A stretch of 64,000 nucleotides of DNA from assembly GCF_011405515.1 (NCBI RefSeq), contig NZ_AP022671.1, positions 124,001 to 188,000 of the forward strand. The letters run 5' to 3'. Under the pieces are notes generated by a model. The model searched no databases, had not been told where the DNA came from, and saw only the letters and a program-made list of their open reading frames with translations. This document shows, in pieces, positions 1 through 64,000 of this stretch. The position numbers and the translations under genes are program-made. Source of the stretch: Nitrospira sp. KM1. GTDB taxonomy: Bacteria > Nitrospirota > Nitrospiria > Nitrospirales > Nitrospiraceae. The first letter of the stretch is position 1, and every line of letters begins with the position of its first letter.

Positions 1-111
1 AGCAAGTGCCTCTGTTTGTATGCCAGCCCCGACGAAGACGCCGTCGTGCGCGCCAGGAAGGCTGTGAGCGCTCCCATCGACGCCGTGAACAAAATCAAGA
101 ACGTCCGGTAG
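1..111 (+). CDS. DUF4242-like protein, C-terminal end (partial)
   Basis: Frame 1 is open from the window edge to TAG at 109-111 and gives 36 residues with the stretch CLYASPDEDAVVRARKA. This resembles the C-terminal part of DUF4242 (small ferredoxin-fold, proposed nickel-binding) proteins, where 'Y.APDE.A' is followed by a helix and a '.P.D.V' strand. The N-terminus lies outside the window, so the family call is tentative. It ends 11 bases before the acyl-CoA-dehydrogenase-like gene and is probably co-transcribed with it. Confidence 0.5.
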   Translation, partial: SKCLCLYASPDEDAVVRARKAVSAPIDAVNKIKNVR

Positions 112-122
112 CAAAACAGCTC

Positions 123-1193
123 ATGGCCGCCATATCCGATCGATTGCGGACATTTCTGGCGCAGCGCGCGGACGGCATGAACGACGGGACCGTCCCCGGT
201 GAACAAGCCATTCACGCCATTGCGCAGGAAGAATGGCTGGGGTTGGGGGTTCCTGCGCGCCTGGGCGGATCCGGAGGGCCGCTGCTCGGCGCGATTGAAT
301 CGATTGCCGCGGTCTCGGAGTATTGCCTCACGAGCGGCTTCCTGCTGTGGTGCCATCGTATGCTCATCGAATATCTGGCACACAGCGAGAATCCATGGCT
401 GCATGAGCAGGTATTGCCCCGGTTGCTGACGGCCGATCTCCATGGCGCAACCGGTCTGTCGAATGCGGTCAAACATTTGGCGGGAATCGAGCCGTTACGG
501 GTGGAAGCGGAGCTTCGAGCGGAGAACGTGACGATCAACGGATCGCTGGCCTGGGTCTCCAATTTGGCGCCGGGCGGGTTCGCCGTGGCGGTCGCCGCGC
601 GGACCGGCGGTGACCGATGGGCGGTCATCGCGGTGCCTTCGTCCGGCAAGGGAGTCGAGGCGGGAAAAGAATTGCCCCTGTTCGGACTGGGCTCCTCGCT
701 GACTGCACCGATCCGGTTCGACCGGGTCTCGTTGCCCGCGACCTGGCTGATTCATGAGGACGGCGAGACGTTTTTGCGCCGCATACGGGCGCGATTCGTG
801 CTGCTCCAGATCGGCCTGTCGCTGGGGCTCGCTCGGAGGTCGCTCAGCGAGGCCAGCTCGGCCGGGAGAGACCTCACGCAGGGCTTGGCAAAGCGTGCGG
901 ACACGATCGCGGCGACATTGCGCCGGTTCGAGGAGGCCGTTCGTGAATACGGATGCGCAGAGTCGCTCGACCCCGAGGAATTGCCCCATGTCTTCGAGTT
1001 GCGGATCGCCTTGGCGAACCTCGCGATCGAGGCGGTGTGGTTCGAGCTGCAGGCCAAAGGAGGACGGGCCTATCTCAAGGGCTGTGGGACGGGGCGCCGG
1101 TTGCGGGAGGCTGCCTTCCTGCCGATCGTCTCGCCCACATGCGTGCAGCTCGAGGAGGAGTTGAATCGTCATTATATGAGAGCGCCGGTATGA
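123..1193 (+). CDS. Acyl-CoA dehydrogenase-like flavoprotein
   Basis: 356 aa from the ATG at 123. The open frame continues upstream, but that stretch is Arg-rich and overlaps the preceding gene, so I reject it. The order of elements fits an acyl-CoA dehydrogenase fold: an N-terminal helical region with 'EEWLGLGVPARLGGSGG', a middle beta domain around 'GATGLSNAVKHLAG' and 'SLAWVSNL', and a C-terminal helical bundle. The usual catalytic Glu cannot be placed. Members of this superfamily next to SsuABC-like transporters (the SfnB type) take part in organosulfur use. The neighbouring NitT/TauT/Ssu-type importer suggests such a role, but this is inference. Substrate unknown. Confidence 0.65.
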   Translation: MAAISDRLRTFLAQRADGMNDGTVPGEQAIHAIAQEEWLGLGVPARLGGSGGPLLGAIESIAAVSEYCLTSGFLLWCHRMLIEYLAHSENPWLHEQVLPRLLTADLHGATGLSNAVKHLAGIEPLRVEAELRAENVTINGSLAWVSNLAPGGFAVAVAARTGGDRWAVIAVPSSGKGVEAGKELPLFGLGSSLTAPIRFDRVSLPATWLIHEDGETFLRRIRARFVLLQIGLSLGLARRSLSEASSAGRDLTQGLAKRADTIAATLRRFEEAVREYGCAESLDPEELPHVFELRIALANLAIEAVWFELQAKGGRAYLKGCGTGRRLREAAFLPIVSPTCVQLEEELNRHYMRAPV

Positions 1194-1258
1194 GCGGCCT
1201 CCCGCCTCCTCTAATAAGCGATCATCACATTTCACACGGCCGGAAGAGGGCTGATCCG

Positions 1259-2104
1259 ATGTCTAACGCGCGTGAGCACGGCCATTCACAGCCGGTTCTG
1301 GCGGCGAAATCGCTGACCAAACACTACGAGACGAGCCGCGGCACGGTCGCGGCGTTCGAAAGGATCGACCTCACCGTCTCCAAAGGTGAATTGGTATGTT
1401 TGCTGGGAGCCAGCGGATGCGGAAAATCCTCTCTGCTCCTGACGTTGGCCGGCCTCTACCGGGCGACCTCGGGCGAGGTGCGGCTGTATGGGCGGCGCCT
1501 GGACGGGCCTGACCCAACAGTAAGTCTCATCTTTCAGGACCCCTGCCTGCTGCCCTGGCTCAATGCGCGGCACAACGCCGCCTTCGGTCTCCGGTTCAAC
1601 CACAGCCGGCACGTGACGCGCCGGGAAACGATCGAGCGGACGGACGACGCGTTGCAACGCGTGGGATTGCATGGATGTGAGCTCAGATATCCGGCGCAGC
1701 TCTCCGGAGGCATGGCCCAGCGGGTGTCCTTGGCCAGAGCGCTGGTCCGCCGGTCTGAGCTGCTGCTGTTGGACGAGCCGTTCGGTGCGTTGGACGCGAT
1801 CACCCGCCTGGAGATGCAGCAGCTCCTCCGCTCGTTGATTCACGAGCAGGCTTGCACCGCCGTCTTGATCACGCATGATATCGACGAAGCGCTCCTCCTG
1901 GCGAACCGCGTGTTGTTGATGGGCGGCTCGCCGGGCCGGATCTGCCATGAATGGGTCGTCGACATTCCTCATCCGCGCGAGGAACATCCGCGTCCCCTCG
2001 GAGAATTGCGTCTGGACGTGTTTCGAGAGCTGGCACATACACTGGCAGGCCAAAGGGCCGATGTCGTAACCCGCACGAATGGTGGTTCAACGGAGGACAC
2101 ATGA
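1259..2104 (+). CDS. ABC transporter ATPase, NitT/TauT/Ssu type
   Basis: 281 aa from ATG 1259 (MSNAREHGHS...). It has a Walker A motif (GASGCGKSS), a Q-loop in 'SLIFQDPCLLPWL', an ABC signature (LSGGMAQR), a Walker B motif ([12 protein letters not shown]) and an H-loop (LITHDIDEA). 'FQDPxLLPWLNARHNA' is typical of nitrate/sulfonate/taurine importer ATPases. Its stop overlaps the start of the binding-protein gene (ATGA at 2101-2104), which indicates translational coupling. It energises import through the permease at 3350. The imported substrate cannot be read from sequence. Confidence 0.9.
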   Translation: MSNAREHGHSQPVLAAKSLTKHYETSRGTVAAFERIDLTVSKGELVCLLGASGCGKSSLLLTLAGLYRATSGEVRLYGRRLDGPDPTVSLIFQDPCLLPWLNARHNAAFGLRFNHSRHVTRRETIERTDDALQRVGLHGCELRYPAQLSGGMAQRVSLARALVRRSELLLLDEPFGALDAITRLEMQQLLRSLIHEQACTAVLITHDIDEALLLANRVLLMGGSPGRICHEWVVDIPHPREEHPRPLGELRLDVFRELAHTLAGQRADVVTRTNGGSTEDT

Positions 2105-3288
2105 GTCATCTGACAAGACGAGATCTCCTCAAGATCAGCGCCGCGCTGGCCGCGGCTGCGGCCGGCACGCTCCGGAAGCCCGGCGGTCTGTGGGCCGCGG
2201 CGGAGAAGACCGACGATCCGCCCGTACGGATCGGGTATCTGCCGATCACCGACGCGACGCCTCTCCTGGTGGCCCACGCCAGAAAATTGTATGAGGCGGA
2301 GGGCCTGAGCGTGGAGAAGCCGCGGCTCTTCCGTTCCTGGGCGCAAATCGTGGAAGCGTTCGTATCCCGGCAGGTCAATGTGATTCACCTGCTTTCGCCC
2401 ACGACCGTGTGGGTGCGTTACGGCACGAAATTTCCCGGAAAAATCGTGGCCTGGAACCATTTGAACGGCTCCGCGCTCGTGAGCAATCACGATATTCAGA
2501 CTCCGGCGCATTTCGGAGGCAAAACGGTCGCCGTCCCGTTCTGGTATTCGATCCACAACATCATTTTGCAGCACGTGCTGCGGGAAAACGGACTGACGTC
2601 GGTCGTTCAGGCGCGCGCGGCCGGGCTCGGCAAGCAGGACGTCAAATTGGTGGTCATGGCGCCGCAGGACATGGTGCCGGCGCTCGCCAACCGCAGCATT
2701 GCCGGGTATATCGTCGCCGAGCCGTTCAACGCGCTGGCGGAGAATCTCAAGACCGGCAAAGTGCTCCGGTTCACCGGCGATGTCTGGAAAGAGCATGCCT
2801 GCTGCGTCGTGTTCATGCACGAGGCGGATCTGCAGCAGCGCAAGGAGTGGTCCCAGCGGGTGGTCAACGCCATCGTGAAAGCGCAACTGTGGATCAGGGG
2901 AAACCGCGACGCGACAGCGCGCCTCCTGGCGAAGGATGGCGAGGAGCATTACACACCGCATGCTCTTCCCGTGCTCGAACGGGTGCTTACGCCGGGAGAT
3001 GATACCGGCTATATCGAGCAGGGCGCGATTCGCCATGTCGGCTGGAAGTCTCCCCGGATCGATTTCCAGCCCTATCCCTATCCGTCCTATACGGAGCAAT
3101 TGATCCGCCTGCTCAAAGAGACCGCCGTCGAGGGAGACGCGGGATTTCTGCGCACACTCGAGCCGGCATTCGTCGCACGGGATCTCGTGGACGATACGTT
3201 CGTCAAGACGGCCATCCTGCAGGCCGGGGCGCTAAAGGCGTTCGGCTTGTCCGAGCAGTTCTCCAGACAGGAGGCGGTGGAACAGTGA
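2101..3288 (+). CDS. ABC substrate-binding protein, NMT1/SsuA-like, Tat-exported
   Basis: 395 aa. The N-terminus TRRDLLKISAALAAAAAG is a twin-arginine signal with a hydrophobic segment. The mature part starts 'VRIGYLPITDATPLLVAHARKLYEAEGL', the classic opening of NMT1/SsuA/NrtA proteins. The start is fixed by the 4-base overlap with the ATPase gene. It is somewhat longer than SsuA because of a C-terminal extension of about 60 residues. A sulfonate, nitrate-like or organic ligand is possible; the flavoprotein upstream mildly favours an organosulfur compound. Confidence 0.85.
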   Translation: MSHLTRRDLLKISAALAAAAAGTLRKPGGLWAAAEKTDDPPVRIGYLPITDATPLLVAHARKLYEAEGLSVEKPRLFRSWAQIVEAFVSRQVNVIHLLSPTTVWVRYGTKFPGKIVAWNHLNGSALVSNHDIQTPAHFGGKTVAVPFWYSIHNIILQHVLRENGLTSVVQARAAGLGKQDVKLVVMAPQDMVPALANRSIAGYIVAEPFNALAENLKTGKVLRFTGDVWKEHACCVVFMHEADLQQRKEWSQRVVNAIVKAQLWIRGNRDATARLLAKDGEEHYTPHALPVLERVLTPGDDTGYIEQGAIRHVGWKSPRIDFQPYPYPSYTEQLIRLLKETAVEGDAGFLRTLEPAFVARDLVDDTFVKTAILQAGALKAFGLSEQFSRQEAVEQ

Positions 3289-3349
3289 CCGAGGCGGTGA
3301 AACGGAGCGTTGAACGTTCAGCGCGTATCAGTCAGCTCCTGGCCGTGCA

Positions 3350-4126
3350 GTGACGTTACCGTCAGCCGGCCGCTTCACAGAACGAATCTTGCCGTTGGCA
3401 GGCCTCGGCAGCCTGCTCCTCTTCTGGTGGGTCGGCACGGCCTGGTTAGGGGAGCCGGGCCCGTTACGGCAAGCATTTTCTCCTGACCGCTGCCTGGCTG
3501 AGTTGGCCAAGCTGCTCTCATCGGGAGCGTTGCTTCCCCACATCCTGGCCAGCCTGAAGCGCGTACTCGTCAGCCTCCTGTTCGCAGTCCTGGTCGGGGT
3601 GCCGGTCGGTATCCTCGTCGGGGTCTCATCCCGTTGGGATCGCGCCACCTCCATGGTGTTCCAGTTCGTCCGAATGATTTCTCCTTTGTCATGGATGCCG
3701 GTGGCCATCATGCTGTTCGGCATCGGCGACGCGCCGGTCTATTTCCTCCTGACCGTGGCCGCCGTCTGGCCGATCCTCTTGAACACGTCTGCGGGGGTCG
3801 CTTCCGTCGAGGAACGGTGGATTCTGTTGGCGCGCAGCATGAGTGCAACCAGATGGGAGACGGTTCTCACCGTGGTGGCCCCCGCAATCCTTGCGCACGT
3901 GCTGACCGGGATCCGACTCGCCATCGGGATCATCTGGATCGTGCTGGTGCCGGCCGAGATGCTCGGGGTGAGCAGCGGATTAGGCTACTACATTCTCGAT
4001 ACCAGAGACCGTCTGGCTTACTCAGAACTCGTTGCGGTCATTCTTCTTGTGGGAGTCATCGGTTATGTGCTCGATCTGTCAGCCCGTCGTATCCACCAGG
4101 CCTGGATCCATCGGCCGGTGGACTAG
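3350..4126 (+). CDS. ABC transporter permease, NitT/TauT/Ssu type
   Basis: 258 aa starting at GTG 3350. About six membrane segments are visible, with the cytoplasmic coupling motif in 'EERWILLARSMSATRWETVLTVVAPAIL' (the EAA loop). The family pattern 'P.SWMP.AI...G' is present. Start choice is uncertain because no strong ribosome site is seen. A short in-frame run from GTG 3285 to TGA 3353 separates it from the binding-protein gene. The stop codon TAG (4124-4126) lies inside the terminal CTAG of the repeat element that follows, so the element may have replaced the original 3' end. Confidence 0.85.
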   Translation: MTLPSAGRFTERILPLAGLGSLLLFWWVGTAWLGEPGPLRQAFSPDRCLAELAKLLSSGALLPHILASLKRVLVSLLFAVLVGVPVGILVGVSSRWDRATSMVFQFVRMISPLSWMPVAIMLFGIGDAPVYFLLTVAAVWPILLNTSAGVASVEERWILLARSMSATRWETVLTVVAPAILAHVLTGIRLAIGIIWIVLVPAEMLGVSSGLGYYILDTRDRLAYSELVAVILLVGVIGYVLDLSARRIHQAWIHRPVD

Positions 4127-4373
4127 CAGGATGTTGAAAAAGTCGCTCATGTCACCCACCCGCCCGGACGTGCCAAGACACGTCTTCACCAGGCTTTGTT
4201 CTCGCATCGCTCAGAGGCTCAACGTACCGAAAAGCGTATGCCTCGTCTCCTCGCTCGCTGCGGCCGTGCTGAACGGCCTTTTTGAACATCCTGCGGGATT
4301 TCAAATCCTCCCCATGACATTCAGGGGTCCTGGGTTGCCAGGCTATCAAAATGGTTTTTCAACAGCCTGCTAG
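4123..4373. repeat. MITE-like intergenic element, 251 bp, with terminal inverted repeats
   Basis: The ends are CTAGCAGGATGTTGAAAAAG (4123-4142) and, as reverse complement of the other end, CTAGCAGGCTGTTGAAAAAC. They match at 18-19 of 20 positions and both begin with CTAG. A third related unit lies inside on the same side as the right end (reverse complement CCGCAGGATGTTCAAAAAGG, near 4280-4300), so the element looks composite. The interior carries no credible gene. The style is like abundant intergenic repeats I associate with Nitrospira genomes; this is recollection, not a search. No transposase is encoded here. Confidence 0.75.
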
Positions 4374-4585
4374 AACGATTAGGCGCGAGGGATCCGGTTG
4401 AGTTGTTGAACAAGGCGCTTGTCACCCGTGCTCTTGTTGCCGCCTTCTCCCGGTGACACGGCGTCATGTGAAAAGCCAACGGATGGGATCCTCAGGTCCG
4501 TGTGGAGGGAGTGCTCTAGAGCCTGCGATCCCGAGTGTCATCGCAGAACGGTTTGTGCCGGCCCACCGGGCTCCTTTATCCTCGG
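4374..4585. other. Intergenic spacer between convergent units
   Basis: This holds no gene. On the minus strand, just past the porin stop, there is a small GC-rich inverted repeat (GCCC-acc-GGGC, near 4560-4575) without a clear T-run. It may help end porin transcription. No other signal is convincing. Confidence 0.4.
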
Positions 4586-6439
4586 TTAGAACCGGTACTC
4601 GATGCCGGTCTGAAACTTGACAGCATTGTCGGCAAACGGGGCGTACAGACGTCCCGGCAGAAAAATGCCGAAGTTCGCAAAGAGCCGGACGGCCGGATTG
4701 AAGAAATAATCCGTCAACACGTCGAATTCCTGACCGATATCCTTCGTCGGTCCCCCGACTCCCGTGCTGCTGTAGGAGAGGGCCGGGGTGAGGAAAGGGG
4801 TCGGTCCCAACGCTCCGGTGCCGGCGGGCTGCGCTTCCGTGGCGCGCAAATAGGTCCATGAAACTTTCGTTTGCAGTTTGTCGAGTGGTTTCACGATGAG
4901 ATAGGGCTGAATAAACGTCGTGTTGGAGAACCCGCTTCCACGCCTGGTATCGAACGGCCGGCCGTTATAGCCGTGAATGTCGTCCGAAAAGAAGAAATTG
5001 TACCGGAACGCCGTTTCATCCAGGAACAGCGCGTCGAAGTTCTTGCTCCCGATGCCGAACGTCGTCCCGAGTGACAGGAGATTGTCGCGCACAAAAGGGA
5101 GCGCCTGCGAAGGGACATGGTATTTGAGGTCTAAATAACCCAGATAGTCGCTGTAGTCCTGCCTGGTTCCCGGAACGCCGCCCGCGGCGGCAGTGGTGGT
5201 GACGGGCGAAGTTCCCCACAGATAGACGCCTTCGAATGAATAATCGAGCAAGCCCAGTTTACCCGATCCGTTGAGATCGAAATATCTGTTCTGTTTGTTC
5301 ACTCCCGCTGCCGTCGTGTCGAACAGAGCCCAGGCAAAAAACTGCAGGCGGTTGAGTGGGATCGGCGTATAGTTGAAGACCAGCCCGAATCCATCGAGAT
5401 CTTCCTCCTTCCCGGTCACGTCGTTGACGCTCGTCTGGGTGGTCTGATTGAGCCCCGGGATGTTCGTGCCCTGCGGTGCGAACGTCGGGCCCGGTTGATT
5501 GGGAATCGACCGACCGGCCGAGCCCAGCACCCAGACGAGCGTGGTGTTGAAGGTATCGGTCCAGTTACGCCCGGCGGTGATCATGTCCCGCGGACTCTGG
5601 GCCACGATGCCGTTCCCCAGGCGTGCGTACTGGCGACCGGCACGGACCTTCAACCAGTCGTCGTACTCGATGTACAAGAGCTGCGGATTGACGATGAACT
5701 GCCGCTGTCCCGCCGCGCCGAGCGGCCCGGCATCGTTGCCGAGCAGGACACCGTCGTTGAACTGGTCTCCCGCGTAATCCAGCAACAACACCACCTGAAA
5801 CGGCCCGTTCTTGATGGCGGTCGTCAGATACCCGCGCCAGTTGAAGAAGCGCATGCGTTGATCTTCTCGGCACGAGGTGTTGAACGAGCAAGAGGAATTA
5901 TTCACGAAGGTTCGATTGCCCGGCGTGCTGCCGGGGGCGTTCCTGGTGTCGGAAAAATTATCGTAGAGATTGAACTGGAAGCGATTGTAGATCTGCAGCT
6001 CCAGCTCCCAGCCGACTTCCTTGGGTTTCTTCGGGGCGTCCAGGTACAGTTGCGGTTCGGGAAAACATTCCAGGAGCCCGACGCAGGCCACGGGATTGTA
6101 GGGGCGAAGCTGTTCCGGCTTTCTAATGTTCACATGGAACGAGGTCCAAGGATCCGGCGGCTTGACCGGTGGGGGAGCGGCCGACGCCTGAGCGGCGTTC
6201 GCCCGCTCCAGCCGCTCGATCCGTCGCTGCAGGTCATCGCGCTCCGCTTGCTGTTGCTGCAGCCGGTCCTTGAGATCCTGCAACTCATCGACGGACTGGC
6301 CGTAGCCGAGTCCCGGCGAGAGGAACCCATAAAACAAACCGAGCATGATCAGGAGTGCGCCTGACCTGTATGACGAGAACAGGGGGGAAGGCACTGCGTG
6401 TCCACAACGGTGGAGTGTCGATTCTCGATTGCGCATCAT
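4586..6439 (-). CDS. Outer-membrane porin with N-terminal coiled coil
   Basis: 617 aa from ATG 6439. AAGGAGG sits 8 bases upstream, so I prefer this over the in-frame GTG at 6448. A signal peptide ends near 'GLGYGQS'. It is followed by a heptad-rich coiled coil (about residues 48-80: LKDRLQQQQAERDDLQRR) and a Pro-rich linker. The rest is a long series of alternating amphipathic strands ending in 'GIEYRF', the aromatic C-terminus of outer-membrane barrels. The coiled coil plus barrel layout is seen in trimeric or peptidoglycan-linked porins. Substrate unknown. It stands alone on this strand. Confidence 0.75.
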   Translation of the reverse strand: MMRNRESTLHRCGHAVPSPLFSSYRSGALLIMLGLFYGFLSPGLGYGQSVDELQDLKDRLQQQQAERDDLQRRIERLERANAAQASAAPPPVKPPDPWTSFHVNIRKPEQLRPYNPVACVGLLECFPEPQLYLDAPKKPKEVGWELELQIYNRFQFNLYDNFSDTRNAPGSTPGNRTFVNNSSCSFNTSCREDQRMRFFNWRGYLTTAIKNGPFQVVLLLDYAGDQFNDGVLLGNDAGPLGAAGQRQFIVNPQLLYIEYDDWLKVRAGRQYARLGNGIVAQSPRDMITAGRNWTDTFNTTLVWVLGSAGRSIPNQPGPTFAPQGTNIPGLNQTTQTSVNDVTGKEEDLDGFGLVFNYTPIPLNRLQFFAWALFDTTAAGVNKQNRYFDLNGSGKLGLLDYSFEGVYLWGTSPVTTTAAAGGVPGTRQDYSDYLGYLDLKYHVPSQALPFVRDNLLSLGTTFGIGSKNFDALFLDETAFRYNFFFSDDIHGYNGRPFDTRRGSGFSNTTFIQPYLIVKPLDKLQTKVSWTYLRATEAQPAGTGALGPTPFLTPALSYSSTGVGGPTKDIGQEFDVLTDYFFNPAVRLFANFGIFLPGRLYAPFADNAVKFQTGIEYRF

Positions 6440-6756
6440 CCGCTTCACCTCCTTATGCAGTGCCCATAGCGAGGAACAGAGATTCGGCGCGCAGTGCAGT
6501 CGTTATGCCAATGGGTATTCAATGGGTTTTCAGCGGGAAGCACTGCGAGGGTTGCGGGCTCGGCAACAGTTTCTGCTGAGCGCTTGTTCAGGGCTCAACG
6601 GGGGAATCACGAAGAAGAGAGAGCAGAGAGGTGGACGGAAGATCGTGCGGGACGTCTTCAGAGACGAAGTCGATGGTCAGGTGATGGTGAAACCGGGACG
6701 ACGCTCAATGGGAGAGCCGGTGCGACGACCGGTATGTTCCCCGTTGGGCCTGATCA
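6440..6756. other. Spacer upstream of the porin gene
   Basis: About 315 bases without a supported gene. Open frames here have no ribosome site and no recognisable product. It should carry the promoter of the porin gene, but no clear -35/-10 pair stands out. Confidence 0.4.
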
Positions 6757-7161
6757 CTACGCAGGGAGAGGACCGGGCGGTGCCTCACCCTGCCACAGCA
6801 GCTCGTACCCGAGTTCCTTCGTCTTGGAGCACATGGCGGTCAAGGCTGAAAACTTGGTCCGGAAGAGGTCATCAGCGTGGGACCGCTCGTGATCGTCGAA
6901 CGAACGCCAATACGTCACGACCGCATAATGTTCTTCTGTTGATCCGGTCGTGCTGAGCGAACCCTCCTCCGAAACGAAACCGGAAAACTTGAACACTTGC
7001 CCCGCGATAAATCCCCCGTTGTTTCCCCCGTACGTGTCTTTGACCACGCTGCAGAGTTCTCCGAAGGCAAGTTCCACGTCATCAAAGGTGACCCCAGGCC
7101 TGAGGCGGAGGGTGTTGAAGAGCATCTTGGCGCCGAACGGAATGGTAATCGGACCAAACAT
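6757..7161 (-). CDS. Small protein, possible dimeric alpha/beta-barrel (ABM-like)
   Basis: 134 aa, soluble, no signal peptide. The pattern 'MLFNTLRLRPGVTFDDVELAFGELCSVV' and 'AVVTYWRSFDDHERSH' suggests the ferredoxin-like fold of antibiotic-biosynthesis-monooxygenase-type proteins, where a strand ending in 'YWRSF.DHE..H' is common. I cannot confirm a catalytic site. It lies 60 bases after the end of cysE on the same strand and may be the last gene of that transcript. Function unknown. Confidence 0.55.
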   Translation of the reverse strand: MFGPITIPFGAKMLFNTLRLRPGVTFDDVELAFGELCSVVKDTYGGNNGGFIAGQVFKFSGFVSEEGSLSTTGSTEEHYAVVTYWRSFDDHERSHADDLFRTKFSALTAMCSKTKELGYELLWQGEAPPGPLPA

Positions 7162-7221
7162 GGCCGCCTCCGGAATGGTATGTGGTTCGGTAGCCTTGTA
7201 CGACAGAGGGCCGAGGTGCGT

Positions 7222-8196
7222 TTATATACTCCACTGACCGATTCGTTCCGAGAGGGATTTAGGCTGAATAGTAGCCGATGTACGCATTTGAGCCTGCATG
7301 ACGTGACTGCCAGGCGGCACACTTTGAGTCAGCCACACGTTCCCGCCGATGACCGATCCCCGCCCGATCGTGATGCGTCCCAGGATCGTGGCTCCGGCGT
7401 AGATCACGACGTCGTCTTCCACTATTGGATGGCGGGGCTCCCCCTTGACCAGGACACCCTGCTCGTCTTCGGTGAATCGTTTGGCTCCAAGGGTGACAGC
7501 TTGATACAGACGGACGCGCTTTCCGATGACAGTCGTCTCGCCGATGACGACGCCCGTACCGTGGTCGATAAAAAACTGTGCATCAATTTGCGCGGCCGGG
7601 TGAATGTCGATTCCGGTCAACGAATGAGCGATATCGGAGACCAGGCGGGCCACCAGCGGCGCACCGAGCTCATGCAGGGCATGGGCGATGCGGTAATAGA
7701 TGATGGCGGTCATGCCGGGATAACAGAGCAGAATCTCCGAGGCGCTGGTGGCAGCAGGATCTCCTTGATAGGCGGCTTGCAAATCTGTGAAGAGCAACCC
7801 TCGGATGGCTGGAAGCTGTATCGCGAATTCACCGATAATCCGGCTTGCTCCGCGGGCGAGGGAGAGATCATTCTGTTCATCGGCGTCGGATGCGAACAGC
7901 AACCCCCGGCGGACTTGATCCTGTAGGAGGGGCAGGGTCTGATTCAAGGTGTGCCCCACAAAATAATCGACGTTCGTCTCGTTCAAATCCGATCGGCCGT
8001 AGTGAGTCGGAAACAGCGCGGCGCACAGGCCCTCCACGATGTCTAGCAGCTCCTTCCTCGACGGCAGCTCGCGAATCCGACCCTGATGACGGATGTTGTG
8101 CATGCTCTCCCGCGACGTGCGCAGCTCCGTGACAATCTGGTCGAGGTTCCACGTCGTTCCTGCCGGTTCTTGTCGTTGCATCGTATCGTCTTCCAT
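7222..8196 (-). CDS. cysE: Serine O-acetyltransferase
   Basis: 324 aa. The C-terminal half is a left-handed beta-helix of hexapeptide repeats with the catalytic region 'FFIDHGTGVVIGETTVIGKRV' and 'LYQAVTLGAK', diagnostic for CysE/SAT. The longer N-terminal helical part matches the EpsC/long SAT group. It makes O-acetylserine, the acceptor for CysK. It starts 5 bases after the desulfurase gene ends. A second Met at 8181 with GGAAG upstream is an alternative start. In family 2A encapsulin loci a serine acetyltransferase often accompanies the shell and desulfurase genes, as here. Confidence 0.92.
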   Translation of the reverse strand: MEDDTMQRQEPAGTTWNLDQIVTELRTSRESMHNIRHQGRIRELPSRKELLDIVEGLCAALFPTHYGRSDLNETNVDYFVGHTLNQTLPLLQDQVRRGLLFASDADEQNDLSLARGASRIIGEFAIQLPAIRGLLFTDLQAAYQGDPAATSASEILLCYPGMTAIIYYRIAHALHELGAPLVARLVSDIAHSLTGIDIHPAAQIDAQFFIDHGTGVVIGETTVIGKRVRLYQAVTLGAKRFTEDEQGVLVKGEPRHPIVEDDVVIYAGATILGRITIGRGSVIGGNVWLTQSVPPGSHVMQAQMRTSATIQPKSLSERIGQWSI

Positions 8197-8201
8197 GATG
8201 A

Positions 8202-10025
<1,824 letters not shown>

Positions 10026-10029
10026 GGTC

Positions 10030-10989
10030 TCACCCTTTTGGATAGACATACTCGTGATAGAACTTGACTGACACGTTGTCGAGACGCGCGATCGCGTCCT
10101 CGGTCGACACCGCGGCGGAGAAATACCGAGTGACGAGATGAGAAGCGATACCGTGTTCGTTCGTCCCCATGTATCGGACGGAGAGGCCCGGTTCCAACTC
10201 TCCCGCCACGCCCGCTTTCTGCAGTCCGATGACTCCCTGCTGCGCTTCACCGGCACGCAGCAATAAGATAGTCGATTTACCTGCCTTGTCGATCTCCAGC
10301 TTGTTCGTAGGGATCAGAGGAACGCCGCGCCAAGTGATGAACGGCGAGCCGAACAGATGAACCGTGGGTGGAGGGACGCCGCGTCTGGTCGCCTCGCGCC
10401 CGAATGCGGCGATCGCCTTGGGGTGGGCCAGAAAGAAGGCCGGCTGTTTCCAGACCAGGGTCAAGAGCTCATCCAAATCATCCGGCGTGGGAGTTCCCTT
10501 GCGTGTTTGGATGCGCTGCTCAGGCACTACCTCTTTCAGCAGTCCAAATTCCTCGTGGTTGAGAATCTCCCACTCTTCGCGTTCCTTCACGGCTTCGACG
10601 GTCAGGCGTACCTGCTCGCGCAATTGGTCAATGCGATTGCTGTACAGATCGGTCACGCGCGTGTGGGTATGCACGATGGTTTGGATGGTGCTCAAGTGAT
10701 ATTCGCGCGGACGGACCTCATAGTCCACGTACGTCGCCGGTAGTTCCGGTTCGTTTCTGTCAACCGTCAACAGATCCACTTTCACTTCACCAAATTCGCT
10801 GGCGGGTTGTCCTTTTGGAGCCTTGGCCACGCGGTTCAGTCGATAGACCCCGCCGTCGACGTCCACCCATGGCAACAGCTTGCGGAGCCAGCGCGGGGTG
10901 ATCTGGATCATCCGTGGAGCAGTGACGGTGGCCGTGGCGAGGTTGCGCGCCGCTTGGGCGCTTAAACTTGTTCGTGAGGTGTCACTCAT
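10030..10989 (-). CDS. Family 2A encapsulin shell protein (SrpI-like)
   Basis: 319 aa from ATG 10989. GAAAGG sits 8 bases upstream; an ATG at 10995 is too close to it. The region 'MIQITPRWLRKLLPWVDVDGGVYRLNR' is the hallmark N-terminal stretch of family 2 encapsulins. The body keeps the HK97-like order, with a long E-loop/P-domain region and a C-terminus 'KFYHEYVYPKG'. There is no cyclic-nucleotide-binding insertion, which separates 2A from 2B. It should assemble into a hollow protein shell holding the desulfurase encoded directly downstream. Families of this type are known in sulfur-starved cyanobacteria. Confidence 0.93.
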   Translation of the reverse strand: MSDTSRTSLSAQAARNLATATVTAPRMIQITPRWLRKLLPWVDVDGGVYRLNRVAKAPKGQPASEFGEVKVDLLTVDRNEPELPATYVDYEVRPREYHLSTIQTIVHTHTRVTDLYSNRIDQLREQVRLTVEAVKEREEWEILNHEEFGLLKEVVPEQRIQTRKGTPTPDDLDELLTLVWKQPAFFLAHPKAIAAFGREATRRGVPPPTVHLFGSPFITWRGVPLIPTNKLEIDKAGKSTILLLRAGEAQQGVIGLQKAGVAGELEPGLSVRYMGTNEHGIASHLVTRYFSAAVSTEDAIARLDNVSVKFYHEYVYPKG

Positions 10990-11047
10990 GACCATATCCT
11001 TTCTGATGTAAGCGAGCGTGATGCCTTAGTGCAGGGTCCCGTACTTT

Positions 11048-11134
11048 CTATTTCCATTTTCGCGTTTGTTGCTGCGAAGCAGCCACTGGTTCCGGCCTCG
11101 AATTCACCCTCCTTTCGTATCGCTGGTTTCCCAT
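11048..11134 (-). CDS. Possible 28-residue peptide between thiF-like and encapsulin genes
   Basis: ATG 11134 has GGAG 7 bases upstream and reads MGNQRYERRVNSRPEPVAAS then QQQTRKWK to TAG 11048. It is basic, with no membrane segment. It starts 19 bases after the thiF-like stop and fills the 164-base gap before the encapsulin gene. A second purine-rich AAAGGAGG lies inside. Being short, it may be chance. A conserved peptide in this slot in relatives would make it real. Confidence 0.3.
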   Translation of the reverse strand: MGNQRYERRVNSRPEPVAASQQQTRKWK

Positions 11135-11153
11135 CAAGCCGCTCCGTTGCGGG

Positions 11154-11957
11154 TCACCGGATCGTGCAGATTTCCGGCTCGTGATCTATGAGGGCTGTGA
11201 TGGTCGGCTGGTCCCCACAGAGCGGACAGGCTGGATTGCGGGCCACCTTGACCTCCCGGAATGCCGTGCGTCTGGCATCGAAATCCAGGAGCCGGTCAGT
11301 CAAGGGCTGACCGATGCCCAGGACCAATTTCAAGGCCTCACTCGCTTGGATTGTACCGATGATGCCGGCCAAGACACCGAGCACACCGGCTTCCTGACAA
11401 CTGGCAACCAGTCCCGGCGGTGGCGGCTGTCTGAATATGCAGCGGTAACAGGCCGAACGCTTAGGAATGATCGTAAATACACGCCCTTCGAAGCGCAAGA
11501 TCCCTCCATGCGCGAGCGGCTTTCCGGCCATGTAGCAGGCATCATTGATCAAAAACTTCGCGGGAAAATTATCCACTCCGTCGAGTATGACGTCATAACT
11601 GCACACGATATCCAAGGCGTTTGCCGCGATCAGACGTTCTTCGTGCAGGATCACTTCGACATCGGGATTCAACGCCTGAATTTTTTCCTTCGCCGAGAGC
11701 ACTTTGGGACGTCCGACGTCTGAGGTATGGTGAATGACCTGACGTTGCAGGTTCGAAAGATCGACGACATCATGGTCGATGAGACCTATGGTGCCGATGC
11801 CGGCTGCCGCAAGATACAGGGCGGCCGGCGCTCCAAGGCCTCCGGCTCCGACGATCAGGACACGGGCCTTCGCGATCTTCTTCTGACCCTTCCCCCCGAC
11901 TTCCGGAAGGAGAATGTGGCGGCTGTATCTGGTGATCTGGGCGTCGGTGAATTCCAT
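11154..11957 (-). CDS. MoeB/ThiF-type adenylyltransferase
   Basis: 267 aa from ATG 11957. It has a Rossmann ATP site (VLIVGAGGLGAPAALYLAAAG), 'LIDHDVVDLSNLQRQVIH' and 'DGVDNFPAKFLINDAC', and two CxxC pairs (CYRC and CPLC) for structural zinc, all standard for E1-like MoeB/ThiF/HesA enzymes. These adenylate the C-terminal Gly of ThiS/MoaD-type carriers so that sulfur can be loaded as a thiocarboxylate. Its likely partner is the ThiS-like protein two genes upstream. No rhodanese domain is fused. The start excludes an upstream stretch that is antisense-like and overlaps cysK. Confidence 0.88.
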   Translation of the reverse strand: MEFTDAQITRYSRHILLPEVGGKGQKKIAKARVLIVGAGGLGAPAALYLAAAGIGTIGLIDHDVVDLSNLQRQVIHHTSDVGRPKVLSAKEKIQALNPDVEVILHEERLIAANALDIVCSYDVILDGVDNFPAKFLINDACYMAGKPLAHGGILRFEGRVFTIIPKRSACYRCIFRQPPPPGLVASCQEAGVLGVLAGIIGTIQASEALKLVLGIGQPLTDRLLDFDARRTAFREVKVARNPACPLCGDQPTITALIDHEPEICTIR

Positions 11958-11976
11958 GTCAGGTTTCGATGGTCTT

Positions 11977-12906
11977 TTAGGCGGTGAAATACTTTTCCAT
12001 GCTGATATATCGCTCCCCCGTATCACAGAGCACGGTGACCACGGTCTTTCCCGGGCCGAGTTCCTGCGCCACCCTTGTTGCGGCATGCACGTTTGCACCG
12101 GACGAGATGCCCACCAGGAGGCCCTCCGCTTTGGCAAGCGCTTTGGCGGTTTGAAAAGCTTCCTCATCCGTTACGGTCACGACACGATCAATTAATTTAC
12201 GGTTCAAGATGGGCGGCACGAAGCCCGCCCCAATGCCCTGTATCTTATGGGGACCGGCTGCTCCGCCCGACAAAACGGGTGAGGTTGCAGGTTCCACGGC
12301 AATGATCTGAACGGCCGGATTCCGTTCTTTGAAGACTTCGCCGCAGCCGGTGATCGTTCCACCGGTGCCAACACCGGCGACAAAGGCGTCGAACCGGCCT
12401 TGCAGGGCGTTCCAGATTTCCGGCGCCGTCGTCGAGCGGTGGACCGCCGGGTTCGCCGGATTAGAAAATTGATCCGGCATAAAGTATGACGGATGACCGG
12501 CCACGATCTTCTCGGCTTCCCTGATGGATCCCAGCATGCTCTCCCATCCCGGAGTACGGACGAGGTCTGCGCCGTAGGACGACAAGAGACTGACGCGCTC
12601 CAGGCTCATGGTTTCCGGCATGACGAGAATCAGTTTATATCCTCGGATCGCCGCTACGAGCGCGAGTCCGATGCCGGTATTGCCGCTGGTCGGTTCGACA
12701 ATCGTGGCACCTGGCTCGAGTCTGCCGCTTCGTTCCGCCTCGTTGATCATGTTGAGGCAAATACGGTCCTTGACACTGCCGCCGGGATTGGCGCTTTCTA
12801 GTTTGGCGTAGATGGTCGCGCCTCCATCCGGTGAGAGCCGGTTTAGCCGGATGAGCGGCGTATTGCCGATCAAGCTGGTGACGTCGTCATACGCGTGAAC
12901 GATCAC
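11977..12906 (-). CDS. cysK: Cysteine synthase (O-acetylserine sulfhydrylase)
   Basis: 309 aa starting at GTG 12906, whose GTGA overlaps the stop of the carrier gene. It has the PLP lysine K46 in 'NPGGSVKDR', the substrate loop 'PTSGNTG', the phosphate-cup 'GVGTGGTITG' and 'GISSGAN', as in CysK/CysM. It joins O-acetylserine with sulfide, or in CysM-like variants with a thiocarboxylated carrier protein. The coupled carrier gene makes the second route worth considering. Sequence alone does not separate the two. Confidence 0.92.
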   Translation of the reverse strand: MIVHAYDDVTSLIGNTPLIRLNRLSPDGGATIYAKLESANPGGSVKDRICLNMINEAERSGRLEPGATIVEPTSGNTGIGLALVAAIRGYKLILVMPETMSLERVSLLSSYGADLVRTPGWESMLGSIREAEKIVAGHPSYFMPDQFSNPANPAVHRSTTAPEIWNALQGRFDAFVAGVGTGGTITGCGEVFKERNPAVQIIAVEPATSPVLSGGAAGPHKIQGIGAGFVPPILNRKLIDRVVTVTDEEAFQTAKALAKAEGLLVGISSGANVHAATRVAQELGPGKTVVTVLCDTGERYISMEKYFTA

Positions 12907-13103
12907 CGGCCCCCTCCCATGTAGAAGAGAAATTCGATCCGGTCCCCATCCCGAAGAGGCGTCGAATCGAGACTCGCCCGATCGATCATCGCATCGTTCA
13001 ATTCCACTGCCACCATCTGAGGTTCGATAGTTTTCTCCTTCAGCAGATCGAGGAGAACAGATGCCCGTGTTTCCTCCGGTTTGCCATTGACGGTCACCAC
13101 CAT
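12903..13103 (-). CDS. ThiS/MoaD-like sulfur-carrier protein with GGGR tail
   Basis: 66 aa from ATG 13103, with GGAGGAG 7 bases upstream; this fixes the start over an in-frame one at 13124. The fold signature 'MVVTVNGKPEET', '.LLDLLKEK' and 'LRDGDRIEFLFYMGGGR' is that of ThiS. Ordinary carriers end in exposed Gly-Gly; this one ends Gly-Gly-Gly-Arg, so one residue must be removed, or the GG is not used. Trailing residues after GG occur in carriers processed by a JAMM-type protease (CysO, QbsE). No such protease is in the window. Translationally coupled to cysK. Confidence 0.85.
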   Translation of the reverse strand: MVVTVNGKPEETRASVLLDLLKEKTIEPQMVAVELNDAMIDRASLDSTPLRDGDRIEFLFYMGGGR

Positions 13104-13130
13104 GAACGATCTCCTCCGATCCAATTCGGT

Positions 13131-13550
13131 TTAAATAAACAGCGTCGTCTCGGCACCTGCCGTGACCGTGAGAATGGCGGGCAGTCCCATGACGCTGTCT
13201 ACCAGCCGGGTGACGGTATCTCCGTTCACCCCCATGTATTCGAGGCCGGCACTGCAAGCGACCAGCTGGAAATCACCGACCAATTTGGAGTCCTTGAACA
13301 TTTCAGAGATGCTCGGAACCTGTTTCGCCCTCAACAGCGCACGGATCTCGTCGCCCGAGCCGACGTGGTCCGAGGGAAAATCCATCTCATCGATCCGGCC
13401 TTCGGCCAGCTTCTTGATTGTCCAGAACATCAGAACGACAGTGACCTCTTTCCCCATGGCGGCGGCCGTGAGCCCCAGCGTAGCCACCTGATGAAGCTTG
13501 TCGTACGTGCCGTTATGGGCAAAGATCACAAACCGTGGTTTCGGCGTCAT
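13131..13550 (-). CDS. DsrE-family sulfur-relay protein
   Basis: 139 aa with the DsrE/TusD-like alpha/beta fold: '[37 protein letters not shown]' and '[15 protein letters not shown]'. C99 in 'ACSAG' is at the position of the sulfur-carrying cysteine of DsrE-like proteins. Probably a small persulfide carrier or reductase that passes sulfur between the desulfurase and acceptors. Its start overlaps the stop of the sigma-54 regulator gene (4 bases), and the carrier gene follows after 27 bases. The precise partner is unknown. Confidence 0.85.
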
Positions 13551-14671
13551 GCATGCTCCCGCTGCGTCTTGAGTAGTCCGTACCGCAGCAGCCGATCGCG
13601 GACGATATTGCGACTGATACCCAGCAGGCGCGCGGTGCGCAGCTGGTTCCGCTCACAATACTCGTATGCGGCTTGGAATACGGTTTCATCGATGAGCCGG
13701 TAGAGATCTGGCGTGTCCGCATCAAAAAGATGTCTGAGTCCTTCCTCCAGCCGGGCCGGTCTTACCGGCGCAGTGGAGGCCGTGATTTCCGGCGGACGGG
13801 CAGCGGGCAGTCGCAGGTCTTCGGGTTGTACGATCGATCCTGAACAGACCAGCAGGGCATGATGAATCGTGTTCTCCAGTTCACGAATGTTGCCGGGCCA
13901 TGGATAGGCGAGCAACGCGCGGGCAGCTGACGGCGAAAGCTCGACGACGGAGTAGCCGAGCCGGTTTCCATATTCGGCAAGAAAGTGTTGGGCCAGCGGT
14001 AATACGTCCGCGGTTCGCTGTCTTAGCGGAGGAAGCTCAAGCGATGCGACGTTGAGCCTGTAGTACAGGTCCTCCCGGAATCGTCCGGCCCTTACGGCCT
14101 CATCGAGCCTCACGTTGGTGGCCGCGATCAGCCTGACATCCACGGCGACAGGCTGCCGGGATCCAACGGGCACAACTTCCCGCTCTTGAACCACGCGCAG
14201 CAGCTTAGCCTGTAACGGAAGAGGAAGATCTCCTATCTCGTCAAGAAACAAGGATCCGCCATGCGCGGTTTCGAACCATCCTGCTTTCGAGGCGACCGCT
14301 CCCGTAAACGCGCCGCGCTCATGGCCGAAGAGCTCGCTCTCCATGAGCGAGTCGGTGATCGCCGCGCAATTCACCGCAATGAAGGGTCCTTGATGCCGAG
14401 CGCTCCGCTCGTGCAAGTGCCGGGCGATCAACTCCTTGCCGGTGCCAGTCTCTCCGATGATCAGCACGGTCGCTTCACTCCTGGCAATACGCTGAGCGCG
14501 TTCCAGAAGTGCATATGAGGCCGGATCTTCGAAGACCAGGCAGCTGGCACGCGTGGAAAGTGTCAGGGCGTGAGGATCTTTCGCTTTGACGATCGTGATG
14601 GATGCTTGCGCGTTCGCGGAGGACATGGGCGTATCGGGTCTCTGGTTCATCGGTAATGTCAGTGCCGGCAT
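13547..14671 (-). CDS. Sigma-54-dependent activator without receiver domain (SfnR-like)
   Basis: 374 aa. Only about 45 residues precede the AAA+ domain (Walker A GETGTGKE at 73-80, sigma-54 contact loop GAFTGA at 120-125, '[13 protein letters not shown]' Walker B). A Fis-type HTH closes the protein ('[25 protein letters not shown]'). The layout, lacking a sensory domain, is that of SfnR-type activators of sulfur-starvation genes in pseudomonads, so control is probably by expression level. A 10-base palindrome (CGTACGTACG, 14675-14684) lies just before the start. I found no clear -24/-12 promoter in the nearby gaps. Confidence 0.87.
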
Positions 14672-14744
14672 GGTCGTACGTACGGCTATTGGTCGTGAAT
14701 ACTCAGCCTCACGTAGGTGTTCCGCGTCCTAAAGCGCTCCTGAA

Positions 14745-15824
14745 TCAGGGTGACAACGGGTCCGGTATTCTGAAAATCTGGAGTTGCTTGGGATACAAAA
14801 ACACGACGTCGCCCTGTTGGATCTTGAGCTCGCGATATCGATCTTTGGTGAGCTCGACCTCGATGCTTTGCTCGACGTGCTTCGAATTCAATTCCAGCCT
14901 AACCCGAGCTCCTGCGTTGATGACCGTGTGTACGGTGGCTTCGAGCTGGGTCGGGGTCGTCCGGTTAAGGCTCAATTCCAGATCGTGCGGCCGGACAAAG
15001 GTGACCTCCTGATCACCAGTGGCGCCGTCTCCGGAAACCGGCAAGAGCGCGTGATCGACATCGACACCCGGCTGTTCATGAGGGGCGCGGCCATGGAAGA
15101 CATTGACGTCACCGAGGAACTTATACACGAAGGGTGTGGCCGGCTGTTCATACACTTCGTCGGGAGTTCCGATTTGCTCGATCCGGCCCTGGTTCAAGAC
15201 GACGATGCGGTCTGCCGATTCCAGCGCTTCTTCCTGATCGTGCGTCACGAGTATGCTCGTAATATGTAAGTCGTCATGCAGTCGCCGAAGCCAGCGCCGG
15301 AGCTCCTTCCTGACCTTGGCGTCCAACGCTCCGAACGGCTCGTCAAGGAGAAGGAGTTTTGGTTCGACGGCCAGAGCCCGCGCCAGTGCCACGCGCTGAC
15401 GCTGCCCACCCGAAAGTTGATTCGGATAGCGGTTCGCCATGGCTTGTAATTGGACCAGCGACAGCAGTTCCTCGACTTTGTCCCGAATGCGATCCGCAGA
15501 GGGGCGCTGAGCGCGCGGAAGCACGTTGAGGCCGAAGGCCACATTGTCGGCGACGGTCAGGTGACGGAACAGCGCATAATGCTGAAACACGAATCCGACG
15601 CGGCGTTCGGTGATGCGCTGATCCGTCACTTCGGTGCCATTGAGCAGAATTCGCCCTTCATCCGGCCGCTCCAAGCCTGCGAGAATTCTCAGGAGAGTCG
15701 TCTTTCCGCAGCCGGACGGGCCAAGAAGGGCGACCAGTTCCCCGCGTTGCACATGAATGCTCACGTCCTTCAGCACGGTGAAGGCCCCGAAGCGCTTGGT
15801 GACGTGTTCAACCTGTATGCTCAT
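14745..15824 (-). CDS. cysA: Sulfate/thiosulfate ABC transporter ATPase
   Basis: 359 aa. It has Walker A GPSGCGKT, signature LSGGQRQR, Walker [13 protein letters not shown], and the CysA-typical '[19 protein letters not shown]' and C-terminal TOBE-like region ('[12 protein letters not shown]'). It follows cysW with a 4-base overlap in a standard cysT-W-A order. It drives uptake of sulfate through CysTW using the periplasmic binding proteins encoded upstream. Confidence 0.95.
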
Positions 15825-16729
15825 GGATGACTCCCTGTCTGTGCGTGAACGTCAGGAGCGTGCGTCGTCCGGACGGGGTCTGTTTTCCTCTCGACGATCG
15901 TTTTGGCGATGAGTGTGACGATCGCCAGCAAGGTCAAGAGGGACGCCACTGCGAACGCCCCGACCGCATTGTATTCGTTATACAGAATCTCTACGTGCAG
16001 GGGCAGGGTATTGGTCAACCCTCTTATGTGACCGGAGACGACGGAAACCGCGCCGAACTCCCCCAATGCCCGCGCATTGCAGAGGATGACCCCGTAGAGC
16101 AGACTCCATTTGATATTGGGCAGCGTCACCCGCATAAATGTCTGCCACCCTGACGCGCCTAATGTCAGAGCCGCCTCTTCTTCTTCCCGACCCTGCGATT
16201 GCATAAGAGGAATGAGTTCCCGTGCGATGAACGGAACGGTCACAAACGTGGTGGCCAACACGATTCCTGGCAGGGCAAAAATGATCCTGATGTCGTGCTG
16301 CGCCAGCCACGGTCCGAGCCAACCCTGTGCCCCGAACAGCAGCACGTAGATCAATCCAGAAATGACGGGTGAAACCGCCAACGGAATATCGATCAGCGTG
16401 ATGACAAACTGCTTGCCGACAAACTCGAATTTGGCGATGGCCCACGCGGCGGCAATGCCGAAGACGGCGTTGAGCGGCACGGCAAGAGAGGCAGCCAGGA
16501 GTGAGAGGCGGATGGCGGCCAACGCGTCCGGATCCTGAAATGAAGCGAAATACGCGCCGAGTCCGTGCTTCAGCGCCTCGGTAAAGACTGCGGCGAGAGG
16601 GATGAACAGGAACAGAGTGAGATATCCGAGCGCGACGGCAATAAGGATCCAGCGAACGAGTGCCCGTTCGCTTGTGAGCGATGCTTTCCACTCCTCATGG
16701 CTGATTCTCGAAATGGCTTGTGTCGTCAT
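15821..16729 (-). CDS. cysW: Sulfate ABC transporter permease CysW
   Basis: 302 aa with about six membrane helices and the EAA coupling loop in '[25 protein letters not shown]'. '[20 protein letters not shown]' is the CysW family stretch ('[15 protein letters not shown]'). It overlaps cysA by 4 bases and follows cysT after 12 bases. Confidence 0.95.
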
Positions 16730-16741
16730 GAATAGGTGTCC

Positions 16742-17578
16742 TTAGCGTCCGGCATGGCGGGCGGTGCTCCACCACTGAAGAAGATTGACGATCAGCGAAA
16801 GCAGGAATGAAATCACGAGCATGACGACGCCCAATGACGTCGCTCCCGAATAGTCGTATTGCTCAAGTTTCGTCATGATCAGCAGGGGAGTGATCTCGGA
16901 TTTCATCGGCATGTTTCCGGCAATAAAGATGACCGATCCGTATTCTCCCACAGCCCGCGCGAACGCCATGGCGATGCCGGTCAGGAGGGCGGGCCACAAC
17001 TCCGGCACGATGACGGCGCGAAAGGTCTGCCAGCGGCTGGCTCCGAGCGTGGCCGCGGCTTCCTCCACCTCCCGATCCAAATCTTGCAGCACCGGCTGGA
17101 CGGTACGCACGACGAATGGTAGGCCGATGAAGGTAAGCGCCACCAGGACCCCCAACGGCGTGAATGCCACTTTGATGCCGAGTGGCTCGAGCAGCCGGCC
17201 GATCCATCCGTTCGACGCGTAGATGGCTGTCAGCGCGATTCCCGCCACCGCCGTTGGCAGGGCGAACGGGAGATCGACCAGAGCGTCCACGATGGCACGC
17301 CCGGGAAATCGATATCGGACCAGAACCCAGGCCACGATTGATCCGAACACGCCGTTGATCAAGGCCCCGACCAAGGAGGCGCCGAAGGTCAGACGGTAGG
17401 AAGCGAGGGCGCGAGGTTCCGTCACGGTGTGCCAGAACTGATCCCAGGTCAACGTGCTGGTTTTGATCACCAGTCCGCTCAAGGGGATCAGTACGATTAA
17501 ACTGAAGTACAGTGTTGCAAATCCGAGCGTCAGGCCGAATCCCGGAAGCACGCTGGGCTGTTTGAGTATCAAAGGCAT
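16742..17578 (-). CDS. cysT: Sulfate ABC transporter permease CysT/CysU
   Basis: 278 aa from ATG 17578, preceded by GAGGGG; an in-frame TTG at 17596 is less likely. It has about six membrane helices. The coupling loop is 'EVEEAAATLGASRWQTFRAVIVPEL' and the family pattern 'FARAVGEYGSVIFIAGNMP' is present. It forms the membrane channel with CysW. Confidence 0.95.
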   Translation of the reverse strand: MPLILKQPSVLPGFGLTLGFATLYFSLIVLIPLSGLVIKTSTLTWDQFWHTVTEPRALASYRLTFGASLVGALINGVFGSIVAWVLVRYRFPGRAIVDALVDLPFALPTAVAGIALTAIYASNGWIGRLLEPLGIKVAFTPLGVLVALTFIGLPFVVRTVQPVLQDLDREVEEAAATLGASRWQTFRAVIVPELWPALLTGIAMAFARAVGEYGSVIFIAGNMPMKSEITPLLIMTKLEQYDYSGATSLGVVMLVISFLLSLIVNLLQWWSTARHAGR

Positions 17579-17602
17579 GAAATTCCCCTCATGCAAACTT
17601 GA

Positions 17603-18673
17603 TTATGGTGAACGATCTCCGCGCGTCTGAAATAACCGGTCAAATGTGCCTCCGTCCGTAAAATGGGTCGCGATAGCACGACTCCATCCGCCGAAGACGT
17701 CATCGGCTGTGAATAGTTCAACAGGGGGAAACAACTGCGCATATTTTTTAGCCACGGAAGCCAGCCGTGGCCGATAGTGATGGGTAGCCGCCAATTCCTG
17801 GCCATGCTCGGAGTACAGGTAACTAAGATAGGCTTCGGCAAGCTTTCTCGTGCCGTGTTTGTCCACTATGACATCCAGAACGGCGACGGGTCCCTCGGTC
17901 AGGATGCTGGCTGATGGGTAGACCACGTCAAATCGATCGGCACCCAATTCCTTCTGGATCAGTGAAACCTCATGTTCGAACGTCAGCAGCGCATCCCCCA
18001 ATCCGCGTTGCGCGAAGGTCGTCGTCGCTCCACGTCCGCCGGAATCCAACACCGGCACATTGTTCAACAGTCGCCGGACGAACTCTTCTGCCTCGCGATC
18101 GGTCCCGCCTCTTGTGAGAATCTGCCCCCATGCTGCCAGATAGCTGTAACGACCGTTGCCGGATGTTTTCGGGTTGGGCATGATGACACCCACGCCGGGC
18201 TTGGTAAGGTCGGCCCAATCGCGAATGCCCTTGGGATTGTCTTTCCGGACTAGAAAGACGATCGTGGACGTCCAAGGCACGCTGCCATGCGGCAGCCGTT
18301 GTCGCCAGTTCGCCCCGAGCAATTTGCCGACATCGGAGAGAATTGTGACGTCACTTTCTTGATTCATCGTCACGACATCGGCTTCCAAACCTCCCAGAAC
18401 TGCACGCGCCTGGGCGCTTGAGCCGCCGTGAGATTGCTTGATGGTCACGGTTTGACCGGTCTTCTCCAGCCAATATTTCTCAAAAGCGGGATTGTACGCT
18501 TTATAGAATTCGCGGGACACGTCATAGGAGACGTTCAGCAATTCGTGCGGCTCTGCGCCGGCGGTTGCCGCTTCCGAGCACTGCGATGCGAGTAAGGACA
18601 ACATGAGCAGGGAGGCGGCGCGATGTATTCCCGCTGATCCGCGCCTGGGCAAAAAACGTCTCACGATGCTCAT
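17603..18673 (-). CDS. Sulfate-binding protein, second copy
   Basis: 356 aa with an N-terminal signal (hydrophobic '[14 protein letters not shown]'). It has the Sbp/CysP signatures '[20 protein letters not shown]', '[23 protein letters not shown]' and '[17 protein letters not shown]'. It is about half identical by eye to the neighbouring copy. The two genes overlap by 4 bases. The 'LASQC' stretch is not a canonical lipobox, so it is probably periplasmic. Having two Sbp proteins feed one CysTWA permease may widen ligand range (sulfate, thiosulfate). Confidence 0.92.
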
Positions 18674-19719
18674 TTGGATATCTGCAGATAGATCTTGTCG
18701 AATGTGCCACCGTCGGCAAAATGGGTCTTATTGGCGTTTTGCCAGTTGCCAAATAATTCCTGGAGCGTGAACAGCTCCACCTTGGGGAATTTTGTCTGCT
18801 TTGCCGCCACCGACTGAAGTCTCGGCCGATAGGAATGCTTGGCTGCAATCTCCTGACCTTCTTCAGAGTACAGATACTCGAGATAGGCTTGGGCGACTGC
18901 TCGGGTGCCGTGCTTATCGACCGTCTTATCGACAAGGCTCACCGTCGGTTCTGCCAAGATGCTGACCGGCGGCACGACGATATCGAATTTGTCTTTTCCC
19001 AGTCCTTCACCGCCAAGAAGAATTTCATTTTCCCAGTTGATCAGCACGTCGCCGATGCCTCGTTCCACGAACGTCGTGGTGGCTCCGCGTGCTCCCGAAT
19101 CGAGAACCGGGACATTCTTAAAAAGAAGGGACAGAAATTCCTGTGCCTTCTTCTCATCGCCGCCGGATTGTTTGAGGGCATAGCCCCATGCGGCCAGATA
19201 GTTCCAGCGTGCGACACCGGAGGTTTTGGGATTCGGTGTGATGACGGAGACGCCCGGTTTGATCAGGTCTTTCCAGTCCTTGATGCCTTTGGGGTTGCCC
19301 TTTCTGACCAAGAACGCGATGGTTGATGTGTAGGGAGCGCTGTCGTGTGGGAGGCGGCTTTGCCAGTTGGCCGGAAGCAAAGCAGCCTTTTCAGAAATTG
19401 CATCGATATCGTAGGCTAGAGCCAGCGTCACCACATCGGCTTCGAGTCCGTCGATCACGGCCCGTGCCTGCTTGCTGGATCCGCCGTGAGATTGTTTGAT
19501 CGTTACGGTTGTACCGGCCTTGGCCTTCCAATATTTTGCGAATGCCGCATTAAATTCCTGATACAGCTCGCGCGTCGGGTCATAGGACACATTGAGGAGG
19601 GAGACCGATTCGGCGGATTGAGTCGGAAGAGGCTGCCAGACGATGCCACTGATGATGAGGGCAACAGCGATGAAGTATGTAGGTGCCACGACACGATCCT
19701 TTCGTTGAGAAATAGTCAT
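18670..19719 (-). CDS. sbp: Sulfate-binding protein
   Basis: 349 aa from ATG 19719, whose ATGA overlaps the stop of the racemase-like gene; this supports it over a Met at 19752. A signal peptide ends near 'QSAES'. The mature part has '[20 protein letters not shown]', '[25 protein letters not shown]' and '[20 protein letters not shown]', the sulfate-binding signature. It delivers sulfate to CysTWA. Confidence 0.94.
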
Positions 19720-20501
19720 AGAGAATTCGCCGAGTCTACGACGTGCATGCATCCTTCATTTTGCCTGACTCTCGAACGGTCCTGACCCTGGATGGCCCGC
19801 GGTCCCAATATCCTGGCAAGCGAGGCCTGGGCCAAGAGACGCGTCGAGTCCAAGAGTGGAAGTGGTGCAGTTTCGGGAATCACGATCAGGGGCAGTTCCG
19901 TACAACCCAAAATCGCTGCGTCGTAGCCGGATGTGTGGAAGCGCTCGAGCACATCGTGAAGGAATACCTGTGAGCGTGCTGTGAAGCGGCCAGGAATGAG
20001 TTCGTTCATGATGATGTCATGAATGCGTGTCTGATCAGCCCAATCTGGAGTGGCGCATTCGATGCCCCATTTGCCGAGGTAGTCTGGATACAGGGAACTG
20101 GCCATGATCGTGCGTGTACCAAGCACGCCCACACGGCGGAAACCCCGGCGTGCGGCTTCGGCGGCCACTACCTGTGCAATGTGGAGCCAGGGCGCAGGGG
20201 TCGTCACGAATGGATAGGAGAGGTGCAGGGTATTATTCGGGCAAATGATCAGGGTCGCCCCCGCCCTGGCCAATTTGGCCGCGGACTGGGACATCAACGC
20301 CGCCACGTGAATCCAATCGTTCCGATCGACAGCGCTCAGATACGAGCGGAGCGGAAATGTATGTAAGCTGACTTCGGGATGTATGCAATTATACGAGGAC
20401 TCCATTTCTGTGCATAAGATGCGGTAGCAGAGAGCCGCCCCTTCGGCCGTTCCCGCCACGATCCCGATATGTCCGCTGCTATTGGTGAATTCACAAATCA
20501 T
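19716..20501 (-). CDS. Asp/Glu racemase superfamily protein with altered active site
   Basis: 261 aa. The fold and C-terminal active-site motif '[13 protein letters not shown]' (C200) are those of the Asp/Glu racemase superfamily. At the first active-site position the usual 'CNT' reads 'CPNNT' (C87-T91), so an Asn stands where the catalytic Cys is expected. Some relatives, such as YgeA, have Thr there and act on other amino acids. Both ends overlap neighbours by 4 bases, which locks it between a DUF2325 gene and sbp. Why a racemase-like enzyme sits in a sulfate-uptake operon is unclear. Confidence 0.8.
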
Positions 20502-20812
20502 GAAAGTGACCCGTTGTATGAATGTAGACCCAACAGGTTCGTTGTCTGTCGTACAGATGAGCCCACTGCTCGGCTTCGTTTCCGATAATAAACGGGAAGC
20601 CCCAGTCGTCCCGCCTCCACGCGTACCTTCTTGGCAAGCGCATGGTTGACCCGGTCCAGAATGAGGATGACAGCGTCAGTTGCCTTGGGAATGGCCCGGC
20701 TCAGATCGCGGGTCTTTCGTCCGCTCCAATGGTTGATAGGTGTCCGCGTATCCGCCGCGATCCCTTGCGCCAACGTTCCCACCGAATCGCCTCCCACCAC
20801 TAAGATGCTCAC
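20498..20812 (-). CDS. DUF2325 protein
   Basis: 104 aa from GTG 20812, with AAGGAGGG just upstream; earlier starts add an unlikely Cys/Arg-rich tail. The sequence 'SILVVGGDSVGTLAQGIAAD', 'GRKTRDLSRAIPKATDAVILILDRVNHALAKKVRVEA' matches DUF2325: a Rossmann-like start (VVGGD) and a central 'D.V.H' segment. The family's biochemical role is not known to me; members often sit beside metal or anion transport genes. Start of the next gene overlaps by 4 bases. Confidence 0.75.
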   Translation of the reverse strand: MSILVVGGDSVGTLAQGIAADTRTPINHWSGRKTRDLSRAIPKATDAVILILDRVNHALAKKVRVEAGRLGLPVYYRKRSRAVGSSVRQTTNLLGLHSYNGSLS

Positions 20813-20893
20813 GATCCCTCCTTCCATCCGTCCAGCGGCGGAGCGGCAGTTGCTGCCGCAGAGCTGCCGCTCCTCCGGGTTCGTCACGCCGTC

Positions 20894-21622
20894 TTACGGG
20901 GTGACATGACTTTGTCGCGGTTCCAGACCAGGTTGAATCGGCAGTGCCGAAAGAGCTTCCCGGTAACGAATATAGAGTTCTTCCCGCTGCTCGGGCGCAA
21001 ACAGCCGTCCTCCAGACTTCGCCTTGACCAGATATTCTTCCGGCTCGAAGGTGACGTCAAAAGCGGCGGAGCGTTCCGGAACGTTGGGCATCTGCCGGTC
21101 GTACTTGCCGATGTCGGGACCCGGACCGTGGCGGTCATGCACTTCACTGAGTGCGAGAATCAGTTGTGGATCCCGGACGGACAGCCATCCCGTCGTCGTT
21201 TCCTCTTCACCATGTTCGGTGACATGACTCAGATGAAAATAGACCCGCTGAGCCGCGGTTGCCTGAGCCAGCGCCTTGGAAAGCGCAGGAGCGAGCAGCG
21301 TAATTTCTTCATCCCGGAACGCTCTGGTCCGATTGGCTTCTCCGGACACCAACCGATGCACAAAATTTCGCTGTTCCCATGTCCGGACACCGCGGAGAAG
21401 CGTACCGATTTGAGTCGGCGTCAACGTGATCGGATGCGTATTATTGCCGGCATCGGGATCTCCCTCCAAGCGGACGACGTTGAGCCCCGACTCATAGATC
21501 GCCTTCTCCGGCACGACAGGCTTGCTGGCGCAAGCGGGGAGCAGGACGAAGGCGCCAAGAACCAACAAGGATGTGCGAACCTGCCATGAGAGCGTGTGAG
21601 GTGTCAGGGATCGACGGTTCAT
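20894..21622 (-). CDS. Lipoprotein of the oxyanion porin-SBP-lipoprotein trio, copy A
   Basis: 242 aa from ATG 21622, with AAGGAGG 8 bases upstream and 4-base overlap with the ModA-like gene. The lipobox is 'LLPAC'. The body holds 'TTGWLSVRDPQLILALSEVHDRHGPGPDIGKYDRQMP', which aligns well with the lipoprotein at 26907 ('TTAGWIALREPYLHLTLEHFHAQF...'). No family is recognised. The paralogue occurs in the same company (ModA-like protein and porin), so it is probably a structural or assembly partner of that uptake system. Confidence 0.8.
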   Translation of the reverse strand: MNRRSLTPHTLSWQVRTSLLVLGAFVLLPACASKPVVPEKAIYESGLNVVRLEGDPDAGNNTHPITLTPTQIGTLLRGVRTWEQRNFVHRLVSGEANRTRAFRDEEITLLAPALSKALAQATAAQRVYFHLSHVTEHGEEETTTGWLSVRDPQLILALSEVHDRHGPGPDIGKYDRQMPNVPERSAAFDVTFEPEEYLVKAKSGGRLFAPEQREELYIRYREALSALPIQPGLEPRQSHVTP

Positions 21623-22443
21623 GGTTTGACCTCCTTCCGCTGTGCAAGGCTCACATCCGATGAGGATTGGTTGAAGCCGAACTGTTTCAACTGCTCCTGG
21701 ACCTCCGGCGAGAGCAGAAACTCGGTGAAGTCCTTGGCGCCCGAGATGTTCTTTGCCGTCCATGCCGTGGCGACACCATAGCGGACGGGGTTATGCGAGT
21801 CGGGTGAGGCGGTGTCGAGAATACGGACGTTCGAGTGGCCGACGGCATCCGTTTGATACACCACGCCGACTTCGGCTTCGCCATTGGCTACGAGATCCAG
21901 TACAGCGCGTGAATGTTGACCATACACGTATTGTGATTTGAGCTGCGCATCGAGCTTGGAATGTTTGAGAAATTGCAACGCCACTTTTCCGACTGATGAG
22001 GTCTTGGGATCTCCGATGGCAATGCGGCGGACCGGCACCGTGTGCAGATCTTGGACGGATCTGACTGGTGCGGGAAGCGCGGTCGCGGTAATGAGGACGA
22101 GTGACGTAGCCGCGTAGCTCCGTTTTGTCCCCTCGAGCACGAGATGTTTTTGTTCCAGCTGGTCGATTTCCTCAAAGAGCGACGGCAGATAGACATCGAC
22201 CGGCGCGCCTTCCTCGATCTGCTTGCGCAAAGTTTGGGAAGGGCCGTAGATGACTTTGACCGTTATTTCTTTATGCTGTGCCTCGAAAAGAGGCAGCAGT
22301 TTGCGGAAGGCGTCCCGCAGGCTGTTCGCGGCGGCGATCGTCAGAGGTTCCGGTTGGGCATGGACCACAGATGTCGTGACCAGTTGCATGGCCACACCGG
22401 TCAAGATGACCAAGCTGGTAAAGATTCGTTGTAAGCGCGTCAT
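21619..22443 (-). CDS. ModA-like oxyanion-binding protein, copy A
   Basis: 274 aa with a signal peptide ending at 'VHAQP'. 'LTIAAANSLRDAFRKLLPLFEAQHKEITVKVIYGPSQTLRKQIEEGAPVDVYLP' is the ModA/molybdate-binding pattern. It shares 'VLEGTKRSYAATSLVLIT' with the protein at 26043 ('VLPGTKRTYAEVPLVLVV'). The two are paralogues of each other more than of the ModA at 29458. Located in the sulfate operon rather than by modBC, so its ligand may be sulfate, molybdate or another tetrahedral oxyanion. Confidence 0.85.
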   Translation of the reverse strand: MTRLQRIFTSLVILTGVAMQLVTTSVVHAQPEPLTIAAANSLRDAFRKLLPLFEAQHKEITVKVIYGPSQTLRKQIEEGAPVDVYLPSLFEEIDQLEQKHLVLEGTKRSYAATSLVLITATALPAPVRSVQDLHTVPVRRIAIGDPKTSSVGKVALQFLKHSKLDAQLKSQYVYGQHSRAVLDLVANGEAEVGVVYQTDAVGHSNVRILDTASPDSHNPVRYGVATAWTAKNISGAKDFTEFLLSPEVQEQLKQFGFNQSSSDVSLAQRKEVKP

Positions 22444-22476
22444 GGTATTCCTCTTAGGAGTAAAAGGTTTACATTG

Positions 22477-24117
22477 CTAGAAGAAGAATTGATATTGCAC
22501 GTTGAAGCGATTCTCGATCAAGTCACGGCCGAACCCCGCCTTGGTTTCAAACGGATATCGGTCGGGCGCGCGTCCCCCGCTTCCCATCGTGATATTGGAG
22601 TAGTCAATGACCAGCCGATTGTTGTACGTGCCATCGAAGCTGTAGTTGATGGCTGCACCGAACTCTTTGAGCAGGTCGTCCTTTTGTTTTGTCGATGGAT
22701 CCAAGACGCCATATCGAACTGCGAGTTCCAGCTTTCTGGGGATCACGTATTTGCCGGCCTGAACGTAAAATCCCCATGCCTGACCCAGACTAACCGGAGG
22801 TCCGACGGCCAGAGGACTCGTCGGAATGGTACCAAGATCGAACACCTGGGTACCGCTGTCGGCATTTCGTACGCGTTGGTGCCGATAATAGCCTTCAGCC
22901 TGGAGAGACCATCCCCGATATTTTCCGATAAAGTCCGTTTCGTATGTCTGGAAATCGTAGATGCCTCCGCCGAGTAGCCGCCCATTGAAAGCTTTGGTCA
23001 CGCGCTGACGGAAGGCACGTTCGACGATATCGGACCGTATCGAGCTCAAATAGTTTTGCCCGGGGTCGTATGCGTAGCCGAAGGCGATCGCAGCTTGGGG
23101 AGTCCGCGAATTGAGAATGTCGCCTTGCCCGTAGCCTGGATTGCCGGCGATTTTATAGAGCAAGCGAACCGTGTACATCAATTCACCCGTCATGAATCGG
23201 GTGTCGTAATTGTAGGTCCTGGTAGTCCCTGAATTCGGTGCTCCGGGGGTTCCCGTAACAGGCAGCACGTTTTGACTGACGGCGGTCCCTTCCCGCGCCA
23301 GATTGGCACCGACGCCGCCCCAAATCCCGATCGCATAGTTGAACTTGTATTGATCCTCATCACTCAGAATGCTGATACCGATGTCCCGGCTGCCTTGCAG
23401 GTTTGAGGCGAAGGCATTCTGGACAATCAGATTGTCCGCAAAACTGGAGGTGGCGATGGAACTGATGAGGGCACGATTGAACCAGACTCGCTGTTGACCG
23501 ACCTGAACGGTAGCCCATGGGATATGCCAGGAGGAGACATATGCATCGAGAAGGCTGCCACGTCCGCTGCCGCCCTCTTGATCCCAGGAGGTCTGATCGA
23601 ATGCGACGGAAAAGTTATAGCGAAAATCCGGATCGAACGCGTAACCCAGGAATTGCAGCCGAGACCGGGGCACCGAAAATTGATTGGAGTCGCTCTGCTT
23701 TCTCCATGCACGATACTCCACCTGCCCGCCGAGAATTTCAGGATTTCTTGAATCTCCAGTGGTCGACCAGGTGTCGTTATAAGTGCTGTGAGAATAACGG
23801 ACCTGTGTCAGCAACCGGAGTTTCAGAAGAAACTTTTCGCCGACGCGAATGTTCAGGCCGTTATTCACATCGACGTTGAAGTTTGGCCGTGAGAGCCGTT
23901 CTTTGTTCTCTATCACTTTCAAGCCCTTTTCGTATTCATCCTGAGTAATGATCCCTTTTAAATAGAGATATTTGAGGCCCGGATCTTCGCCCGAGTAATA
24001 CTCCCATTTGCCTTCCTTCTTGACGAATTGACCTTCTTCGACGGCCAAGCTGGAAGGGGGAGGTGTCAGCCACACGAAACCCAATGCTATGACAAACAGC
24101 AGACCGGAAATTCTCAT
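22477..24117 (-). CDS. Outer-membrane porin of the sulfate/oxyanion operon, copy A
   Basis: 546 aa from ATG 24117, with GGAGGAG 7 bases upstream. The signal peptide ends near 'SSLAVEE'. After it comes a short helical hairpin 'LKYLYLKGIITQDEYEKGLKVIEN', then a barrel of many amphipathic strands ('RSRLQFLGYAFDPDFRYNFSVAFD', 'VQVGQQRVWFNR') with a terminal 'FNVQYQFFF'. The 'GFDPDF.Y' style and hairpin resemble phosphate-selective OprO/P-type porins. Paralogous to the protein at 27644. It is the first large gene of the sulfate operon, so it probably carries oxyanions across the outer membrane. Confidence 0.85.
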   Translation of the reverse strand: MRISGLLFVIALGFVWLTPPPSSLAVEEGQFVKKEGKWEYYSGEDPGLKYLYLKGIITQDEYEKGLKVIENKERLSRPNFNVDVNNGLNIRVGEKFLLKLRLLTQVRYSHSTYNDTWSTTGDSRNPEILGGQVEYRAWRKQSDSNQFSVPRSRLQFLGYAFDPDFRYNFSVAFDQTSWDQEGGSGRGSLLDAYVSSWHIPWATVQVGQQRVWFNRALISSIATSSFADNLIVQNAFASNLQGSRDIGISILSDEDQYKFNYAIGIWGGVGANLAREGTAVSQNVLPVTGTPGAPNSGTTRTYNYDTRFMTGELMYTVRLLYKIAGNPGYGQGDILNSRTPQAAIAFGYAYDPGQNYLSSIRSDIVERAFRQRVTKAFNGRLLGGGIYDFQTYETDFIGKYRGWSLQAEGYYRHQRVRNADSGTQVFDLGTIPTSPLAVGPPVSLGQAWGFYVQAGKYVIPRKLELAVRYGVLDPSTKQKDDLLKEFGAAINYSFDGTYNNRLVIDYSNITMGSGGRAPDRYPFETKAGFGRDLIENRFNVQYQFFF

Positions 24118-24269
24118 GTCGATTCTCCTCCATGACATGGGAACTTCCGGTGGTCCGGTCAGTTCACAAACAATCGTGTCAAAAAATAATGGGATCGGTC
24201 TCCAGTTGACTGGATGACAGCGTTCCGTGTGTTAGCGTCAACAATGTTGATATGACATGACCATTTCCC

Positions 24270-24467
24270 TCACTTGAATGAATGTGAATATCCGGACTCC
24301 AGACGAACTTTTTCCTTGCGCTCGATCTGAACGACTTTGGAATCATGGACGATGATTTCCACCGATCCGAACCGCAGATCTTTCAATGCACTGAGGATTG
24401 CCAGCTCGAGCTGTTCTTGCAGGTCCTTCTTCTCTTGCCCCTGTGTTCCCTTACTCAACGTCAACAT
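24270..24467 (-). CDS. YezD-like protein (DUF2292)
   Basis: 65 aa. The motif 'LKDLRFGSVEIIVHDSKVVQIERKEKVRL' is diagnostic for DUF2292/YezD small proteins, which often precede sulfate or other sulfur-acquisition genes. A GAGGAGGAAG ribosome site is just upstream. It is the first gene after the minus-strand promoter at 24730-24758. Biochemical role not established to my knowledge; a regulatory role in sulfur uptake is inferred from context. Confidence 0.88.
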   Translation of the reverse strand: MLTLSKGTQGQEKKDLQEQLELAILSALKDLRFGSVEIIVHDSKVVQIERKEKVRLESGYSHSFK

Positions 24468-24533
24468 CTCTGCTTCCTCCTCATCACCCTGATTGATCTA
24501 GATGAATAACAATCTTTAGTGAGCGCCCCAGGC

Positions 24534-24553
24534 CCTCTCGATTAGGGGAGAGG
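24534..24553 (-). other. Hairpin in the yezD leader
   Basis: CCTCTC and GAGAGG are separated by 8 bases. It lies within the roughly 255-base leader upstream of yezD and has no T-run after it, so it is not a standard terminator. It could form part of a leader structure. No known riboswitch consensus is evident. Confidence 0.3.
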
Positions 24554-24729
24554 ACAGAAGGGTTCCAGTAAAGATGTCGGCCCGACGTTTGTCGATCGTC
24601 GAATCAACACGACGGACGATAGGGAGCGTGGTCGAGGAATCAAGGTGTCAGAAGAATGTTGGATGTTCCCGTCTCTATATAATGGATGTATATTAATCAT
24701 GACTACTCCGATAGGATTTATAAAACATC

Positions 24730-24758
24730 TTATATATAAACTTAATCTACTTTGTCAA
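24730..24758 (-). promoter_or_regulatory. Promoter for the yezD-porin-sulfate operon
   Basis: On the minus strand TTGACA (24758-24753) is followed after 16-17 bases by TATATA/ATATAA (24736-24730), a near-consensus sigma-70 promoter in an AT-rich island. The start of transcription would be near 24723, giving a leader of about 255 bases. A small inverted repeat TCC-GATA-GGA (about 24707-24716) lies at the start of the transcript and could be an operator. Confidence 0.6.
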
Positions 24759-24805
24759 CAATATTCTATCTGAACCAGTTGCTTTCATTCATGAATCAAT
24801 TAAAC

Positions 24806-24835
24806 TTGACAATAGCAATTTATAATTGATAGATA
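24806..24835 (+). promoter_or_regulatory. Promoter for the XRE-PBP regulator
   Basis: TTGACA (24806-24811) and TAGATA (24830-24835) are spaced by 18 bases. Transcription would start only a few bases before the ATG at 24846, so the message is almost leaderless. It is back-to-back with the minus-strand promoter about 50 bases away, so one bound regulator could control both directions. Confidence 0.45.
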
Positions 24836-24845
24836 ATGCCGCGTC

Positions 24846-26018
24846 ATGGGTCTCAAACATCGCCCAGAATCTCCGGAAAATTTCCAAAACAACCTTAGGA
24901 CGGTTCGAACGCATCGCGGCCTGTCGCAAGGAGATCTGGCTGGAAAGTCTGGCATTACGAGACAGGCAGTTTCATCTATCGAATCCAACGTTTACCTGCC
25001 GACGACAGCAGTGGCATTGCGACTTGCCGCTGCCCTCAGTTGTACTGTCGAAGAGTTGTTTCGTCTAGCCGATGCACCGGATCTCCTTGAAGGCCATTTC
25101 ATAGGGGAGATTCCAATGAGAAACACCGGCTCCTCACCCGTCCGCGTGAAAGTCGCGGTCGTCGGCTCAAAAACGATCGTCCGTCCAATGGCCGGATTGG
25201 GCGAAGTGCTGTCCTGCACCGTTTCAGCCGATGGCTACCTTCAGCACGACACGCTGCGATCTGGTGGTGCTTGCCGTGTGAGACTTTCACGCAATCGTCA
25301 GGAAGTTGACCAGGAAATTTCAGTGGCCGGTTGCGACCCTGCCATCTTTTTGGCCGGTGAGCACCTCAGGCGAAAAAAGGATCTGACGACCGTCATCGGA
25401 TGGTCGATGGGAAGCACGGCCGCCCTTCACGCCTTACAACGCGGCGAAGTGCATGTGGCGGGATTGCATCTGTTTGATCCAGTCAGTGGAGAGTCGAATC
25501 TTCCCTTCCTTCGAAAGGCGCTCAAAGGGTCCGGCTACGATGTCGTGACTTTCGCGACCTGGGAAGAAGGATTCGTCGTGCGAAAGGGGAATCCGAAATC
25601 CATCCGCTCGGTCGACGACCTGGCCCAACGGGATGTGTTGTTTGTGAATCGTGAGGAGGGTGCCGGCGCTCGATTGTTGCTCGACAACCGGTTGCAGCTC
25701 ACGGGAATGGTCCCCGCGGCAATTCATGGCTACGGCCGGTTTGTAGCGTCGCATTTCGAGGTTGCCCGAGCGGTGGCATCGGGGCAGGCGGATGCCGGCA
25801 TCGGAATCCGTTCGGCCGCACAGTTGTTTGATCTGGATTTCGTTCCGCTACAATCCGCCCGCTACGACCTGGTCGTCCCACGGCCCTATCTTGCGTCCCA
25901 TCCGACGCTGGCCAACCTCTTCGAGACGCTCGTCAGCCGTCCTTTCAGAAACGAGATAGAAGCACTCGGTGGCTATGACACTCGCGAGACGGGAACGCTT
26001 CATCCGCTTCGATCCTGA
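24846..26018 (+). CDS. One-component regulator: XRE-type HTH plus periplasmic-binding-protein-like domain
   Basis: 390 aa. Residues about 12-70 form an XRE HTH ('NLRTVRTHRGLSQGDLAGKSGITRQAVSSIESNVYLPTTAVALRLAAAL'). The C-terminal part, about 170-380, is a PBP-like ligand domain ('VIGWSMGSTAALHALQRGEVHVAGLHLFDPVSGE', 'VNREEGAGARLLLDNRL') of the kind found in ModE-like and tungstate/molybdate regulators. It lies between the sulfate operon (minus) and the molybdate operon (plus), so it probably senses an oxyanion and controls one or both. The ligand is inferred. Confidence 0.88.
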   Translation: MGLKHRPESPENFQNNLRTVRTHRGLSQGDLAGKSGITRQAVSSIESNVYLPTTAVALRLAAALSCTVEELFRLADAPDLLEGHFIGEIPMRNTGSSPVRVKVAVVGSKTIVRPMAGLGEVLSCTVSADGYLQHDTLRSGGACRVRLSRNRQEVDQEISVAGCDPAIFLAGEHLRRKKDLTTVIGWSMGSTAALHALQRGEVHVAGLHLFDPVSGESNLPFLRKALKGSGYDVVTFATWEEGFVVRKGNPKSIRSVDDLAQRDVLFVNREEGAGARLLLDNRLQLTGMVPAAIHGYGRFVASHFEVARAVASGQADAGIGIRSAAQLFDLDFVPLQSARYDLVVPRPYLASHPTLANLFETLVSRPFRNEIEALGGYDTRETGTLHPLRS

Positions 26019-26042
26019 CGTGTTCATATGAAGGAGCAAGGA

Positions 26043-26864
26043 ATGATGACAAAACATTCAGTGCTGTACGCATGCCTGCTCGGCGGCCTTCTGATATCGC
26101 AAGCGGCCCGGGCAGAGCAATTGATCATCGCCGCTTCTCCGAGCGTTGCAGGTGCGGTCGAAGCGCTGGGCCGGCAGTTTGAATCCACGCACCCCGACGT
26201 TCGAGTTCGCTTGTACCTGGATCCAGGTCTTGATCTTCGCCGGACAATCGCCGGGATGGAAAACAGTCCTCGAGGACAATACTTCATCGGTTCCGGACCA
26301 ATCCATCTCGTCGCGCCAGGCGGAGACGAACTGATTACGCGCCTCGAGCAGAAATATTACGTGCTGCCGGGGACGAAGCGAACGTATGCGGAGGTGCCGC
26401 TGGTCCTGGTCGTGCCGGAGGCGTTGGTCGATGCACCGACGTCGTTTGAGTCCCTGGCGCAGGACCAGTCTGTCCGAATTGCTGTGGCCGATCCGGACCT
26501 CACAGTGCTCGGTCAGAAAACCCGCGACATGCTTTTGGCGATGGGCGTATGGGGCCGGATCGAGCAACGGATCGATCGGGCAACCGACATGCGGTCCGTA
26601 CTGGACCATGTGCTCAACGGTCAAGCGGATGTCGGGATCCTGTTCGGCCCCGACGCCGTGCGTGAACGGGAACGTTTGCGGATTACGGCCCAATCAGCCG
26701 CCGGCGCCTTTCGTCCGACCGTCCATTCCATGGCCATGGAACGCTACTGTCCAAACCGGGCTCTCTGTGGCGAATTTCTCGAATTTATTCAATCGCCGGA
26801 TGCCCAGGCGATCTTGCAGCGCCTCGGCTATTCATCCCCTCGACAACAGAAAGCAGATCGTTAA
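26043..26864 (+). CDS. ModA-like oxyanion-binding protein, copy B
   Basis: 273 aa from ATG 26043, with AAGGAG 6 bases upstream. The signal peptide ends at 'QAARAEQ'. The mature part starts 'LIIAASPSVAGAVEALGRQFESTHPDVRVRLYLDPG', an extracellular solute-binding fold of the ModA superfamily, but the usual 'SSG' after the second strand is altered ('DPGLDLRRTI'). Paralogue of the protein at 21619. It begins 24 bases after the regulator gene in an apparent operon. Confidence 0.82.
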   Translation: MMTKHSVLYACLLGGLLISQAARAEQLIIAASPSVAGAVEALGRQFESTHPDVRVRLYLDPGLDLRRTIAGMENSPRGQYFIGSGPIHLVAPGGDELITRLEQKYYVLPGTKRTYAEVPLVLVVPEALVDAPTSFESLAQDQSVRIAVADPDLTVLGQKTRDMLLAMGVWGRIEQRIDRATDMRSVLDHVLNGQADVGILFGPDAVRERERLRITAQSAAGAFRPTVHSMAMERYCPNRALCGEFLEFIQSPDAQAILQRLGYSSPRQQKADR

Positions 26865-26906
26865 GCGACTCTTATTTTTATGGTCTCTGTATGAGGAGGA
26901 CTTGTG

Positions 26907-27578
26907 ATGTCAGGTCATAGGACGAGGAAATGGGTGCGAGTGGCTGGAACAGCGCAGATTTGCGCGCTGCTGATCGGTATGGCGGCCGGCGGATGCGCGA
27001 GGCTTCCGTATACGACCCAAGTGATTCATGAGGACCGCCGCGTCGTCGTCACGTTGCAACGCGAAACACGGCCGGTGCCGTATTCGCATCCTGTTCAGCT
27101 GCGTACTGACGAACTTGCCGCGGCGCTCGCCGGATTCTCATTCCGGGAAAAACAGCGTTTGCCGCTCCGTTGGTTTGCGGAGGAAGTGCCGCCCAAGCAG
27201 ATTTTCAGATCCGACGAACTCCAGGCGGTCGTTCCGTATCTTGTAGAAGGCCTTCAGAAAGCCGCTCCCGACGAGCGCGTCTATTTTCAAGTGCTGGCCC
27301 CGGGGATGAACCCCGCCTACGAGAAAGACACGACGGCCGGGTGGATCGCGCTCCGTGAACCGTACCTCCACCTGACGCTCGAGCATTTTCACGCCCAATT
27401 CCCCGTAAGGAAGTCGGAGCAATGGGACCTCCGCTATCCCGCTCTGCCGCCCGAGCCCAAGACGTACCTCCTGTACTTTGAACCGGGTCGATTTTGGGAA
27501 ACCGATCCTGTGACCGGGCAGTCTGCCGTGCAATTACGCGAGTTTTTGAAAATAGCCATTCCGGCTTCGTCGCGATGA
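26907..27578 (+). CDS. Lipoprotein of the oxyanion porin-SBP-lipoprotein trio, copy B
   Basis: 223 aa from ATG 26907, with GAGGAGGA 6 bases upstream. The lipobox region is 'GMAAGGC'. It aligns with the lipoprotein at 20894 over 'HPVQLRTDELAAAL', 'DELQAVVPYLVEGLQKAAPDERVYFQVL' and 'TTAGWIALREPYLHLTLE', and both end near a 'YLLYFEP' / 'YLVKAKSG' stretch. No known domain recognised. Positioned between copy B of the binding protein and copy B of the porin. Confidence 0.8.
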   Translation: MSGHRTRKWVRVAGTAQICALLIGMAAGGCARLPYTTQVIHEDRRVVVTLQRETRPVPYSHPVQLRTDELAAALAGFSFREKQRLPLRWFAEEVPPKQIFRSDELQAVVPYLVEGLQKAAPDERVYFQVLAPGMNPAYEKDTTAGWIALREPYLHLTLEHFHAQFPVRKSEQWDLRYPALPPEPKTYLLYFEPGRFWETDPVTGQSAVQLREFLKIAIPASSR

Positions 27579-27643
27579 CCTCCTGAGCGTTCGGAGTCTC
27601 CAACATCACTTTTCTCCATCGATCTTATTTGCGGAGGATCCCC

Positions 27644-29416
27644 ATGACTTTCTTACCATGGTTTGATCGAATTGAAGGAAGAATCAGGGCTGTCTCGGTG
27701 GCCTGGGCATTCGCCTGCCTGATGGGGATGCCGGTTCCGGGGCATGCCGTCGAATCTGGAAAACTCGTCGAGAAGGATGGTCAATACGTGTTCGTCGAGA
27801 GCATGGATCCCGCGACAAAGCTGTTGCTGGATCGTGCCTACGACAAGGGCATCATCACGCGAGACGAGCGTGATAAGGCGATCAAGGATTCAGAGGCACG
27901 CGCGTATATCATGCAGCCCAGCTTCAAGTTGTGGTACGACCGCGGCTTCAACTTCTCGATGAACGACAACGCGTTCATGCTCAAGATCCGCGGCCGCATG
28001 CAGCTGCGAGAAACGACCCGTTGGCGGAACGATGCGTGGAGAAACCCCGGGGATGCCAAGAATTTCCCTGAACTCCTCGGAGTCTTCGGTGATTACCGAG
28101 CCAACCGCTCGGAAGATTTTGCCTCGCAGTTCAATCTGCGTCGGGCACGGCTGATGTTCCTGGGACATCTGCTCAGCCCGGACTTCAAGTACTTCGTGCA
28201 AATCGGTTTCGAAACCGCCGAGAACGCACAGACGCCTGGGTCGGCCAATCTGATGGATTACTATTTCCTCAGCACGCACCTTCCGCTCCTCAATGTGCAA
28301 GTCGGGCAGTACAAGGTATTTTTCAACCGATCGCAGATCAACAATACCGCCTCCATGCAGTTTGCAGAACGCGCCCCGGTCCAGGATGCCTTTACCGCGA
28401 GCGGGTTGAACCGGCGTGATATCGGTCTCACGATCATGAACGACGACGAAGTGTATCCCGTTAATTATTACCTCGGAATCTTCAACGGGGCCGGACCGCT
28501 GTTCAACCGATACGGAAGCTACGACAGTGAAGAGGCTGTGACTGGTTGTCCCGGAGGACAGACCGGAGGCAATCCGTTTCCTTCCCCTGCCGGCTGTCCG
28601 ACCAACACGCGCAATCTCAATTCAAATTTTCGAAATGAGATCGACAAGCTTATGTATGCGGGACGATTCCAGTGGAATATCCTCGGGCGGCCCGGCTATG
28701 GTGAAGGAGACCTGGCATATTCAGAAGCGCCGCAAATGGCCGTGGGAGGCGGGCTGGCCTACAATCCCGGTATCAATACCAGCACCGATAACGCGTTTGT
28801 CGGTATCGATCTGGCGAATTTGAATTTCAGGCGTCAGTTGGCGACGTTCGGTAACGGCCGCCAGTTGGGATGGGGAGTCGTGAACTATCTGACACATGCG
28901 TTCGACGGCGTGTTCAAGTATCGCGGTTTTTCTCTTCAGGGGGAGTATTATTTTAAAAACATCGATCGGACGTTCAATGGCAGACCCTGTATACAGACTG
29001 CTGGTACAGGTGGGCCCTGTACGGCGTTCTCCCCGGGGCTGTTGGGAAATTCAATGGGGTGGTATGTGCAGAGCGGATACTATCTCGTACCGCGGAAGCT
29101 CGAAGTTGCGGCGCGATACTCGTATTGGGATCCCGACACGAACTCCGGAGGCGATTTGATCAGGCAGGTCGACGCGTCGATCAATTGGTTTCCGTTTGGG
29201 ACTTACGACTATCAATTGATGGTGACGTATACGAATATGGCGATGGGGACGGGCGGGTATGCGATCGGCAGAAGCAATCCGTTGCCGAGCACGGGAGGGT
29301 CCCAGAGTACCGTGCCTTGCCCGGCAACGTTCCCGTCGGGTTGTGTCCCGTTGGATGCCAGAGGAGGGACATTGATCGAAAATGCTATCCGTGTGCAGCT
29401 ACAAATTTTCTTTTAA
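27644..29416 (+). CDS. Outer-membrane porin of the molybdate operon, copy B
   Basis: 590 aa from ATG 27644 with GGAGGAT upstream. The signal peptide ends at 'GHAVES'. It has the same opening as copy A: 'GKLVEKDGQYVFVESMDPATKLLLDRAYDKGIITRDERDKAIKDSE', a short helical hairpin. The barrel follows ('RRARLMFLGHLLSPDFKYFVQIGFE', 'VQVGQYKVFFNRSQI'), ending 'AIRVQLQIFF'. Likely a phosphate/oxyanion-selective type porin. Two Cys pairs in extracellular-loop-like stretches (around residues 305-320 and 450-465) may form disulfides. Confidence 0.85.
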   Translation: MTFLPWFDRIEGRIRAVSVAWAFACLMGMPVPGHAVESGKLVEKDGQYVFVESMDPATKLLLDRAYDKGIITRDERDKAIKDSEARAYIMQPSFKLWYDRGFNFSMNDNAFMLKIRGRMQLRETTRWRNDAWRNPGDAKNFPELLGVFGDYRANRSEDFASQFNLRRARLMFLGHLLSPDFKYFVQIGFETAENAQTPGSANLMDYYFLSTHLPLLNVQVGQYKVFFNRSQINNTASMQFAERAPVQDAFTASGLNRRDIGLTIMNDDEVYPVNYYLGIFNGAGPLFNRYGSYDSEEAVTGCPGGQTGGNPFPSPAGCPTNTRNLNSNFRNEIDKLMYAGRFQWNILGRPGYGEGDLAYSEAPQMAVGGGLAYNPGINTSTDNAFVGIDLANLNFRRQLATFGNGRQLGWGVVNYLTHAFDGVFKYRGFSLQGEYYFKNIDRTFNGRPCIQTAGTGGPCTAFSPGLLGNSMGWYVQSGYYLVPRKLEVAARYSYWDPDTNSGGDLIRQVDASINWFPFGTYDYQLMVTYTNMAMGTGGYAIGRSNPLPSTGGSQSTVPCPATFPSGCVPLDARGGTLIENAIRVQLQIFF

Positions 29417-29457
29417 TACTTTAATACGAGGAGTCATTCGTGGGAGGAACGTCAGGT

Positions 29458-30249
29458 ATGCATGTGAGGCATCTGAGATGGGCATCTATTCTTGTGGGCG
29501 CGGTCGGGCTGGTGTGCATCGTCCTATGGCCGGTGGCCGGTGTTAGAGCCGAGGAACTCACGATCGCCGCGGCCTCGGATTTGAATTTCGCGATAAAGGA
29601 TCTCGTGGCTGAATTCGAAAAGGAATCAGGTCATCGTGTCAGGCTGTCGCTGGGATCGTCGGGAAATTTTTACGCACAAATACAAAACGGCGCCCCATTT
29701 GATCTCTATTTTTCTGCCGACATCGGTTATCCTCAAAAACTCGAAGAGGCCGGATTGGTGGTGCCAGGGTCGGTGTATCGGTATGCAGTGGGTCGCATCG
29801 TGCTCTGGACGAGTCACTCGGCCCGCCGCGACGTCTCAAAGGGACTGGAGGTGCTGAGTGATTCTGTCGTCAAGAAAATCGCAATCGCCAATCCCAAGCA
29901 CGCTCCGTATGGCCGCGCCGCAGTCGCGGCCATGCAGCATTTTCAGGTATACGATCAAGCAAAAGATCGGCTGATCTTAGGGGAGAATATTTCTCAAGCT
30001 GCCCAATTCGTGGAGTCCGGCTCTTGCGACATCGGCATTATTGCGTTGTCCCTGGCCATGGCACCGAGCATGAAGACTGCCGGAACCTATTGGGAGATTC
30101 CAGCCGAATCACATCCTCCGCTGGAACAGGGTGCGGCGATCGTGAAGACATCAACGCATCAAAAGGCCGCGAAGCAGTTTCTGGAGTTTATGCAGAGTCC
30201 GAAAGGACGGGAGATCATGACACGGTATGGGTTTACGCTTCCTCAATAG
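29458..30249 (+). CDS. modA: Molybdate-binding protein ModA
   Basis: 263 aa from ATG 29458, with GGAGGA 9 bases upstream; GTG 29440 with GAGGAG at 6 bases is an equal alternative. The signal peptide ends 'AGVRAEE'. Canonical ModA motifs: 'LTIAAASDLNFAIKDLVAEFEKESGHRVRLSLGSSGNFYAQIQNGAPFDLYFSADIGYP' and 'IANPKHAPYGRAA'. It delivers molybdate to ModB/ModC downstream. Confidence 0.92.
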   Translation: MHVRHLRWASILVGAVGLVCIVLWPVAGVRAEELTIAAASDLNFAIKDLVAEFEKESGHRVRLSLGSSGNFYAQIQNGAPFDLYFSADIGYPQKLEEAGLVVPGSVYRYAVGRIVLWTSHSARRDVSKGLEVLSDSVVKKIAIANPKHAPYGRAAVAAMQHFQVYDQAKDRLILGENISQAAQFVESGSCDIGIIALSLAMAPSMKTAGTYWEIPAESHPPLEQGAAIVKTSTHQKAAKQFLEFMQSPKGREIMTRYGFTLPQ

Positions 30250-30556
30250 AACGATGGTTCCGTGGCTGGGTGCGGCCACAATAGTCTTTGCCAGTGGCTG
30301 TTCCGACGCCGTGCAGATGACCCAGGAGACAACCACCGGTGGCGTCGTGACCTATTTATTCAAACAGGACAGGGGAGGTCCGATGGGATCGCCTCATCGA
30401 CGCGATGCGCTGCGCATGATTGAAAAGAAATGCCCGGAAGGTTACACCGTCGTTCGTGACGGGGAGGTCAAGGGGTATGCGAGTATGTCAAGCGTCGAAG
30501 GGGAAGAAGGGGACATCACAGGCAGGCGATGGGGAATTCAATTCCGCTGCAAATGA
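30227..30556 (+). CDS. Small hypothetical lipoprotein
   Basis: 109 aa, start ATG 30227 overlapping the end of modA by 23 bases; an in-frame ATG at 30254 may be the true start. The N-terminus 'WLGAATIVFASGCSD' has a lipobox. The rest is small, polar and ends '...RWGIQFRCK'. I do not recognise a family. Co-transcribed with modA by position. Confidence 0.6.
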   Translation: MGLRFLNRTMVPWLGAATIVFASGCSDAVQMTQETTTGGVVTYLFKQDRGGPMGSPHRRDALRMIEKKCPEGYTVVRDGEVKGYASMSSVEGEEGDITGRRWGIQFRCK

Positions 30557-30645
30557 AGGTCAGTTCCAAACCCTTTGATCGGAAGCACGTCGTTGATTGA
30601 ATTGGTAAGGCAAGGACGTATTCTCAATAACCACATGAGGTCATC

Positions 30646-30849
30646 ATGAAACTCAGCGCACGCAATCAATTCCAAGGCACCGTGACACGTATTACGGAAG
30701 GACAGGCCATGGCTGAAGTCATCGTCAAGGTAGGATCGCTCGAATTCGTGGCGGCGATCACCGATGGATCGGTCAAGCAAATGGGCTTGAAGGTGAACGA
30801 TGGGGTTACCGTCGCCGTCAAGGCGACCGAGGTCATGATCGGCAAATAG
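30646..30849 (+). CDS. mop: Molybdenum-pterin/molybdate-binding Mop protein (single TOBE)
   Basis: 67 aa. 'MKLSARNQFQGTVTRITEGQAMAEVIVKV' and 'VAAITDGSVKQMGLKVNDGVTVAVKATEVMIGK' is a complete Mop/molbindin domain. Such proteins bind molybdate in oligomers and act as an internal store or carrier. It lies between modA and modB. Confidence 0.93.
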   Translation: MKLSARNQFQGTVTRITEGQAMAEVIVKVGSLEFVAAITDGSVKQMGLKVNDGVTVAVKATEVMIGK

Positions 30850-31050
30850 CCCGTCGTTGACTTCCATATCGCCACTTTCTACCATGGCGCCGCATAAGAA
30901 CGGCGGAGAGACTCATGATCACGCGATTCGGCCTCGGGAAACTGAATGCTAAATCCATGATTACGTAAATTGAGACAGTCGTGAGCCGATCGACGCTTTT
31001 AGTGGTCAGGCGAGCGGCTGACACTCTTCGGCGGCTGTGAAGGCGGTGTG

Positions 31051-31725
31051 ATGGACTGGACGGCGATCTGGGTGACCTTTAAGTTGGCGAGCCTGACGTC
31101 GGCCGCCCTCGTCATTGTCGGCTTGCCGATTGCGTACTGGCTGACATTTTCAAAATGGCGTGGCAAGTTTCTCATCGAGTCCGTTGTTGCTCTCCCTTTG
31201 GTACTACCTCCAACCGTTCTTGGGTTCTATATCCTTGTCGCCATCGGTCCGTATAGCCCCGTCGGCCGCCTCTACACCGATATTGTCGGTCACCCGTTGC
31301 CCTTCAGTTTTCAGGGGCTGCTGTTCGCCTCGATTCTCTACAGCCTTCCATTTGCGGTGCAGCCGTTCGCCTCGGCATTCGAGCATGTGGACCGAAAGCT
31401 GATCGAAACGTCTTGGACGCTGGGCGCCTCAAAACTCGCGACGTTCTTCAGACTCATTTGTCCATTATCCAAGGCCGGCCTCGTCACCGGAATCGTGCTC
31501 AGTTTTGCGCACACGCTCGGAGAGTTCGGCGTCGTCCTGATGGTAGGAGGAAACATAGAAGGGCAGACCAGAACCGTTTCCATTGACATCTACGACGAGG
31601 TGCAGGCCTTGAACTACGGAAGCGCAGCGAAGACAGCCCTCTTGTTGCTCGTCGTTTCGTATGGTGTGCTGCTCTTGGTCTATGCCATGAATCGAAAGGT
31701 GTGGGCGGCATGGCCGAGGAGATGA
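31051..31725 (+). CDS. modB: Molybdate ABC transporter permease ModB
   Basis: 224 aa. Five to six membrane helices; typical ModB stretches 'PIAYWLTFSKWRGK', 'ALPLVLPPTVLGFY', the coupling loop 'LIETSWTLGASKLATFFRLICPL' and 'FAHTLGEFGVVLMVGGNI'. ATG 31051 is chosen over GTG 31048. Its end overlaps modC. Confidence 0.93.
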   Translation: MDWTAIWVTFKLASLTSAALVIVGLPIAYWLTFSKWRGKFLIESVVALPLVLPPTVLGFYILVAIGPYSPVGRLYTDIVGHPLPFSFQGLLFASILYSLPFAVQPFASAFEHVDRKLIETSWTLGASKLATFFRLICPLSKAGLVTGIVLSFAHTLGEFGVVLMVGGNIEGQTRTVSIDIYDEVQALNYGSAAKTALLLLVVSYGVLLLVYAMNRKVWAAWPRR

Positions 31726-32813
31726 TCGTTGACATCACCAAGACGTTTCCTGGACGACCGCCTATTCGCGCCTCCTTTCGGTATGTGCTGGAAGGCTCGA
31801 CCGTTCTCATACTCTTCGGCCCGTCAGGTTCAGGGAAAACCACCATCCTACGTTCCATCGCCGGACTTGAGCGACCGGAGCGCGGAATAATCCGATTCCA
31901 GTCGGACATATGGTTGGACAATGAAGCGGCGTTGGAAGTGTCGCCTCAAGATCGCCGTGTCGGCTATATGCCCCAGGACTATGGGCTGTTTCCGAATTAT
32001 TCAGTGACCGGAAATATCGCGTATGGCCTGGCCGGAATGCGTGCGGCTGATCGGGAAAAGCGCGTGCAAGACATGTTGAGGTTGTTTCATCTGCGCGAGT
32101 TGGAACATGCGAGACCGCGGGAATTGTCGGGCGGGCAACAGCAGCGGGTCGCGCTGGCCAGAGCTGTGGCGACCAAGCCCCGATTATTATTGTTGGACGA
32201 ACCGTTGTCGGCGCTGGATACACCGACTCGATTGCTGATGCGAGGCGAATTGAGAACGCAATTGAAACATCTGGCCCTGCCATCCATCATTGTCACGCAT
32301 GATTGGGCGGAAGCGCTGACCTTGGGCGATGTCATGGCGGTCATGCATGAAGGGACGGTGCTGCAGGTGGGGTCACCGCACGAGGTGTTCAGCCGGCCTG
32401 TCAATGCAGAGGTGGCCAGGATCGTGGGAGTTGAGACGGTTGTTCGCGGACATCTGACGGACGTGCAAAATGGACTGGCGACTGTCCTCGTCGGAGATGT
32501 GGCACTGACGGCGATTGCGGAATCGCACATCGGCCCCGATGTGTTCGTCTGCATCAGAGCGGAGGACGTAACTCTCCAACCGGTCAGCGCAGGTGTGACC
32601 AGCGCCCGTAATCACCTCGACGGACGTGTGCGCGATGTGACGACGACCGGGGCCTTGGCAAAAGTCACGGTGGACTGCGGATTTCTTGTCAGCGCACTTG
32701 TCACGAAATCGGCGATGGAGGAATTGGGGTTGGAAGCAGGTTCATCGGTCCAGGCAGCCGTCAAGGCTGGAGCAGTTCATCTCGTGCCGCGTCGCGACCA
32801 TTCGGAGCATTAA
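31710..32813 (+). CDS. modC: Molybdate ABC transporter ATPase ModC
   Basis: 367 aa from ATG 31710 (AAGGTG 8 bases upstream); GTG 31701 is possible. Walker A GPSGSGKTT, Q-loop 'VGYMPQDYGLFPNYSV', signature LSGGQQQR, Walker B LLLLDEPLSALD, H-loop 'IVTHDW'. The C-terminus has a TOBE/Mop domain ('NHLDGRVRDVTTTGALAKVTVDCG'), as in ModC. It converges on and overlaps by 4 bases the end of the first TraT-like gene. Confidence 0.93.
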   Translation: MAEEMIVDITKTFPGRPPIRASFRYVLEGSTVLILFGPSGSGKTTILRSIAGLERPERGIIRFQSDIWLDNEAALEVSPQDRRVGYMPQDYGLFPNYSVTGNIAYGLAGMRAADREKRVQDMLRLFHLRELEHARPRELSGGQQQRVALARAVATKPRLLLLDEPLSALDTPTRLLMRGELRTQLKHLALPSIIVTHDWAEALTLGDVMAVMHEGTVLQVGSPHEVFSRPVNAEVARIVGVETVVRGHLTDVQNGLATVLVGDVALTAIAESHIGPDVFVCIRAEDVTLQPVSAGVTSARNHLDGRVRDVTTTGALAKVTVDCGFLVSALVTKSAMEELGLEAGSSVQAAVKAGAVHLVPRRDHSEH

Positions 32814-33514
32814 AAGGGACCGACCAGACCGGCAGCCAGTTTTTCACGGATGATCGGAGTCGCTTCCTCGATGTTCGGTTCCTTTTGCAGGACGTGCGCG
32901 ACCGATCGCTTCGTGTAGACTTTTGGGGGAAGATTGCGGTCCTGATTCTTTTCCGTTACCAAAACGTCGGCAATGCAGATATAGAGCGTACCTTCCGGCT
33001 TTGGCGGGGCGGCCATACCCATTCCGCCCATGCCGAATGCGGCTCCTCCTCTCCCGGCCATGGCTCGACGCATCATGGCGTTCATCTCTGGGAGATTGAC
33101 CATGGGATTGCCCCCGAAAGCCGCCGCCATGCCGGCCATGTCGAAGCCCGTACTGCCTAATGTTGGAAGAGGAGCGCCTCCGCTTCCGATGCCGGCGCCA
33201 AATCCGGATTTCACGATCATTTCCGGTGTCATGTTCTCTGCCCCCTTGTGACAATACACCACTTGTGCTTGCAACCAGTAGGCCGCCCGTTCTGGATCGG
33301 GTACGAGGGTGTAGCCTTTAGATCCCAGTCTGGCTGAGATGTCGGTCGGAGTAGCCGATTGATTCTCGGACGTGTTGCGCAATTGAACATAGAGCGTCCG
33401 TTCGGCGCTGGGCGGGAGCATGATCGAACCGTCGTTCATCAGGCCGGAACGGATGACGTTACTGCAGCCTGTGGCAAAGATGAAAAGAAAGATCAGAAGC
33501 AGTCGAAATGACAT
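32810..33514 (-). CDS. TraT-like outer-membrane lipoprotein, copy 1
   Basis: 234 aa from ATG 33514. The lipobox is 'FIFATGC'. The family pattern 'RSGLMNDGSIMLPPSAERTLYVQLRNTSENQ' and 'GSKGYTLVPDPERAAYWLQAQVVY' fits TraT (complement resistance / surface exclusion) proteins. A central Gly/Met-rich stretch replaces the usual glycine-zipper part. It follows its paralogue after 11 bases. TraT-like lipoproteins insert in the outer membrane; the native role outside plasmids is unknown. Confidence 0.82.
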   Translation of the reverse strand: MSFRLLLIFLFIFATGCSNVIRSGLMNDGSIMLPPSAERTLYVQLRNTSENQSATPTDISARLGSKGYTLVPDPERAAYWLQAQVVYCHKGAENMTPEMIVKSGFGAGIGSGGAPLPTLGSTGFDMAGMAAAFGGNPMVNLPEMNAMMRRAMAGRGGAAFGMGGMGMAAPPKPEGTLYICIADVLVTEKNQDRNLPPKVYTKRSVAHVLQKEPNIEEATPIIREKLAAGLVGPF

Positions 33515-33525
33515 CGTCAATAGCG

Positions 33526-34236
33526 CTAAAAATGTCCCGCAACAGATGCGCTCAATCGTTGTTGAACCAGCGGCGTGGCCTCCTCTTCGTCCAGTTTTTT
33601 CTGATGGACACTGGCGGCGAGCCGCGTCTGGTAGACCCCTGGCGGAGAAGGCGTGCCTGGTTGAGGATGGGATGGCTGGCCTCCCGTCTTGACCCGTTCG
33701 GTAATTTGCACGTCGACAACACAGGCATAGTTGATATTTTCATTCGCGCCCGGGCGTGACGGTCCGCTGAACATGTTGCCGACGGCGCTGCCAATGCCCT
33801 CGGCGGCGCTCAAGCCCATGGATGCCGCCCCTCCCAAGATCGCTCCCTGCGGTCCGGCCATGCTGGCCATGCTCGTCAGGCTGTGAAGGCCTCCCATGAC
33901 CGATGAGCCAACCCCGGACCCGTAACCACTCGCAACGATGTCTTCCACCGGGACTTCCAGCTTTGTCTGATTGCAATACACAATGTTCGTCAACATGACG
34001 TAGGCCGCAGTATTAGGATCTTGCGACAGCTGGTATCCCTTGGCAGTCAGCCGGGAGCTCAGATCGTTCAGTGAGACGGCTTGATTGTCCGAGGAGTTCC
34101 GGTTCTGTAGGAAAATGGTCTTGCCGGAAGTGGGAGGCAAAATGATGCTGTTACTGGCCAGGATATCCGTGTCCTTGATATTCGATGCGCAACCGGATAG
34201 AAGCAGAATTGCGAAGCTGAAGGCGGCGGCTCGCAT
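33526..34236 (-). CDS. TraT-like outer-membrane lipoprotein, copy 2
   Basis: 236 aa from ATG 34236, chosen because the lipobox (LLLSGC) then sits in a normal signal peptide. Family stretches: 'SNSIILPPTSGKTIFLQNRNSSDNQ', 'TAKGYQLSQDPNTAAYVMLTNIVYC'. The centre is Gly/Ala/Ser-rich ('GSGVGSSVMGG', 'GAILGGAASMGLSAAEGIGSAVGNMF'), like the glycine-zipper of TraT. Shares about a third of its residues with copy 1 by eye. Confidence 0.82.
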   Translation of the reverse strand: MRAAAFSFAILLLSGCASNIKDTDILASNSIILPPTSGKTIFLQNRNSSDNQAVSLNDLSSRLTAKGYQLSQDPNTAAYVMLTNIVYCNQTKLEVPVEDIVASGYGSGVGSSVMGGLHSLTSMASMAGPQGAILGGAASMGLSAAEGIGSAVGNMFSGPSRPGANENINYACVVDVQITERVKTGGQPSHPQPGTPSPPGVYQTRLAASVHQKKLDEEEATPLVQQRLSASVAGHF

Positions 34237-35034
34237 GGCATTTCCACGGTGTGGAGCAAAAGCGGACGGGATTGTAAGGCAAGGCGTTGGGTTCTGCAAT
34301 AGAAGAGAACTGACTTTAAAGACTTTGAATGACCGGCTGTTGCGCTGCCTAAATGAACTATCGTTTCCGTTTCAATAATCGCAAATACAATGATCAAGGC
34401 TGTTTGAGTCAGCTCGCTTTCATCAAATATGCGTTCACGGCAAATCATTCTCACGTGGTTGGAGTAAATGCTCATAAAATGGTCTTTGAAGCGAGGCCAT
34501 CGTAAACCTCCCCAGTAAATCTGTTAGTGTTCGCAAGCGTGAGAACCGAACAAAACGTTGAGGGCTTTTAAGCAGCCACGGTTAAGATTCTTTAGTACTC
34601 CCCAGTCCATCGTTCCTACGTCTTCCCAGAAAGCCTAAAAAGAAGTAATTCCGACCCCCTTTTCTTCGATTATTCCCAGTATTCCTACGAGCTGATTTAA
34701 CTAAATTAGTTCCTCCTTCACCTCTTCCCCAGCTTCTGTGGATAACCCTGTGCGTAAGAACGGTTCCTTGGGAATAACAGTCGCGTTTTGTGTCGTAGGA
34801 GACCTGATTGCCTATTTTTTAAGCATTGGGCCAGAGACGCTTCCAGCCACCATATCTTGTGGTTCTTTCTGGGAAAAGTCGATGAATGGGTTATTCGCAT
34901 GATTGGGAGCGGCGTTTGAATCATGATGGTTCGGATCGACATATCTGGAGCAGATTTTCTAAGAAAGTTATGCACAGCGTCAGTTCTTATATGCCGTTTT
35001 CCCACCCATTAAGATATAGGGTCAAAGGAAGGGC

Positions 35035-35063
35035 TTGACACGGGATCATTACGTGTGTAACCA
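35035..35063 (+). promoter_or_regulatory. Promoter of the LexA-like gene
   Basis: TTGACA (35035-35040), 17-base spacer, TAACCA (35058-35063). Transcription would start about 35070, just before ATG 35075. The -10 element lies within the palindrome described next. Confidence 0.55.
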
Positions 35064-35072
35064 TTGGCTACA
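35056..35072. promoter_or_regulatory. Palindromic operator upstream of the LexA-like gene
   Basis: TGTAACCA-T-TGGCTACA has arms matching at 7 of 8 positions. It covers the -10 element and the start of transcription, so bound repressor would block the gene. This suits autoregulation by an XRE-S24 repressor. An overlapping TTAC-GTGT-GTAA repeat (35049-35060) may be part of it. Confidence 0.5.
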
Positions 35073-35074
35073 AC

Positions 35075-35620
35075 ATGAAGCCAGCTGATCTCAAACGAAT
35101 GCGGGAACGAATGGGGCTGACACAGCAGCAATTGGCTGAGGCGCTGCATACGACCCGAGTCTCCGTTGCACGCTACGAAGCGGGCATGCGACGTATCCCG
35201 GGCATGGTGAAAGTCGCCATTGAGCAGCTTGGTCGCTCAACAGAGATTCCAATGGCTGGAATCGTGGCGGCGGGGCTGCCGATCGAACCCATTCAGCAAT
35301 CCGAACTGGTCGACGTGCCGATCAGCATGCTCCGGGGCAAAGATATATTCGCCTTACGCGTCAAGGGAGAATCGATGAAAGATGAGGGGATTCTTCCGGG
35401 GGATGTGGTGATCGTTAGAAAACAGGAAACGGCGCAGAATGGCCAGACGGTGGTTGCGATGGTCAATCAGGAGGCGACCATTAAAACATATTATAAAAAA
35501 GCGACTCATATCGAATTGCAACCGGCCAATGAGGCCATGCAACCGCTCATCGTCCAACCATCGGACATATTTCATATCGAAGGGGTGCTCATCGGTGTCA
35601 TTCGACATTGTGCAGATTGA
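35075..35620 (+). CDS. LexA-like repressor: XRE HTH plus S24 peptidase domain
   Basis: 181 aa. Residues 5-50 are an XRE-type HTH ('RMGLTQQQLAEALHTTRVSVARYEAG'), unlike the winged helix of classical LexA. Residues 60-175 are an S24 self-cleavage domain: Ala-Gly sites at A61-G62 and A66-G67, serine S100 in 'VKGESM', lysine K137 in 'ATIKTY'. Such proteins repress DNA-damage or phage genes and self-cleave with RecA. The upstream palindrome suggests autoregulation. It heads a short gene group with two small proteins and a RecA-like protein. Confidence 0.88.
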   Translation: MKPADLKRMRERMGLTQQQLAEALHTTRVSVARYEAGMRRIPGMVKVAIEQLGRSTEIPMAGIVAAGLPIEPIQQSELVDVPISMLRGKDIFALRVKGESMKDEGILPGDVVIVRKQETAQNGQTVVAMVNQEATIKTYYKKATHIELQPANEAMQPLIVQPSDIFHIEGVLIGVIRHCAD

Positions 35621-35657
35621 TCGAGCAGGACCAGTCATGTTGGGGAGGGAGGCAAGC

Positions 35658-35909
35658 ATGATGACGACGGAACGATCGGTGGTGACAAAAGAACGGCTGA
35701 TGGATTTAGAGCGGACGGTGGATGCGCTGCACGTGCGGTTGCGGGACATGCAATGGGAATTGCGACGAGCCAAGCCATCGTCATTGACCGAACGGCTCTG
35801 GCGCAATCTGGTGTCTTCAAGGCAGAGCAATGAGTTTATGTCGGCTGTGTGCAACAGACGGGTTCGGCCAAATACGAAGGTGGTGGAGCATGGTCATACA
35901 AGACATTGA
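35658..35909 (+). CDS. Small coiled-coil protein in the SOS-like group
   Basis: 83 aa from ATG 35658 with GGAGGGAGG upstream. Residues about 10-40 form a heptad-like helix ('TKERLMDLERTVDALHVRLRDMQWELRRAK'), basic and probably a coiled coil. The rest is Arg-rich. No family recognised. It lies 37 bases after the LexA-like gene. Confidence 0.6.
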   Translation: MMTTERSVVTKERLMDLERTVDALHVRLRDMQWELRRAKPSSLTERLWRNLVSSRQSNEFMSAVCNRRVRPNTKVVEHGHTRH

Positions 35910-36066
35910 TACGCATCTCATGAGTACTTGTTCTGATTGCGGTAGACAGTCGAAGCGTCGTTTTGAATGCATGGACAAAGTGACGCACTCCAGACTGGAA
36001 TTATGTGAAATGTGTTGGCACGCCTATCAACAGCGGCAGGTCTTTTCCGGCGGCTGTTGCGGATAG
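35890..36066 (+). CDS. Small zinc-ribbon-like protein
   Basis: 58 aa from ATG 35890. It has Cys pairs 'CSDCG' and 'LCEMCW' with two further Cys near the end, the spacing of a small zinc-binding ribbon. It overlaps the preceding gene by 20 bases; ATG 35920 is an alternative start. Perhaps a DNA- or protein-binding accessory of the SOS-like group. Function unknown. Confidence 0.5.
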   Translation: MVIQDIDTHLMSTCSDCGRQSKRRFECMDKVTHSRLELCEMCWHAYQQRQVFSGGCCG

Positions 36067-36079
36067 CACGAGGTGTCAT

Positions 36080-36802
36080 ATGCGAGCTGTCGCTGAAACA
36101 ACGGAACTGCCGTTCGCAGATCGCCAGAATGACGAAGCGATCGGACATGGGCTGAGCAGAGAGACACAGGATTGGTTTCTCGCCCTTCGGCATGCGCGGG
36201 TACCGTTTTATCCCCAGGACCGATTGCTGCTGCTTTACGGACACCCGCTTGTCTTCCGCCTCGGTCTTCATGCTGCAACGGAGCGCGTTCTCGCGGGTGA
36301 ACCGGTCATCTATCTTGACGGTGCCAGCACGTTCGACCCTTTCGTTATCGGAAGGCTTGCGCGCGTGCATCGCAGGCAGCCGCGACAGATACTCAACATG
36401 ATTCATGTGGCCCGAGCGTTTACCTGTCATCAGATGGAACGGCTGGTGTCTCAATGCCTCGATGGTGCGCTCGACCGCTATCAGGCTCGCATCGTCATGT
36501 TATCGGGACTGCTCGACACCTTCTATGAGCAGACGGTTCCGGAGCCGGAAGCGTCAAGATTGTTTGCCCGCATAATGGAAACCATGACGCGTCTGAGTCA
36601 GCAAGGAATCACGCTACTGTGTCTGTGTCCTCCTGCGCCGATATTAACCAATGCCGGCCGCCGGTGTCTGGAGCAGTTGCGCGCTCAAGCAGACCGTGTG
36701 ATTCGTGTGCAAGAGGAACATGGACTCGTACAGCTGCATGATGAAGGGTCTGCCGATGGTCAATCCTGGGAAGTTGCCCGGGCGGCATTGATTGAGCGCT
36801 GA
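36080..36802 (+). CDS. RecA-like (ImuA-like) protein lacking a Walker A motif
   Basis: 240 aa. 'VIYLDGASTFDPFVIGRLARVHRRQPRQILNMIHVARAFTCHQMERLV' is the RecA-fold segment of ImuA/RadA-like damage-response proteins. The region where a P-loop should be reads 'LLLLYGHPLVFRLGLHAA', without GxxxxGKT. A Walker-B-like strand 'ARIVMLSGLLDTFYE' is present. It follows a LexA-like gene, so a damage-induced role is plausible. No imuB or dnaE2 gene follows here. Confidence 0.65.
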   Translation: MRAVAETTELPFADRQNDEAIGHGLSRETQDWFLALRHARVPFYPQDRLLLLYGHPLVFRLGLHAATERVLAGEPVIYLDGASTFDPFVIGRLARVHRRQPRQILNMIHVARAFTCHQMERLVSQCLDGALDRYQARIVMLSGLLDTFYEQTVPEPEASRLFARIMETMTRLSQQGITLLCLCPPAPILTNAGRRCLEQLRAQADRVIRVQEEHGLVQLHDEGSADGQSWEVARAALIER

Positions 36803-37647
36803 AGCGCAACCATTGTCTTTCCAGCCCGTCATCGTTCATGTGAAGCGCGGAACACATTCTGCGTATTTCGTCTGATTCAACAATCTCGGATCTACTTTCG
36901 AGGAGCCTACACCGTGCCGACTATCCGCTCTAGGTCGTGCTGCGGGGACTCACTCCTGGCGAATCTTCATTCTGAGCACCGTCGTAGATCGCGCGCATCG
37001 TCTGCCGATCTTTCTTCGGTTGCTCAGAGAATCCTATCGACAAGCAAGTTGAACTATCGAGCGCAGGTGCATGGCGTGATGGCGGGTACATTGATCGGTG
37101 CGAGTTGCAGTTGTTTCAGATCCACTTTCATTGATTGCACATGTGCCGAGATTGCCGGCGTGCACGATCGATCGAAGATCCGACAAGAGGTCCATTGTCA
37201 GTTAGGTTCAATCAGTTTGCAAAGATAATCGAGGTGCGGTGAGAGGTGTAAGAGGGGTTCCCAGATACAATTGCATGTGTCACCCACGGAGAGCGTTTCT
37301 GCGCGTGATCCGATGCGAACAGCGACAGTACGATGCACGATCATCTTGCCGTGTGACTTCTATCAGAGTGTGACGTAGCGTCAGAGCGATTGGACTGTAA
37401 GAAGTGAACGTTCAGTATGAAGACGGCGGAGAATAAAATTCCGGAACATGATCCAGAGACATATGTATCTCACAAAGAAATACTTTCTCAAGCACAAAAT
37501 GCTTTTTGATTCGACTAACCCATTCGTAGGCATATACATCCAGCAAATTTTACCCAGTTATCGCGATAAAGCGCGTTGTATTACACTTGGTCAGGAATAG
37601 TAAGCGTTGTGAAAGCATTGATCAGACGACTGATGAACAAAAAAAAA
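36803..37647. other. Gene-poor region
   Basis: Open frames here (for example 36914-37228) lack ribosome sites, show no recognisable product and are unlikely to be genes. Base composition drops in AT-rich patches after about 37430. I see no tRNA, repeat array or clear terminator. Confidence 0.4.
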
Positions 37648-37675
37648 TTGGCATACAATGACCTGTATCTAAAAT
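37648..37675 (+). promoter_or_regulatory. Probable promoter upstream of the BACON-like protein gene
   Basis: TTGGCA (37648-37653), 16-base spacer, TAAAAT (37670-37675). If used, transcription starts near 37682, about 420 bases before the next gene. The leader contains only a 6-codon open frame (ATG 37701) and no convincing riboswitch. Confidence 0.4.
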
Positions 37676-38100
37676 GTATTCGGGGGTGTGCAAAGGAATA
37701 TGAGAGATCTAGAGAAGTAAGGAAAATGTTTTTATAACAATCACTTAGAAAGGCAATGTCAATGATGCGCGGTTTGTATTTTTCGAATCAGATACTCGTT
37801 GAGGTGAGAGTCCAAGACTATCATGCCCGGTAGTTTCAATCTCCTGATCGGAAGGGTTTAGCAATCCCCGATACCCCCTTTCCCTGTTCTTATTCGGAAT
37901 CGCACCACCATATTGCGGAGTGAAGGAAAGCCGATACGCTTTTACAGCGTCTCCACTACATCCATCACTGCAAAAAATACGAAAACACTCTCCTGGAGCA
38001 GTATTTAGCATCTTGCGCCCAATGGCATGCAACCTGCTGTGCGCACGGTCGAGCCGCACGAGCTATTTCGCACGTGCCGCAGTCGCACAAAAGGGGATCC
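37676..38100. other. Long leader or spacer before the BACON-like gene
   Basis: The minus-strand frame 37745-38059 and the plus-strand frame at 37920 have no ribosome site or family resemblance and are not supported. The DNA may be an untranslated leader. Nothing further seen. Confidence 0.35.
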
Positions 38101-39819
38101 ATGAGACGCCAACCATGTGGCCACCAACTGCTCAGCGAGGGTCGGCAGGATAAATGGAAACGGATTGGGTTGTGTCTGCTTGCTCTTGCCGGCGCACAAT
38201 CTTTCCTGGACTCAAAGGTCGAGGCTCAAAATCTATCTCCCTCGGGCATTACATTCACCTCGACGGCGGGTGGCGGCGCCCCCTCGGCGCAAACGATCAC
38301 TCTCAATCCAGTCCCCACTGAGCGCACGAGAAATTGGACGGTGTCGAAGAACTCCAGTTGGCTGCGTGTCACACCGACATCCGGAGAAATCAGGAACGAT
38401 ACAGATACGCTTTCGGCCAGCGTCACCACGAGCGGGATGAGCGCCGGTCAATATACTGACACGATTCTGATCACTCTCGTCGATCCCAATGGTGTTGTGA
38501 GAACAACAAGCACATCGGTAACCTTGAATCTAACCGGTGGATCTTCATCCTCCACCAATCCATCCATGGCATTGTCCCCGTCGTCCCTGAGTTTTTCCGG
38601 AACAGCCGGCGGCAGCGTGCCCGCGACCAAATCCGTAAACATCACCAATCCGGGAGGGAGTGCCAGTACACTTAACTGGTCGACTTCGTCGAGCGCCCCT
38701 TGGTTGCTGGTGAGCCCCAGTTCAGGTTCTACGAGAACGGAGACCGACACTCTGACTATCACGGCGAATACGTCAGGTATGGGTGCGGGAACCTATTCCG
38801 GCATGTTGACCATTTCGGGCAATGGTTCGAACGCCCCTCAACAGGTTGCCGTAAATTTGACGTTGAGCAGTCAGAGCGGCGGCGGTGGCAGCCAAACTTC
38901 AGGACTAAAGATCTCTCCAGGAAGTTTAAATGTTTCTCAGCCCGTTGGGTCTATCACGAATTGGACGGTCAACGTGACCAATAGCGGCACCGGCGCCTTA
39001 AATTGGAACGTGACTGATCCAGTGGATTGGCTCTTGAAGAGCACCGGATCGGGAAGTACGCCCGGAACCGTCGAGATCACCTTGGATAACTATTTATTGC
39101 CGACAGGGACGTACCAGAGTACCGTGACATTCTCGCCGTCGGGTGGAAGTCCAGTTGTGATGCCGGTGACGATGACCGTGACGCCCGAGGGAACAGCGGT
39201 GTCTGGAGGGGGCGGTTCCAGCAGCGGCGGTGGCTCGGGAGGGAGCAGCGGTGGCTCAGGAGGGGGAAGCACATCTCCTATCCTGACCGTGAGTCCGGCG
39301 AGCATTTCCACCAATGCCCAAGTCGGCAGCAGTGGGCCATTGACCTCCTATCTCAATATTTCAAATACCGGAGGAGGGGGCAATCTCTCATGGTCCGTCA
39401 CCGACCCCGTGGACTGGGTCATCAAGAGCGTCGATAGCGGGACCACACCGGGATCGGTGTCTGTGAGTCTCTATCCGAACGGATTGCCGGCTGGAACGTA
39501 TACGACCAACGTGACGGTAACAGCGTCCGGGGTGAGCGGATCGCCGAAAGTCATTCCGGTGACGATGACCGTCGGCTCGGGGAGCACGGCATCGGCGAGT
39601 CTGAGTTGGAACGCGAATTCGGAATCCGACCTCGCCGGATACAAAGTCTATTATGGAACATCATCAGGGAACTATACGTCATCCATCAATGTGGGCAAAG
39701 TGACAAATTACACCGTCACCGGCCTTGCCACGGGAAGGACGTACTATTTTGCACTGACCGCCTATGACACGACTGGAAACGAGAGCGCCAAGTCGTCAGA
39801 GCGGAGCGTGTCGAGATAA
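38101..39819 (+). CDS. Secreted protein with repeated BACON-like domains and C-terminal FN3 domain
   Basis: 572 aa from ATG 38101, with AGGGG just upstream. After a signal peptide it has about four immunoglobulin-like repeats with 'W....SWL.V.P.SG' and 'GTYSG.LTIS' patterns (near residues 40-145, 150-250, 260-355, 400-495), typical of BACON-like domains. A Gly/Ser-only linker (near 365-395) separates them. A C-terminal fibronectin type III domain follows ('LSWNANSESDLAGYKVYYGTSSGNYTS'). Probably a surface or extracellular adhesion or carbohydrate-interaction protein. No enzyme domain seen. Confidence 0.8.
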   Translation: MRRQPCGHQLLSEGRQDKWKRIGLCLLALAGAQSFLDSKVEAQNLSPSGITFTSTAGGGAPSAQTITLNPVPTERTRNWTVSKNSSWLRVTPTSGEIRNDTDTLSASVTTSGMSAGQYTDTILITLVDPNGVVRTTSTSVTLNLTGGSSSSTNPSMALSPSSLSFSGTAGGSVPATKSVNITNPGGSASTLNWSTSSSAPWLLVSPSSGSTRTETDTLTITANTSGMGAGTYSGMLTISGNGSNAPQQVAVNLTLSSQSGGGGSQTSGLKISPGSLNVSQPVGSITNWTVNVTNSGTGALNWNVTDPVDWLLKSTGSGSTPGTVEITLDNYLLPTGTYQSTVTFSPSGGSPVVMPVTMTVTPEGTAVSGGGGSSSGGGSGGSSGGSGGGSTSPILTVSPASISTNAQVGSSGPLTSYLNISNTGGGGNLSWSVTDPVDWVIKSVDSGTTPGSVSVSLYPNGLPAGTYTTNVTVTASGVSGSPKVIPVTMTVGSGSTASASLSWNANSESDLAGYKVYYGTSSGNYTSSINVGKVTNYTVTGLATGRTYYFALTAYDTTGNESAKSSERSVSR

Positions 39820-39833
39820 TCCTCATCCTCTGC

Positions 39834-39857
39834 GCCCGCGACGAGAGCGTCGCGGGC
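39834..39857 (+). terminator. Hairpin after the BACON-like gene
   Basis: A perfect 10-base-pair stem GCCCGCGACG-AGAG-CGTCGCGGGC lies 14 bases after the stop. It is GC-rich and not followed by a T-run, so a Rho-independent terminator of weak type, or a transcript-end stabiliser. Confidence 0.6.
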
Positions 39858-39957
39858 GAAGATTCCCCTCTCTCACGTTGTCCACGAAGCCTTGCCTAGA
39901 CGGTTTCTTCACAACATGCCCCGATATCGCCGCTGGGAGTAACTTTCGTCGAAACAA

Positions 39958-40790
39958 GTGTTGACGGTGGTCATGAATCCGGCAACCTGTTATTCCTGCT
40001 GTAAACCGGATTGTGTTGCTGACGTGCCCGAAACCAAAGGGAGCGACACCAGCAGCAACGGCTCCGCTGAGAACCTCTCCGGGACCACCCCCGTCACTAT
40101 TTACGTTGCCGAAGGGCGCTACGATTCATATCATCGGTCAGAAGTTTGGAGTCAACCCCGTTCCAGGTTTCAGGCCCTCAGCCGTCCTCTTAGACGCCCG
40201 AGCCGCCTCAGGCCGCTGCATGACGAACCGATGCAGCGATATGATCGCATCGTCGCGGTGGGGCACAGCCTTGGGAGCGTAATTGTCTATGACATCCTGA
40301 CGCGTCTGTGGCAAGAGATGCATTGGCTGCACAACATGCCGGCAAAGCCTCAACAACCTTTCTACGAAGAGATGAAGGCATGTATAGCGGGCGCGTCAGA
40401 TGCATTCGGAGATCTTGAGTGCTTCCGAAAACTACAGAGCGATCTGTTGAGAGAAGAACAATCACTCGGCATGCCCTGGAAAATCACCGATCTGATCACC
40501 ATGGGAAGCCCGTTGACTTACGCCGACTTCTTGCCGGCGGATAAAAGTACGGAATAGAAGACGGAAGAAAGATCGTGCGTTTCCGACGTGCCCCCCCCTC
40601 AGGCCGAGAACCGGCGCGATAAATTGGATTTCTTGCGAACCGGTACACGTTGCCTGACGGGGCATGGATTCAAAAAAAAGAGAGCAAAAAGATTCTGCAT
40701 CACGCGGCATCGTTCGCCTGTACACGCTGGATGAATCCCTTCTTCCCGTCCCGCATTGAGAAGCGTAAGGCAAACGTGTGTCAGAAATAG
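39958..40790 (+). pseudogene. Remnant of an alpha/beta-hydrolase gene, frameshifted
   Basis: The frame from 39958 holds 'YDRIVAVGHSLGSVIVYDILTRLW' (nucleophile elbow GHSLGS, near 40240-40310) and 'ITDLITMGSPLTYADFL', then stops at 40557. Downstream, other frames continue the same protein: 'FPTCPP' near 40588, then 'KILHHAASFACTRW' (about 40690-40730) up to TAG 40790. The eight-C run near 40591 is one place where the frame is lost. The first 80 residues look unrelated, so the 5' part is damaged too. Confidence 0.65.
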
Positions 40791-40837
40791 TCTTGCAAAA
40801 TTTTAATATAAATACTGGATCAGCCGTCCGGATGGAT

Positions 40838-41611
40838 CTAGAAGCCGACTGAGAGCCCCACCGTACTAAAGAACACCGAACGGTCCGATGGCCCCCACAG
40901 CTCACTGCCTATTCCAGTATCGAATACCACTCGAGAGCTGACCTGGTGCCGAATTCCAAGCCCGATGCCTGTCGGATTTCTTTGGCCTCTGAGATCCGAT
41001 TGCCTCGTAAATACGTTGGCAATGATCGTGTCTCGAAAGCTCAAGGGATAACCCAGAGGATAACTCACTGCGGCGACAACACGGTAAATGCCCGGCCGTT
41101 CGTTCTGTTGTGGCGAGCCCAATATCGTGTATCCGGCATTCACGTGTGTTCGCCACCGGCCGAATGAACGGGTCATCACGCCGGTCATTTCGGTATCCAC
41201 TCCCTTTGAGTTGACGCCGGTAGGCAGCCCGATTTCAATTCTGGCCGCAAAAGCCGGAATATTTATGGTCTCGGTATTGAAGTTATAGAGCGCGCCGATA
41301 CTGAGGTCTCCCGATTTGTCGTCGCCCGTGACTCCCTGCGGCTCCGTTTGGATACCGGACATGATTTCAATCTGCGTATTCTCAAAGGCTCCATAGATAA
41401 TCTGCGGTTGGAAACCAAACCGCCCTTTGCCCCGCTTACGGTCATCGAATGTCACCCCGCCTTCTACCCCGATTTCTCCTTTGGGAATGACATACGCGTC
41501 CTCAATGGCAATCGGGCGGTTAGGATCGAGGTTGTCATGGTCCAAGGCCATGGAAGTCGAAGGAAACATTCCTAAGCACAATAATATGACGCCGACTGTC
41601 CGATAATTCAC
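40838..41611 (-). CDS. Outer-membrane protein, transporter-like barrel
   Basis: 257 aa with a signal peptide ending 'STSMALD'. Many amphipathic strands ('EIGVEGGVTFDDRKRG', 'TQIEIMSGIQTEPQG', 'FAARIEIGLPTG') and a terminal 'STVGLSVGF' indicate a small outer-membrane barrel of the PF13557-like (phenol-degradation MetA type) group. It overlaps the preceding lipoprotein gene by 4 bases. It is the last gene of the ECF-headed group. Confidence 0.75.
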   Translation of the reverse strand: MNYRTVGVILLCLGMFPSTSMALDHDNLDPNRPIAIEDAYVIPKGEIGVEGGVTFDDRKRGKGRFGFQPQIIYGAFENTQIEIMSGIQTEPQGVTGDDKSGDLSIGALYNFNTETINIPAFAARIEIGLPTGVNSKGVDTEMTGVMTRSFGRWRTHVNAGYTILGSPQQNERPGIYRVVAAVSYPLGYPLSFRDTIIANVFTRQSDLRGQRNPTGIGLGIRHQVSSRVVFDTGIGSELWGPSDRSVFFSTVGLSVGF

Positions 41612-42624
41612 CGCTTGTCCTCATGACCCGGATGCGTATTCGATTGCGGTGGGGTATCGTGGGTCTTCTCATCACGCCTCAGGTAAGGATTCGACGAATC
41701 GGCGCTTGCCCAGTAGTACTCGCGTGTGATGCGATAGATCTCATTGCGTTTGTCCTCCCACGTCGGCAACAAATCCGTCACCAGAATATCGCTGATGGTG
41801 TCATGCATCATGTGAAGATTATCGAAGATGTTGGCAATGGCCGGATACTCTGCGGCGAATCTCGGGCTCAGTTCGGCCGTCATCGGCATGAATGTCCACT
41901 GCACCGGAGGTTGGTCAAGATACCGGTGATAGGTTGTGAGGATTGGTTCGACTGCCTTCTGCTTCTCCGAAAGCCCGCGAGCAGCGCTCAAGGCGTCATA
42001 CACCACGACTTGTAGATAGTGGTATGCCCAAATGGTTGCGTTAAACAGAGGAAACTTGCGACGAAAGGCTTTGGAATAGGGCAGTGAATCCAGCCGATGA
42101 TGCTCGAGCCGTTTCGAGGTAATCGCATAGGCGCTCTTCTGATAGAAAGCGAGCACATTCTGCATGGCAGTGTTCTTATCGGGCAGGTCGGAGACGTAGA
42201 TATCGTATGTCGCGCGATGGAGGGCATGGGCCTCATCGAAAGTATTCTGTGCCTTCCAGGCGAGTTTCATGTATGTCGGCGCAATGGCTTCTTCATTGGG
42301 ATTGAGGGTCGGTCTCGATGCAATGAAACGAAGGGTCTCTCGCCTGGCTGTCTCTTCGATCGCCGGGACGTCTTGAGCCCCGGTCAGGAGCAAGTGTTCG
42401 TACAGATTCGAGTGGCCGAAATCGACTCCGTTGAACTCGATATCGAGCTCTTGGAGATTCTCCCTCAGCGAGAAATTCCATAGCGCTCGATAGTAGAACC
42501 GCTTATCGCGTTGTTCGAATTGGGAACACGCAGCAATGCTGGTCGCGACCACGGTCAGGCCGGCGATCGCGACGAACAGTTTAAGCCCGTGAAGCGTCAT
42601 CGCGCGCAGACCTTTTCTCAGCAT
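41608..42624 (-). CDS. Lipoprotein of unknown family in the ECF-headed group
   Basis: 338 aa; the start at 42624 overlaps the DUF4396 gene by 7 bases, with ATG 42600 as alternative. The N-terminus 'GLTVVATSIAACSQ' has a lipobox. The mature part is helical, rich in His, Tyr and Asp ('NLHMMHDTISDIL', 'RLEHHRLDS'), and has a C-terminal His-containing tail. No family recognised. Metal binding is possible from the composition and context, but this is inference. Confidence 0.65.
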   Translation of the reverse strand: MLRKGLRAMTLHGLKLFVAIAGLTVVATSIAACSQFEQRDKRFYYRALWNFSLRENLQELDIEFNGVDFGHSNLYEHLLLTGAQDVPAIEETARRETLRFIASRPTLNPNEEAIAPTYMKLAWKAQNTFDEAHALHRATYDIYVSDLPDKNTAMQNVLAFYQKSAYAITSKRLEHHRLDSLPYSKAFRRKFPLFNATIWAYHYLQVVVYDALSAARGLSEKQKAVEPILTTYHRYLDQPPVQWTFMPMTAELSPRFAAEYPAIANIFDNLHMMHDTISDILVTDLLPTWEDKRNEIYRITREYYWASADSSNPYLRRDEKTHDTPPQSNTHPGHEDKR

Positions 42625-43202
42625 CCATGATGGCTGTGTACGAGTGCGTGACCTTTGCCTTGTTCGATCAACCAGCGGTTTACAGGAAACGCCGCAACAC
42701 CTGCCAGGAGCATCGAGATAGCCAGACTGCCCCAGAATAATGGCGCGACGAGACCCGCGTTCATTGCACCGGGGATCACCAGCATGATCGCATTATCGAC
42801 CAGCTCCATCGTTGTCATTGAGAGCGTGTCGGAGGCAAACGCCAAGTTCAGGGCTGAGCCCCATGCCAGTCCAGCCTGGCGCAAGGGCCAGAGTGTCATG
42901 GCATACCCAAAGACGAATGCAAGAGCGACCGCCAAGCCGATCGTCGGCCGGGTTCCCCAGCCCAAAGCAGTGCCCAGGGCCATGCCGATAACCTCGCCGA
43001 TCGTGCAGCCAGTCAAGCAATGGATGGTTGCCATCAATGCGGTGCGGTTCAGAGACGAACGGCGATGCGGTGCTTGGATGACATGCTGCTTGGGCTCATT
43101 GTGCTCGCCATGATGTCCGCCTTGCACTGCCGTTTCCTGTTCCGTGCAGCATTGAGCCTTGGTTTCTGACACGTTCACGTGCGACTCTACTTGCGTCATC
43201 AT
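42618..43202 (-). CDS. DUF4396 membrane protein with metal-binding-like ends
   Basis: 194 aa, with AAGGAGG upstream; the second ATG (43199) is equally good. About four membrane helices follow a polar N-terminus. 'HCLTGCTIGEVIGMALGTALGW' marks DUF4396. The N-terminal tail ('CCTEQETAVQGGHHGEH') and C-terminus ('HALVHSHHGC') are rich in Cys and His. Downstream of a Cys-tailed ECF sigma factor, so probably part of a metal response. Function of the family not known to me. Confidence 0.78.
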   Translation of the reverse strand: MMTQVESHVNVSETKAQCCTEQETAVQGGHHGEHNEPKQHVIQAPHRRSSLNRTALMATIHCLTGCTIGEVIGMALGTALGWGTRPTIGLAVALAFVFGYAMTLWPLRQAGLAWGSALNLAFASDTLSMTTMELVDNAIMLVIPGAMNAGLVAPLFWGSLAISMLLAGVAAFPVNRWLIEQGKGHALVHSHHGC

Positions 43203-43330
43203 ATAGGCCTCCTTGCATGTGATGATTGATCCTCGCTACTGCAGACGCAAAAGGGGAACAACTATTACACCTCTTCGGAGATGCCTTTTGACAGGAATGA
43301 CTTAGCGGGCGACGTGGATGGCCTCGATAC
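43203..43330 (-). promoter_or_regulatory. Candidate ECF-type promoter before the DUF4396 gene
   Basis: In this 128-base gap the minus strand holds TGTCAA followed after 18 bases by TGTAAT, a possible ECF-type promoter that the upstream sigma factor could recognise. The match is by eye and the family consensus is not known to me. Confidence 0.3.
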
Positions 43331-43918
43331 CTAAGAGCAGGTGCAATTCAGGCAACCATGCTTGGTGCAGACCCCGCAGGCAGTTTCCAGGCTACTGCGA
43401 AACGCCCGCCGGGCACGATGAAGGCGGACTGTCGCGTTGGCAGGGGATATGTGAAGATTCTTGGCCACTGCGGCGATGGGTTCATCGCGCAAATCTATTC
43501 GCCGAATCATCTCGGCATAATTCGGCTGGAGTTGCGACAACACCCCATCAATGCAAGAGCAGATCGTTCCTTTGATTTCACCGAGTGAGGGTACTTCCTG
43601 CGCATCGACGACACGGGAGTCCTTTTCATAAATGTGCCGTCGAGACTCTTCGGCCGATCTGGAGCGATAGTAATCGATGACGGCATTTCTGAGGATCCGA
43701 TAGAACCAGGCCACGACACTTTCGCGGCTTCTTACGGAATGTTCATGCTCAACGGCGCGAAGTAGGCTTTGCTGGAAAAGATCCTCTGCAATCGTCTCAT
43801 CGCTGAGTCTCTTCTTCAGGAACCCTCGGAAGGCCGCCTCATGTTCGAGAATGCGAGAGAGCCCATCATCCACGATGCGCTCTCCGGTTGTCTGCTCTCG
43901 TCGTCCAATCTCTTTCAC
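43331..43918 (-). CDS. ECF sigma factor with C-terminal Cys-rich domain (CorE-like)
   Basis: 195 aa starting at GTG 43918 (GAGGAA 7 bases upstream). Region 2 is 'LFQQSLLRAVEHEHSVRSRESVVAWFYRILRNAVIDYYRSRS' and region 4 is 'EPIAAVAKNLHISPANATVRLHRARRAFRSSLE'. The protein ends with Cys at 181, 184, 189, 192 and 194 (CxxC-x4-CxxCxC), with two further Cys in the linker. CorE-type ECF sigma factors sense copper or cadmium through such a tail, without an anti-sigma factor. It probably controls the genes downstream. Confidence 0.85.
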   Translation of the reverse strand: MKEIGRREQTTGERIVDDGLSRILEHEAAFRGFLKKRLSDETIAEDLFQQSLLRAVEHEHSVRSRESVVAWFYRILRNAVIDYYRSRSAEESRRHIYEKDSRVVDAQEVPSLGEIKGTICSCIDGVLSQLQPNYAEMIRRIDLRDEPIAAVAKNLHISPANATVRLHRARRAFRSSLETACGVCTKHGCLNCTCS

Positions 43919-44167
43919 TGCAGTATTCCTCGTTCGGAAATGTGATTTGGCCAGCTGCCTATCCCTGCTTCGTCCACACTATGCCCCGACCAAAAGCAGG
44001 CAAAGGGACTAGGGAATGCAACGTGAACGGGTTACTCCCAGTCGGCCCCGACGCTATCGAAACAGATCACTGGCTGAGAAGTCAAAGCATAGCACTGCAA
44101 CCCAACATCGGCTTCTGGTATGATGCGGCCCTACATGTGCGTTTAATGCAAGCGTGGAGGAGGTCCG

Positions 44168-44566
44168 ATGACTATCAGCCGTAGGTGCGTGGGAAGTGCG
44201 CGGTATCTGATGATTGGGGCGATGTGTAGTATCCTGATGGTCATGACAGAGAAGCCTGTGACCGCGGCGGAACAGTCCAATACCAGCCCTGAGGCTGCGG
44301 CAGGCCTACAAGCCGCCAGTTGGTTGACAACTATTCCATATGGAGCCGTGAAGGTTGCATATGCGCTTGGCGGCGGTATCGTAGGCGGGTTGACCTGGGC
44401 CATGAGCGGAGGAGATCTGGCGGCTGCCAAGGAAGTGTGGGTCCCTTCGATGACGGGCGATTATATCGTCCAGCCGCAGAATCTCTCGGGGGAAAAACCG
44501 CTCCATTTTATAGGCCGGTCATCCGAGAACGCTCAGCAGGAATTATCAGCCCAGACGTTGCATTAA
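44168..44566 (+). CDS. Small exported protein of unknown function
   Basis: 132 aa with GGAGGAGG upstream. N-terminal signal or anchor 'YLMIGAMCSILMVM', then a hydrophobic Gly-rich helix 'GAVKVAYALGGGIVGGLTWAMSGG', and a C-terminal 'WVPSMTGDYIVQPQNLSGEKPLHFIG'. No family recognised. The spacer before it (43919-44167) holds no other gene. Confidence 0.65.
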   Translation: MTISRRCVGSARYLMIGAMCSILMVMTEKPVTAAEQSNTSPEAAAGLQAASWLTTIPYGAVKVAYALGGGIVGGLTWAMSGGDLAAAKEVWVPSMTGDYIVQPQNLSGEKPLHFIGRSSENAQQELSAQTLH

Positions 44567-44984
44567 TGCCGGAGTTGGAGCATTTGGCCGATTCGAGGAT
44601 ATTCCCCTTCGGGATGCCCGCCTGATCCAGACGAACTTGTTAGGAGTGATTTACGGGAGTCACTTGACGATGAGGCAGTCCCGGGCATCAAGGCGTTGGC
44701 ATCCTGATCAATATTGCTTCGATTTCGGGATATAGAGGGCGGCATAAGCGCCCATCGTCTCGAGATGTCTCCCTTAAATGTTCTGAAGCCCTTAGAGAGT
44801 ATAAGGTATCGATAACATAGGAATCTTCAACTCCTGCCTGATACACTCAGAAATCTGAGAATGTCTTCGGTTTTCATCTGCAACAGGGCCTGGTCGTACT
44901 TTTCGGCTTGCTGTAGATAGCTATAAGGCGCACTATCTGAGAGCCTTGTGTGCTTGTAGCGGAACCTTGATGAAGGTATGACTG
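44567..44984. other. Gene-free spacer
   Basis: About 420 bases. No supported gene, repeat or clear promoter seen. Confidence 0.4.
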
Positions 44985-45758
44985 GTGACCTCATCAACGC
45001 TATCGAAGATACAACTTCGAGTTTCAGATACAGCCATTGAGCTATCGTTTCGCTGGAAGATCACACCTTCGTATTGCACGGTAAAACTGTATCGGACACT
45101 GACAGATCCAGACCCTCTCTTGATCGCCACGCCGACCGGATACGGCACCATCGCATTACAGGAGCCTCGGACCCTGTATTGCGAATTCATCAAAAACAGT
45201 GGAACGTTCACTCTTTATACGGAGACATGGCGGGAGCCTTCACTCGACGAAGTGATGCCGAAGTTGGATGCGGCCAAGACGCTGTTGAATCGCGATGAAG
45301 CCGGCGAAAAGGTCCTGTCACAAAAACACATAGCCGTTCTATATATTGACGGACACAAGGAAGACCGTTGGTACTATGCCGAGAGGTTGCAAAGGGTCTT
45401 CCCGGATTATCGTATTCTTCAGGCTGAAACCTTGGAAGGGGGACGTCAAATTCTGAAGCGCGAAGGCATTGATTGTCTTGTGCTTGAGCTCGACCTCCCG
45501 GACATGTCTGGATTTCACATGTTGACCGACTGCTTGCCGAGTGAAGGATCTCCTGCACGGCCAGTCATCGTGTTGACTCGGGTGCAGAATCGCGATCTGT
45601 GGGAGCTCGCGAAAACCAATGGGGCGTATGCCTGCTTGTGGAAATCCAATACGTCGGGGGACCTGCTAGCCAATTACGTTGAAAGGGGCCTCGCGCAAAT
45701 TGCTCTCTCCCATAAGGAGCGCAGTGGACGTCTTCACTCACTCGAAAGTTTACAATAG
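44985..45758 (+). CDS. Receiver-domain protein with unknown N-terminal domain
   Basis: 257 aa starting at GTG 44985; the exact start is uncertain. Residues about 118-235 form a CheY-like receiver: acidic pair in 'VLYIDGHKED', phospho-acceptor Asp in 'LELDLPDMSG', Thr in 'VLTRVQ' and Lys in 'LWKSN'. Residues 1-110 are beta-rich and unknown ('FRWKITPSYCTVKLYRTLTDPDPLL'). The C-terminus is a helix. No output domain recognised. No histidine kinase gene nearby. Confidence 0.65.
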   Translation: MTSSTLSKIQLRVSDTAIELSFRWKITPSYCTVKLYRTLTDPDPLLIATPTGYGTIALQEPRTLYCEFIKNSGTFTLYTETWREPSLDEVMPKLDAAKTLLNRDEAGEKVLSQKHIAVLYIDGHKEDRWYYAERLQRVFPDYRILQAETLEGGRQILKREGIDCLVLELDLPDMSGFHMLTDCLPSEGSPARPVIVLTRVQNRDLWELAKTNGAYACLWKSNTSGDLLANYVERGLAQIALSHKERSGRLHSLESLQ

Positions 45759-45838
45759 ATCCGGCTTCATCAACCTTCACCTATTCGCACTCCAAGCCCA
45801 GACTCCGTTGAGCCAGGCCTGTCCAGCTTCTAATTTGG

Positions 45839-46519
45839 TCATTCGATTAGTTTGTACGAACTGCAATGGAGTAAGAAGTTCTTTTTACAGGCACAATCTG
45901 GCACCGCACGTGACAATGCGGCGGCGACGGCGACGGCCGTGTTACATGACCACTGTGCTGCCTTGAATGTCCCAATACGATAAAACCAAGGATGCTGAGG
46001 ATCATTTGCCGAATCGATAATATGTTTTGCGCCGAAATCTCTTACGATTCTTTGAACAGATTCGAATATGAGTGAGCCATCCGGCCCGGTCTCCAGCTGA
46101 AACGATGCAGGTTTCGCATGCACTAAGGCATTATGCGCTCGAAATAATAGAGAGAAGTCCTGAAAAGGTTGAGCGCCCACATCAACTGGTTGTCCAGTTA
46201 GGATCTGCATGGCATTCTTGTATTTGTGCTCAATGGAGCCACGTCCTGCTTCGATTTCGGCGGCAAGGCGGATGAATTCCCGGATTTGTGGCGGGTCATG
46301 CCTAGTCGATTCAGGCAACATCGACAGGAGATCCGGCATTTCATTAATCAGGGCTTGGAGGGATAGCGCTGAAAAGATGATGGAAACGTAAGCATCGCTC
46401 TGTCCGCCTGCGGATGTGCGTGAATCGGTCGCAAGGCGTTCGCAGGCGGATTTAGCAATGCTGTAAAGAAGTCCCGAGTTGAAGTACTTGCCAGAGACGT
46501 TGAGTTCGCCAGGCAACAT
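45839..46519 (-). CDS. Hypothetical helical protein, possibly HEPN-like
   Basis: 226 aa, all-helical in character. 'LLFRAHNALVHAKPASF' resembles the RxxxxH-type signature of HEPN-like domains, and 'SIIFSALSLQALINEM' the first helix. No partner nucleotidyltransferase or antitoxin gene is next to it. No RBS of note. The C-terminal Cys-rich stretch ('CACKKNFLLHCSSYK') is unusual. Confidence in function is low. Confidence 0.5.
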   Translation of the reverse strand: MLPGELNVSGKYFNSGLLYSIAKSACERLATDSRTSAGGQSDAYVSIIFSALSLQALINEMPDLLSMLPESTRHDPPQIREFIRLAAEIEAGRGSIEHKYKNAMQILTGQPVDVGAQPFQDFSLLFRAHNALVHAKPASFQLETGPDGSLIFESVQRIVRDFGAKHIIDSANDPQHPWFYRIGTFKAAQWSCNTAVAVAAALSRAVPDCACKKNFLLHCSSYKLIE

Positions 46520-46849
46520 TAGTGCTTCTTATCATGTTATGCGAAAAGAAGTAAGCCGTACCGGTGGTCCAACTGTTCACTTTCCCGTCATCGATCATGG
46601 AGGATGGGTAGTCCTAACGCTTACACACTCGAACGTCCTGAACCGCCACGGCCATCTCATTACAACCTCCTATCGAATGTCCTTGTCAGCTAGCCCTGCG
46701 CCGCAATCCTTCCAGTAATTTCCACAGCGATCTCTACATCTTTCCATCGTGTATCGGGGCTAATGACGAATAGAGACGAGCATTTCATTGCGCCCCACAA
46801 ACGAGGTATTCTCAACTATGCTCAGAGAGATTTTCGACCGGAAACCCCA

Positions 46850-47161
46850 ATGATTGTAATTCTCAGGCTTGTCATACTCCTTATATATGCCGGTTGTACG
46901 TCTGCTCCGATGGAAGTGAGTCCGGGGGCCGTGATTTACAATCGACAACAAAAGGAGATTAGGACTCTGGCATTTCGGCCCTGTGGTACCAACGGTACCT
47001 GGGTGAAAATCAACGGATCTAGTATAGCCAGCGGATTCAGTTTTGAGTTCCAGCTTCCCGATGATTGCGTCGACTTACAAGCCCGATCTGATGATGGCAA
47101 GGTGGTAGGAACACAATATGACATAAAGCGCCAATACCCGTTTCGATGGGACCTCTATTAA
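46850..47161 (+). CDS. Small hypothetical lipoprotein
   Basis: 103 aa from ATG 46850; upstream codons back to 46763 give an unlikely polar leader. 'MIVILRLVILLIYAGCTS' is a lipoprotein signal. The mature part is a small beta-rich domain with two Cys ('FRPCGTNGTWVKI', 'PDDCVDLQAR'). No family recognised. It precedes the lipoprotein at 47191 by 29 bases. Confidence 0.6.
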   Translation: MIVILRLVILLIYAGCTSAPMEVSPGAVIYNRQQKEIRTLAFRPCGTNGTWVKINGSSIASGFSFEFQLPDDCVDLQARSDDGKVVGTQYDIKRQYPFRWDLY

Positions 47162-47190
47162 GACGTTGATAAGGATAATCTGGAGTCGCT

Positions 47191-48090
47191 ATGTCTAGGT
47201 TAAAGTGTTGTATCTTGCTCGCTGCAGTCGTTGCATTCACAGGTTGCTCCAACCGGTATTTGTTGATCTCGAAATTTGTCGCCAAGCCTCAAGCACCTCA
47301 GGCACCAGAAATTCTTGAAACCCCCACTTATTTGGCAGAGCACACGAAGATAAAAACGGTGGCAGTCCGTGCTCCGGATGGCTGCTCAAACCGGACTACA
47401 GATGAAAGCACAGGGTCGGCGATTTCTAAGGGGGCCATCATGCGGACGACCTGCGGTGTGGAAATGGCAGAACTTGAGAAGAAATTAGCCAAAGCCGGTT
47501 ATCGTGTGATTTCGTGGAAAGTGCTTGAGCGTGAAATGAGTAATAAAGTTTCGGCAACAGAGGCTGCGGGCTCGCTAGGAGCCGAAGCCCTCTTTCAGAT
47601 CAACTCTCTGGAGCGTTCACAAAAGCACATAGGTAAGGATGCTCTGTGGGAAAGGGAATTCTACGATACAAATGAATCAGGGGCCAAAATACGAGAGCAT
47701 GCCTTTGACGATCCAACCCGTGCCTACTTTAAAAAACAGTATTTTGATCAATTCGAGAGTAATGTGGATTTGGAGCGCCTTGCGATCACGCTTGACGCGA
47801 ATGCCGTGTTTGTGAAGACTGGTGAATCGATCTGGTATTACCGCTGGACCTATGCAGACCCGGCGGCGATTGATTACCGCAAGGAAGTGCTGGTCAAGTG
47901 TAAATCGGACAACCGGGACTGCGCGGATTTTAAGCCGCGTAGTCAGAACCCAATCGAACCCAAGATGACCGTCGCCGGGGAAAGTGAAGCTGTAAGCGTC
48001 ACCGAAAAACCGGAGGATAAAAAAGAAGCCATGTATGCCCAATTACTATCGACTGTGATGAGTGACTTGGTAAGAAACTTTTCAAAGTAA
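47191..48090 (+). CDS. Hypothetical lipoprotein
   Basis: 299 aa with lipobox 'VAFTGC'. The body has an alpha/beta character, 'ELEKKLAKAGYRVISWKVLEREMSNKVSATEAAGSLGAEALFQINSLE', as in proteins that pair a GNA1162/CsgG-like domain with lipid anchoring. This resemblance is weak. A CxxC-like element occurs in the C-terminal part ('KCKSDNRDC'). Probably translated with the preceding small lipoprotein. Confidence 0.6.
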   Translation: MSRLKCCILLAAVVAFTGCSNRYLLISKFVAKPQAPQAPEILETPTYLAEHTKIKTVAVRAPDGCSNRTTDESTGSAISKGAIMRTTCGVEMAELEKKLAKAGYRVISWKVLEREMSNKVSATEAAGSLGAEALFQINSLERSQKHIGKDALWEREFYDTNESGAKIREHAFDDPTRAYFKKQYFDQFESNVDLERLAITLDANAVFVKTGESIWYYRWTYADPAAIDYRKEVLVKCKSDNRDCADFKPRSQNPIEPKMTVAGESEAVSVTEKPEDKKEAMYAQLLSTVMSDLVRNFSK

Positions 48091-48196
48091 AAACGGCACA
48101 AAAGGATGCTCCGGTTGGGCAAGCCCGGTCGAATGGCCCAAAGGGCTTACATCGTTCTGTGATCGCACCCTTTCAGGGAAGGTTTGTTTGTATGTT

Positions 48197-48646
48197 TTAT
48201 TTCGTCTCCGGTGCCGTATCGGACGGGTTGGCCATACCGGCGTCTGACTGTTCGCCCTCGACTCCTCGACGCTGGATTGTTCCGCTGGCTGGTGCAGGCA
48301 TCCGACCAGGGGTAGTCGTCTGCGGCTGAAGCTGTTGAAGGCTTCCAGGAGGAACGTTGATGGCCTGTGTATGTTCAGTACCAGTGCAATCGCGGGTCGT
48401 GCCGCTATGCCCGCCGGTTGTACACGCATGGCCGAGACAGGCCTCTAATGAGGATTCGGTGAACTGCACGGCCCCCGATGGTCCAAAGTGCTCCTTCCCC
48501 GTTGAATCTACATACCTACAGGCGCATTTACAGGCCCAATAGGTTGAGCCTTTCTTCGGTTTCGCCCAGCCGTCGTTCGACACTATCAGGACCGCGAGAA
48601 GGCTACCGGCCACCAGACTGGCTCTTACAATCCATGCGGTTGGCAT
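48197..48646 (-). CDS. Small secreted Cys-rich protein
   Basis: 149 aa with a signal peptide ending 'NDGWAKP'. The mature N-half has seven to eight Cys ('WACKCACRYVD', 'LEACLGHACTTGG', 'RDCTGT'), then a Pro/Gln/Ser-rich tail. Likely a disulfide-stabilised periplasmic or exported protein. No family recognised. Confidence 0.55.
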   Translation of the reverse strand: MPTAWIVRASLVAGSLLAVLIVSNDGWAKPKKGSTYWACKCACRYVDSTGKEHFGPSGAVQFTESSLEACLGHACTTGGHSGTTRDCTGTEHTQAINVPPGSLQQLQPQTTTPGRMPAPASGTIQRRGVEGEQSDAGMANPSDTAPETK

Positions 48647-48660
48647 ACTGTGCTCCCTTC

Positions 48661-49373
48661 TTTAGTTAAGGTTTCTGCTGAGTAAGTCGCTGGCAGACCG
48701 TATACGGTTCAATGCGATGAGAAGAAAAAAGCATTTGATAGAGTATGGAGCATAGGTGCGATGCATTAGATGACATCTGGTCTCATGCGGTGATGGATTG
48801 CCCAATCGTGACCGCATGATCGGTAGTTTATTTCTTCGTTAAGCCGCTAACGCGTCGTTGTAACTATGACTCAACCATTGGAGATTGGTCGCCGTATCTG
48901 TCATCAAAAGTCTATCTCCGGACATCAAGAAATCGCTGTTGATGATTGCGGCGCGGGCATTTTCGGGTAGAACAATGAAACCAGCAGTACGACGAGCGGG
49001 AGAATCTCATGACGCGCGCCTTAGGATAAGTGGATTACCACTATTGCGCTGGGACTGCGCACTGACGGTTCGATTAAAGGATTCAGCAGATTAAAACAAT
49101 AGAAAAGAGCGGCGAGCGATAGATTCTTGACGAGGATTACACGCAAAATACGTGTAATTTATCACTGCGATCGTGAATGATCGGCTCGTCGGCGGGAGGC
49201 CCTCAGCTCATGTCGAAGATTGGGACCGGGTCAATCGGCCTGGATCGGCTGAAAAACCTCCTCGCTCAATCAAGAGCCAAGAAAGGATAGGAATCTTTTC
49301 GGGGGCTCGTCCTGTAGTCATGAGGCGGTCCCCTCGGAACGATGATGATGGAGTGGCCGGATGTGGAGTGAGC
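48661..49373. other. Gene-poor region with one palindrome
   Basis: About 700 bases with no supported gene; open frames at 48885 and 49173 lack ribosome sites and family resemblance. It contains the palindrome at 49136-49158. Confidence 0.4.
49136..49158. repeat. Inverted repeat
   Basis: ATTACACG-CAAAATA-CGTGTAAT, a perfect 8-base arm around a 7-base AT-rich centre, followed by TT. It could be an operator or a weak terminator. No gene is close enough to decide. Confidence 0.45.
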
Positions 49374-49694
49374 CTAGTTGCTCTTCATTAGTTTCTCTAT
49401 GTCCTCCCGATTTATGAGTCTGTTACGAGCATCAACCAACGCCATGCCAGGAACCCCACTGCGAAACCAGGGAACTCCTAAAAGTAGTGTCCATTTCCAA
49501 GAATTGGAGAATCCTTCTCCATTAGATTTCCAAAACTGATAGACCATGTCCAAGCCGCCCTCAAAAAAGTATGGGCGACTAATTCCTAATACGACTATAG
49601 CTCCTCCCGTGATACCGACTACCGGCCTTAATGTAAGTCCAATAATCCACCGGTATTCATCATTCAATAGGCGCTGTCGCTCGTGGTTGTCCAT
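49374..49694 (-). CDS. Small hypothetical protein with one membrane segment
   Basis: 106 aa. 'WIIGLTLRPVVGITGGAIVVLGI' is one likely membrane helix. A second hydrophobic part is 'WKWTLLLGVPWF'. No family recognised. Start at ATG 49694. Low confidence. Confidence 0.4.
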   Translation of the reverse strand: MDNHERQRLLNDEYRWIIGLTLRPVVGITGGAIVVLGISRPYFFEGGLDMVYQFWKSNGEGFSNSWKWTLLLGVPWFRSGVPGMALVDARNRLINREDIEKLMKSN

Positions 49695-49760
49695 GTTGTA
49701 GCTGAGTGTAAGAGGTAAATGGGGGATACGTGCAATAACCCGATGGTAGAGGAGGGAGTA

Positions 49761-50015
49761 ATGGCGCGGAAAGGATGGGTTGACCGCGGACTACTAGAGA
49801 AGCTGAACGCTGAAGGAAAGAAAGTCTGGTTTGGCAGCTTTCACACCAAGACGGCTGCGCGTGACTTCTACAACAAGGCGAAGCTCGAACAGCCGGATGA
49901 TTCGGCACGAACAAAGATGTTCAAAGACTGGTGTCGGGCTTTATCCGCCGACGACAGTTACGATAAAGCGATAAAGAGTCGGCGGCTCACACGAAGTGTG
50001 GTTTGGTGGCGGTGA
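49761..50015 (+). pseudogene. Truncated integrase remnant next to tRNA-Met
   Basis: From ATG 49761 (GAGGAGGGAG upstream) the frame reads 'MARKGWVDRGLLEKLNAEGK' and then 'WFGSFHTKTAARDFYNKAKLEQ', the start of the N-terminal arm domain of tyrosine recombinases. The usual middle ('...YVRLYHEGKERR...') appears deleted, and the whole catalytic part is missing. It ends inside the tRNA 3' end on the other strand. Phage integrases often insert at tRNA 3' ends, so this is probably a relic of an integrated element. Confidence 0.5.
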
Positions 50016-50079
50016 CCCGGATCGAACGGGTGACCCGCGGCTTATGAGTCCGCTGCTCTGCCAACTGAGCTACACCGCC
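50004..50079 (-). tRNA. tRNA-Met (CAT)
   Basis: Minus strand, 76 nt with encoded CCA. Acceptor GGCGGTG/CACCGCC, D-arm GCTCAGTTGGCAGAGC, anticodon loop CTCATAA with anticodon CAT, T-arm ACCCG-TTCGATC-CGGGT. The top of the anticodon stem next to the loop is an A-G mismatch (A31-G39), with four good pairs below. The type (elongator Met rather than Ile2 with modified C34) is likely but not certain. It lies next to the integrase remnant. Confidence 0.93.
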
Positions 50080-50234
50080 ACGAGGAGATATTTTGCGAGA
50101 GGCGACCTTTGTTGGCCCACAACTATATAGATGATCAGTCGGACTTCATTTATATCATGCCCAAAAAGAGGGCGTAAAGACGGCGTTGGACGGAATGAGC
50201 ATCCGCTCCGGACAGAGCGAGCGTTCCTCCCTGC

Positions 50235-51668
50235 TCAACGCATCTGAGCCTTGAGTTCTCCTTTGGCAACCATCTGTATTTCAACGCCTCCTTTGACGGG
50301 ATAAATCCCTTTCGGTTCGAGAGCGGTGACGGTCCCTTCGAGCCGCGTCCTTTCATCGAGATCACGGGTCAGAGTATCGGAGAGCTGTTTCTTGAACGCA
50401 TTCATCCGGCCTGCAAGTTTGATGTGTGTTTCGGGCTCAATTTGCGTCAGCAGACTGTCATGGGCAAAAAAATCCGCAGACTCGACCAGGACATTCTTTG
50501 TGTCCACCGTGTAGTCAAAATTTGCAAATTTGAGCTCCTGTAAGGTCGAATCGTATACGGGATTCCCAGTCGCATAGATCTTGCCGTTCATCGCGCCGGT
50601 GACGCCGAGCTCGATGATGAGTTTGGACCCGCTTCCGTAGAGCTGCGCCGATGTGATTTTCATGGGCTCTCCAACGGACGTCTGAATTTCCTGCCCGATC
50701 AGCCGCAGCCGCAGCCGCTCATTGATGTATGGATAGTCGATCGTGATCGGAACGGCTAGGTTGAAGCCGTTCTGATTATTCTTCGTGAGCCGGAGTGGAG
50801 GCAGCGGACGGACTCCAGCCTCTGGTTTCTGTCCTTGATGAATCGTGGGCCTTAGGAGCATTTCCAAAGAGGTCTGAACCGTCTGGTTTCCATCGGATCC
50901 GATCGGCGCCGCGAGCACATCCGTTGGATTGAGCAGGAGCCAGAAATCATCTCTCAAGGCAACGGGTTCTTGAAGCCGCTGCCAGATGATCTGTGCGCGT
51001 TGCCGGGATTCGCTGCGTTCGCGGACCATGGCGTCCACGGATTCGGCCAGCGTCCGGAGGCGCTGGTTGACCAGTTGCTTGAGGATCGGCGTCGCATCCG
51101 TGTCCAGATTACTGAGCCGGCAGGTGTCGGGAAATTCCGGCTGATCGAATGACGTGGTCGATCGCACCGTCCAGTGATCGGTCCAGTTGAAGGCCGAGTG
51201 GCCTTTCAATTTGATGTGCTTGGCAGGATCAGCGGACGAGTACCCACAGTTTCCCTCGACTGAGAGGCCTTCAGGGAGAGTCATGCGAAGAGCCAGGCGA
51301 TATTGAATATCCGGAAACTGCGTCAAAAACTTGTTTTCCACCACTTGATAGTGAAAGGGGCCTCGAAGCATCCGGTATTTGTATTGAAGAGCAGTGTGGT
51401 CAGGAAGCTCCCCGCCGTCCTGCCATGCATCTTCGTGCCCGGACTCGGCCGGCACCGAAGCATTGACGGCGAGAGCCAGTTCCCGAATCGGGAGGCTGAT
51501 GTTGAGATGCACGACCGAATCCGCAACCGGCGGAACCGGAGGGGGAGGGGCGAGTGCTCCGGTCGGCTTGGGAATATCGATCGCCGTTCCGCCGCACCCG
51601 GTGGCCACCATGAATGACGCGATCAGGATTGAACGATCGATGACGTTGCGAGCCGGTGGGCGTTGCAT
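50235..51668 (-). CDS. DUF4403-family lipoprotein
   Basis: 477 aa. Lipobox 'MVATGC'. 'HLNISLPIRELALAVNASVP' near the start and 'TIDYPYINERLRLRLIGQEI' mark the DUF4403 (SMP-like tubular lipid-binding) family. A Pro-rich linker ('PPPPVPPV') lies between anchor and domain. It is a likely outer-membrane or periplasmic lipid-related protein. Followed after 27 bases (on the minus strand) by the next gene. Confidence 0.75.
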   Translation of the reverse strand: MQRPPARNVIDRSILIASFMVATGCGGTAIDIPKPTGALAPPPPVPPVADSVVHLNISLPIRELALAVNASVPAESGHEDAWQDGGELPDHTALQYKYRMLRGPFHYQVVENKFLTQFPDIQYRLALRMTLPEGLSVEGNCGYSSADPAKHIKLKGHSAFNWTDHWTVRSTTSFDQPEFPDTCRLSNLDTDATPILKQLVNQRLRTLAESVDAMVRERSESRQRAQIIWQRLQEPVALRDDFWLLLNPTDVLAAPIGSDGNQTVQTSLEMLLRPTIHQGQKPEAGVRPLPPLRLTKNNQNGFNLAVPITIDYPYINERLRLRLIGQEIQTSVGEPMKITSAQLYGSGSKLIIELGVTGAMNGKIYATGNPVYDSTLQELKFANFDYTVDTKNVLVESADFFAHDSLLTQIEPETHIKLAGRMNAFKKQLSDTLTRDLDERTRLEGTVTALEPKGIYPVKGGVEIQMVAKGELKAQMR

Positions 51669-51695
51669 ACTCTCTCCTCTTGAATCTAAACGCGG

Positions 51696-52385
51696 TTAAT
51701 GGATGAAGCGATCAAGAGCCCCGCGGAGGCCGTTGGCTCCCGCGTTCAACACGTCCTTGTTGGCCAAAATGTCTTCAGGTTTGACCGGCTTGCCATAGTA
51801 GCGCTCGTTGTCACCGGAATTGGCGGTAATGGCGAATCCGTCCAAAGACAACCCTATGTATGCTCCCTTCGTCGCTCCGAAGGACACCACGTCGAGGCTC
51901 GCGCTGAGATCTTCACCGTAGGGACCGAGGGACAGGCCTCCGTCCAATCCAAGCTTGACTGTGCCCATGCCGTAAAAGCGTTCCAGACCTGAGAACGTTT
52001 TGATGGCGAGGACGACTTCCGAGGCATCAGCGCCGACCTGTAGGCCGACACTGCCTGATGTCATTCTATAGAAGGCGGGCGGCGACCATCCGCCATTGAC
52101 AAAATCTCTTGCGAGAAGGACACCGCCACCTCCCGATGCGCCGACAAGAAAGGCGCCCCGCCAGAGCCGTGGGACGATGAAGACCGCCTTGACGTTGGGT
52201 GACTCACTGACGTACCAGGCGGCAATACCAGGTTCGGTGAGGAATCGTTCGAACGTCGATTGGGCGCGCTGTACTAATTCCTGCTGGTCTGATATGTCTT
52301 CGGCGGCGGCGGCCGATGGGACCAAGCCTGTAGTGGAGATCACCCACAATGATAGGCAGAGAAGAAGTTGTCGTTTGGATGTCAT
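51696..52385 (-). CDS. SYLF (YSC84)-domain exported protein
   Basis: 229 aa with signal peptide ending 'SAAAAED'. 'GGGGVLLARDFVNGGWSPPAFYRMTSGSVGLQVGADASEVVLAIKT' is the SYLF/YSC84 lipid-binding pattern ('G.G.L..R...G.WS.P.F...G...G.Q.GA'). Located with other envelope proteins. Role unknown. Confidence 0.85.
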   Translation of the reverse strand: MTSKRQLLLCLSLWVISTTGLVPSAAAAEDISDQQELVQRAQSTFERFLTEPGIAAWYVSESPNVKAVFIVPRLWRGAFLVGASGGGGVLLARDFVNGGWSPPAFYRMTSGSVGLQVGADASEVVLAIKTFSGLERFYGMGTVKLGLDGGLSLGPYGEDLSASLDVVSFGATKGAYIGLSLDGFAITANSGDNERYYGKPVKPEDILANKDVLNAGANGLRGALDRFIH

Positions 52386-52527
52386 ATGTCCACTAGGGAG
52401 TTTTTAAGCCCGTTGCATTCTTGTACAATAAACGGGAGGGCAGACTATCAAAGTGCCGCGTAGCCCGCAAGAGAATGCTCAGCCGACACGCCATTTCACC
52501 CGGACCATACCTGAAGGCCACGATCCG

Positions 52528-53217
52528 ATGAACCGTCAAAAGACGGGCATCAGATGGGCAAGCGCATGGCATACGGTGGTTGCCGTATCCTTTCTGTGTG
52601 CCGGATGTATGCTCGAACAGGAGATTTCCCGCACCCCGAGAACGGCGGTGGAGCAGCTGCTCCTGACCGAAGCCGTTGAGATGGCCCTGAAAAATGTCGC
52701 GCTGTCGCTTCCCGATCGCAGCCGGCTCGTCATCGACGTCACGGGCTTGCATACAGACCGCGCGCTGATCACGCAGCCGGGAACCGGGATCAATCTGACC
52801 ACGACGAACCAACAGGTCCTTCAGGGGGGATCGCTCGACCTGGTGTTCATCCGGGACGCCGTCAGTACCGCCTTGTCCAAACAGGGATATCGGATACACG
52901 GGTTTGCACCGGTGGATACGGAACCGGATTATGTCGCCCGGATCTTTGTGGAGTCGTGGGGGACGATGCAAGGTGTGACATTTTTCGGCATGCCCCCCGT
53001 ACAGAGCCTGCTGATTCCTTTTTCACTTCCCGAGTTGACGCTCTATAAATATCAGCATCAGAGAGGATATGGCCGCCTGCACATCGATTTCTTCAACTAT
53101 AAAGACGGTCAGTACGTTGATTCGACCTCCACGATCATCGGCCGCACATTCTATGATCAGTACACGGTTCTGTTCTTCATCACCTGGGTCAAAACCGATT
53201 TGACCGTTCCCCCGTGA
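52528..53217 (+). CDS. Hypothetical lipoprotein
   Basis: 229 aa from ATG 52528 (upstream codons back to 52453 lack signal character). Lipobox 'FLCAGC'. 'RTAVEQLLLTEAVEMAL' and 'GSLDLVFIRDAVSTALSKQGYRI' indicate a periplasmic alpha/beta domain; hydrophobic 'VQSLLIPFSLPEL' follows. The C-terminus 'FYDQYTVLFFITWVKTDL' could insert in the membrane. Family not recognised with confidence. Confidence 0.7.
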   Translation: MNRQKTGIRWASAWHTVVAVSFLCAGCMLEQEISRTPRTAVEQLLLTEAVEMALKNVALSLPDRSRLVIDVTGLHTDRALITQPGTGINLTTTNQQVLQGGSLDLVFIRDAVSTALSKQGYRIHGFAPVDTEPDYVARIFVESWGTMQGVTFFGMPPVQSLLIPFSLPELTLYKYQHQRGYGRLHIDFFNYKDGQYVDSTSTIIGRTFYDQYTVLFFITWVKTDLTVPP

Positions 53218-53284
53218 GCATTCGTCCCAGGTGTGCTACACTCCCGCCGCCATCCTGATTCCTTCAACCTTGTGGTGATCTGCC

Positions 53285-54805
53285 ATGATGCAACCGACTT
53301 CCCGATTTGAATCGCATGCCGTCCTCCGGACGTTTCTCGGGTTCCTCTCCGCCATCGTGTTGATGAGCGGATGCTCCATCAATCCGGTCAGCAATATGCC
53401 CGAGGTAACCCTGGTCACCGTCGCCCAGGAGAAGAAGATCGGCGCGGAAGAAGCCAAGAATGTCGAGCGTGAAATGGGGCTGCTCGATGACCAGGCTCTG
53501 ACGGCGTATCTGGACCAGGTCGGCCAGCGCTTGGCAAAGGAATCGCCGAGGCAGGATGTCACGTACGAATTTCATGTAGCGGACATGGTTGAACCCAACG
53601 CGTTTGCCCTGCCGGGCGGCTATGTCTATGTCACCCGAGGTCTCCTTTCTTTGGTCAATACGGAAGATGAATTGGCCGGCGTCGTCGGTCACGAAATCGG
53701 ACACGTGGCGGCACGACACTCGGTTCAGAAGATCTCCAGACAGGGGCCGTTTACGTTGATCACCAATCTCGTCTCCGGTGTCACGGGTCTGTTTGTGCCA
53801 TTGGTCGGCAACATCGTCGGCGGCATCGGCAATCTGGCCCAGAGCCTCGTCTTTTCTCCGTACAGCCGTTCGCAGGAAAGCCAAGCCGACGAAGTGGGAC
53901 AAGAGATGGCCGCGAAGGCAGGATGGAATCCGGCAGGCTTGTCCTCCTTTCTCAACACGCTCAGTCGGGAAGAGTCGTTGATGAACGATGGTCCGCGCCG
54001 GCCGAGCTTCTTCGATTCTCATCCGGCGACGCCCGATCGCGTTGAAAAGACGACGAAACACGCGAAGGAACTCAAACAGGCCAGCCGGCCGCCGATTACT
54101 CCCTCACGCGACGCGTTCATCAGTCGGTTTGACGGACTCGTCGTCGGACAACGGGCCGCCAATGGACAGATCATCGGACAGACCTATCGGCATCCGGATC
54201 TGAATCTCTTCATCGAATTTCCGGAGAAGTGGCATGTCGATAACAGTCCTATCCAGGTTGCCGCTGCTCCCAAGGACGGAGACATGGCGATCGTGTTACA
54301 GGCCGTCGGAGAGGGGATGGACCCGATGGAGGGCGCGAGAGTGCTGGAGAAAGCCAGTAAGTCATCCGTGGTGGCCAAGACAAAGCCGACGACTGTCCAT
54401 GGCCTGCCTGCGGCTCGCACCCAGCTTTCGGATTCGGGGATGGTGGCGGAAATCACCTGGATTGCCCACGAAGGGATGATTTATCAAATGGTGGGCATCG
54501 CGAAAGCCCGTATGTTTGAAACCGTGCAACCGGTCATCCATGCCACGGTCCAAAGCTTCCGTGCTCTGACAACAGACGAGCGGGCCGCCATCCGGGAAAA
54601 ACGTCTGCGACTGGTCCAGGCGCGGGCGGGGGAACGGCTGAGCGATCTTGCGGCGCGCACCCATTCAAGTTGGAATGTGAAACAGATGGCGGTTGCCAAT
54701 GAACTGGCTGAGGGCGATGTTCTCACCGAAGGGCGTTTGATCAAGATTGCGGCCGAAGAGCCGTACGAGGGCAAGAACGCTGTGCTCAGGTTTCGTGAGA
54801 AATAA
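53285..54805 (+). CDS. M48-family metalloprotease (lipoprotein)
   Basis: 506 aa. Lipobox-like 'VLMSGC' near the start. Residues 60-255 are an M48 (Oma1/BepA-like) domain: 'EDELAGVVGHEIGHVAARHS' with HExxH at 136-140 and the third ligand in 'SQESQADEVG'. The C-terminal part after 290 is a separate domain that ends in a LysM-like stretch ('DLAARTHSSW..MAVANELAEGDVLTEGRLIKI'). It probably takes part in outer-membrane protein quality control. It ends exactly where the minus-strand response regulator ends (54805/54806). Confidence 0.86.
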   Translation: MMQPTSRFESHAVLRTFLGFLSAIVLMSGCSINPVSNMPEVTLVTVAQEKKIGAEEAKNVEREMGLLDDQALTAYLDQVGQRLAKESPRQDVTYEFHVADMVEPNAFALPGGYVYVTRGLLSLVNTEDELAGVVGHEIGHVAARHSVQKISRQGPFTLITNLVSGVTGLFVPLVGNIVGGIGNLAQSLVFSPYSRSQESQADEVGQEMAAKAGWNPAGLSSFLNTLSREESLMNDGPRRPSFFDSHPATPDRVEKTTKHAKELKQASRPPITPSRDAFISRFDGLVVGQRAANGQIIGQTYRHPDLNLFIEFPEKWHVDNSPIQVAAAPKDGDMAIVLQAVGEGMDPMEGARVLEKASKSSVVAKTKPTTVHGLPAARTQLSDSGMVAEITWIAHEGMIYQMVGIAKARMFETVQPVIHATVQSFRALTTDERAAIREKRLRLVQARAGERLSDLAARTHSSWNVKQMAVANELAEGDVLTEGRLIKIAAEEPYEGKNAVLRFREK

Positions 54806-55249
54806 TCAATCGCGGCGAAGCGCGAAGGACAGCGTCGGCGAGATGAACGTCCTTCCCAGGAGAGCTTCTTTGATCGCGATCGGGAGGTCCGGCGTGAGAC
54901 GGGGTTTCACCACGTAGCCCAGAGCGCCTGCCGTCAGGGACTCCTCGACGAATTCTCGATCCTCGTGCACCGTCAGGAACACGATTCTCGCGGATGATCC
55001 GCTCGTGTTCAGCAGACGAGCAGCATCGAGCCCGTTCAAGCGCGGCATGGAGATGTCGAGAATGAGCACGTGCGGCTGCAGTTCCCGCACGGCTTGCAGC
55101 AGGTCTTCGCCATTGCTCACCGTGCCGACCACGTGAAACTCCGGTGTGAGAATGCGTGCCGCTTCTTCCAGCATCGCCGGGTTGTCATCGGCAAGCAGGA
55201 CGCGTACCGATGCCTCTTCCCGTCGCTTCTTCTCGTCGTGCTGAATCAT
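54806..55249 (-). CDS. Single-domain response regulator
   Basis: 147 aa from ATG 55249, with the upstream codons to 55327 dropped. 'RVLLADDNPAMLEEAARIL' and 'LILDISMPRLNG' are a CheY-like receiver with phosphorylation Asp, Thr ('FLTVHED') and Lys ('VVKPR'). No output domain follows. It lies 101 bases after the NarL-type gene and may compete for phosphate from the same kinase. Confidence 0.75.
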   Translation of the reverse strand: MIQHDEKKRREEASVRVLLADDNPAMLEEAARILTPEFHVVGTVSNGEDLLQAVRELQPHVLILDISMPRLNGLDAARLLNTSGSSARIVFLTVHEDREFVEESLTAGALGYVVKPRLTPDLPIAIKEALLGRTFISPTLSFALRRD

Positions 55250-55350
55250 GCCGGAAGACGATCCTTCCGTTGCAAAAAGCAATGCCCTGATGTGTATCAT
55301 CCGGATCAGGGAATGGGATACTGGCAAAAATGACAGTGGCGAGACGAACG

Positions 55351-56001
55351 TCAGCGCCGGCCGTGGTTGCCCAACGTAAGGCCCTGCCGGATGGCGAATT
55401 GGATCAGTTCGGCGTTGCTGCGAACGTGAAACTGTTCCATGATCCGATACTTGTGGAACGCGACCGTTCGAGGTGTCACGCGCAGGATCTCTCCTGCTTG
55501 CTTCATCGAATAGCCCTCCGCGAGGAGCTGCAGGACCTCCCGCTGGCGGAAGGTCAACTGAGCGGGCACGGGGCGGTTCCCGTTCTGGATGAACGACTGC
55601 ACCATCCCGTCGGTGGCCTGCGTGCTGACGTACACGCGTCCTTGTACGGCGGCGTGAATGGCCTCGGATAACTCCGAACTGGCCGCGCTCTTGAGCAAAA
55701 ATCCTGACGCTCCGATACGGAACGCTTCGGTGGACAGATCGGGATCCTCGTTCATCGTCAGGAAAATGAGTTTGACGTCCGGCATCGCGCGTTTGAGCTG
55801 TCGCGCGGCGTCGAGGCCGTTGAGCAGCGGCATGCCGATATCGAGCACGATGACATCCGGGCGCAGTTCACGGGCCCTGGGCAGCAGGGATCGTCCATCA
55901 CATACGGTGCCGACGACGTCGCAATCGGGTTGAAGCAATTTGGTACAGGCTTCGACGAGAAGCCGATGATCATCCGCCAGCAAGACACGCGGTCGCGGCA
56001 C
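55351..56001 (-). CDS. NarL/FixJ-type response regulator
   Basis: 216 aa starting at GTG 56001 with GGAGG 5 bases upstream. Receiver 'RVLLADDHRLLVEACTKLLQ', 'IVLDIGMPLLNG', 'FLTMNED', then a LuxR-type HTH 'LTFRQREVLQLLAEGYSMKQAGEILRVTPRTVAFHKYRIMEQF'. It lies 20 bases after the histidine kinase stop, so the pair is a two-component system. Confidence 0.9.
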   Translation of the reverse strand: MPRPRVLLADDHRLLVEACTKLLQPDCDVVGTVCDGRSLLPRARELRPDVIVLDIGMPLLNGLDAARQLKRAMPDVKLIFLTMNEDPDLSTEAFRIGASGFLLKSAASSELSEAIHAAVQGRVYVSTQATDGMVQSFIQNGNRPVPAQLTFRQREVLQLLAEGYSMKQAGEILRVTPRTVAFHKYRIMEQFHVRSNAELIQFAIRQGLTLGNHGRR

Positions 56002-56021
56002 TCTGTCCTCCGTTGGGCGCG

Positions 56022-58154
56022 TTACTGCGTCGAGGCGGAAACCTGCACGACGATGCGAGTGCCCCGCGATGGGCGTGATTCGATCAGGATATGTCCGCCC
56101 AGGGTTTTCACCCGCTCCTGCATGCTGATAAGCCCGAGTCTGCCCTTTAACGTCGCGGTTCGAAGGTCGAACCCGACACCGGAGTCCGAAATGCATAAAT
56201 GCACATGGCCGCGGTCTCCGAGCAATTCAAGCCGTCCCTCCCGGACGCCGCTGTGTTTCACCATGTTGTTCAACGCTTCCTGCACGATCCGATACAGACA
56301 TAACGCCGGTTCCCTCGCGATCACACGCGGGACGTTCCGGTGGAGAAAGTCGATCCGGATGCCTTGGCGCTCAAATAGCTCGCGGCATAATCCCCTGACG
56401 GCGGCGGTCAATCCGAGGTGCTCGAGTTTGGCGGGGTGGAGTTGATGAGACAACCGATGGACGTCCGAAGCGATTTCCAGGGTCAATGTCCGCATATCTT
56501 CGATTTGCTCGCAGGTGTCATGCTGTAATCCCGCCGTCTCGCCGATCCGTCCAAGGCCGATTGCCAGCAAGGCCAGCCGCTGGCTGAAATCGTCATGCAG
56601 CTCGCGGGCGATGCGCGAGCGTTCCTCCTCCTGCACGGTGATCAGCTGCCCGGCCATTTGCGTCAAGGTACGGTCCGCGCGCTTGCGTTCGCTGATGTCC
56701 AGCATGACGCCGATCAGCTCTTTGGCTTCGGAACCGTGGATCACGACATGAACGGAATCATGCAGCCAGACCTCGCGGCCGTCGGCAGCCAGCATGCGAT
56801 ATTCCAACACGTGGTGCAGTCTGTCCTGGGTTGCCTGTCGGCGTGAAGCCAGAACCCTGATGCGGTCGTCGCTGTGGAGGTGGGTTTCCCAGAAGTCCGG
56901 ATGGTCGAGCCACTGTTGCGCGGGGTAACCCAGAAGCGTCTCAGCTTGTTTGCTCACGAACGTCGTCCGGAGCGTCGCGGCATCCCCGCGCCATACGATC
57001 GCCTCCAGGGAGTCGACCAGTTCTTCGTAACGCCGTTCCGCCTGGTGTTTGGCCGTCTCGGCCAGTTTTCTCCGTGTGATGTCCAAGTGCGTAACGACCG
57101 CACCGCCGTTCTTTCCTCTGAACGGCGTCACCGTCATGAGGAACCATCGGCGCTCACGGGGGGAGTCGCATGCATACTCGTGTTCGTAAAAAATCGACGT
57201 ACCGTCCAGGACACGCTGAACTCCGATTCTGACTTGGCCGCAATCCTGGCACCCTGAAGCTTCCGCCCGACGGCAGACCTGAAGATAGTTGATGCCGATA
57301 TTGATCCTGGGGTGGGTGGACGTCTGATTCAGGCGTCCGAATTCCTTCCAGGCCTCGTTGACTGCCATGATCGTGCCCTGTCCGTCGAGGACGGCGATAT
57401 GGCTTTGGAGGCTGGCGAGTACAGCACTTCCCAATGCTTCGCTTTGGCGGAGCCGGCCTTCATTCCGGCAGCGGCGCTTTTGATCGGCATGACGGTCGAC
57501 GGCGAGGCGGGTCGATTCGTTGATTCGGCTTGCCGGCGGATCTTCAAGATCGACTCGATGGCCTAACAAGAGGCGATTGCGCTCTTCCGATACGTGAAGG
57601 GATCGTTCGGCCCGCATCCGCTTGATCTCAGCGGCTGTCCTCGCGGCGAGAATTCGTAGGATCGAGACGGACTGGCCCATGGCAGGCATGGGACCTTCGT
57701 TGAGAACGCCAAGAAAACCTATGGCACCACCGGTGTGATCGATCATTGGCACCGCGCAGCAACTGTCGACGCGCCAGGCCGAGAGTCGCTCCTGATCCGG
57801 GAAGGATAGGCGCAAGGAGTCCGCATGGAGAACGACTTGTCCTCCAAGACATAGAGCGTATGGGGTCTTCTCGATGGATTCAGTGTAATTCGAGAGAAGC
57901 GTGTTTCGGCTCCAACAGCCCAGCGTGTGATAGAGACGATGATCCTCACTGAACTCACCGACGACCACATGCGATGCGCCCAACGCCCCGGCCAGGTGCT
58001 GGACGAGCAATGGAAAAAATAACGAACCTGTTTCTTTTTCGACCGCTTCCATCAACTCGAGCAGCAACAGTTCGGATTCCAATATCGATGCATTGAATCG
58101 AGATCGGTCAGCGTGTGAAGACTTGAAGGATGTGCGAGAGGGGTGGGTCAGCAT
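56022..58154 (-). CDS. NarX/UhpB-type sensor histidine kinase with GAF and PAS domains
   Basis: 710 aa, no membrane helix, so cytosolic. GAF-like domain about 40-185, PAS about 245-370, PAS/PAC about 385-500, HisKA_3 with phospho-acceptor H520 in 'ARELHDDFSQ', HATPase ('QEALNNMVKHSG', 'DSGVGFD', 'GLISMQERVKTLGG'). A Cys pair 'GCQDCG' (about 318-325) lies in the first PAS and could bind a metal or sense redox. It pairs with the NarL-type regulator. Confidence 0.9.
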   Translation of the reverse strand: MLTHPSRTSFKSSHADRSRFNASILESELLLLELMEAVEKETGSLFFPLLVQHLAGALGASHVVVGEFSEDHRLYHTLGCWSRNTLLSNYTESIEKTPYALCLGGQVVLHADSLRLSFPDQERLSAWRVDSCCAVPMIDHTGGAIGFLGVLNEGPMPAMGQSVSILRILAARTAAEIKRMRAERSLHVSEERNRLLLGHRVDLEDPPASRINESTRLAVDRHADQKRRCRNEGRLRQSEALGSAVLASLQSHIAVLDGQGTIMAVNEAWKEFGRLNQTSTHPRINIGINYLQVCRRAEASGCQDCGQVRIGVQRVLDGTSIFYEHEYACDSPRERRWFLMTVTPFRGKNGGAVVTHLDITRRKLAETAKHQAERRYEELVDSLEAIVWRGDAATLRTTFVSKQAETLLGYPAQQWLDHPDFWETHLHSDDRIRVLASRRQATQDRLHHVLEYRMLAADGREVWLHDSVHVVIHGSEAKELIGVMLDISERKRADRTLTQMAGQLITVQEEERSRIARELHDDFSQRLALLAIGLGRIGETAGLQHDTCEQIEDMRTLTLEIASDVHRLSHQLHPAKLEHLGLTAAVRGLCRELFERQGIRIDFLHRNVPRVIAREPALCLYRIVQEALNNMVKHSGVREGRLELLGDRGHVHLCISDSGVGFDLRTATLKGRLGLISMQERVKTLGGHILIESRPSRGTRIVVQVSASTQ

Positions 58155-58482
58155 GCGGCCTCAGGAGTACAAATGTGGAAACCTACCTTCCTCCTGATGG
58201 AAGGTTGAGGGGAGCATGCACCCATCAATGAATGGAGTCAATAGATCCTCTTGGGTCCGCTCAAAAATAGGGGCATTTCAATGTCACGAGATGGCTTGTC
58301 CGAACACTGTCAAATCTGACAGTGTTCGCTGAAGCGAACACGCTGTACAGTTTGCGTGATTCGTGGGTGTCGGCATCCAGAACCGATCAAAGCGATGTGG
58401 CATTTACCCTTACGGATAGGATATACACCGCGGGTATCTCGAGACGGGATTGTATGGCCCTGCAGAGGGGAAGGAGGCTCAT
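58155..58482. other. Divergent intergenic region between kinase and glycosidase operons
   Basis: About 330 bases with no gene. It contains the double palindrome at 58301-58341. Promoters for both directions must lie here. Confidence 0.5.
58301..58341. promoter_or_regulatory. Overlapping inverted repeats
   Basis: CGAACACTGTCA-AATC-TGACAGTGTTCG (58301-58328) is a perfect 12-base-pair inverted repeat. A second one, GTGTTCGCT-GA-AGCGAACAC (58322-58341), is also perfect and shares the middle arm. Three CGAACAC-type half-sites therefore alternate in direction. It could be a tandem operator for the NarL-type regulator or another protein, or a switchable RNA hairpin. Confidence 0.6.
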
Positions 58483-61275
58483 ATGACCGAAGAGCATGAA
58501 CGGCTCGAAGCAGCGCGCACTCAGAATGTTGCGTGGAGGCGCTGGGGGCCCTACCTGAGCGAACGGCAGTGGGGAACTGTGCGTGAGGATTACAGTCACG
58601 ATGGAAATGCGTGGGATTTTTTCAGCCACGATCAGGCGCGCTCGCGTGCCTATCATTGGGGGGAAGACGGATTGGCGGGCTTCTCAGACGATAAACAGCG
58701 GCTATGTTTCGCCCTTGCACTTTGGAATAGCAAGGATCCCATTCTCAAGGAACGGCTTTTCGGCCTCACCAACAGCGAAGGCAACCATGGCGAGGATGTG
58801 AAGGAATATTACTTCTACCTCGACAGCACGCCGACTCATTCATACATGAAATATCTCTACAAGTACCCTCAACCGGCATACCCGTATGACGACCTGGTCA
58901 AGACGAACAAGTCCCGTACACGTCATGAGATGGAATACGAACTCCTCGATACGGGTGTGTTCGATGAGGACAAGTATTTCGACGTGTTTGTGGAGTATGC
59001 GAAGGAATCTCCGGAAGACATTCTGATCAAAGTCACCGTTCACAATCGCGGGAAAGATACCGCCTCGCTCCATGTTTTGCCGACGCTCTGGTTCCGCAAC
59101 ACCTGGTCCTGGTCCGAGGGGGTGGACAAGCCCAGCCTCGAGCAATCCTCCGAACCGAATGGTATGAGCGTGATTGCCGCGTCGCATCCGGAATTGGGCA
59201 ACCGCTATTTATGGTGTGAAGGAGAAGTTCCACTCCTGTTCACGGAAAATGAAACGAACATGGAACGGATCTTCAACCAGCCGAATCGAAGCTCGTATGT
59301 GAAGGACGGCATCAATCAATGCATTGTGCATGGTCAGGACGGATCGGTGAATCCTCTCAGGACTGGCACGAAGGCCTCCGCGCACTACCAGATGAAGATT
59401 CCCGGCGGAGGATCGAAGGTCATACGGATGCGTTTGTGCACCGCCTCTCCATCGGATACGGTCGGATCGACCAAGGGAGAGCCGTTCGGCAAGCGTTTCG
59501 ACACGGTTGTGAACGATCGGCTGCGGGAAGCAGATGAGTTCTACGGGGCTATCGCGCCGCCGTCTTTGAGCGCAGACGAGAAGCACGTGATGCGGCAGGC
59601 CATGGCCGGGATGCTGTGGAGCAAACAGTACTACTATTTTGATCTCGATCTTTGGCTGAGAGAGCATGGCGTCAGCTCCTCGGAAGCGACAAAGGCGTTG
59701 CATATTCGAAACCGGCAATGGCTGCATATGGTAAACGACGATGTCATTTCCATGCCGGATAAATGGGAGTATCCCTGGTACGCGGCCTGGGACCTGGCAT
59801 TCCACACCGTTGCGCTGGCGACCGTGGATCCCGACTTCGCCAAGAATCAGCTCGATCTCATGCTGCGTGAAGTGTATCTTCATCCGAACGGCCAGATCCC
59901 CGCATACGAGTGGAACTTCGGAGACGTCAACCCTCCGGTGCATGCCTGGGCGACCAACTATGTCTATTCCCTCGAGAAATCACGACGGGGCCAGGGAGAC
60001 ATCAAATTTCTGGAACACGCGTTTCAGAAACTGCTCTTGAACTTCACCTGGTGGGTCAACCGAAAAGATCCGTCGGGGCGAAACGTCTTCGAGGGAGGGT
60101 TTCTCGGCCTCGACAACATCGGCGTGTTCGACCGGAGCTCGCCGCTGCCGACGGGCGGAACACTGGAGCAGGCGGACGGCACGGCTTGGATGGCGCTGTT
60201 CAGCCAAAACATGCTGCAGATTGCGCTGGAGCTGGCGTCAAACGATCCGGTGTACGAGGGGATGACCACCAAGTTTCTCGAGCATTTTTTCAGGATTGCC
60301 GGATCGATGGACCGGGTGGGTGAACATCAAGACGAAATGTGGGACGAAGAAGACGGATTCTTTTACGACATCTTGCGGCTGCCCGATGGGAACGCCACGC
60401 GATTGAAAGTCCGGTCGATGGTCGGCCTGTTGCCGCTCTGCGCAACCACGATCATTCCTGAAGAATTTATCCACAAATTTCCAAAGACCGTCGAGCAGGC
60501 TCGGCGCTTTCTCAAGCGCGATCCGGACTTGTTCGCCAACGTGGCTTCGCCGACCAAAGCGGGCGTCGCGGGGCGCCGGCTCTTCGCCGTGATGAACGAA
60601 AACAAGTTGCGACGAGTGCTCGCCCGCATGCTCGACGAAGAACGGTTTCTCAGCCCGTACGGGATCCGTTCGTTGTCGCGGCACCATCTCGATGATCCGT
60701 ACATCCTGCATGTCCACGGTGAAGAATTTCGCGTGCAGTATCTTCCCGCCGAGTCGAATAACGGGATGTTCGGAGGCAATTCCAACTGGCGCGGCCCGAT
60801 TTGGATGCCGGTGAACGTCCTGATCATCCGGGCGCTCATGCATTTCTATCTGTATTACGGGAACGACTTCAAAGTCGAATGTCCGACCGGATCAGGGAAA
60901 ATGATGAATCTGTTCGAGGTCGCGCGGGACATTTCAGGAAGACTGACCGCCATTTTCAGGCGTGATGCCAAGGGGAAACGGCCCGTGTACGGCGGATCGA
61001 AGAAATTTCAGGACGACCCGCATTGGCGCGACCATATTTTGTTCTACGAATACTTTCATGGAGACAACGGAGCCGGGCTGGGAGCGAGCCATCAAACCGG
61101 ATGGACCGGTTTGGTCGGCGGCCTGATCTCGTTGTTCGGCCGCGTGAACGAAAAGGAGTGGTTGGAGAAGGGAATCTTCTTTGGTCCGATTCAGACACCG
61201 ATAGCGGAAGACAAGGCCGTGCAGGACCCGGTCAAGGGTGAAGCGTCGGCCAAGCCGGAGCGCGTGGAAAAATGA
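58483..61275 (+). CDS. GH63-family glucosidase-like protein (MGH1-type)
   Basis: 930 aa from ATG 58483 with AAGGAGG 5 bases upstream. The sequence pattern is that of MGH1-type/GH63 glycosidases: 'GEDGLAGFSDDKQRLCFALALWN' at the start and '(W)Y..WDLAFH' ('PWYAAWDLAFHTVAL', about 445-460), 'EWNFGDVNPPVHAWA', 'GFLGLDNIGVFDRSS' and 'GMFGGNSNWRGPIWMPVN' in the (alpha/alpha)6 part. It likely hydrolyses glucosyl bonds in small glycosides or a polysaccharide. Its stop overlaps the GH13 gene by 4 bases. Confidence 0.85.
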   Translation: MTEEHERLEAARTQNVAWRRWGPYLSERQWGTVREDYSHDGNAWDFFSHDQARSRAYHWGEDGLAGFSDDKQRLCFALALWNSKDPILKERLFGLTNSEGNHGEDVKEYYFYLDSTPTHSYMKYLYKYPQPAYPYDDLVKTNKSRTRHEMEYELLDTGVFDEDKYFDVFVEYAKESPEDILIKVTVHNRGKDTASLHVLPTLWFRNTWSWSEGVDKPSLEQSSEPNGMSVIAASHPELGNRYLWCEGEVPLLFTENETNMERIFNQPNRSSYVKDGINQCIVHGQDGSVNPLRTGTKASAHYQMKIPGGGSKVIRMRLCTASPSDTVGSTKGEPFGKRFDTVVNDRLREADEFYGAIAPPSLSADEKHVMRQAMAGMLWSKQYYYFDLDLWLREHGVSSSEATKALHIRNRQWLHMVNDDVISMPDKWEYPWYAAWDLAFHTVALATVDPDFAKNQLDLMLREVYLHPNGQIPAYEWNFGDVNPPVHAWATNYVYSLEKSRRGQGDIKFLEHAFQKLLLNFTWWVNRKDPSGRNVFEGGFLGLDNIGVFDRSSPLPTGGTLEQADGTAWMALFSQNMLQIALELASNDPVYEGMTTKFLEHFFRIAGSMDRVGEHQDEMWDEEDGFFYDILRLPDGNATRLKVRSMVGLLPLCATTIIPEEFIHKFPKTVEQARRFLKRDPDLFANVASPTKAGVAGRRLFAVMNENKLRRVLARMLDEERFLSPYGIRSLSRHHLDDPYILHVHGEEFRVQYLPAESNNGMFGGNSNWRGPIWMPVNVLIIRALMHFYLYYGNDFKVECPTGSGKMMNLFEVARDISGRLTAIFRRDAKGKRPVYGGSKKFQDDPHWRDHILFYEYFHGDNGAGLGASHQTGWTGLVGGLISLFGRVNEKEWLEKGIFFGPIQTPIAEDKAVQDPVKGEASAKPERVEK

Positions 61276-62741
61276 CGGCTTGGTCGAAACGACCCCGCAT
61301 TTACGAAATCAATACCTGGGTCTGGCTGAATGAGCTGACGAAGACGGCCGGCGCGTCGATGACATTGGCTGATGTTCCCACGACCAAGTGGGATGCCATC
61401 GCCGCCTATGGATTCGACGCGGTCTGGCTTATGGGGGTCTGGGAACGGAGTCCTGCCGGCATCGACATTGCCATGCGCAACGAAGCCTTGCTGGCGGATT
61501 TTCGCCGTGCGCTTCCTGATTTCAAGGCTGAAGACAACGTCGGTTCTCCCTATTGCGTCCGGCGTTATCAGGTTGATGAACGACTGGGTGGACCAAAGGG
61601 ACTGGCCGCGGCGAGAAAAATGCTGGCAGATCGGGGCATGCGTCTGATCCTCGACTTTGTTCCCAATCATGTGGCTCCCGACCATCCCTGGGCGACAGAA
61701 CATCCTGAATATTTCATCCAAGGAAGCGCGGAGGATTTGGCCAGAGAACCCCAGTCGTTCTTGAATATGGCCGGCCGTGTGATCGCCTGTGGTCGCGATC
61801 CGTTCTTTCCCGCCTGGCCTGATGTGCTCCAACTGAATGCGTTTCACTCCGGGCTGCGAACAGCCGCCGTTGAAACGGTGACGTCGATCGCTTCGCAGTG
61901 CGATGGGATGCGTTGCGATATGGCGATGCTGATGATGAACTCCGTCTTTGAGCGGACTTGGGGAACTCGTGCCGATGTAAAACCGGCGACAGACTACTGG
62001 CCCCAGATCATTGCGGCGGTGAAGAGCCGATCACCAGACACCTTGTTCATGGCCGAGGCTTACTGGGATCTGGAGTTCGAGCTGCAACAGCAGGGATTCG
62101 ATTATTGCTATGACAAGCGACTCTATGACCGCTTAGAACATGAATCGGCCGAAAGCGTCCGGCTGCATCTCTGTGCCGATCCCGCCTACCAGGATAAGCT
62201 GCTTCGTTTTCTGGAAAACCACGACGAACCGCGGGCCGCAGCCACGTTCTCTTCAGAGAAGGCCAAGGCCGCGGCGGTCTCGGTATCGACTCAGCGGGGC
62301 GCTGTGCTGTTCCATGAGGGACAATTCGACGGCCGCCGCACTCGGGTGCCGGTATTTCTGCGCCGGCGTCCGCAGGAAGACCCGGACAAGGAACTTCGGG
62401 AATTCTACAAGAAACTGCTCGACGTGTTGAAGGATCCTGTGATCCAAGACGGGGATTGGCGCTTGTGCGAGCGAACCGGGTGGCCCGATAACCAGAGCTA
62501 TCTCAATCTCGTTGCCTGGTGCTGGAGTGGCCGGGACGGGTGGTATCTCATCGTGGTGAATCTTTCTGAAACTCCTTCACAAGGAAACATTCAAGTCTTG
62601 GCTGAAAACCTCGCCGGTAGGAAGTGGCGAATGACCGATCGCATCACGGGCGCGACGTACGACCGTAACGGAGACGATCTCTACCGACCGGGCTTGTACG
62701 TCGACCTCAATCCATGGGCATTTCATGTGCTGAAATTTTGA
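61272..62741 (+). CDS. GH13-family alpha-amylase-like enzyme
   Basis: 489 aa with the four GH13 motifs: 'LDFVPNH' (127-133), 'GMRCDMAML' with nucleophile D216, 'MAEAYWD' with general acid E262, and 'FLENHDEPR' with D318. It is cytosolic (no signal peptide). It is translated with the GH63-like gene, so both probably act on one glucan or glucoside. Confidence 0.9.
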   Translation: MTAWSKRPRIYEINTWVWLNELTKTAGASMTLADVPTTKWDAIAAYGFDAVWLMGVWERSPAGIDIAMRNEALLADFRRALPDFKAEDNVGSPYCVRRYQVDERLGGPKGLAAARKMLADRGMRLILDFVPNHVAPDHPWATEHPEYFIQGSAEDLAREPQSFLNMAGRVIACGRDPFFPAWPDVLQLNAFHSGLRTAAVETVTSIASQCDGMRCDMAMLMMNSVFERTWGTRADVKPATDYWPQIIAAVKSRSPDTLFMAEAYWDLEFELQQQGFDYCYDKRLYDRLEHESAESVRLHLCADPAYQDKLLRFLENHDEPRAAATFSSEKAKAAAVSVSTQRGAVLFHEGQFDGRRTRVPVFLRRRPQEDPDKELREFYKKLLDVLKDPVIQDGDWRLCERTGWPDNQSYLNLVAWCWSGRDGWYLIVVNLSETPSQGNIQVLAENLAGRKWRMTDRITGATYDRNGDDLYRPGLYVDLNPWAFHVLKF

Positions 62742-62790
62742 GTCACTGTGCGTTTAAGGACGGGTGTTTCATCTTTAAAGGAGGGTGACC

Positions 62791-63222
62791 ATGCGCGTGA
62801 GACTAGCGTTGTTCTCGTTGGTATTGTTGGCCGTGTCATTTCAATGGGGCTGTGCGGAGATGCAGTCGCTGGGCGGTACGGAGACATTGACCAAGCTCCT
62901 GAGCAATCAATTGGGAGTGACGGCCAACCAGGCGACCGGCGGTGTCGGGTCGATGCTCACGCTCGCCAAGGAGCGGTTGTCAGGGATGGACTTCAACACC
63001 CTGAGCACATTTATTCCAGGGGCTGATTCTTTCATGAAAAGCGCCAAAGACCTCGGTGCCGTCACCGGCCCTGTGGGTGATCAGGCAGGACTGAAATCAG
63101 CATTTTCCCGATTGGGCATGGGACAGGACATGGTTCCCAAGTTTAACCAGACGGTGTCGGATTTCGTCGGTAAAACAGGCGGAGAAAAAGCACAAAATAT
63201 TCTGGCGGCTGCATTGAAGTGA
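62791..63222 (+). CDS. DUF2780-like lipoprotein
   Basis: 143 aa from ATG 62791 with AGGAGGGTG upstream. Lipobox region 'VSFQWGC'. 'LTKLLSNQLGVTANQATGGVGSMLTLAKERLS' and 'FSRLGMGQDMVPKFNQTVSDFV' match DUF2780. Role unknown. It lies 49 bases after the GH13 gene and 30 before the LEA-like gene. Confidence 0.75.
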   Translation: MRVRLALFSLVLLAVSFQWGCAEMQSLGGTETLTKLLSNQLGVTANQATGGVGSMLTLAKERLSGMDFNTLSTFIPGADSFMKSAKDLGAVTGPVGDQAGLKSAFSRLGMGQDMVPKFNQTVSDFVGKTGGEKAQNILAAALK

Positions 63223-63252
63223 CACCGCACCAAGGATCGATCGGAGGATGTC

Positions 63253-63741
63253 ATGATGCGTACGGCGAGACGAAACCGGATCTGTCTGTGTGTCGCCGCC
63301 TTGCTGGCGGCCTCGTGCTCGACGGTGCCAAAGGATTTTGAATCGCCGCGGGTCAATATCTCCGATATGACGGCGAAGGATGTCGCGCTGTTCGAGCAAC
63401 GGTTCGATGTCAAGCTGAGGATCCAGAATCCCAACGACATGGACATCAGTGTCAACGGCATGAAGTTCGACATCGAATTGAACGATCGGGAATTCGGAAA
63501 CGGCATGTCAGGCCAGCGTGTGACTGTTCCACGGTTCGGATCGGAAACCGTGGACGTCGAGGTTTTCACCACCTTGGGGAGTTTTCTCCGCCAGGTTCAG
63601 GATCTCAGCGGCGGGGGCGGCCAAAAAGTCCGATACCATCTGAAGGGAACGGCCTTTGTCGTGGCCCCGAGTCAATTCAAAGCGCCGTTCGACGAGAAAG
63701 GGGAAATCGACCTCAATCTCGGTTCCAATGCCGAGAAGTAA
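63253..63741 (+). CDS. LEA-type-2-like lipoprotein
   Basis: 162 aa. Lipobox 'LLAASC'. 'FDVKLRIQNPNDMDISVNGMKFDIELNDREFGNGMS' is the LEA14/WHy (water stress and hypersensitive response) beta-sandwich pattern. It probably sits in the periplasm attached to a membrane. Stress role is inferred from the family. Confidence 0.8.
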   Translation: MMRTARRNRICLCVAALLAASCSTVPKDFESPRVNISDMTAKDVALFEQRFDVKLRIQNPNDMDISVNGMKFDIELNDREFGNGMSGQRVTVPRFGSETVDVEVFTTLGSFLRQVQDLSGGGGQKVRYHLKGTAFVVAPSQFKAPFDEKGEIDLNLGSNAEK

Positions 63742-63744
63742 TTG

Positions 63745-64000
63745 TTATTTCGCGGCACTAGCCGTAAAGACAGGACATGTATACACGATGTCAAGATCTG
63801 GATTCGACCTGTTGAATTCAAGACTGACTCGCAGGCCCCTGGCATAGTCTCGAGGCGGTCTGCCTGTCCATCGGCGAAATGCCCTTGTGAAGTGCGCTGA
63901 ATCAGAATACCCAAGGAGAAAGGCAATGTCGGTCAGCGTGTGAGTTCCCTGATGCACGAGTTGAAGACTGCGGTTTCGACGGAACTCGTCGAGAAGCGAT
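63745..64000 (-). CDS. AraC-family regulator, C-terminal part (partial)
   Basis: The minus frame is open from the window edge to the stop at 63745. It reads 'LDEFRRNRSLQLVHQGTHTL' and continues 'TDIAFLLGYSDSAHFTRAFRRWTGRPPRDYARG', the second HTH of AraC/XylS regulators. The N-terminus lies beyond the window. The C-terminal tail of about 30 residues has no known role. Confidence 0.85.
   Translation of the reverse strand, partial: SLLDEFRRNRSLQLVHQGTHTLTDIAFLLGYSDSAHFTRAFRRWTGRPPRDYARGLRVSLEFNRSNPDLDIVYTCPVFTASAAK

Follow-up and report, generated by a model that had tools for sequence, protein, structure and literature searches.

Nitrospira count among the major nitrite oxidisers and comammox organisms. 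Nitrite oxidoreductase being a molybdoenzyme, nitrification hinges on the supply of molybdate. Little is known about how trace oxyanions get through the outer membrane. The 64,000-nucleotide stretch of Nitrospira sp. KM1 DNA analysed here (the window) holds two sets of genes for a porin, a lipoprotein and a ModA-like binding protein on either side of one regulator gene, raising the question of whether this trio, a testable candidate for such a crossing, is a dedicated envelope module for oxyanion uptake, as an initial annotation had proposed. The features, by position within the window, are as follows.

14745..15824, minus strand: CysA-type ATPase (TOBE_3; CysA_C_terminal score slightly under the cut-off)
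15821..16729, minus strand: CysW-type permease
16742..17596, minus strand: CysT-type permease (same place behind copy A in other genomes)
17603..18673, minus strand: sulfate-binding protein (TIGR00971, 430.2 bits)
18670..19752, minus strand: sulfate-type binding protein (SBP_bac_11; related to 17603-18673)
19716..20501, minus strand: Asp/Glu racemase-family protein (often found downstream of LIP-A)
20498..20887, minus strand: DUF2325-like protein (often found downstream of LIP-A)
20894..21622, minus strand: lipoprotein LIP-A, 242 aa (lipobox LLPAC-A; outside known families)
21619..22443, minus strand: ModA-like binding protein, copy A (SBP_bac_11; TIGR01256, 156.6 bits)
22477..24138, minus strand: porin, copy A, 553 aa (C-terminal Phe; 39% identity to the copy-B porin)
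24139..24845, no strand: divergent control region (GTCAACAAT element and TTGACA element)
24846..26018, plus strand: regulator (Cro/C1-type HTH and PBP_like, PF12727)
26028..26864, plus strand: ModA-like protein, copy B (TIGR01256, 68.1 bits; conserved insertion of ~12 residues; molybdate pocket mostly lost)
26904..27578, plus strand: lipoprotein LIP-B (lipobox AGGC-A)
27629..29416, plus strand: porin, copy B (Porin_O_P; weak ExtI match; model resembles OprP/OprO)
29440..30249, plus strand: canonical molybdate-binding protein ModA (TIGR01256, 216.8 bits)
30227..30556, plus strand: small putative lipoprotein (kept in most copy-B operons)
31048..31725, plus strand: ModB permease (TIGR02141, 227.1 bits, above cut-off)
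31701..32813, plus strand: ModC-type ATPase (TOBE domain)

All six trio genes lie where the initial annotation had placed them, its copy-B starts (26043, 26907 and 27644) being plausible alternative starts within the open reading frames at 26028-26864, 26904-27578 and 27629-29416. Copy A reads porin, ModA-like protein, lipoprotein, and is continuous with CysTWA; copy B reads ModA-like protein, lipoprotein, porin, lies behind the HTH-PBP_like regulator, and is continuous with a ModABC operon that brings together binding protein, permease and ATPase (29440-32813). The regulator runs in the same direction as copy B and away from copy A. On the way from copy A to the sulfate transporter come two more genes that share their direction, those for the DUF2325 (20498-20887) and Asp/Glu-racemase-family (19716-20501) proteins. 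The mechanically called open reading frame at 20894-21763 is longer than LIP-A proper (20894-21622), running into the ModA-like A gene.

When local alignment scores were compared with those of 300 shuffles, all three gene pairs proved paralogous, as had been claimed. LIP-A and LIP-B scored 162 against 33.5 +/- 5.1 for shuffled sequences (45 of 165 positions identical), 25 standard deviations above chance; the ModA-like pair scored 254 against 33.9 +/- 5.3 (73/230 identical), and the porins 876 against 41.4 +/- 5.0 (214/540 identical). In a tree of the lipoproteins, A and B formed two clades, each well supported; their union gained no support (66/10 once long rows were left out) and was not rejected either (p-AU 0.33), so that the tree favours neither duplication of the trio as one unit nor separate recruitment. 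A third copy consists of porin, lipoprotein and the same type of regulator, without a ModA-like gene, and its lipoprotein nests inside clade B.

When 84,980 species genomes were scanned for porin loci, with locus gene content taken from six-frame HMM searches, 70 loci emerged, all on contigs labelled Nitrospira or Nitrospirota except for one MAG labelled Nitrosospira. The lipoprotein adjoined the porin on the same strand in 64/64 loci with enough flank, and a ModA-like gene was also present in 63 of these, so that the trio does co-occur in other genomes. Order B was seen in 37 of the full-flank loci, order A in 26 and a third type in one; as the initial annotation had noted for this window, gene order differs between the copies, and each version keeps its own order throughout Nitrospira. 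In a second set of 60 genomes, the lipoprotein lay within 2.5 kb of 60/62 porin matches, both misses being fragments. In a sister family, too, an OprP-like porin adjoins a lipoprotein. The trio is conserved across the Nitrospira lineage in A and B versions; since all these genomes belong to one order and the loci are not independent, the conserved order partly reflects common descent.

We then asked which transporters accompany each version. Among copy-B loci with more than 5 kb of downstream sequence, lipoprotein, porin, ModA and ModB/C were found together in 37/38. Copy A (38 loci) was followed by a sulfate ABC importer in 14 and by an SsuABC-like importer in 7, with the SsuA-type protein above the TIGR01728 cut-off; in the other 17, two-component genes (a histidine kinase and/or a sigma54 regulator) came next, so that every ABC importer adjoining version A was of sulfate or sulfonate type. 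In eight loci of a related clade, a barrel of a different family replaces the trio between the regulator and ModA; the one tested matched Alginate_exp at 2e-56. The presence of an unrelated barrel in this slot supports an outer-membrane role in molybdate uptake. CysTWA-Sbp and SsuABC are thus the importers encoded behind copy A and, to our knowledge, their textbook operons come without a dedicated porin, lipoprotein and ModA-like trio. This context lends good support to a dedicated envelope module linked with oxyanion importers. The sole exception among the 38 copy-B loci, L056, is one in which the lipoprotein match is split.

The copy-B porin matched Pfam Porin_O_P (PF07396) at 42.5 bits (curated cut-off 20.9); the copy-A porin, 39% identical to it, had no Pfam match of its own. 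Foldseek placed the copy-B model (pLDDT 66.9) closest to OprP (3.7e-13) and OprO (1.0e-12), with target TM scores of 0.66 and 0.65. The porins carry 36 Arg on average, about a dozen of them invariant, and 76/76 end in Phe; their net charge is about zero despite this richness, a point against anion passage. They resemble the phosphate- and polyphosphate-selective OprP and OprO of Pseudomonas aeruginosa in family and model, as seen for copy B, in being Arg-rich and in having a nutrient-anion importer nearby, but differ in being linked to molybdate or sulfur rather than phosphate importers, in having an additional N-terminal region ahead of the barrel, and in their lipoprotein and ModA-like companions. 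ExtI of Geobacter sulfurreducens is likewise a Porin_O_P-type outer-membrane protein implicated with oxyanions, in selenite and tellurite reduction (PMC5877670); at 30.7 bits against 150, the copy-B porin falls far under the ExtI (NF040900) equivalog cut-off. The passages on ExtI in that 2018 paper place its gene within a cytochrome cluster, mention no lipoprotein/ModA-like pair like that of the trio, and state that selenite or tellurite uptake had not previously been linked to any porin (PMC5877670). Within comammox Nitrospira, the FmdC amide/urea porin similarly pairs a nutrient-specific porin with an ABC importer, for a different nutrient (PMC11064514). In titles and abstracts on Nitrospira molybdate transport, porins and lipoprotein-porin operons, we found no description of the module, in keeping with the initial annotation's failure to match it to a described system.

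The lipoprotein belongs to an undescribed family: neither Pfam nor NCBIfam yielded a match at E<=0.01, and a profile search against PDB sequences gave a best E of 0.7. For the AlphaFold2 model of LIP-A (pLDDT 87.5), the best Foldseek E was 0.15 with a TM of about 0.1, and the best VIA-align Z was 3.5. A START/PRELI-like fold was considered and set aside, its match (Foldseek E 0.15, TM about 0.12, VIA-align Z 3.5) being too weak. Across 56 sequences the lipobox Cys is invariant and the +2 Ala nearly so, and G-C-A occurs in 61/78 lipobox matches; by the sorting rule that a +2 residue other than Asp marks outer-membrane lipoproteins, which comes from E. coli, the lipoprotein is predicted to lie in the outer membrane, facing the periplasm. 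Among the genomes sampled the family is restricted to Nitrospirales, and it was present in 59/60 sampled genomes of the bacterial family. It is also wider than the trio, and not specific to it. This genome has 11 paralogues, most adjoining porins: at two loci (L026 and L027) their neighbours are Porin_O_P porins accompanied by PstS-like proteins, at L029 a pair lies near a UrtA gene, and one paralogue, in a tatC/cyclophilin locus, is far from any porin. A small putative lipoprotein similar to the one at 30227..30556 adjoins another member of the family at L031.

The ModA-like proteins, relatives of SBP_bac_11, both exceed the TIGR01256 cut-off of 62.5 (A, 156.6; B, 68.1), as does the operon's own ModA (216.8). 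They differ from the canonical ModA, ModB and ModC-type genes that come after copy B in being additional to the operon's ModA and in lying on a separate branch, A and B together being separated, with 97/93 support, from the ModA of E. coli, from three ModA proteins in the PDB and from Nitrospira ModA. We compared the positions that we take to form the molybdate pocket of E. coli ModA (Ser12, Ser39, Ala125, Val152 and Tyr170), a test that is not strict, the operon's own ModA varying at 12, 125 and 170 as well. ModA-like A keeps the Ser12, Ser39 and Tyr170 equivalents and has Asn11, Val125 and Ser152, while in ModA-like B the Ser39 position is occupied by Gly in 32/44 sequences, position 125 by Leu in 40/44 and the Tyr170 position by Phe in 28/44, and there is a conserved, clade-specific insertion of ~12 residues. 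Since most pocket residues are lost, it is unsafe to name ModA-like B an oxyanion binder, and it may have another ligand or none. The proposal of a dedicated oxyanion-uptake module is partly supported: the importer context backs it, and it is qualified by the width of the lipoprotein family, by the third copy without a ModA-like gene and by this altered pocket.

On the evidence of homology, of a fixed operon structure, of co-occurrence and of the partner importers, we think it likely that the trio serves the oxyanion ABC importers of Nitrospira as an uptake module in the outer membrane. The OprP/OprO-like, Arg-rich porin would provide a route for the anion through the outer membrane; in the three-protein partnership that we infer, the lipoprotein would act as porin partner, for example in docking or gating, and the ModA-like protein would collect the anion in the periplasm or hand it over to the neighbouring binding protein and ABC transporter. 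Substrates would be sulfate or sulfonate for copy A and molybdate for copy B, and the matched versions allow their specificities to be compared. The conservation of ModA-like B and its insertion despite the loss of most of the pocket, the copy-A loci that lead into two-component genes instead of an importer, and the lipoproteins found without porins would also fit an envelope sensing or assembly module, in which ModA-like B and the lipoprotein read anion status or aid barrel assembly and the porin is a general channel. This we regard as unlikely: the ABC importers beside either version are all for oxyanions, and a single unrelated barrel in the trio-B slot of one clade suits uptake more than sensing.

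It is less probable still that the trio widens the range of its importer by taking up an anion other than the main one, such as tungstate, selenate, thiosulfate or a complexed form; the altered B pocket, the Asn11, Val125 and Ser152 of A, the pairing of copy A with both sulfate and sulfonate importers, and the porin's weak match to the selenite/tellurite porin ExtI (PMC5877670) point that way, whereas no metabolic gene for such an anion was noticed next to the modules and the type of importer partner is constant for each version. Ordinary genome clustering, in which generic porins and lipoproteins share operons by common descent and have no joint function, gains something from loci drawn from a single order, but is very improbable when the same three families stay together in two different gene orders, the third copy retains porin, lipoprotein and regulator type, and a sister family also has an OprP-like porin next to a lipoprotein. 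Going beyond the uptake module that we prefer, it is a doubtful but conceivable extension that these Nitrospirales outer-membrane lipoproteins, with their PDB-unmatched fold, are porin partners, each nutrient channel (molybdate, sulfate/sulfonate, PstS-linked and urea-linked) having a paralogue to itself, and that porin-lipoprotein-binding-protein complexes pass anions from channel to ABC importer by periplasmic substrate channelling. We know of no description of such periplasm-spanning channelling with passive porins.

The regulator joins a Cro/C1-type HTH to a PBP_like domain, as in MoeA-fused and molybdate-linked proteins; it is probably a molybdate sensor that regulates the copy-B operon. 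An Rfam search of 14-36 kb returned no RNA element such as the Moco motif. The control region (24139..24845) has two promoter-like elements: GTCAACAAT, which is conserved and directed at porin A, and TTGACA, which has conserved flanks and is directed at the regulator. A ATACTTGACA-like palindrome lies at the regulator's own promoter.

The initial annotation had described, in this window, two paralogous trios of genes coding for a porin, a ModA-like protein and a lipoprotein, and our analysis both confirms this observation and extends it to further genomes and importer contexts. The genes of the trio core are separated by small intergenic gaps, and the three proposed pairs (porins, ModA-like proteins and lipoproteins) each proved homologous, far exceeding shuffled controls.

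Trio genes in the window, within the complete 4.51 Mb KM1 genome
20894-21622, minus strand: lipoprotein, copy A
21619-22443, minus strand: ModA-like protein, copy A
22477-24138, minus strand: porin, copy A
26028-26864, plus strand: ModA-like protein, copy B
26904-27578, plus strand: lipoprotein, copy B
27629-29416, plus strand: porin, copy B

Copy B is preceded by a regulator (HTH_3 plus PBP_like) and followed by genes for ModA, a small putative lipoprotein, ModB and ModC, while beyond copy A lie DUF2325-like and Asp/Glu-racemase-family genes, then two sulfate-type binding proteins and CysT/W/A-type genes. Copy A continues into the sulfate transporter and copy B into ModABC, as had been suggested. 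We propose that the trio would act as an outer-membrane uptake module for oxyanions, present in two specialised versions. The porin, the SBP-fold protein and the ABC importer belong to known kinds of part; the lipoprotein family and the trio arrangement appear to be undescribed in the literature searched.

The trio also recurs elsewhere, as the initial annotation would predict. A porin scan using one genome per species found 70 loci, all titled Nitrospira, Nitrospiraceae or Nitrospirota except for one MAG labelled Nitrosospira, possibly a mislabelling; taxa in the porin searches were consistently Nitrospira, with N. defluvii and N. moscoviensis among them. Neighbours were counted by six-frame HMM searches around porin hits flanked on both sides by 2.2 kb or more. 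A same-strand lipoprotein was found at 64/64 such hits and a ModA-like gene at 63/64, counts that measure conservation and not independent events, since the loci are related by descent. ModA-like B and the lipoprotein lay upstream of the porin at 37 of the 64 loci, ModA-like A and the lipoprotein lay downstream at 26, and one locus, of a third type, lacked a ModA-like gene. In a second sample of 60 genomes of the family, which may overlap the first, 60/62 porin hits had a same-strand lipoprotein within 2.5 kb, the other two being fragments, one reaching a contig end; the porin was present in 38/60 genomes and the lipoprotein family in 59/60.

Where the downstream sequence exceeded 5 kb, 37/38 B-type loci continued with lipoprotein, porin, ModA and ModB/C, the exception (L056) having a split lipoprotein hit. 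Copy A was followed by a sulfate ABC importer at 14 loci, by an SsuABC-like importer at seven, these being the only ABC importer types found behind it, and by a histidine kinase and/or sigma54-type regulator at the other 17, seven of which code for a divergent relative of sulfate-binding proteins.

An AlphaFold2 model of the copy-B porin (30 sequences; mean pLDDT 66.9, barrel strands mostly above this) had OprP and OprO as its closest PDB matches. All 76 porin family members counted end in Phe, with about 36 Arg per porin and a net charge near zero. In a tree, ModA-like A and B group together (97/93), apart from the ModA of E. coli, three PDB ModA proteins and Nitrospira ModA. ModA-like A retains Ser12, Ser39 and Tyr170; in ModA-like B these sites are mostly Gly39, Leu125 and Phe170, and the protein carries a conserved insertion. 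Positions 12, 125 and 170 also vary in the operon's own ModA. A further ModA-like protein (L032, 8992-9897; 63% identity to copy A) is encoded immediately 5' of a CysA-like ATPase, with neither porin nor lipoprotein.

The lipoprotein (242 aa, Ala at lipobox +2) has no sequence relatives in Pfam, NCBIfam or PDB, and no fold match was found for its model (pLDDT 87.5). In a phylum sample it occurred in 25/25 genomes of the order and in 0/93 outside it; in a sister family, an OprP-like porin is convergent with a lipoprotein. The KM1 genome encodes 11 family members, one of them in a third porin-lipoprotein pair (L030), which has a second HTH-PBP_like regulator and a TOBE-domain protein as neighbours.

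Third porin-lipoprotein locus, L030 (KM1 genome 4363001-4383000)
4260-5477
6568-7392
7417-9279
9379-10056

This locus also has a PhoB-like response regulator, lacks a ModA-like gene and has a counterpart in L078. Other lipoproteins adjoin Porin_O_P porins with PstS-like proteins (L026, L027) or a PstS-like gene together with another putative barrel (L031), and tandem paralogues are found next to a urea-binding UrtA gene and a putative barrel (L029, 8919-14054). Three members lack a porin (L024, L025, L028). Several paralogues (L025, L028, L029, L031) carry a C-terminal coiled-coil-like extension that is missing from the trio lipoproteins. In genomes without the porin, the best-conserved lipoprotein lies 3' of tatC, a repeat protein and cyclophilin (names read off the sequences), and L024 (lipoprotein 9928-10668) shares the repeat-protein neighbour; this is possibly the ancestral copy. 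The same locus with its lipoprotein is found family-wide (L024, L106-L125), porin-free genomes included.

A TTGACA element whose flanks are conserved (gACATaATAcTTGACAt) lies 5' of the regulator in nearly all loci, is almost perfectly palindromic in some (L076: ATACTTGACAAAATGACAAGTAT) and is a candidate operator of that regulator. A similar palindrome (CAATACTTGACATCATTGTCATGTATTG) precedes the third-copy lipoprotein, and the side facing porin A has another conserved element (GTCAACAAT). The divergent region of the window (24139-24845) has promoter-like conserved elements at either side.

At eight loci (L090, L096, L098-L100, L102-L104) a single different barrel replaces the trio between regulator and ModA, and trio B was absent elsewhere in those genomes as judged from the porin scan alone. 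The one barrel tested of the eight, that of L096, matched Alginate_exp (2e-56); it has an N-terminal segment of a type common to the trio porins (GELVQKDGKWEF...ITDEEY). We read this as a non-homologous substitution of the outer-membrane step. Two TraT-family lipoproteins (PF05818) lie side by side at 32810-34299 in the window, convergent with the mod operon, and this pair is kept there in many Nitrospira.
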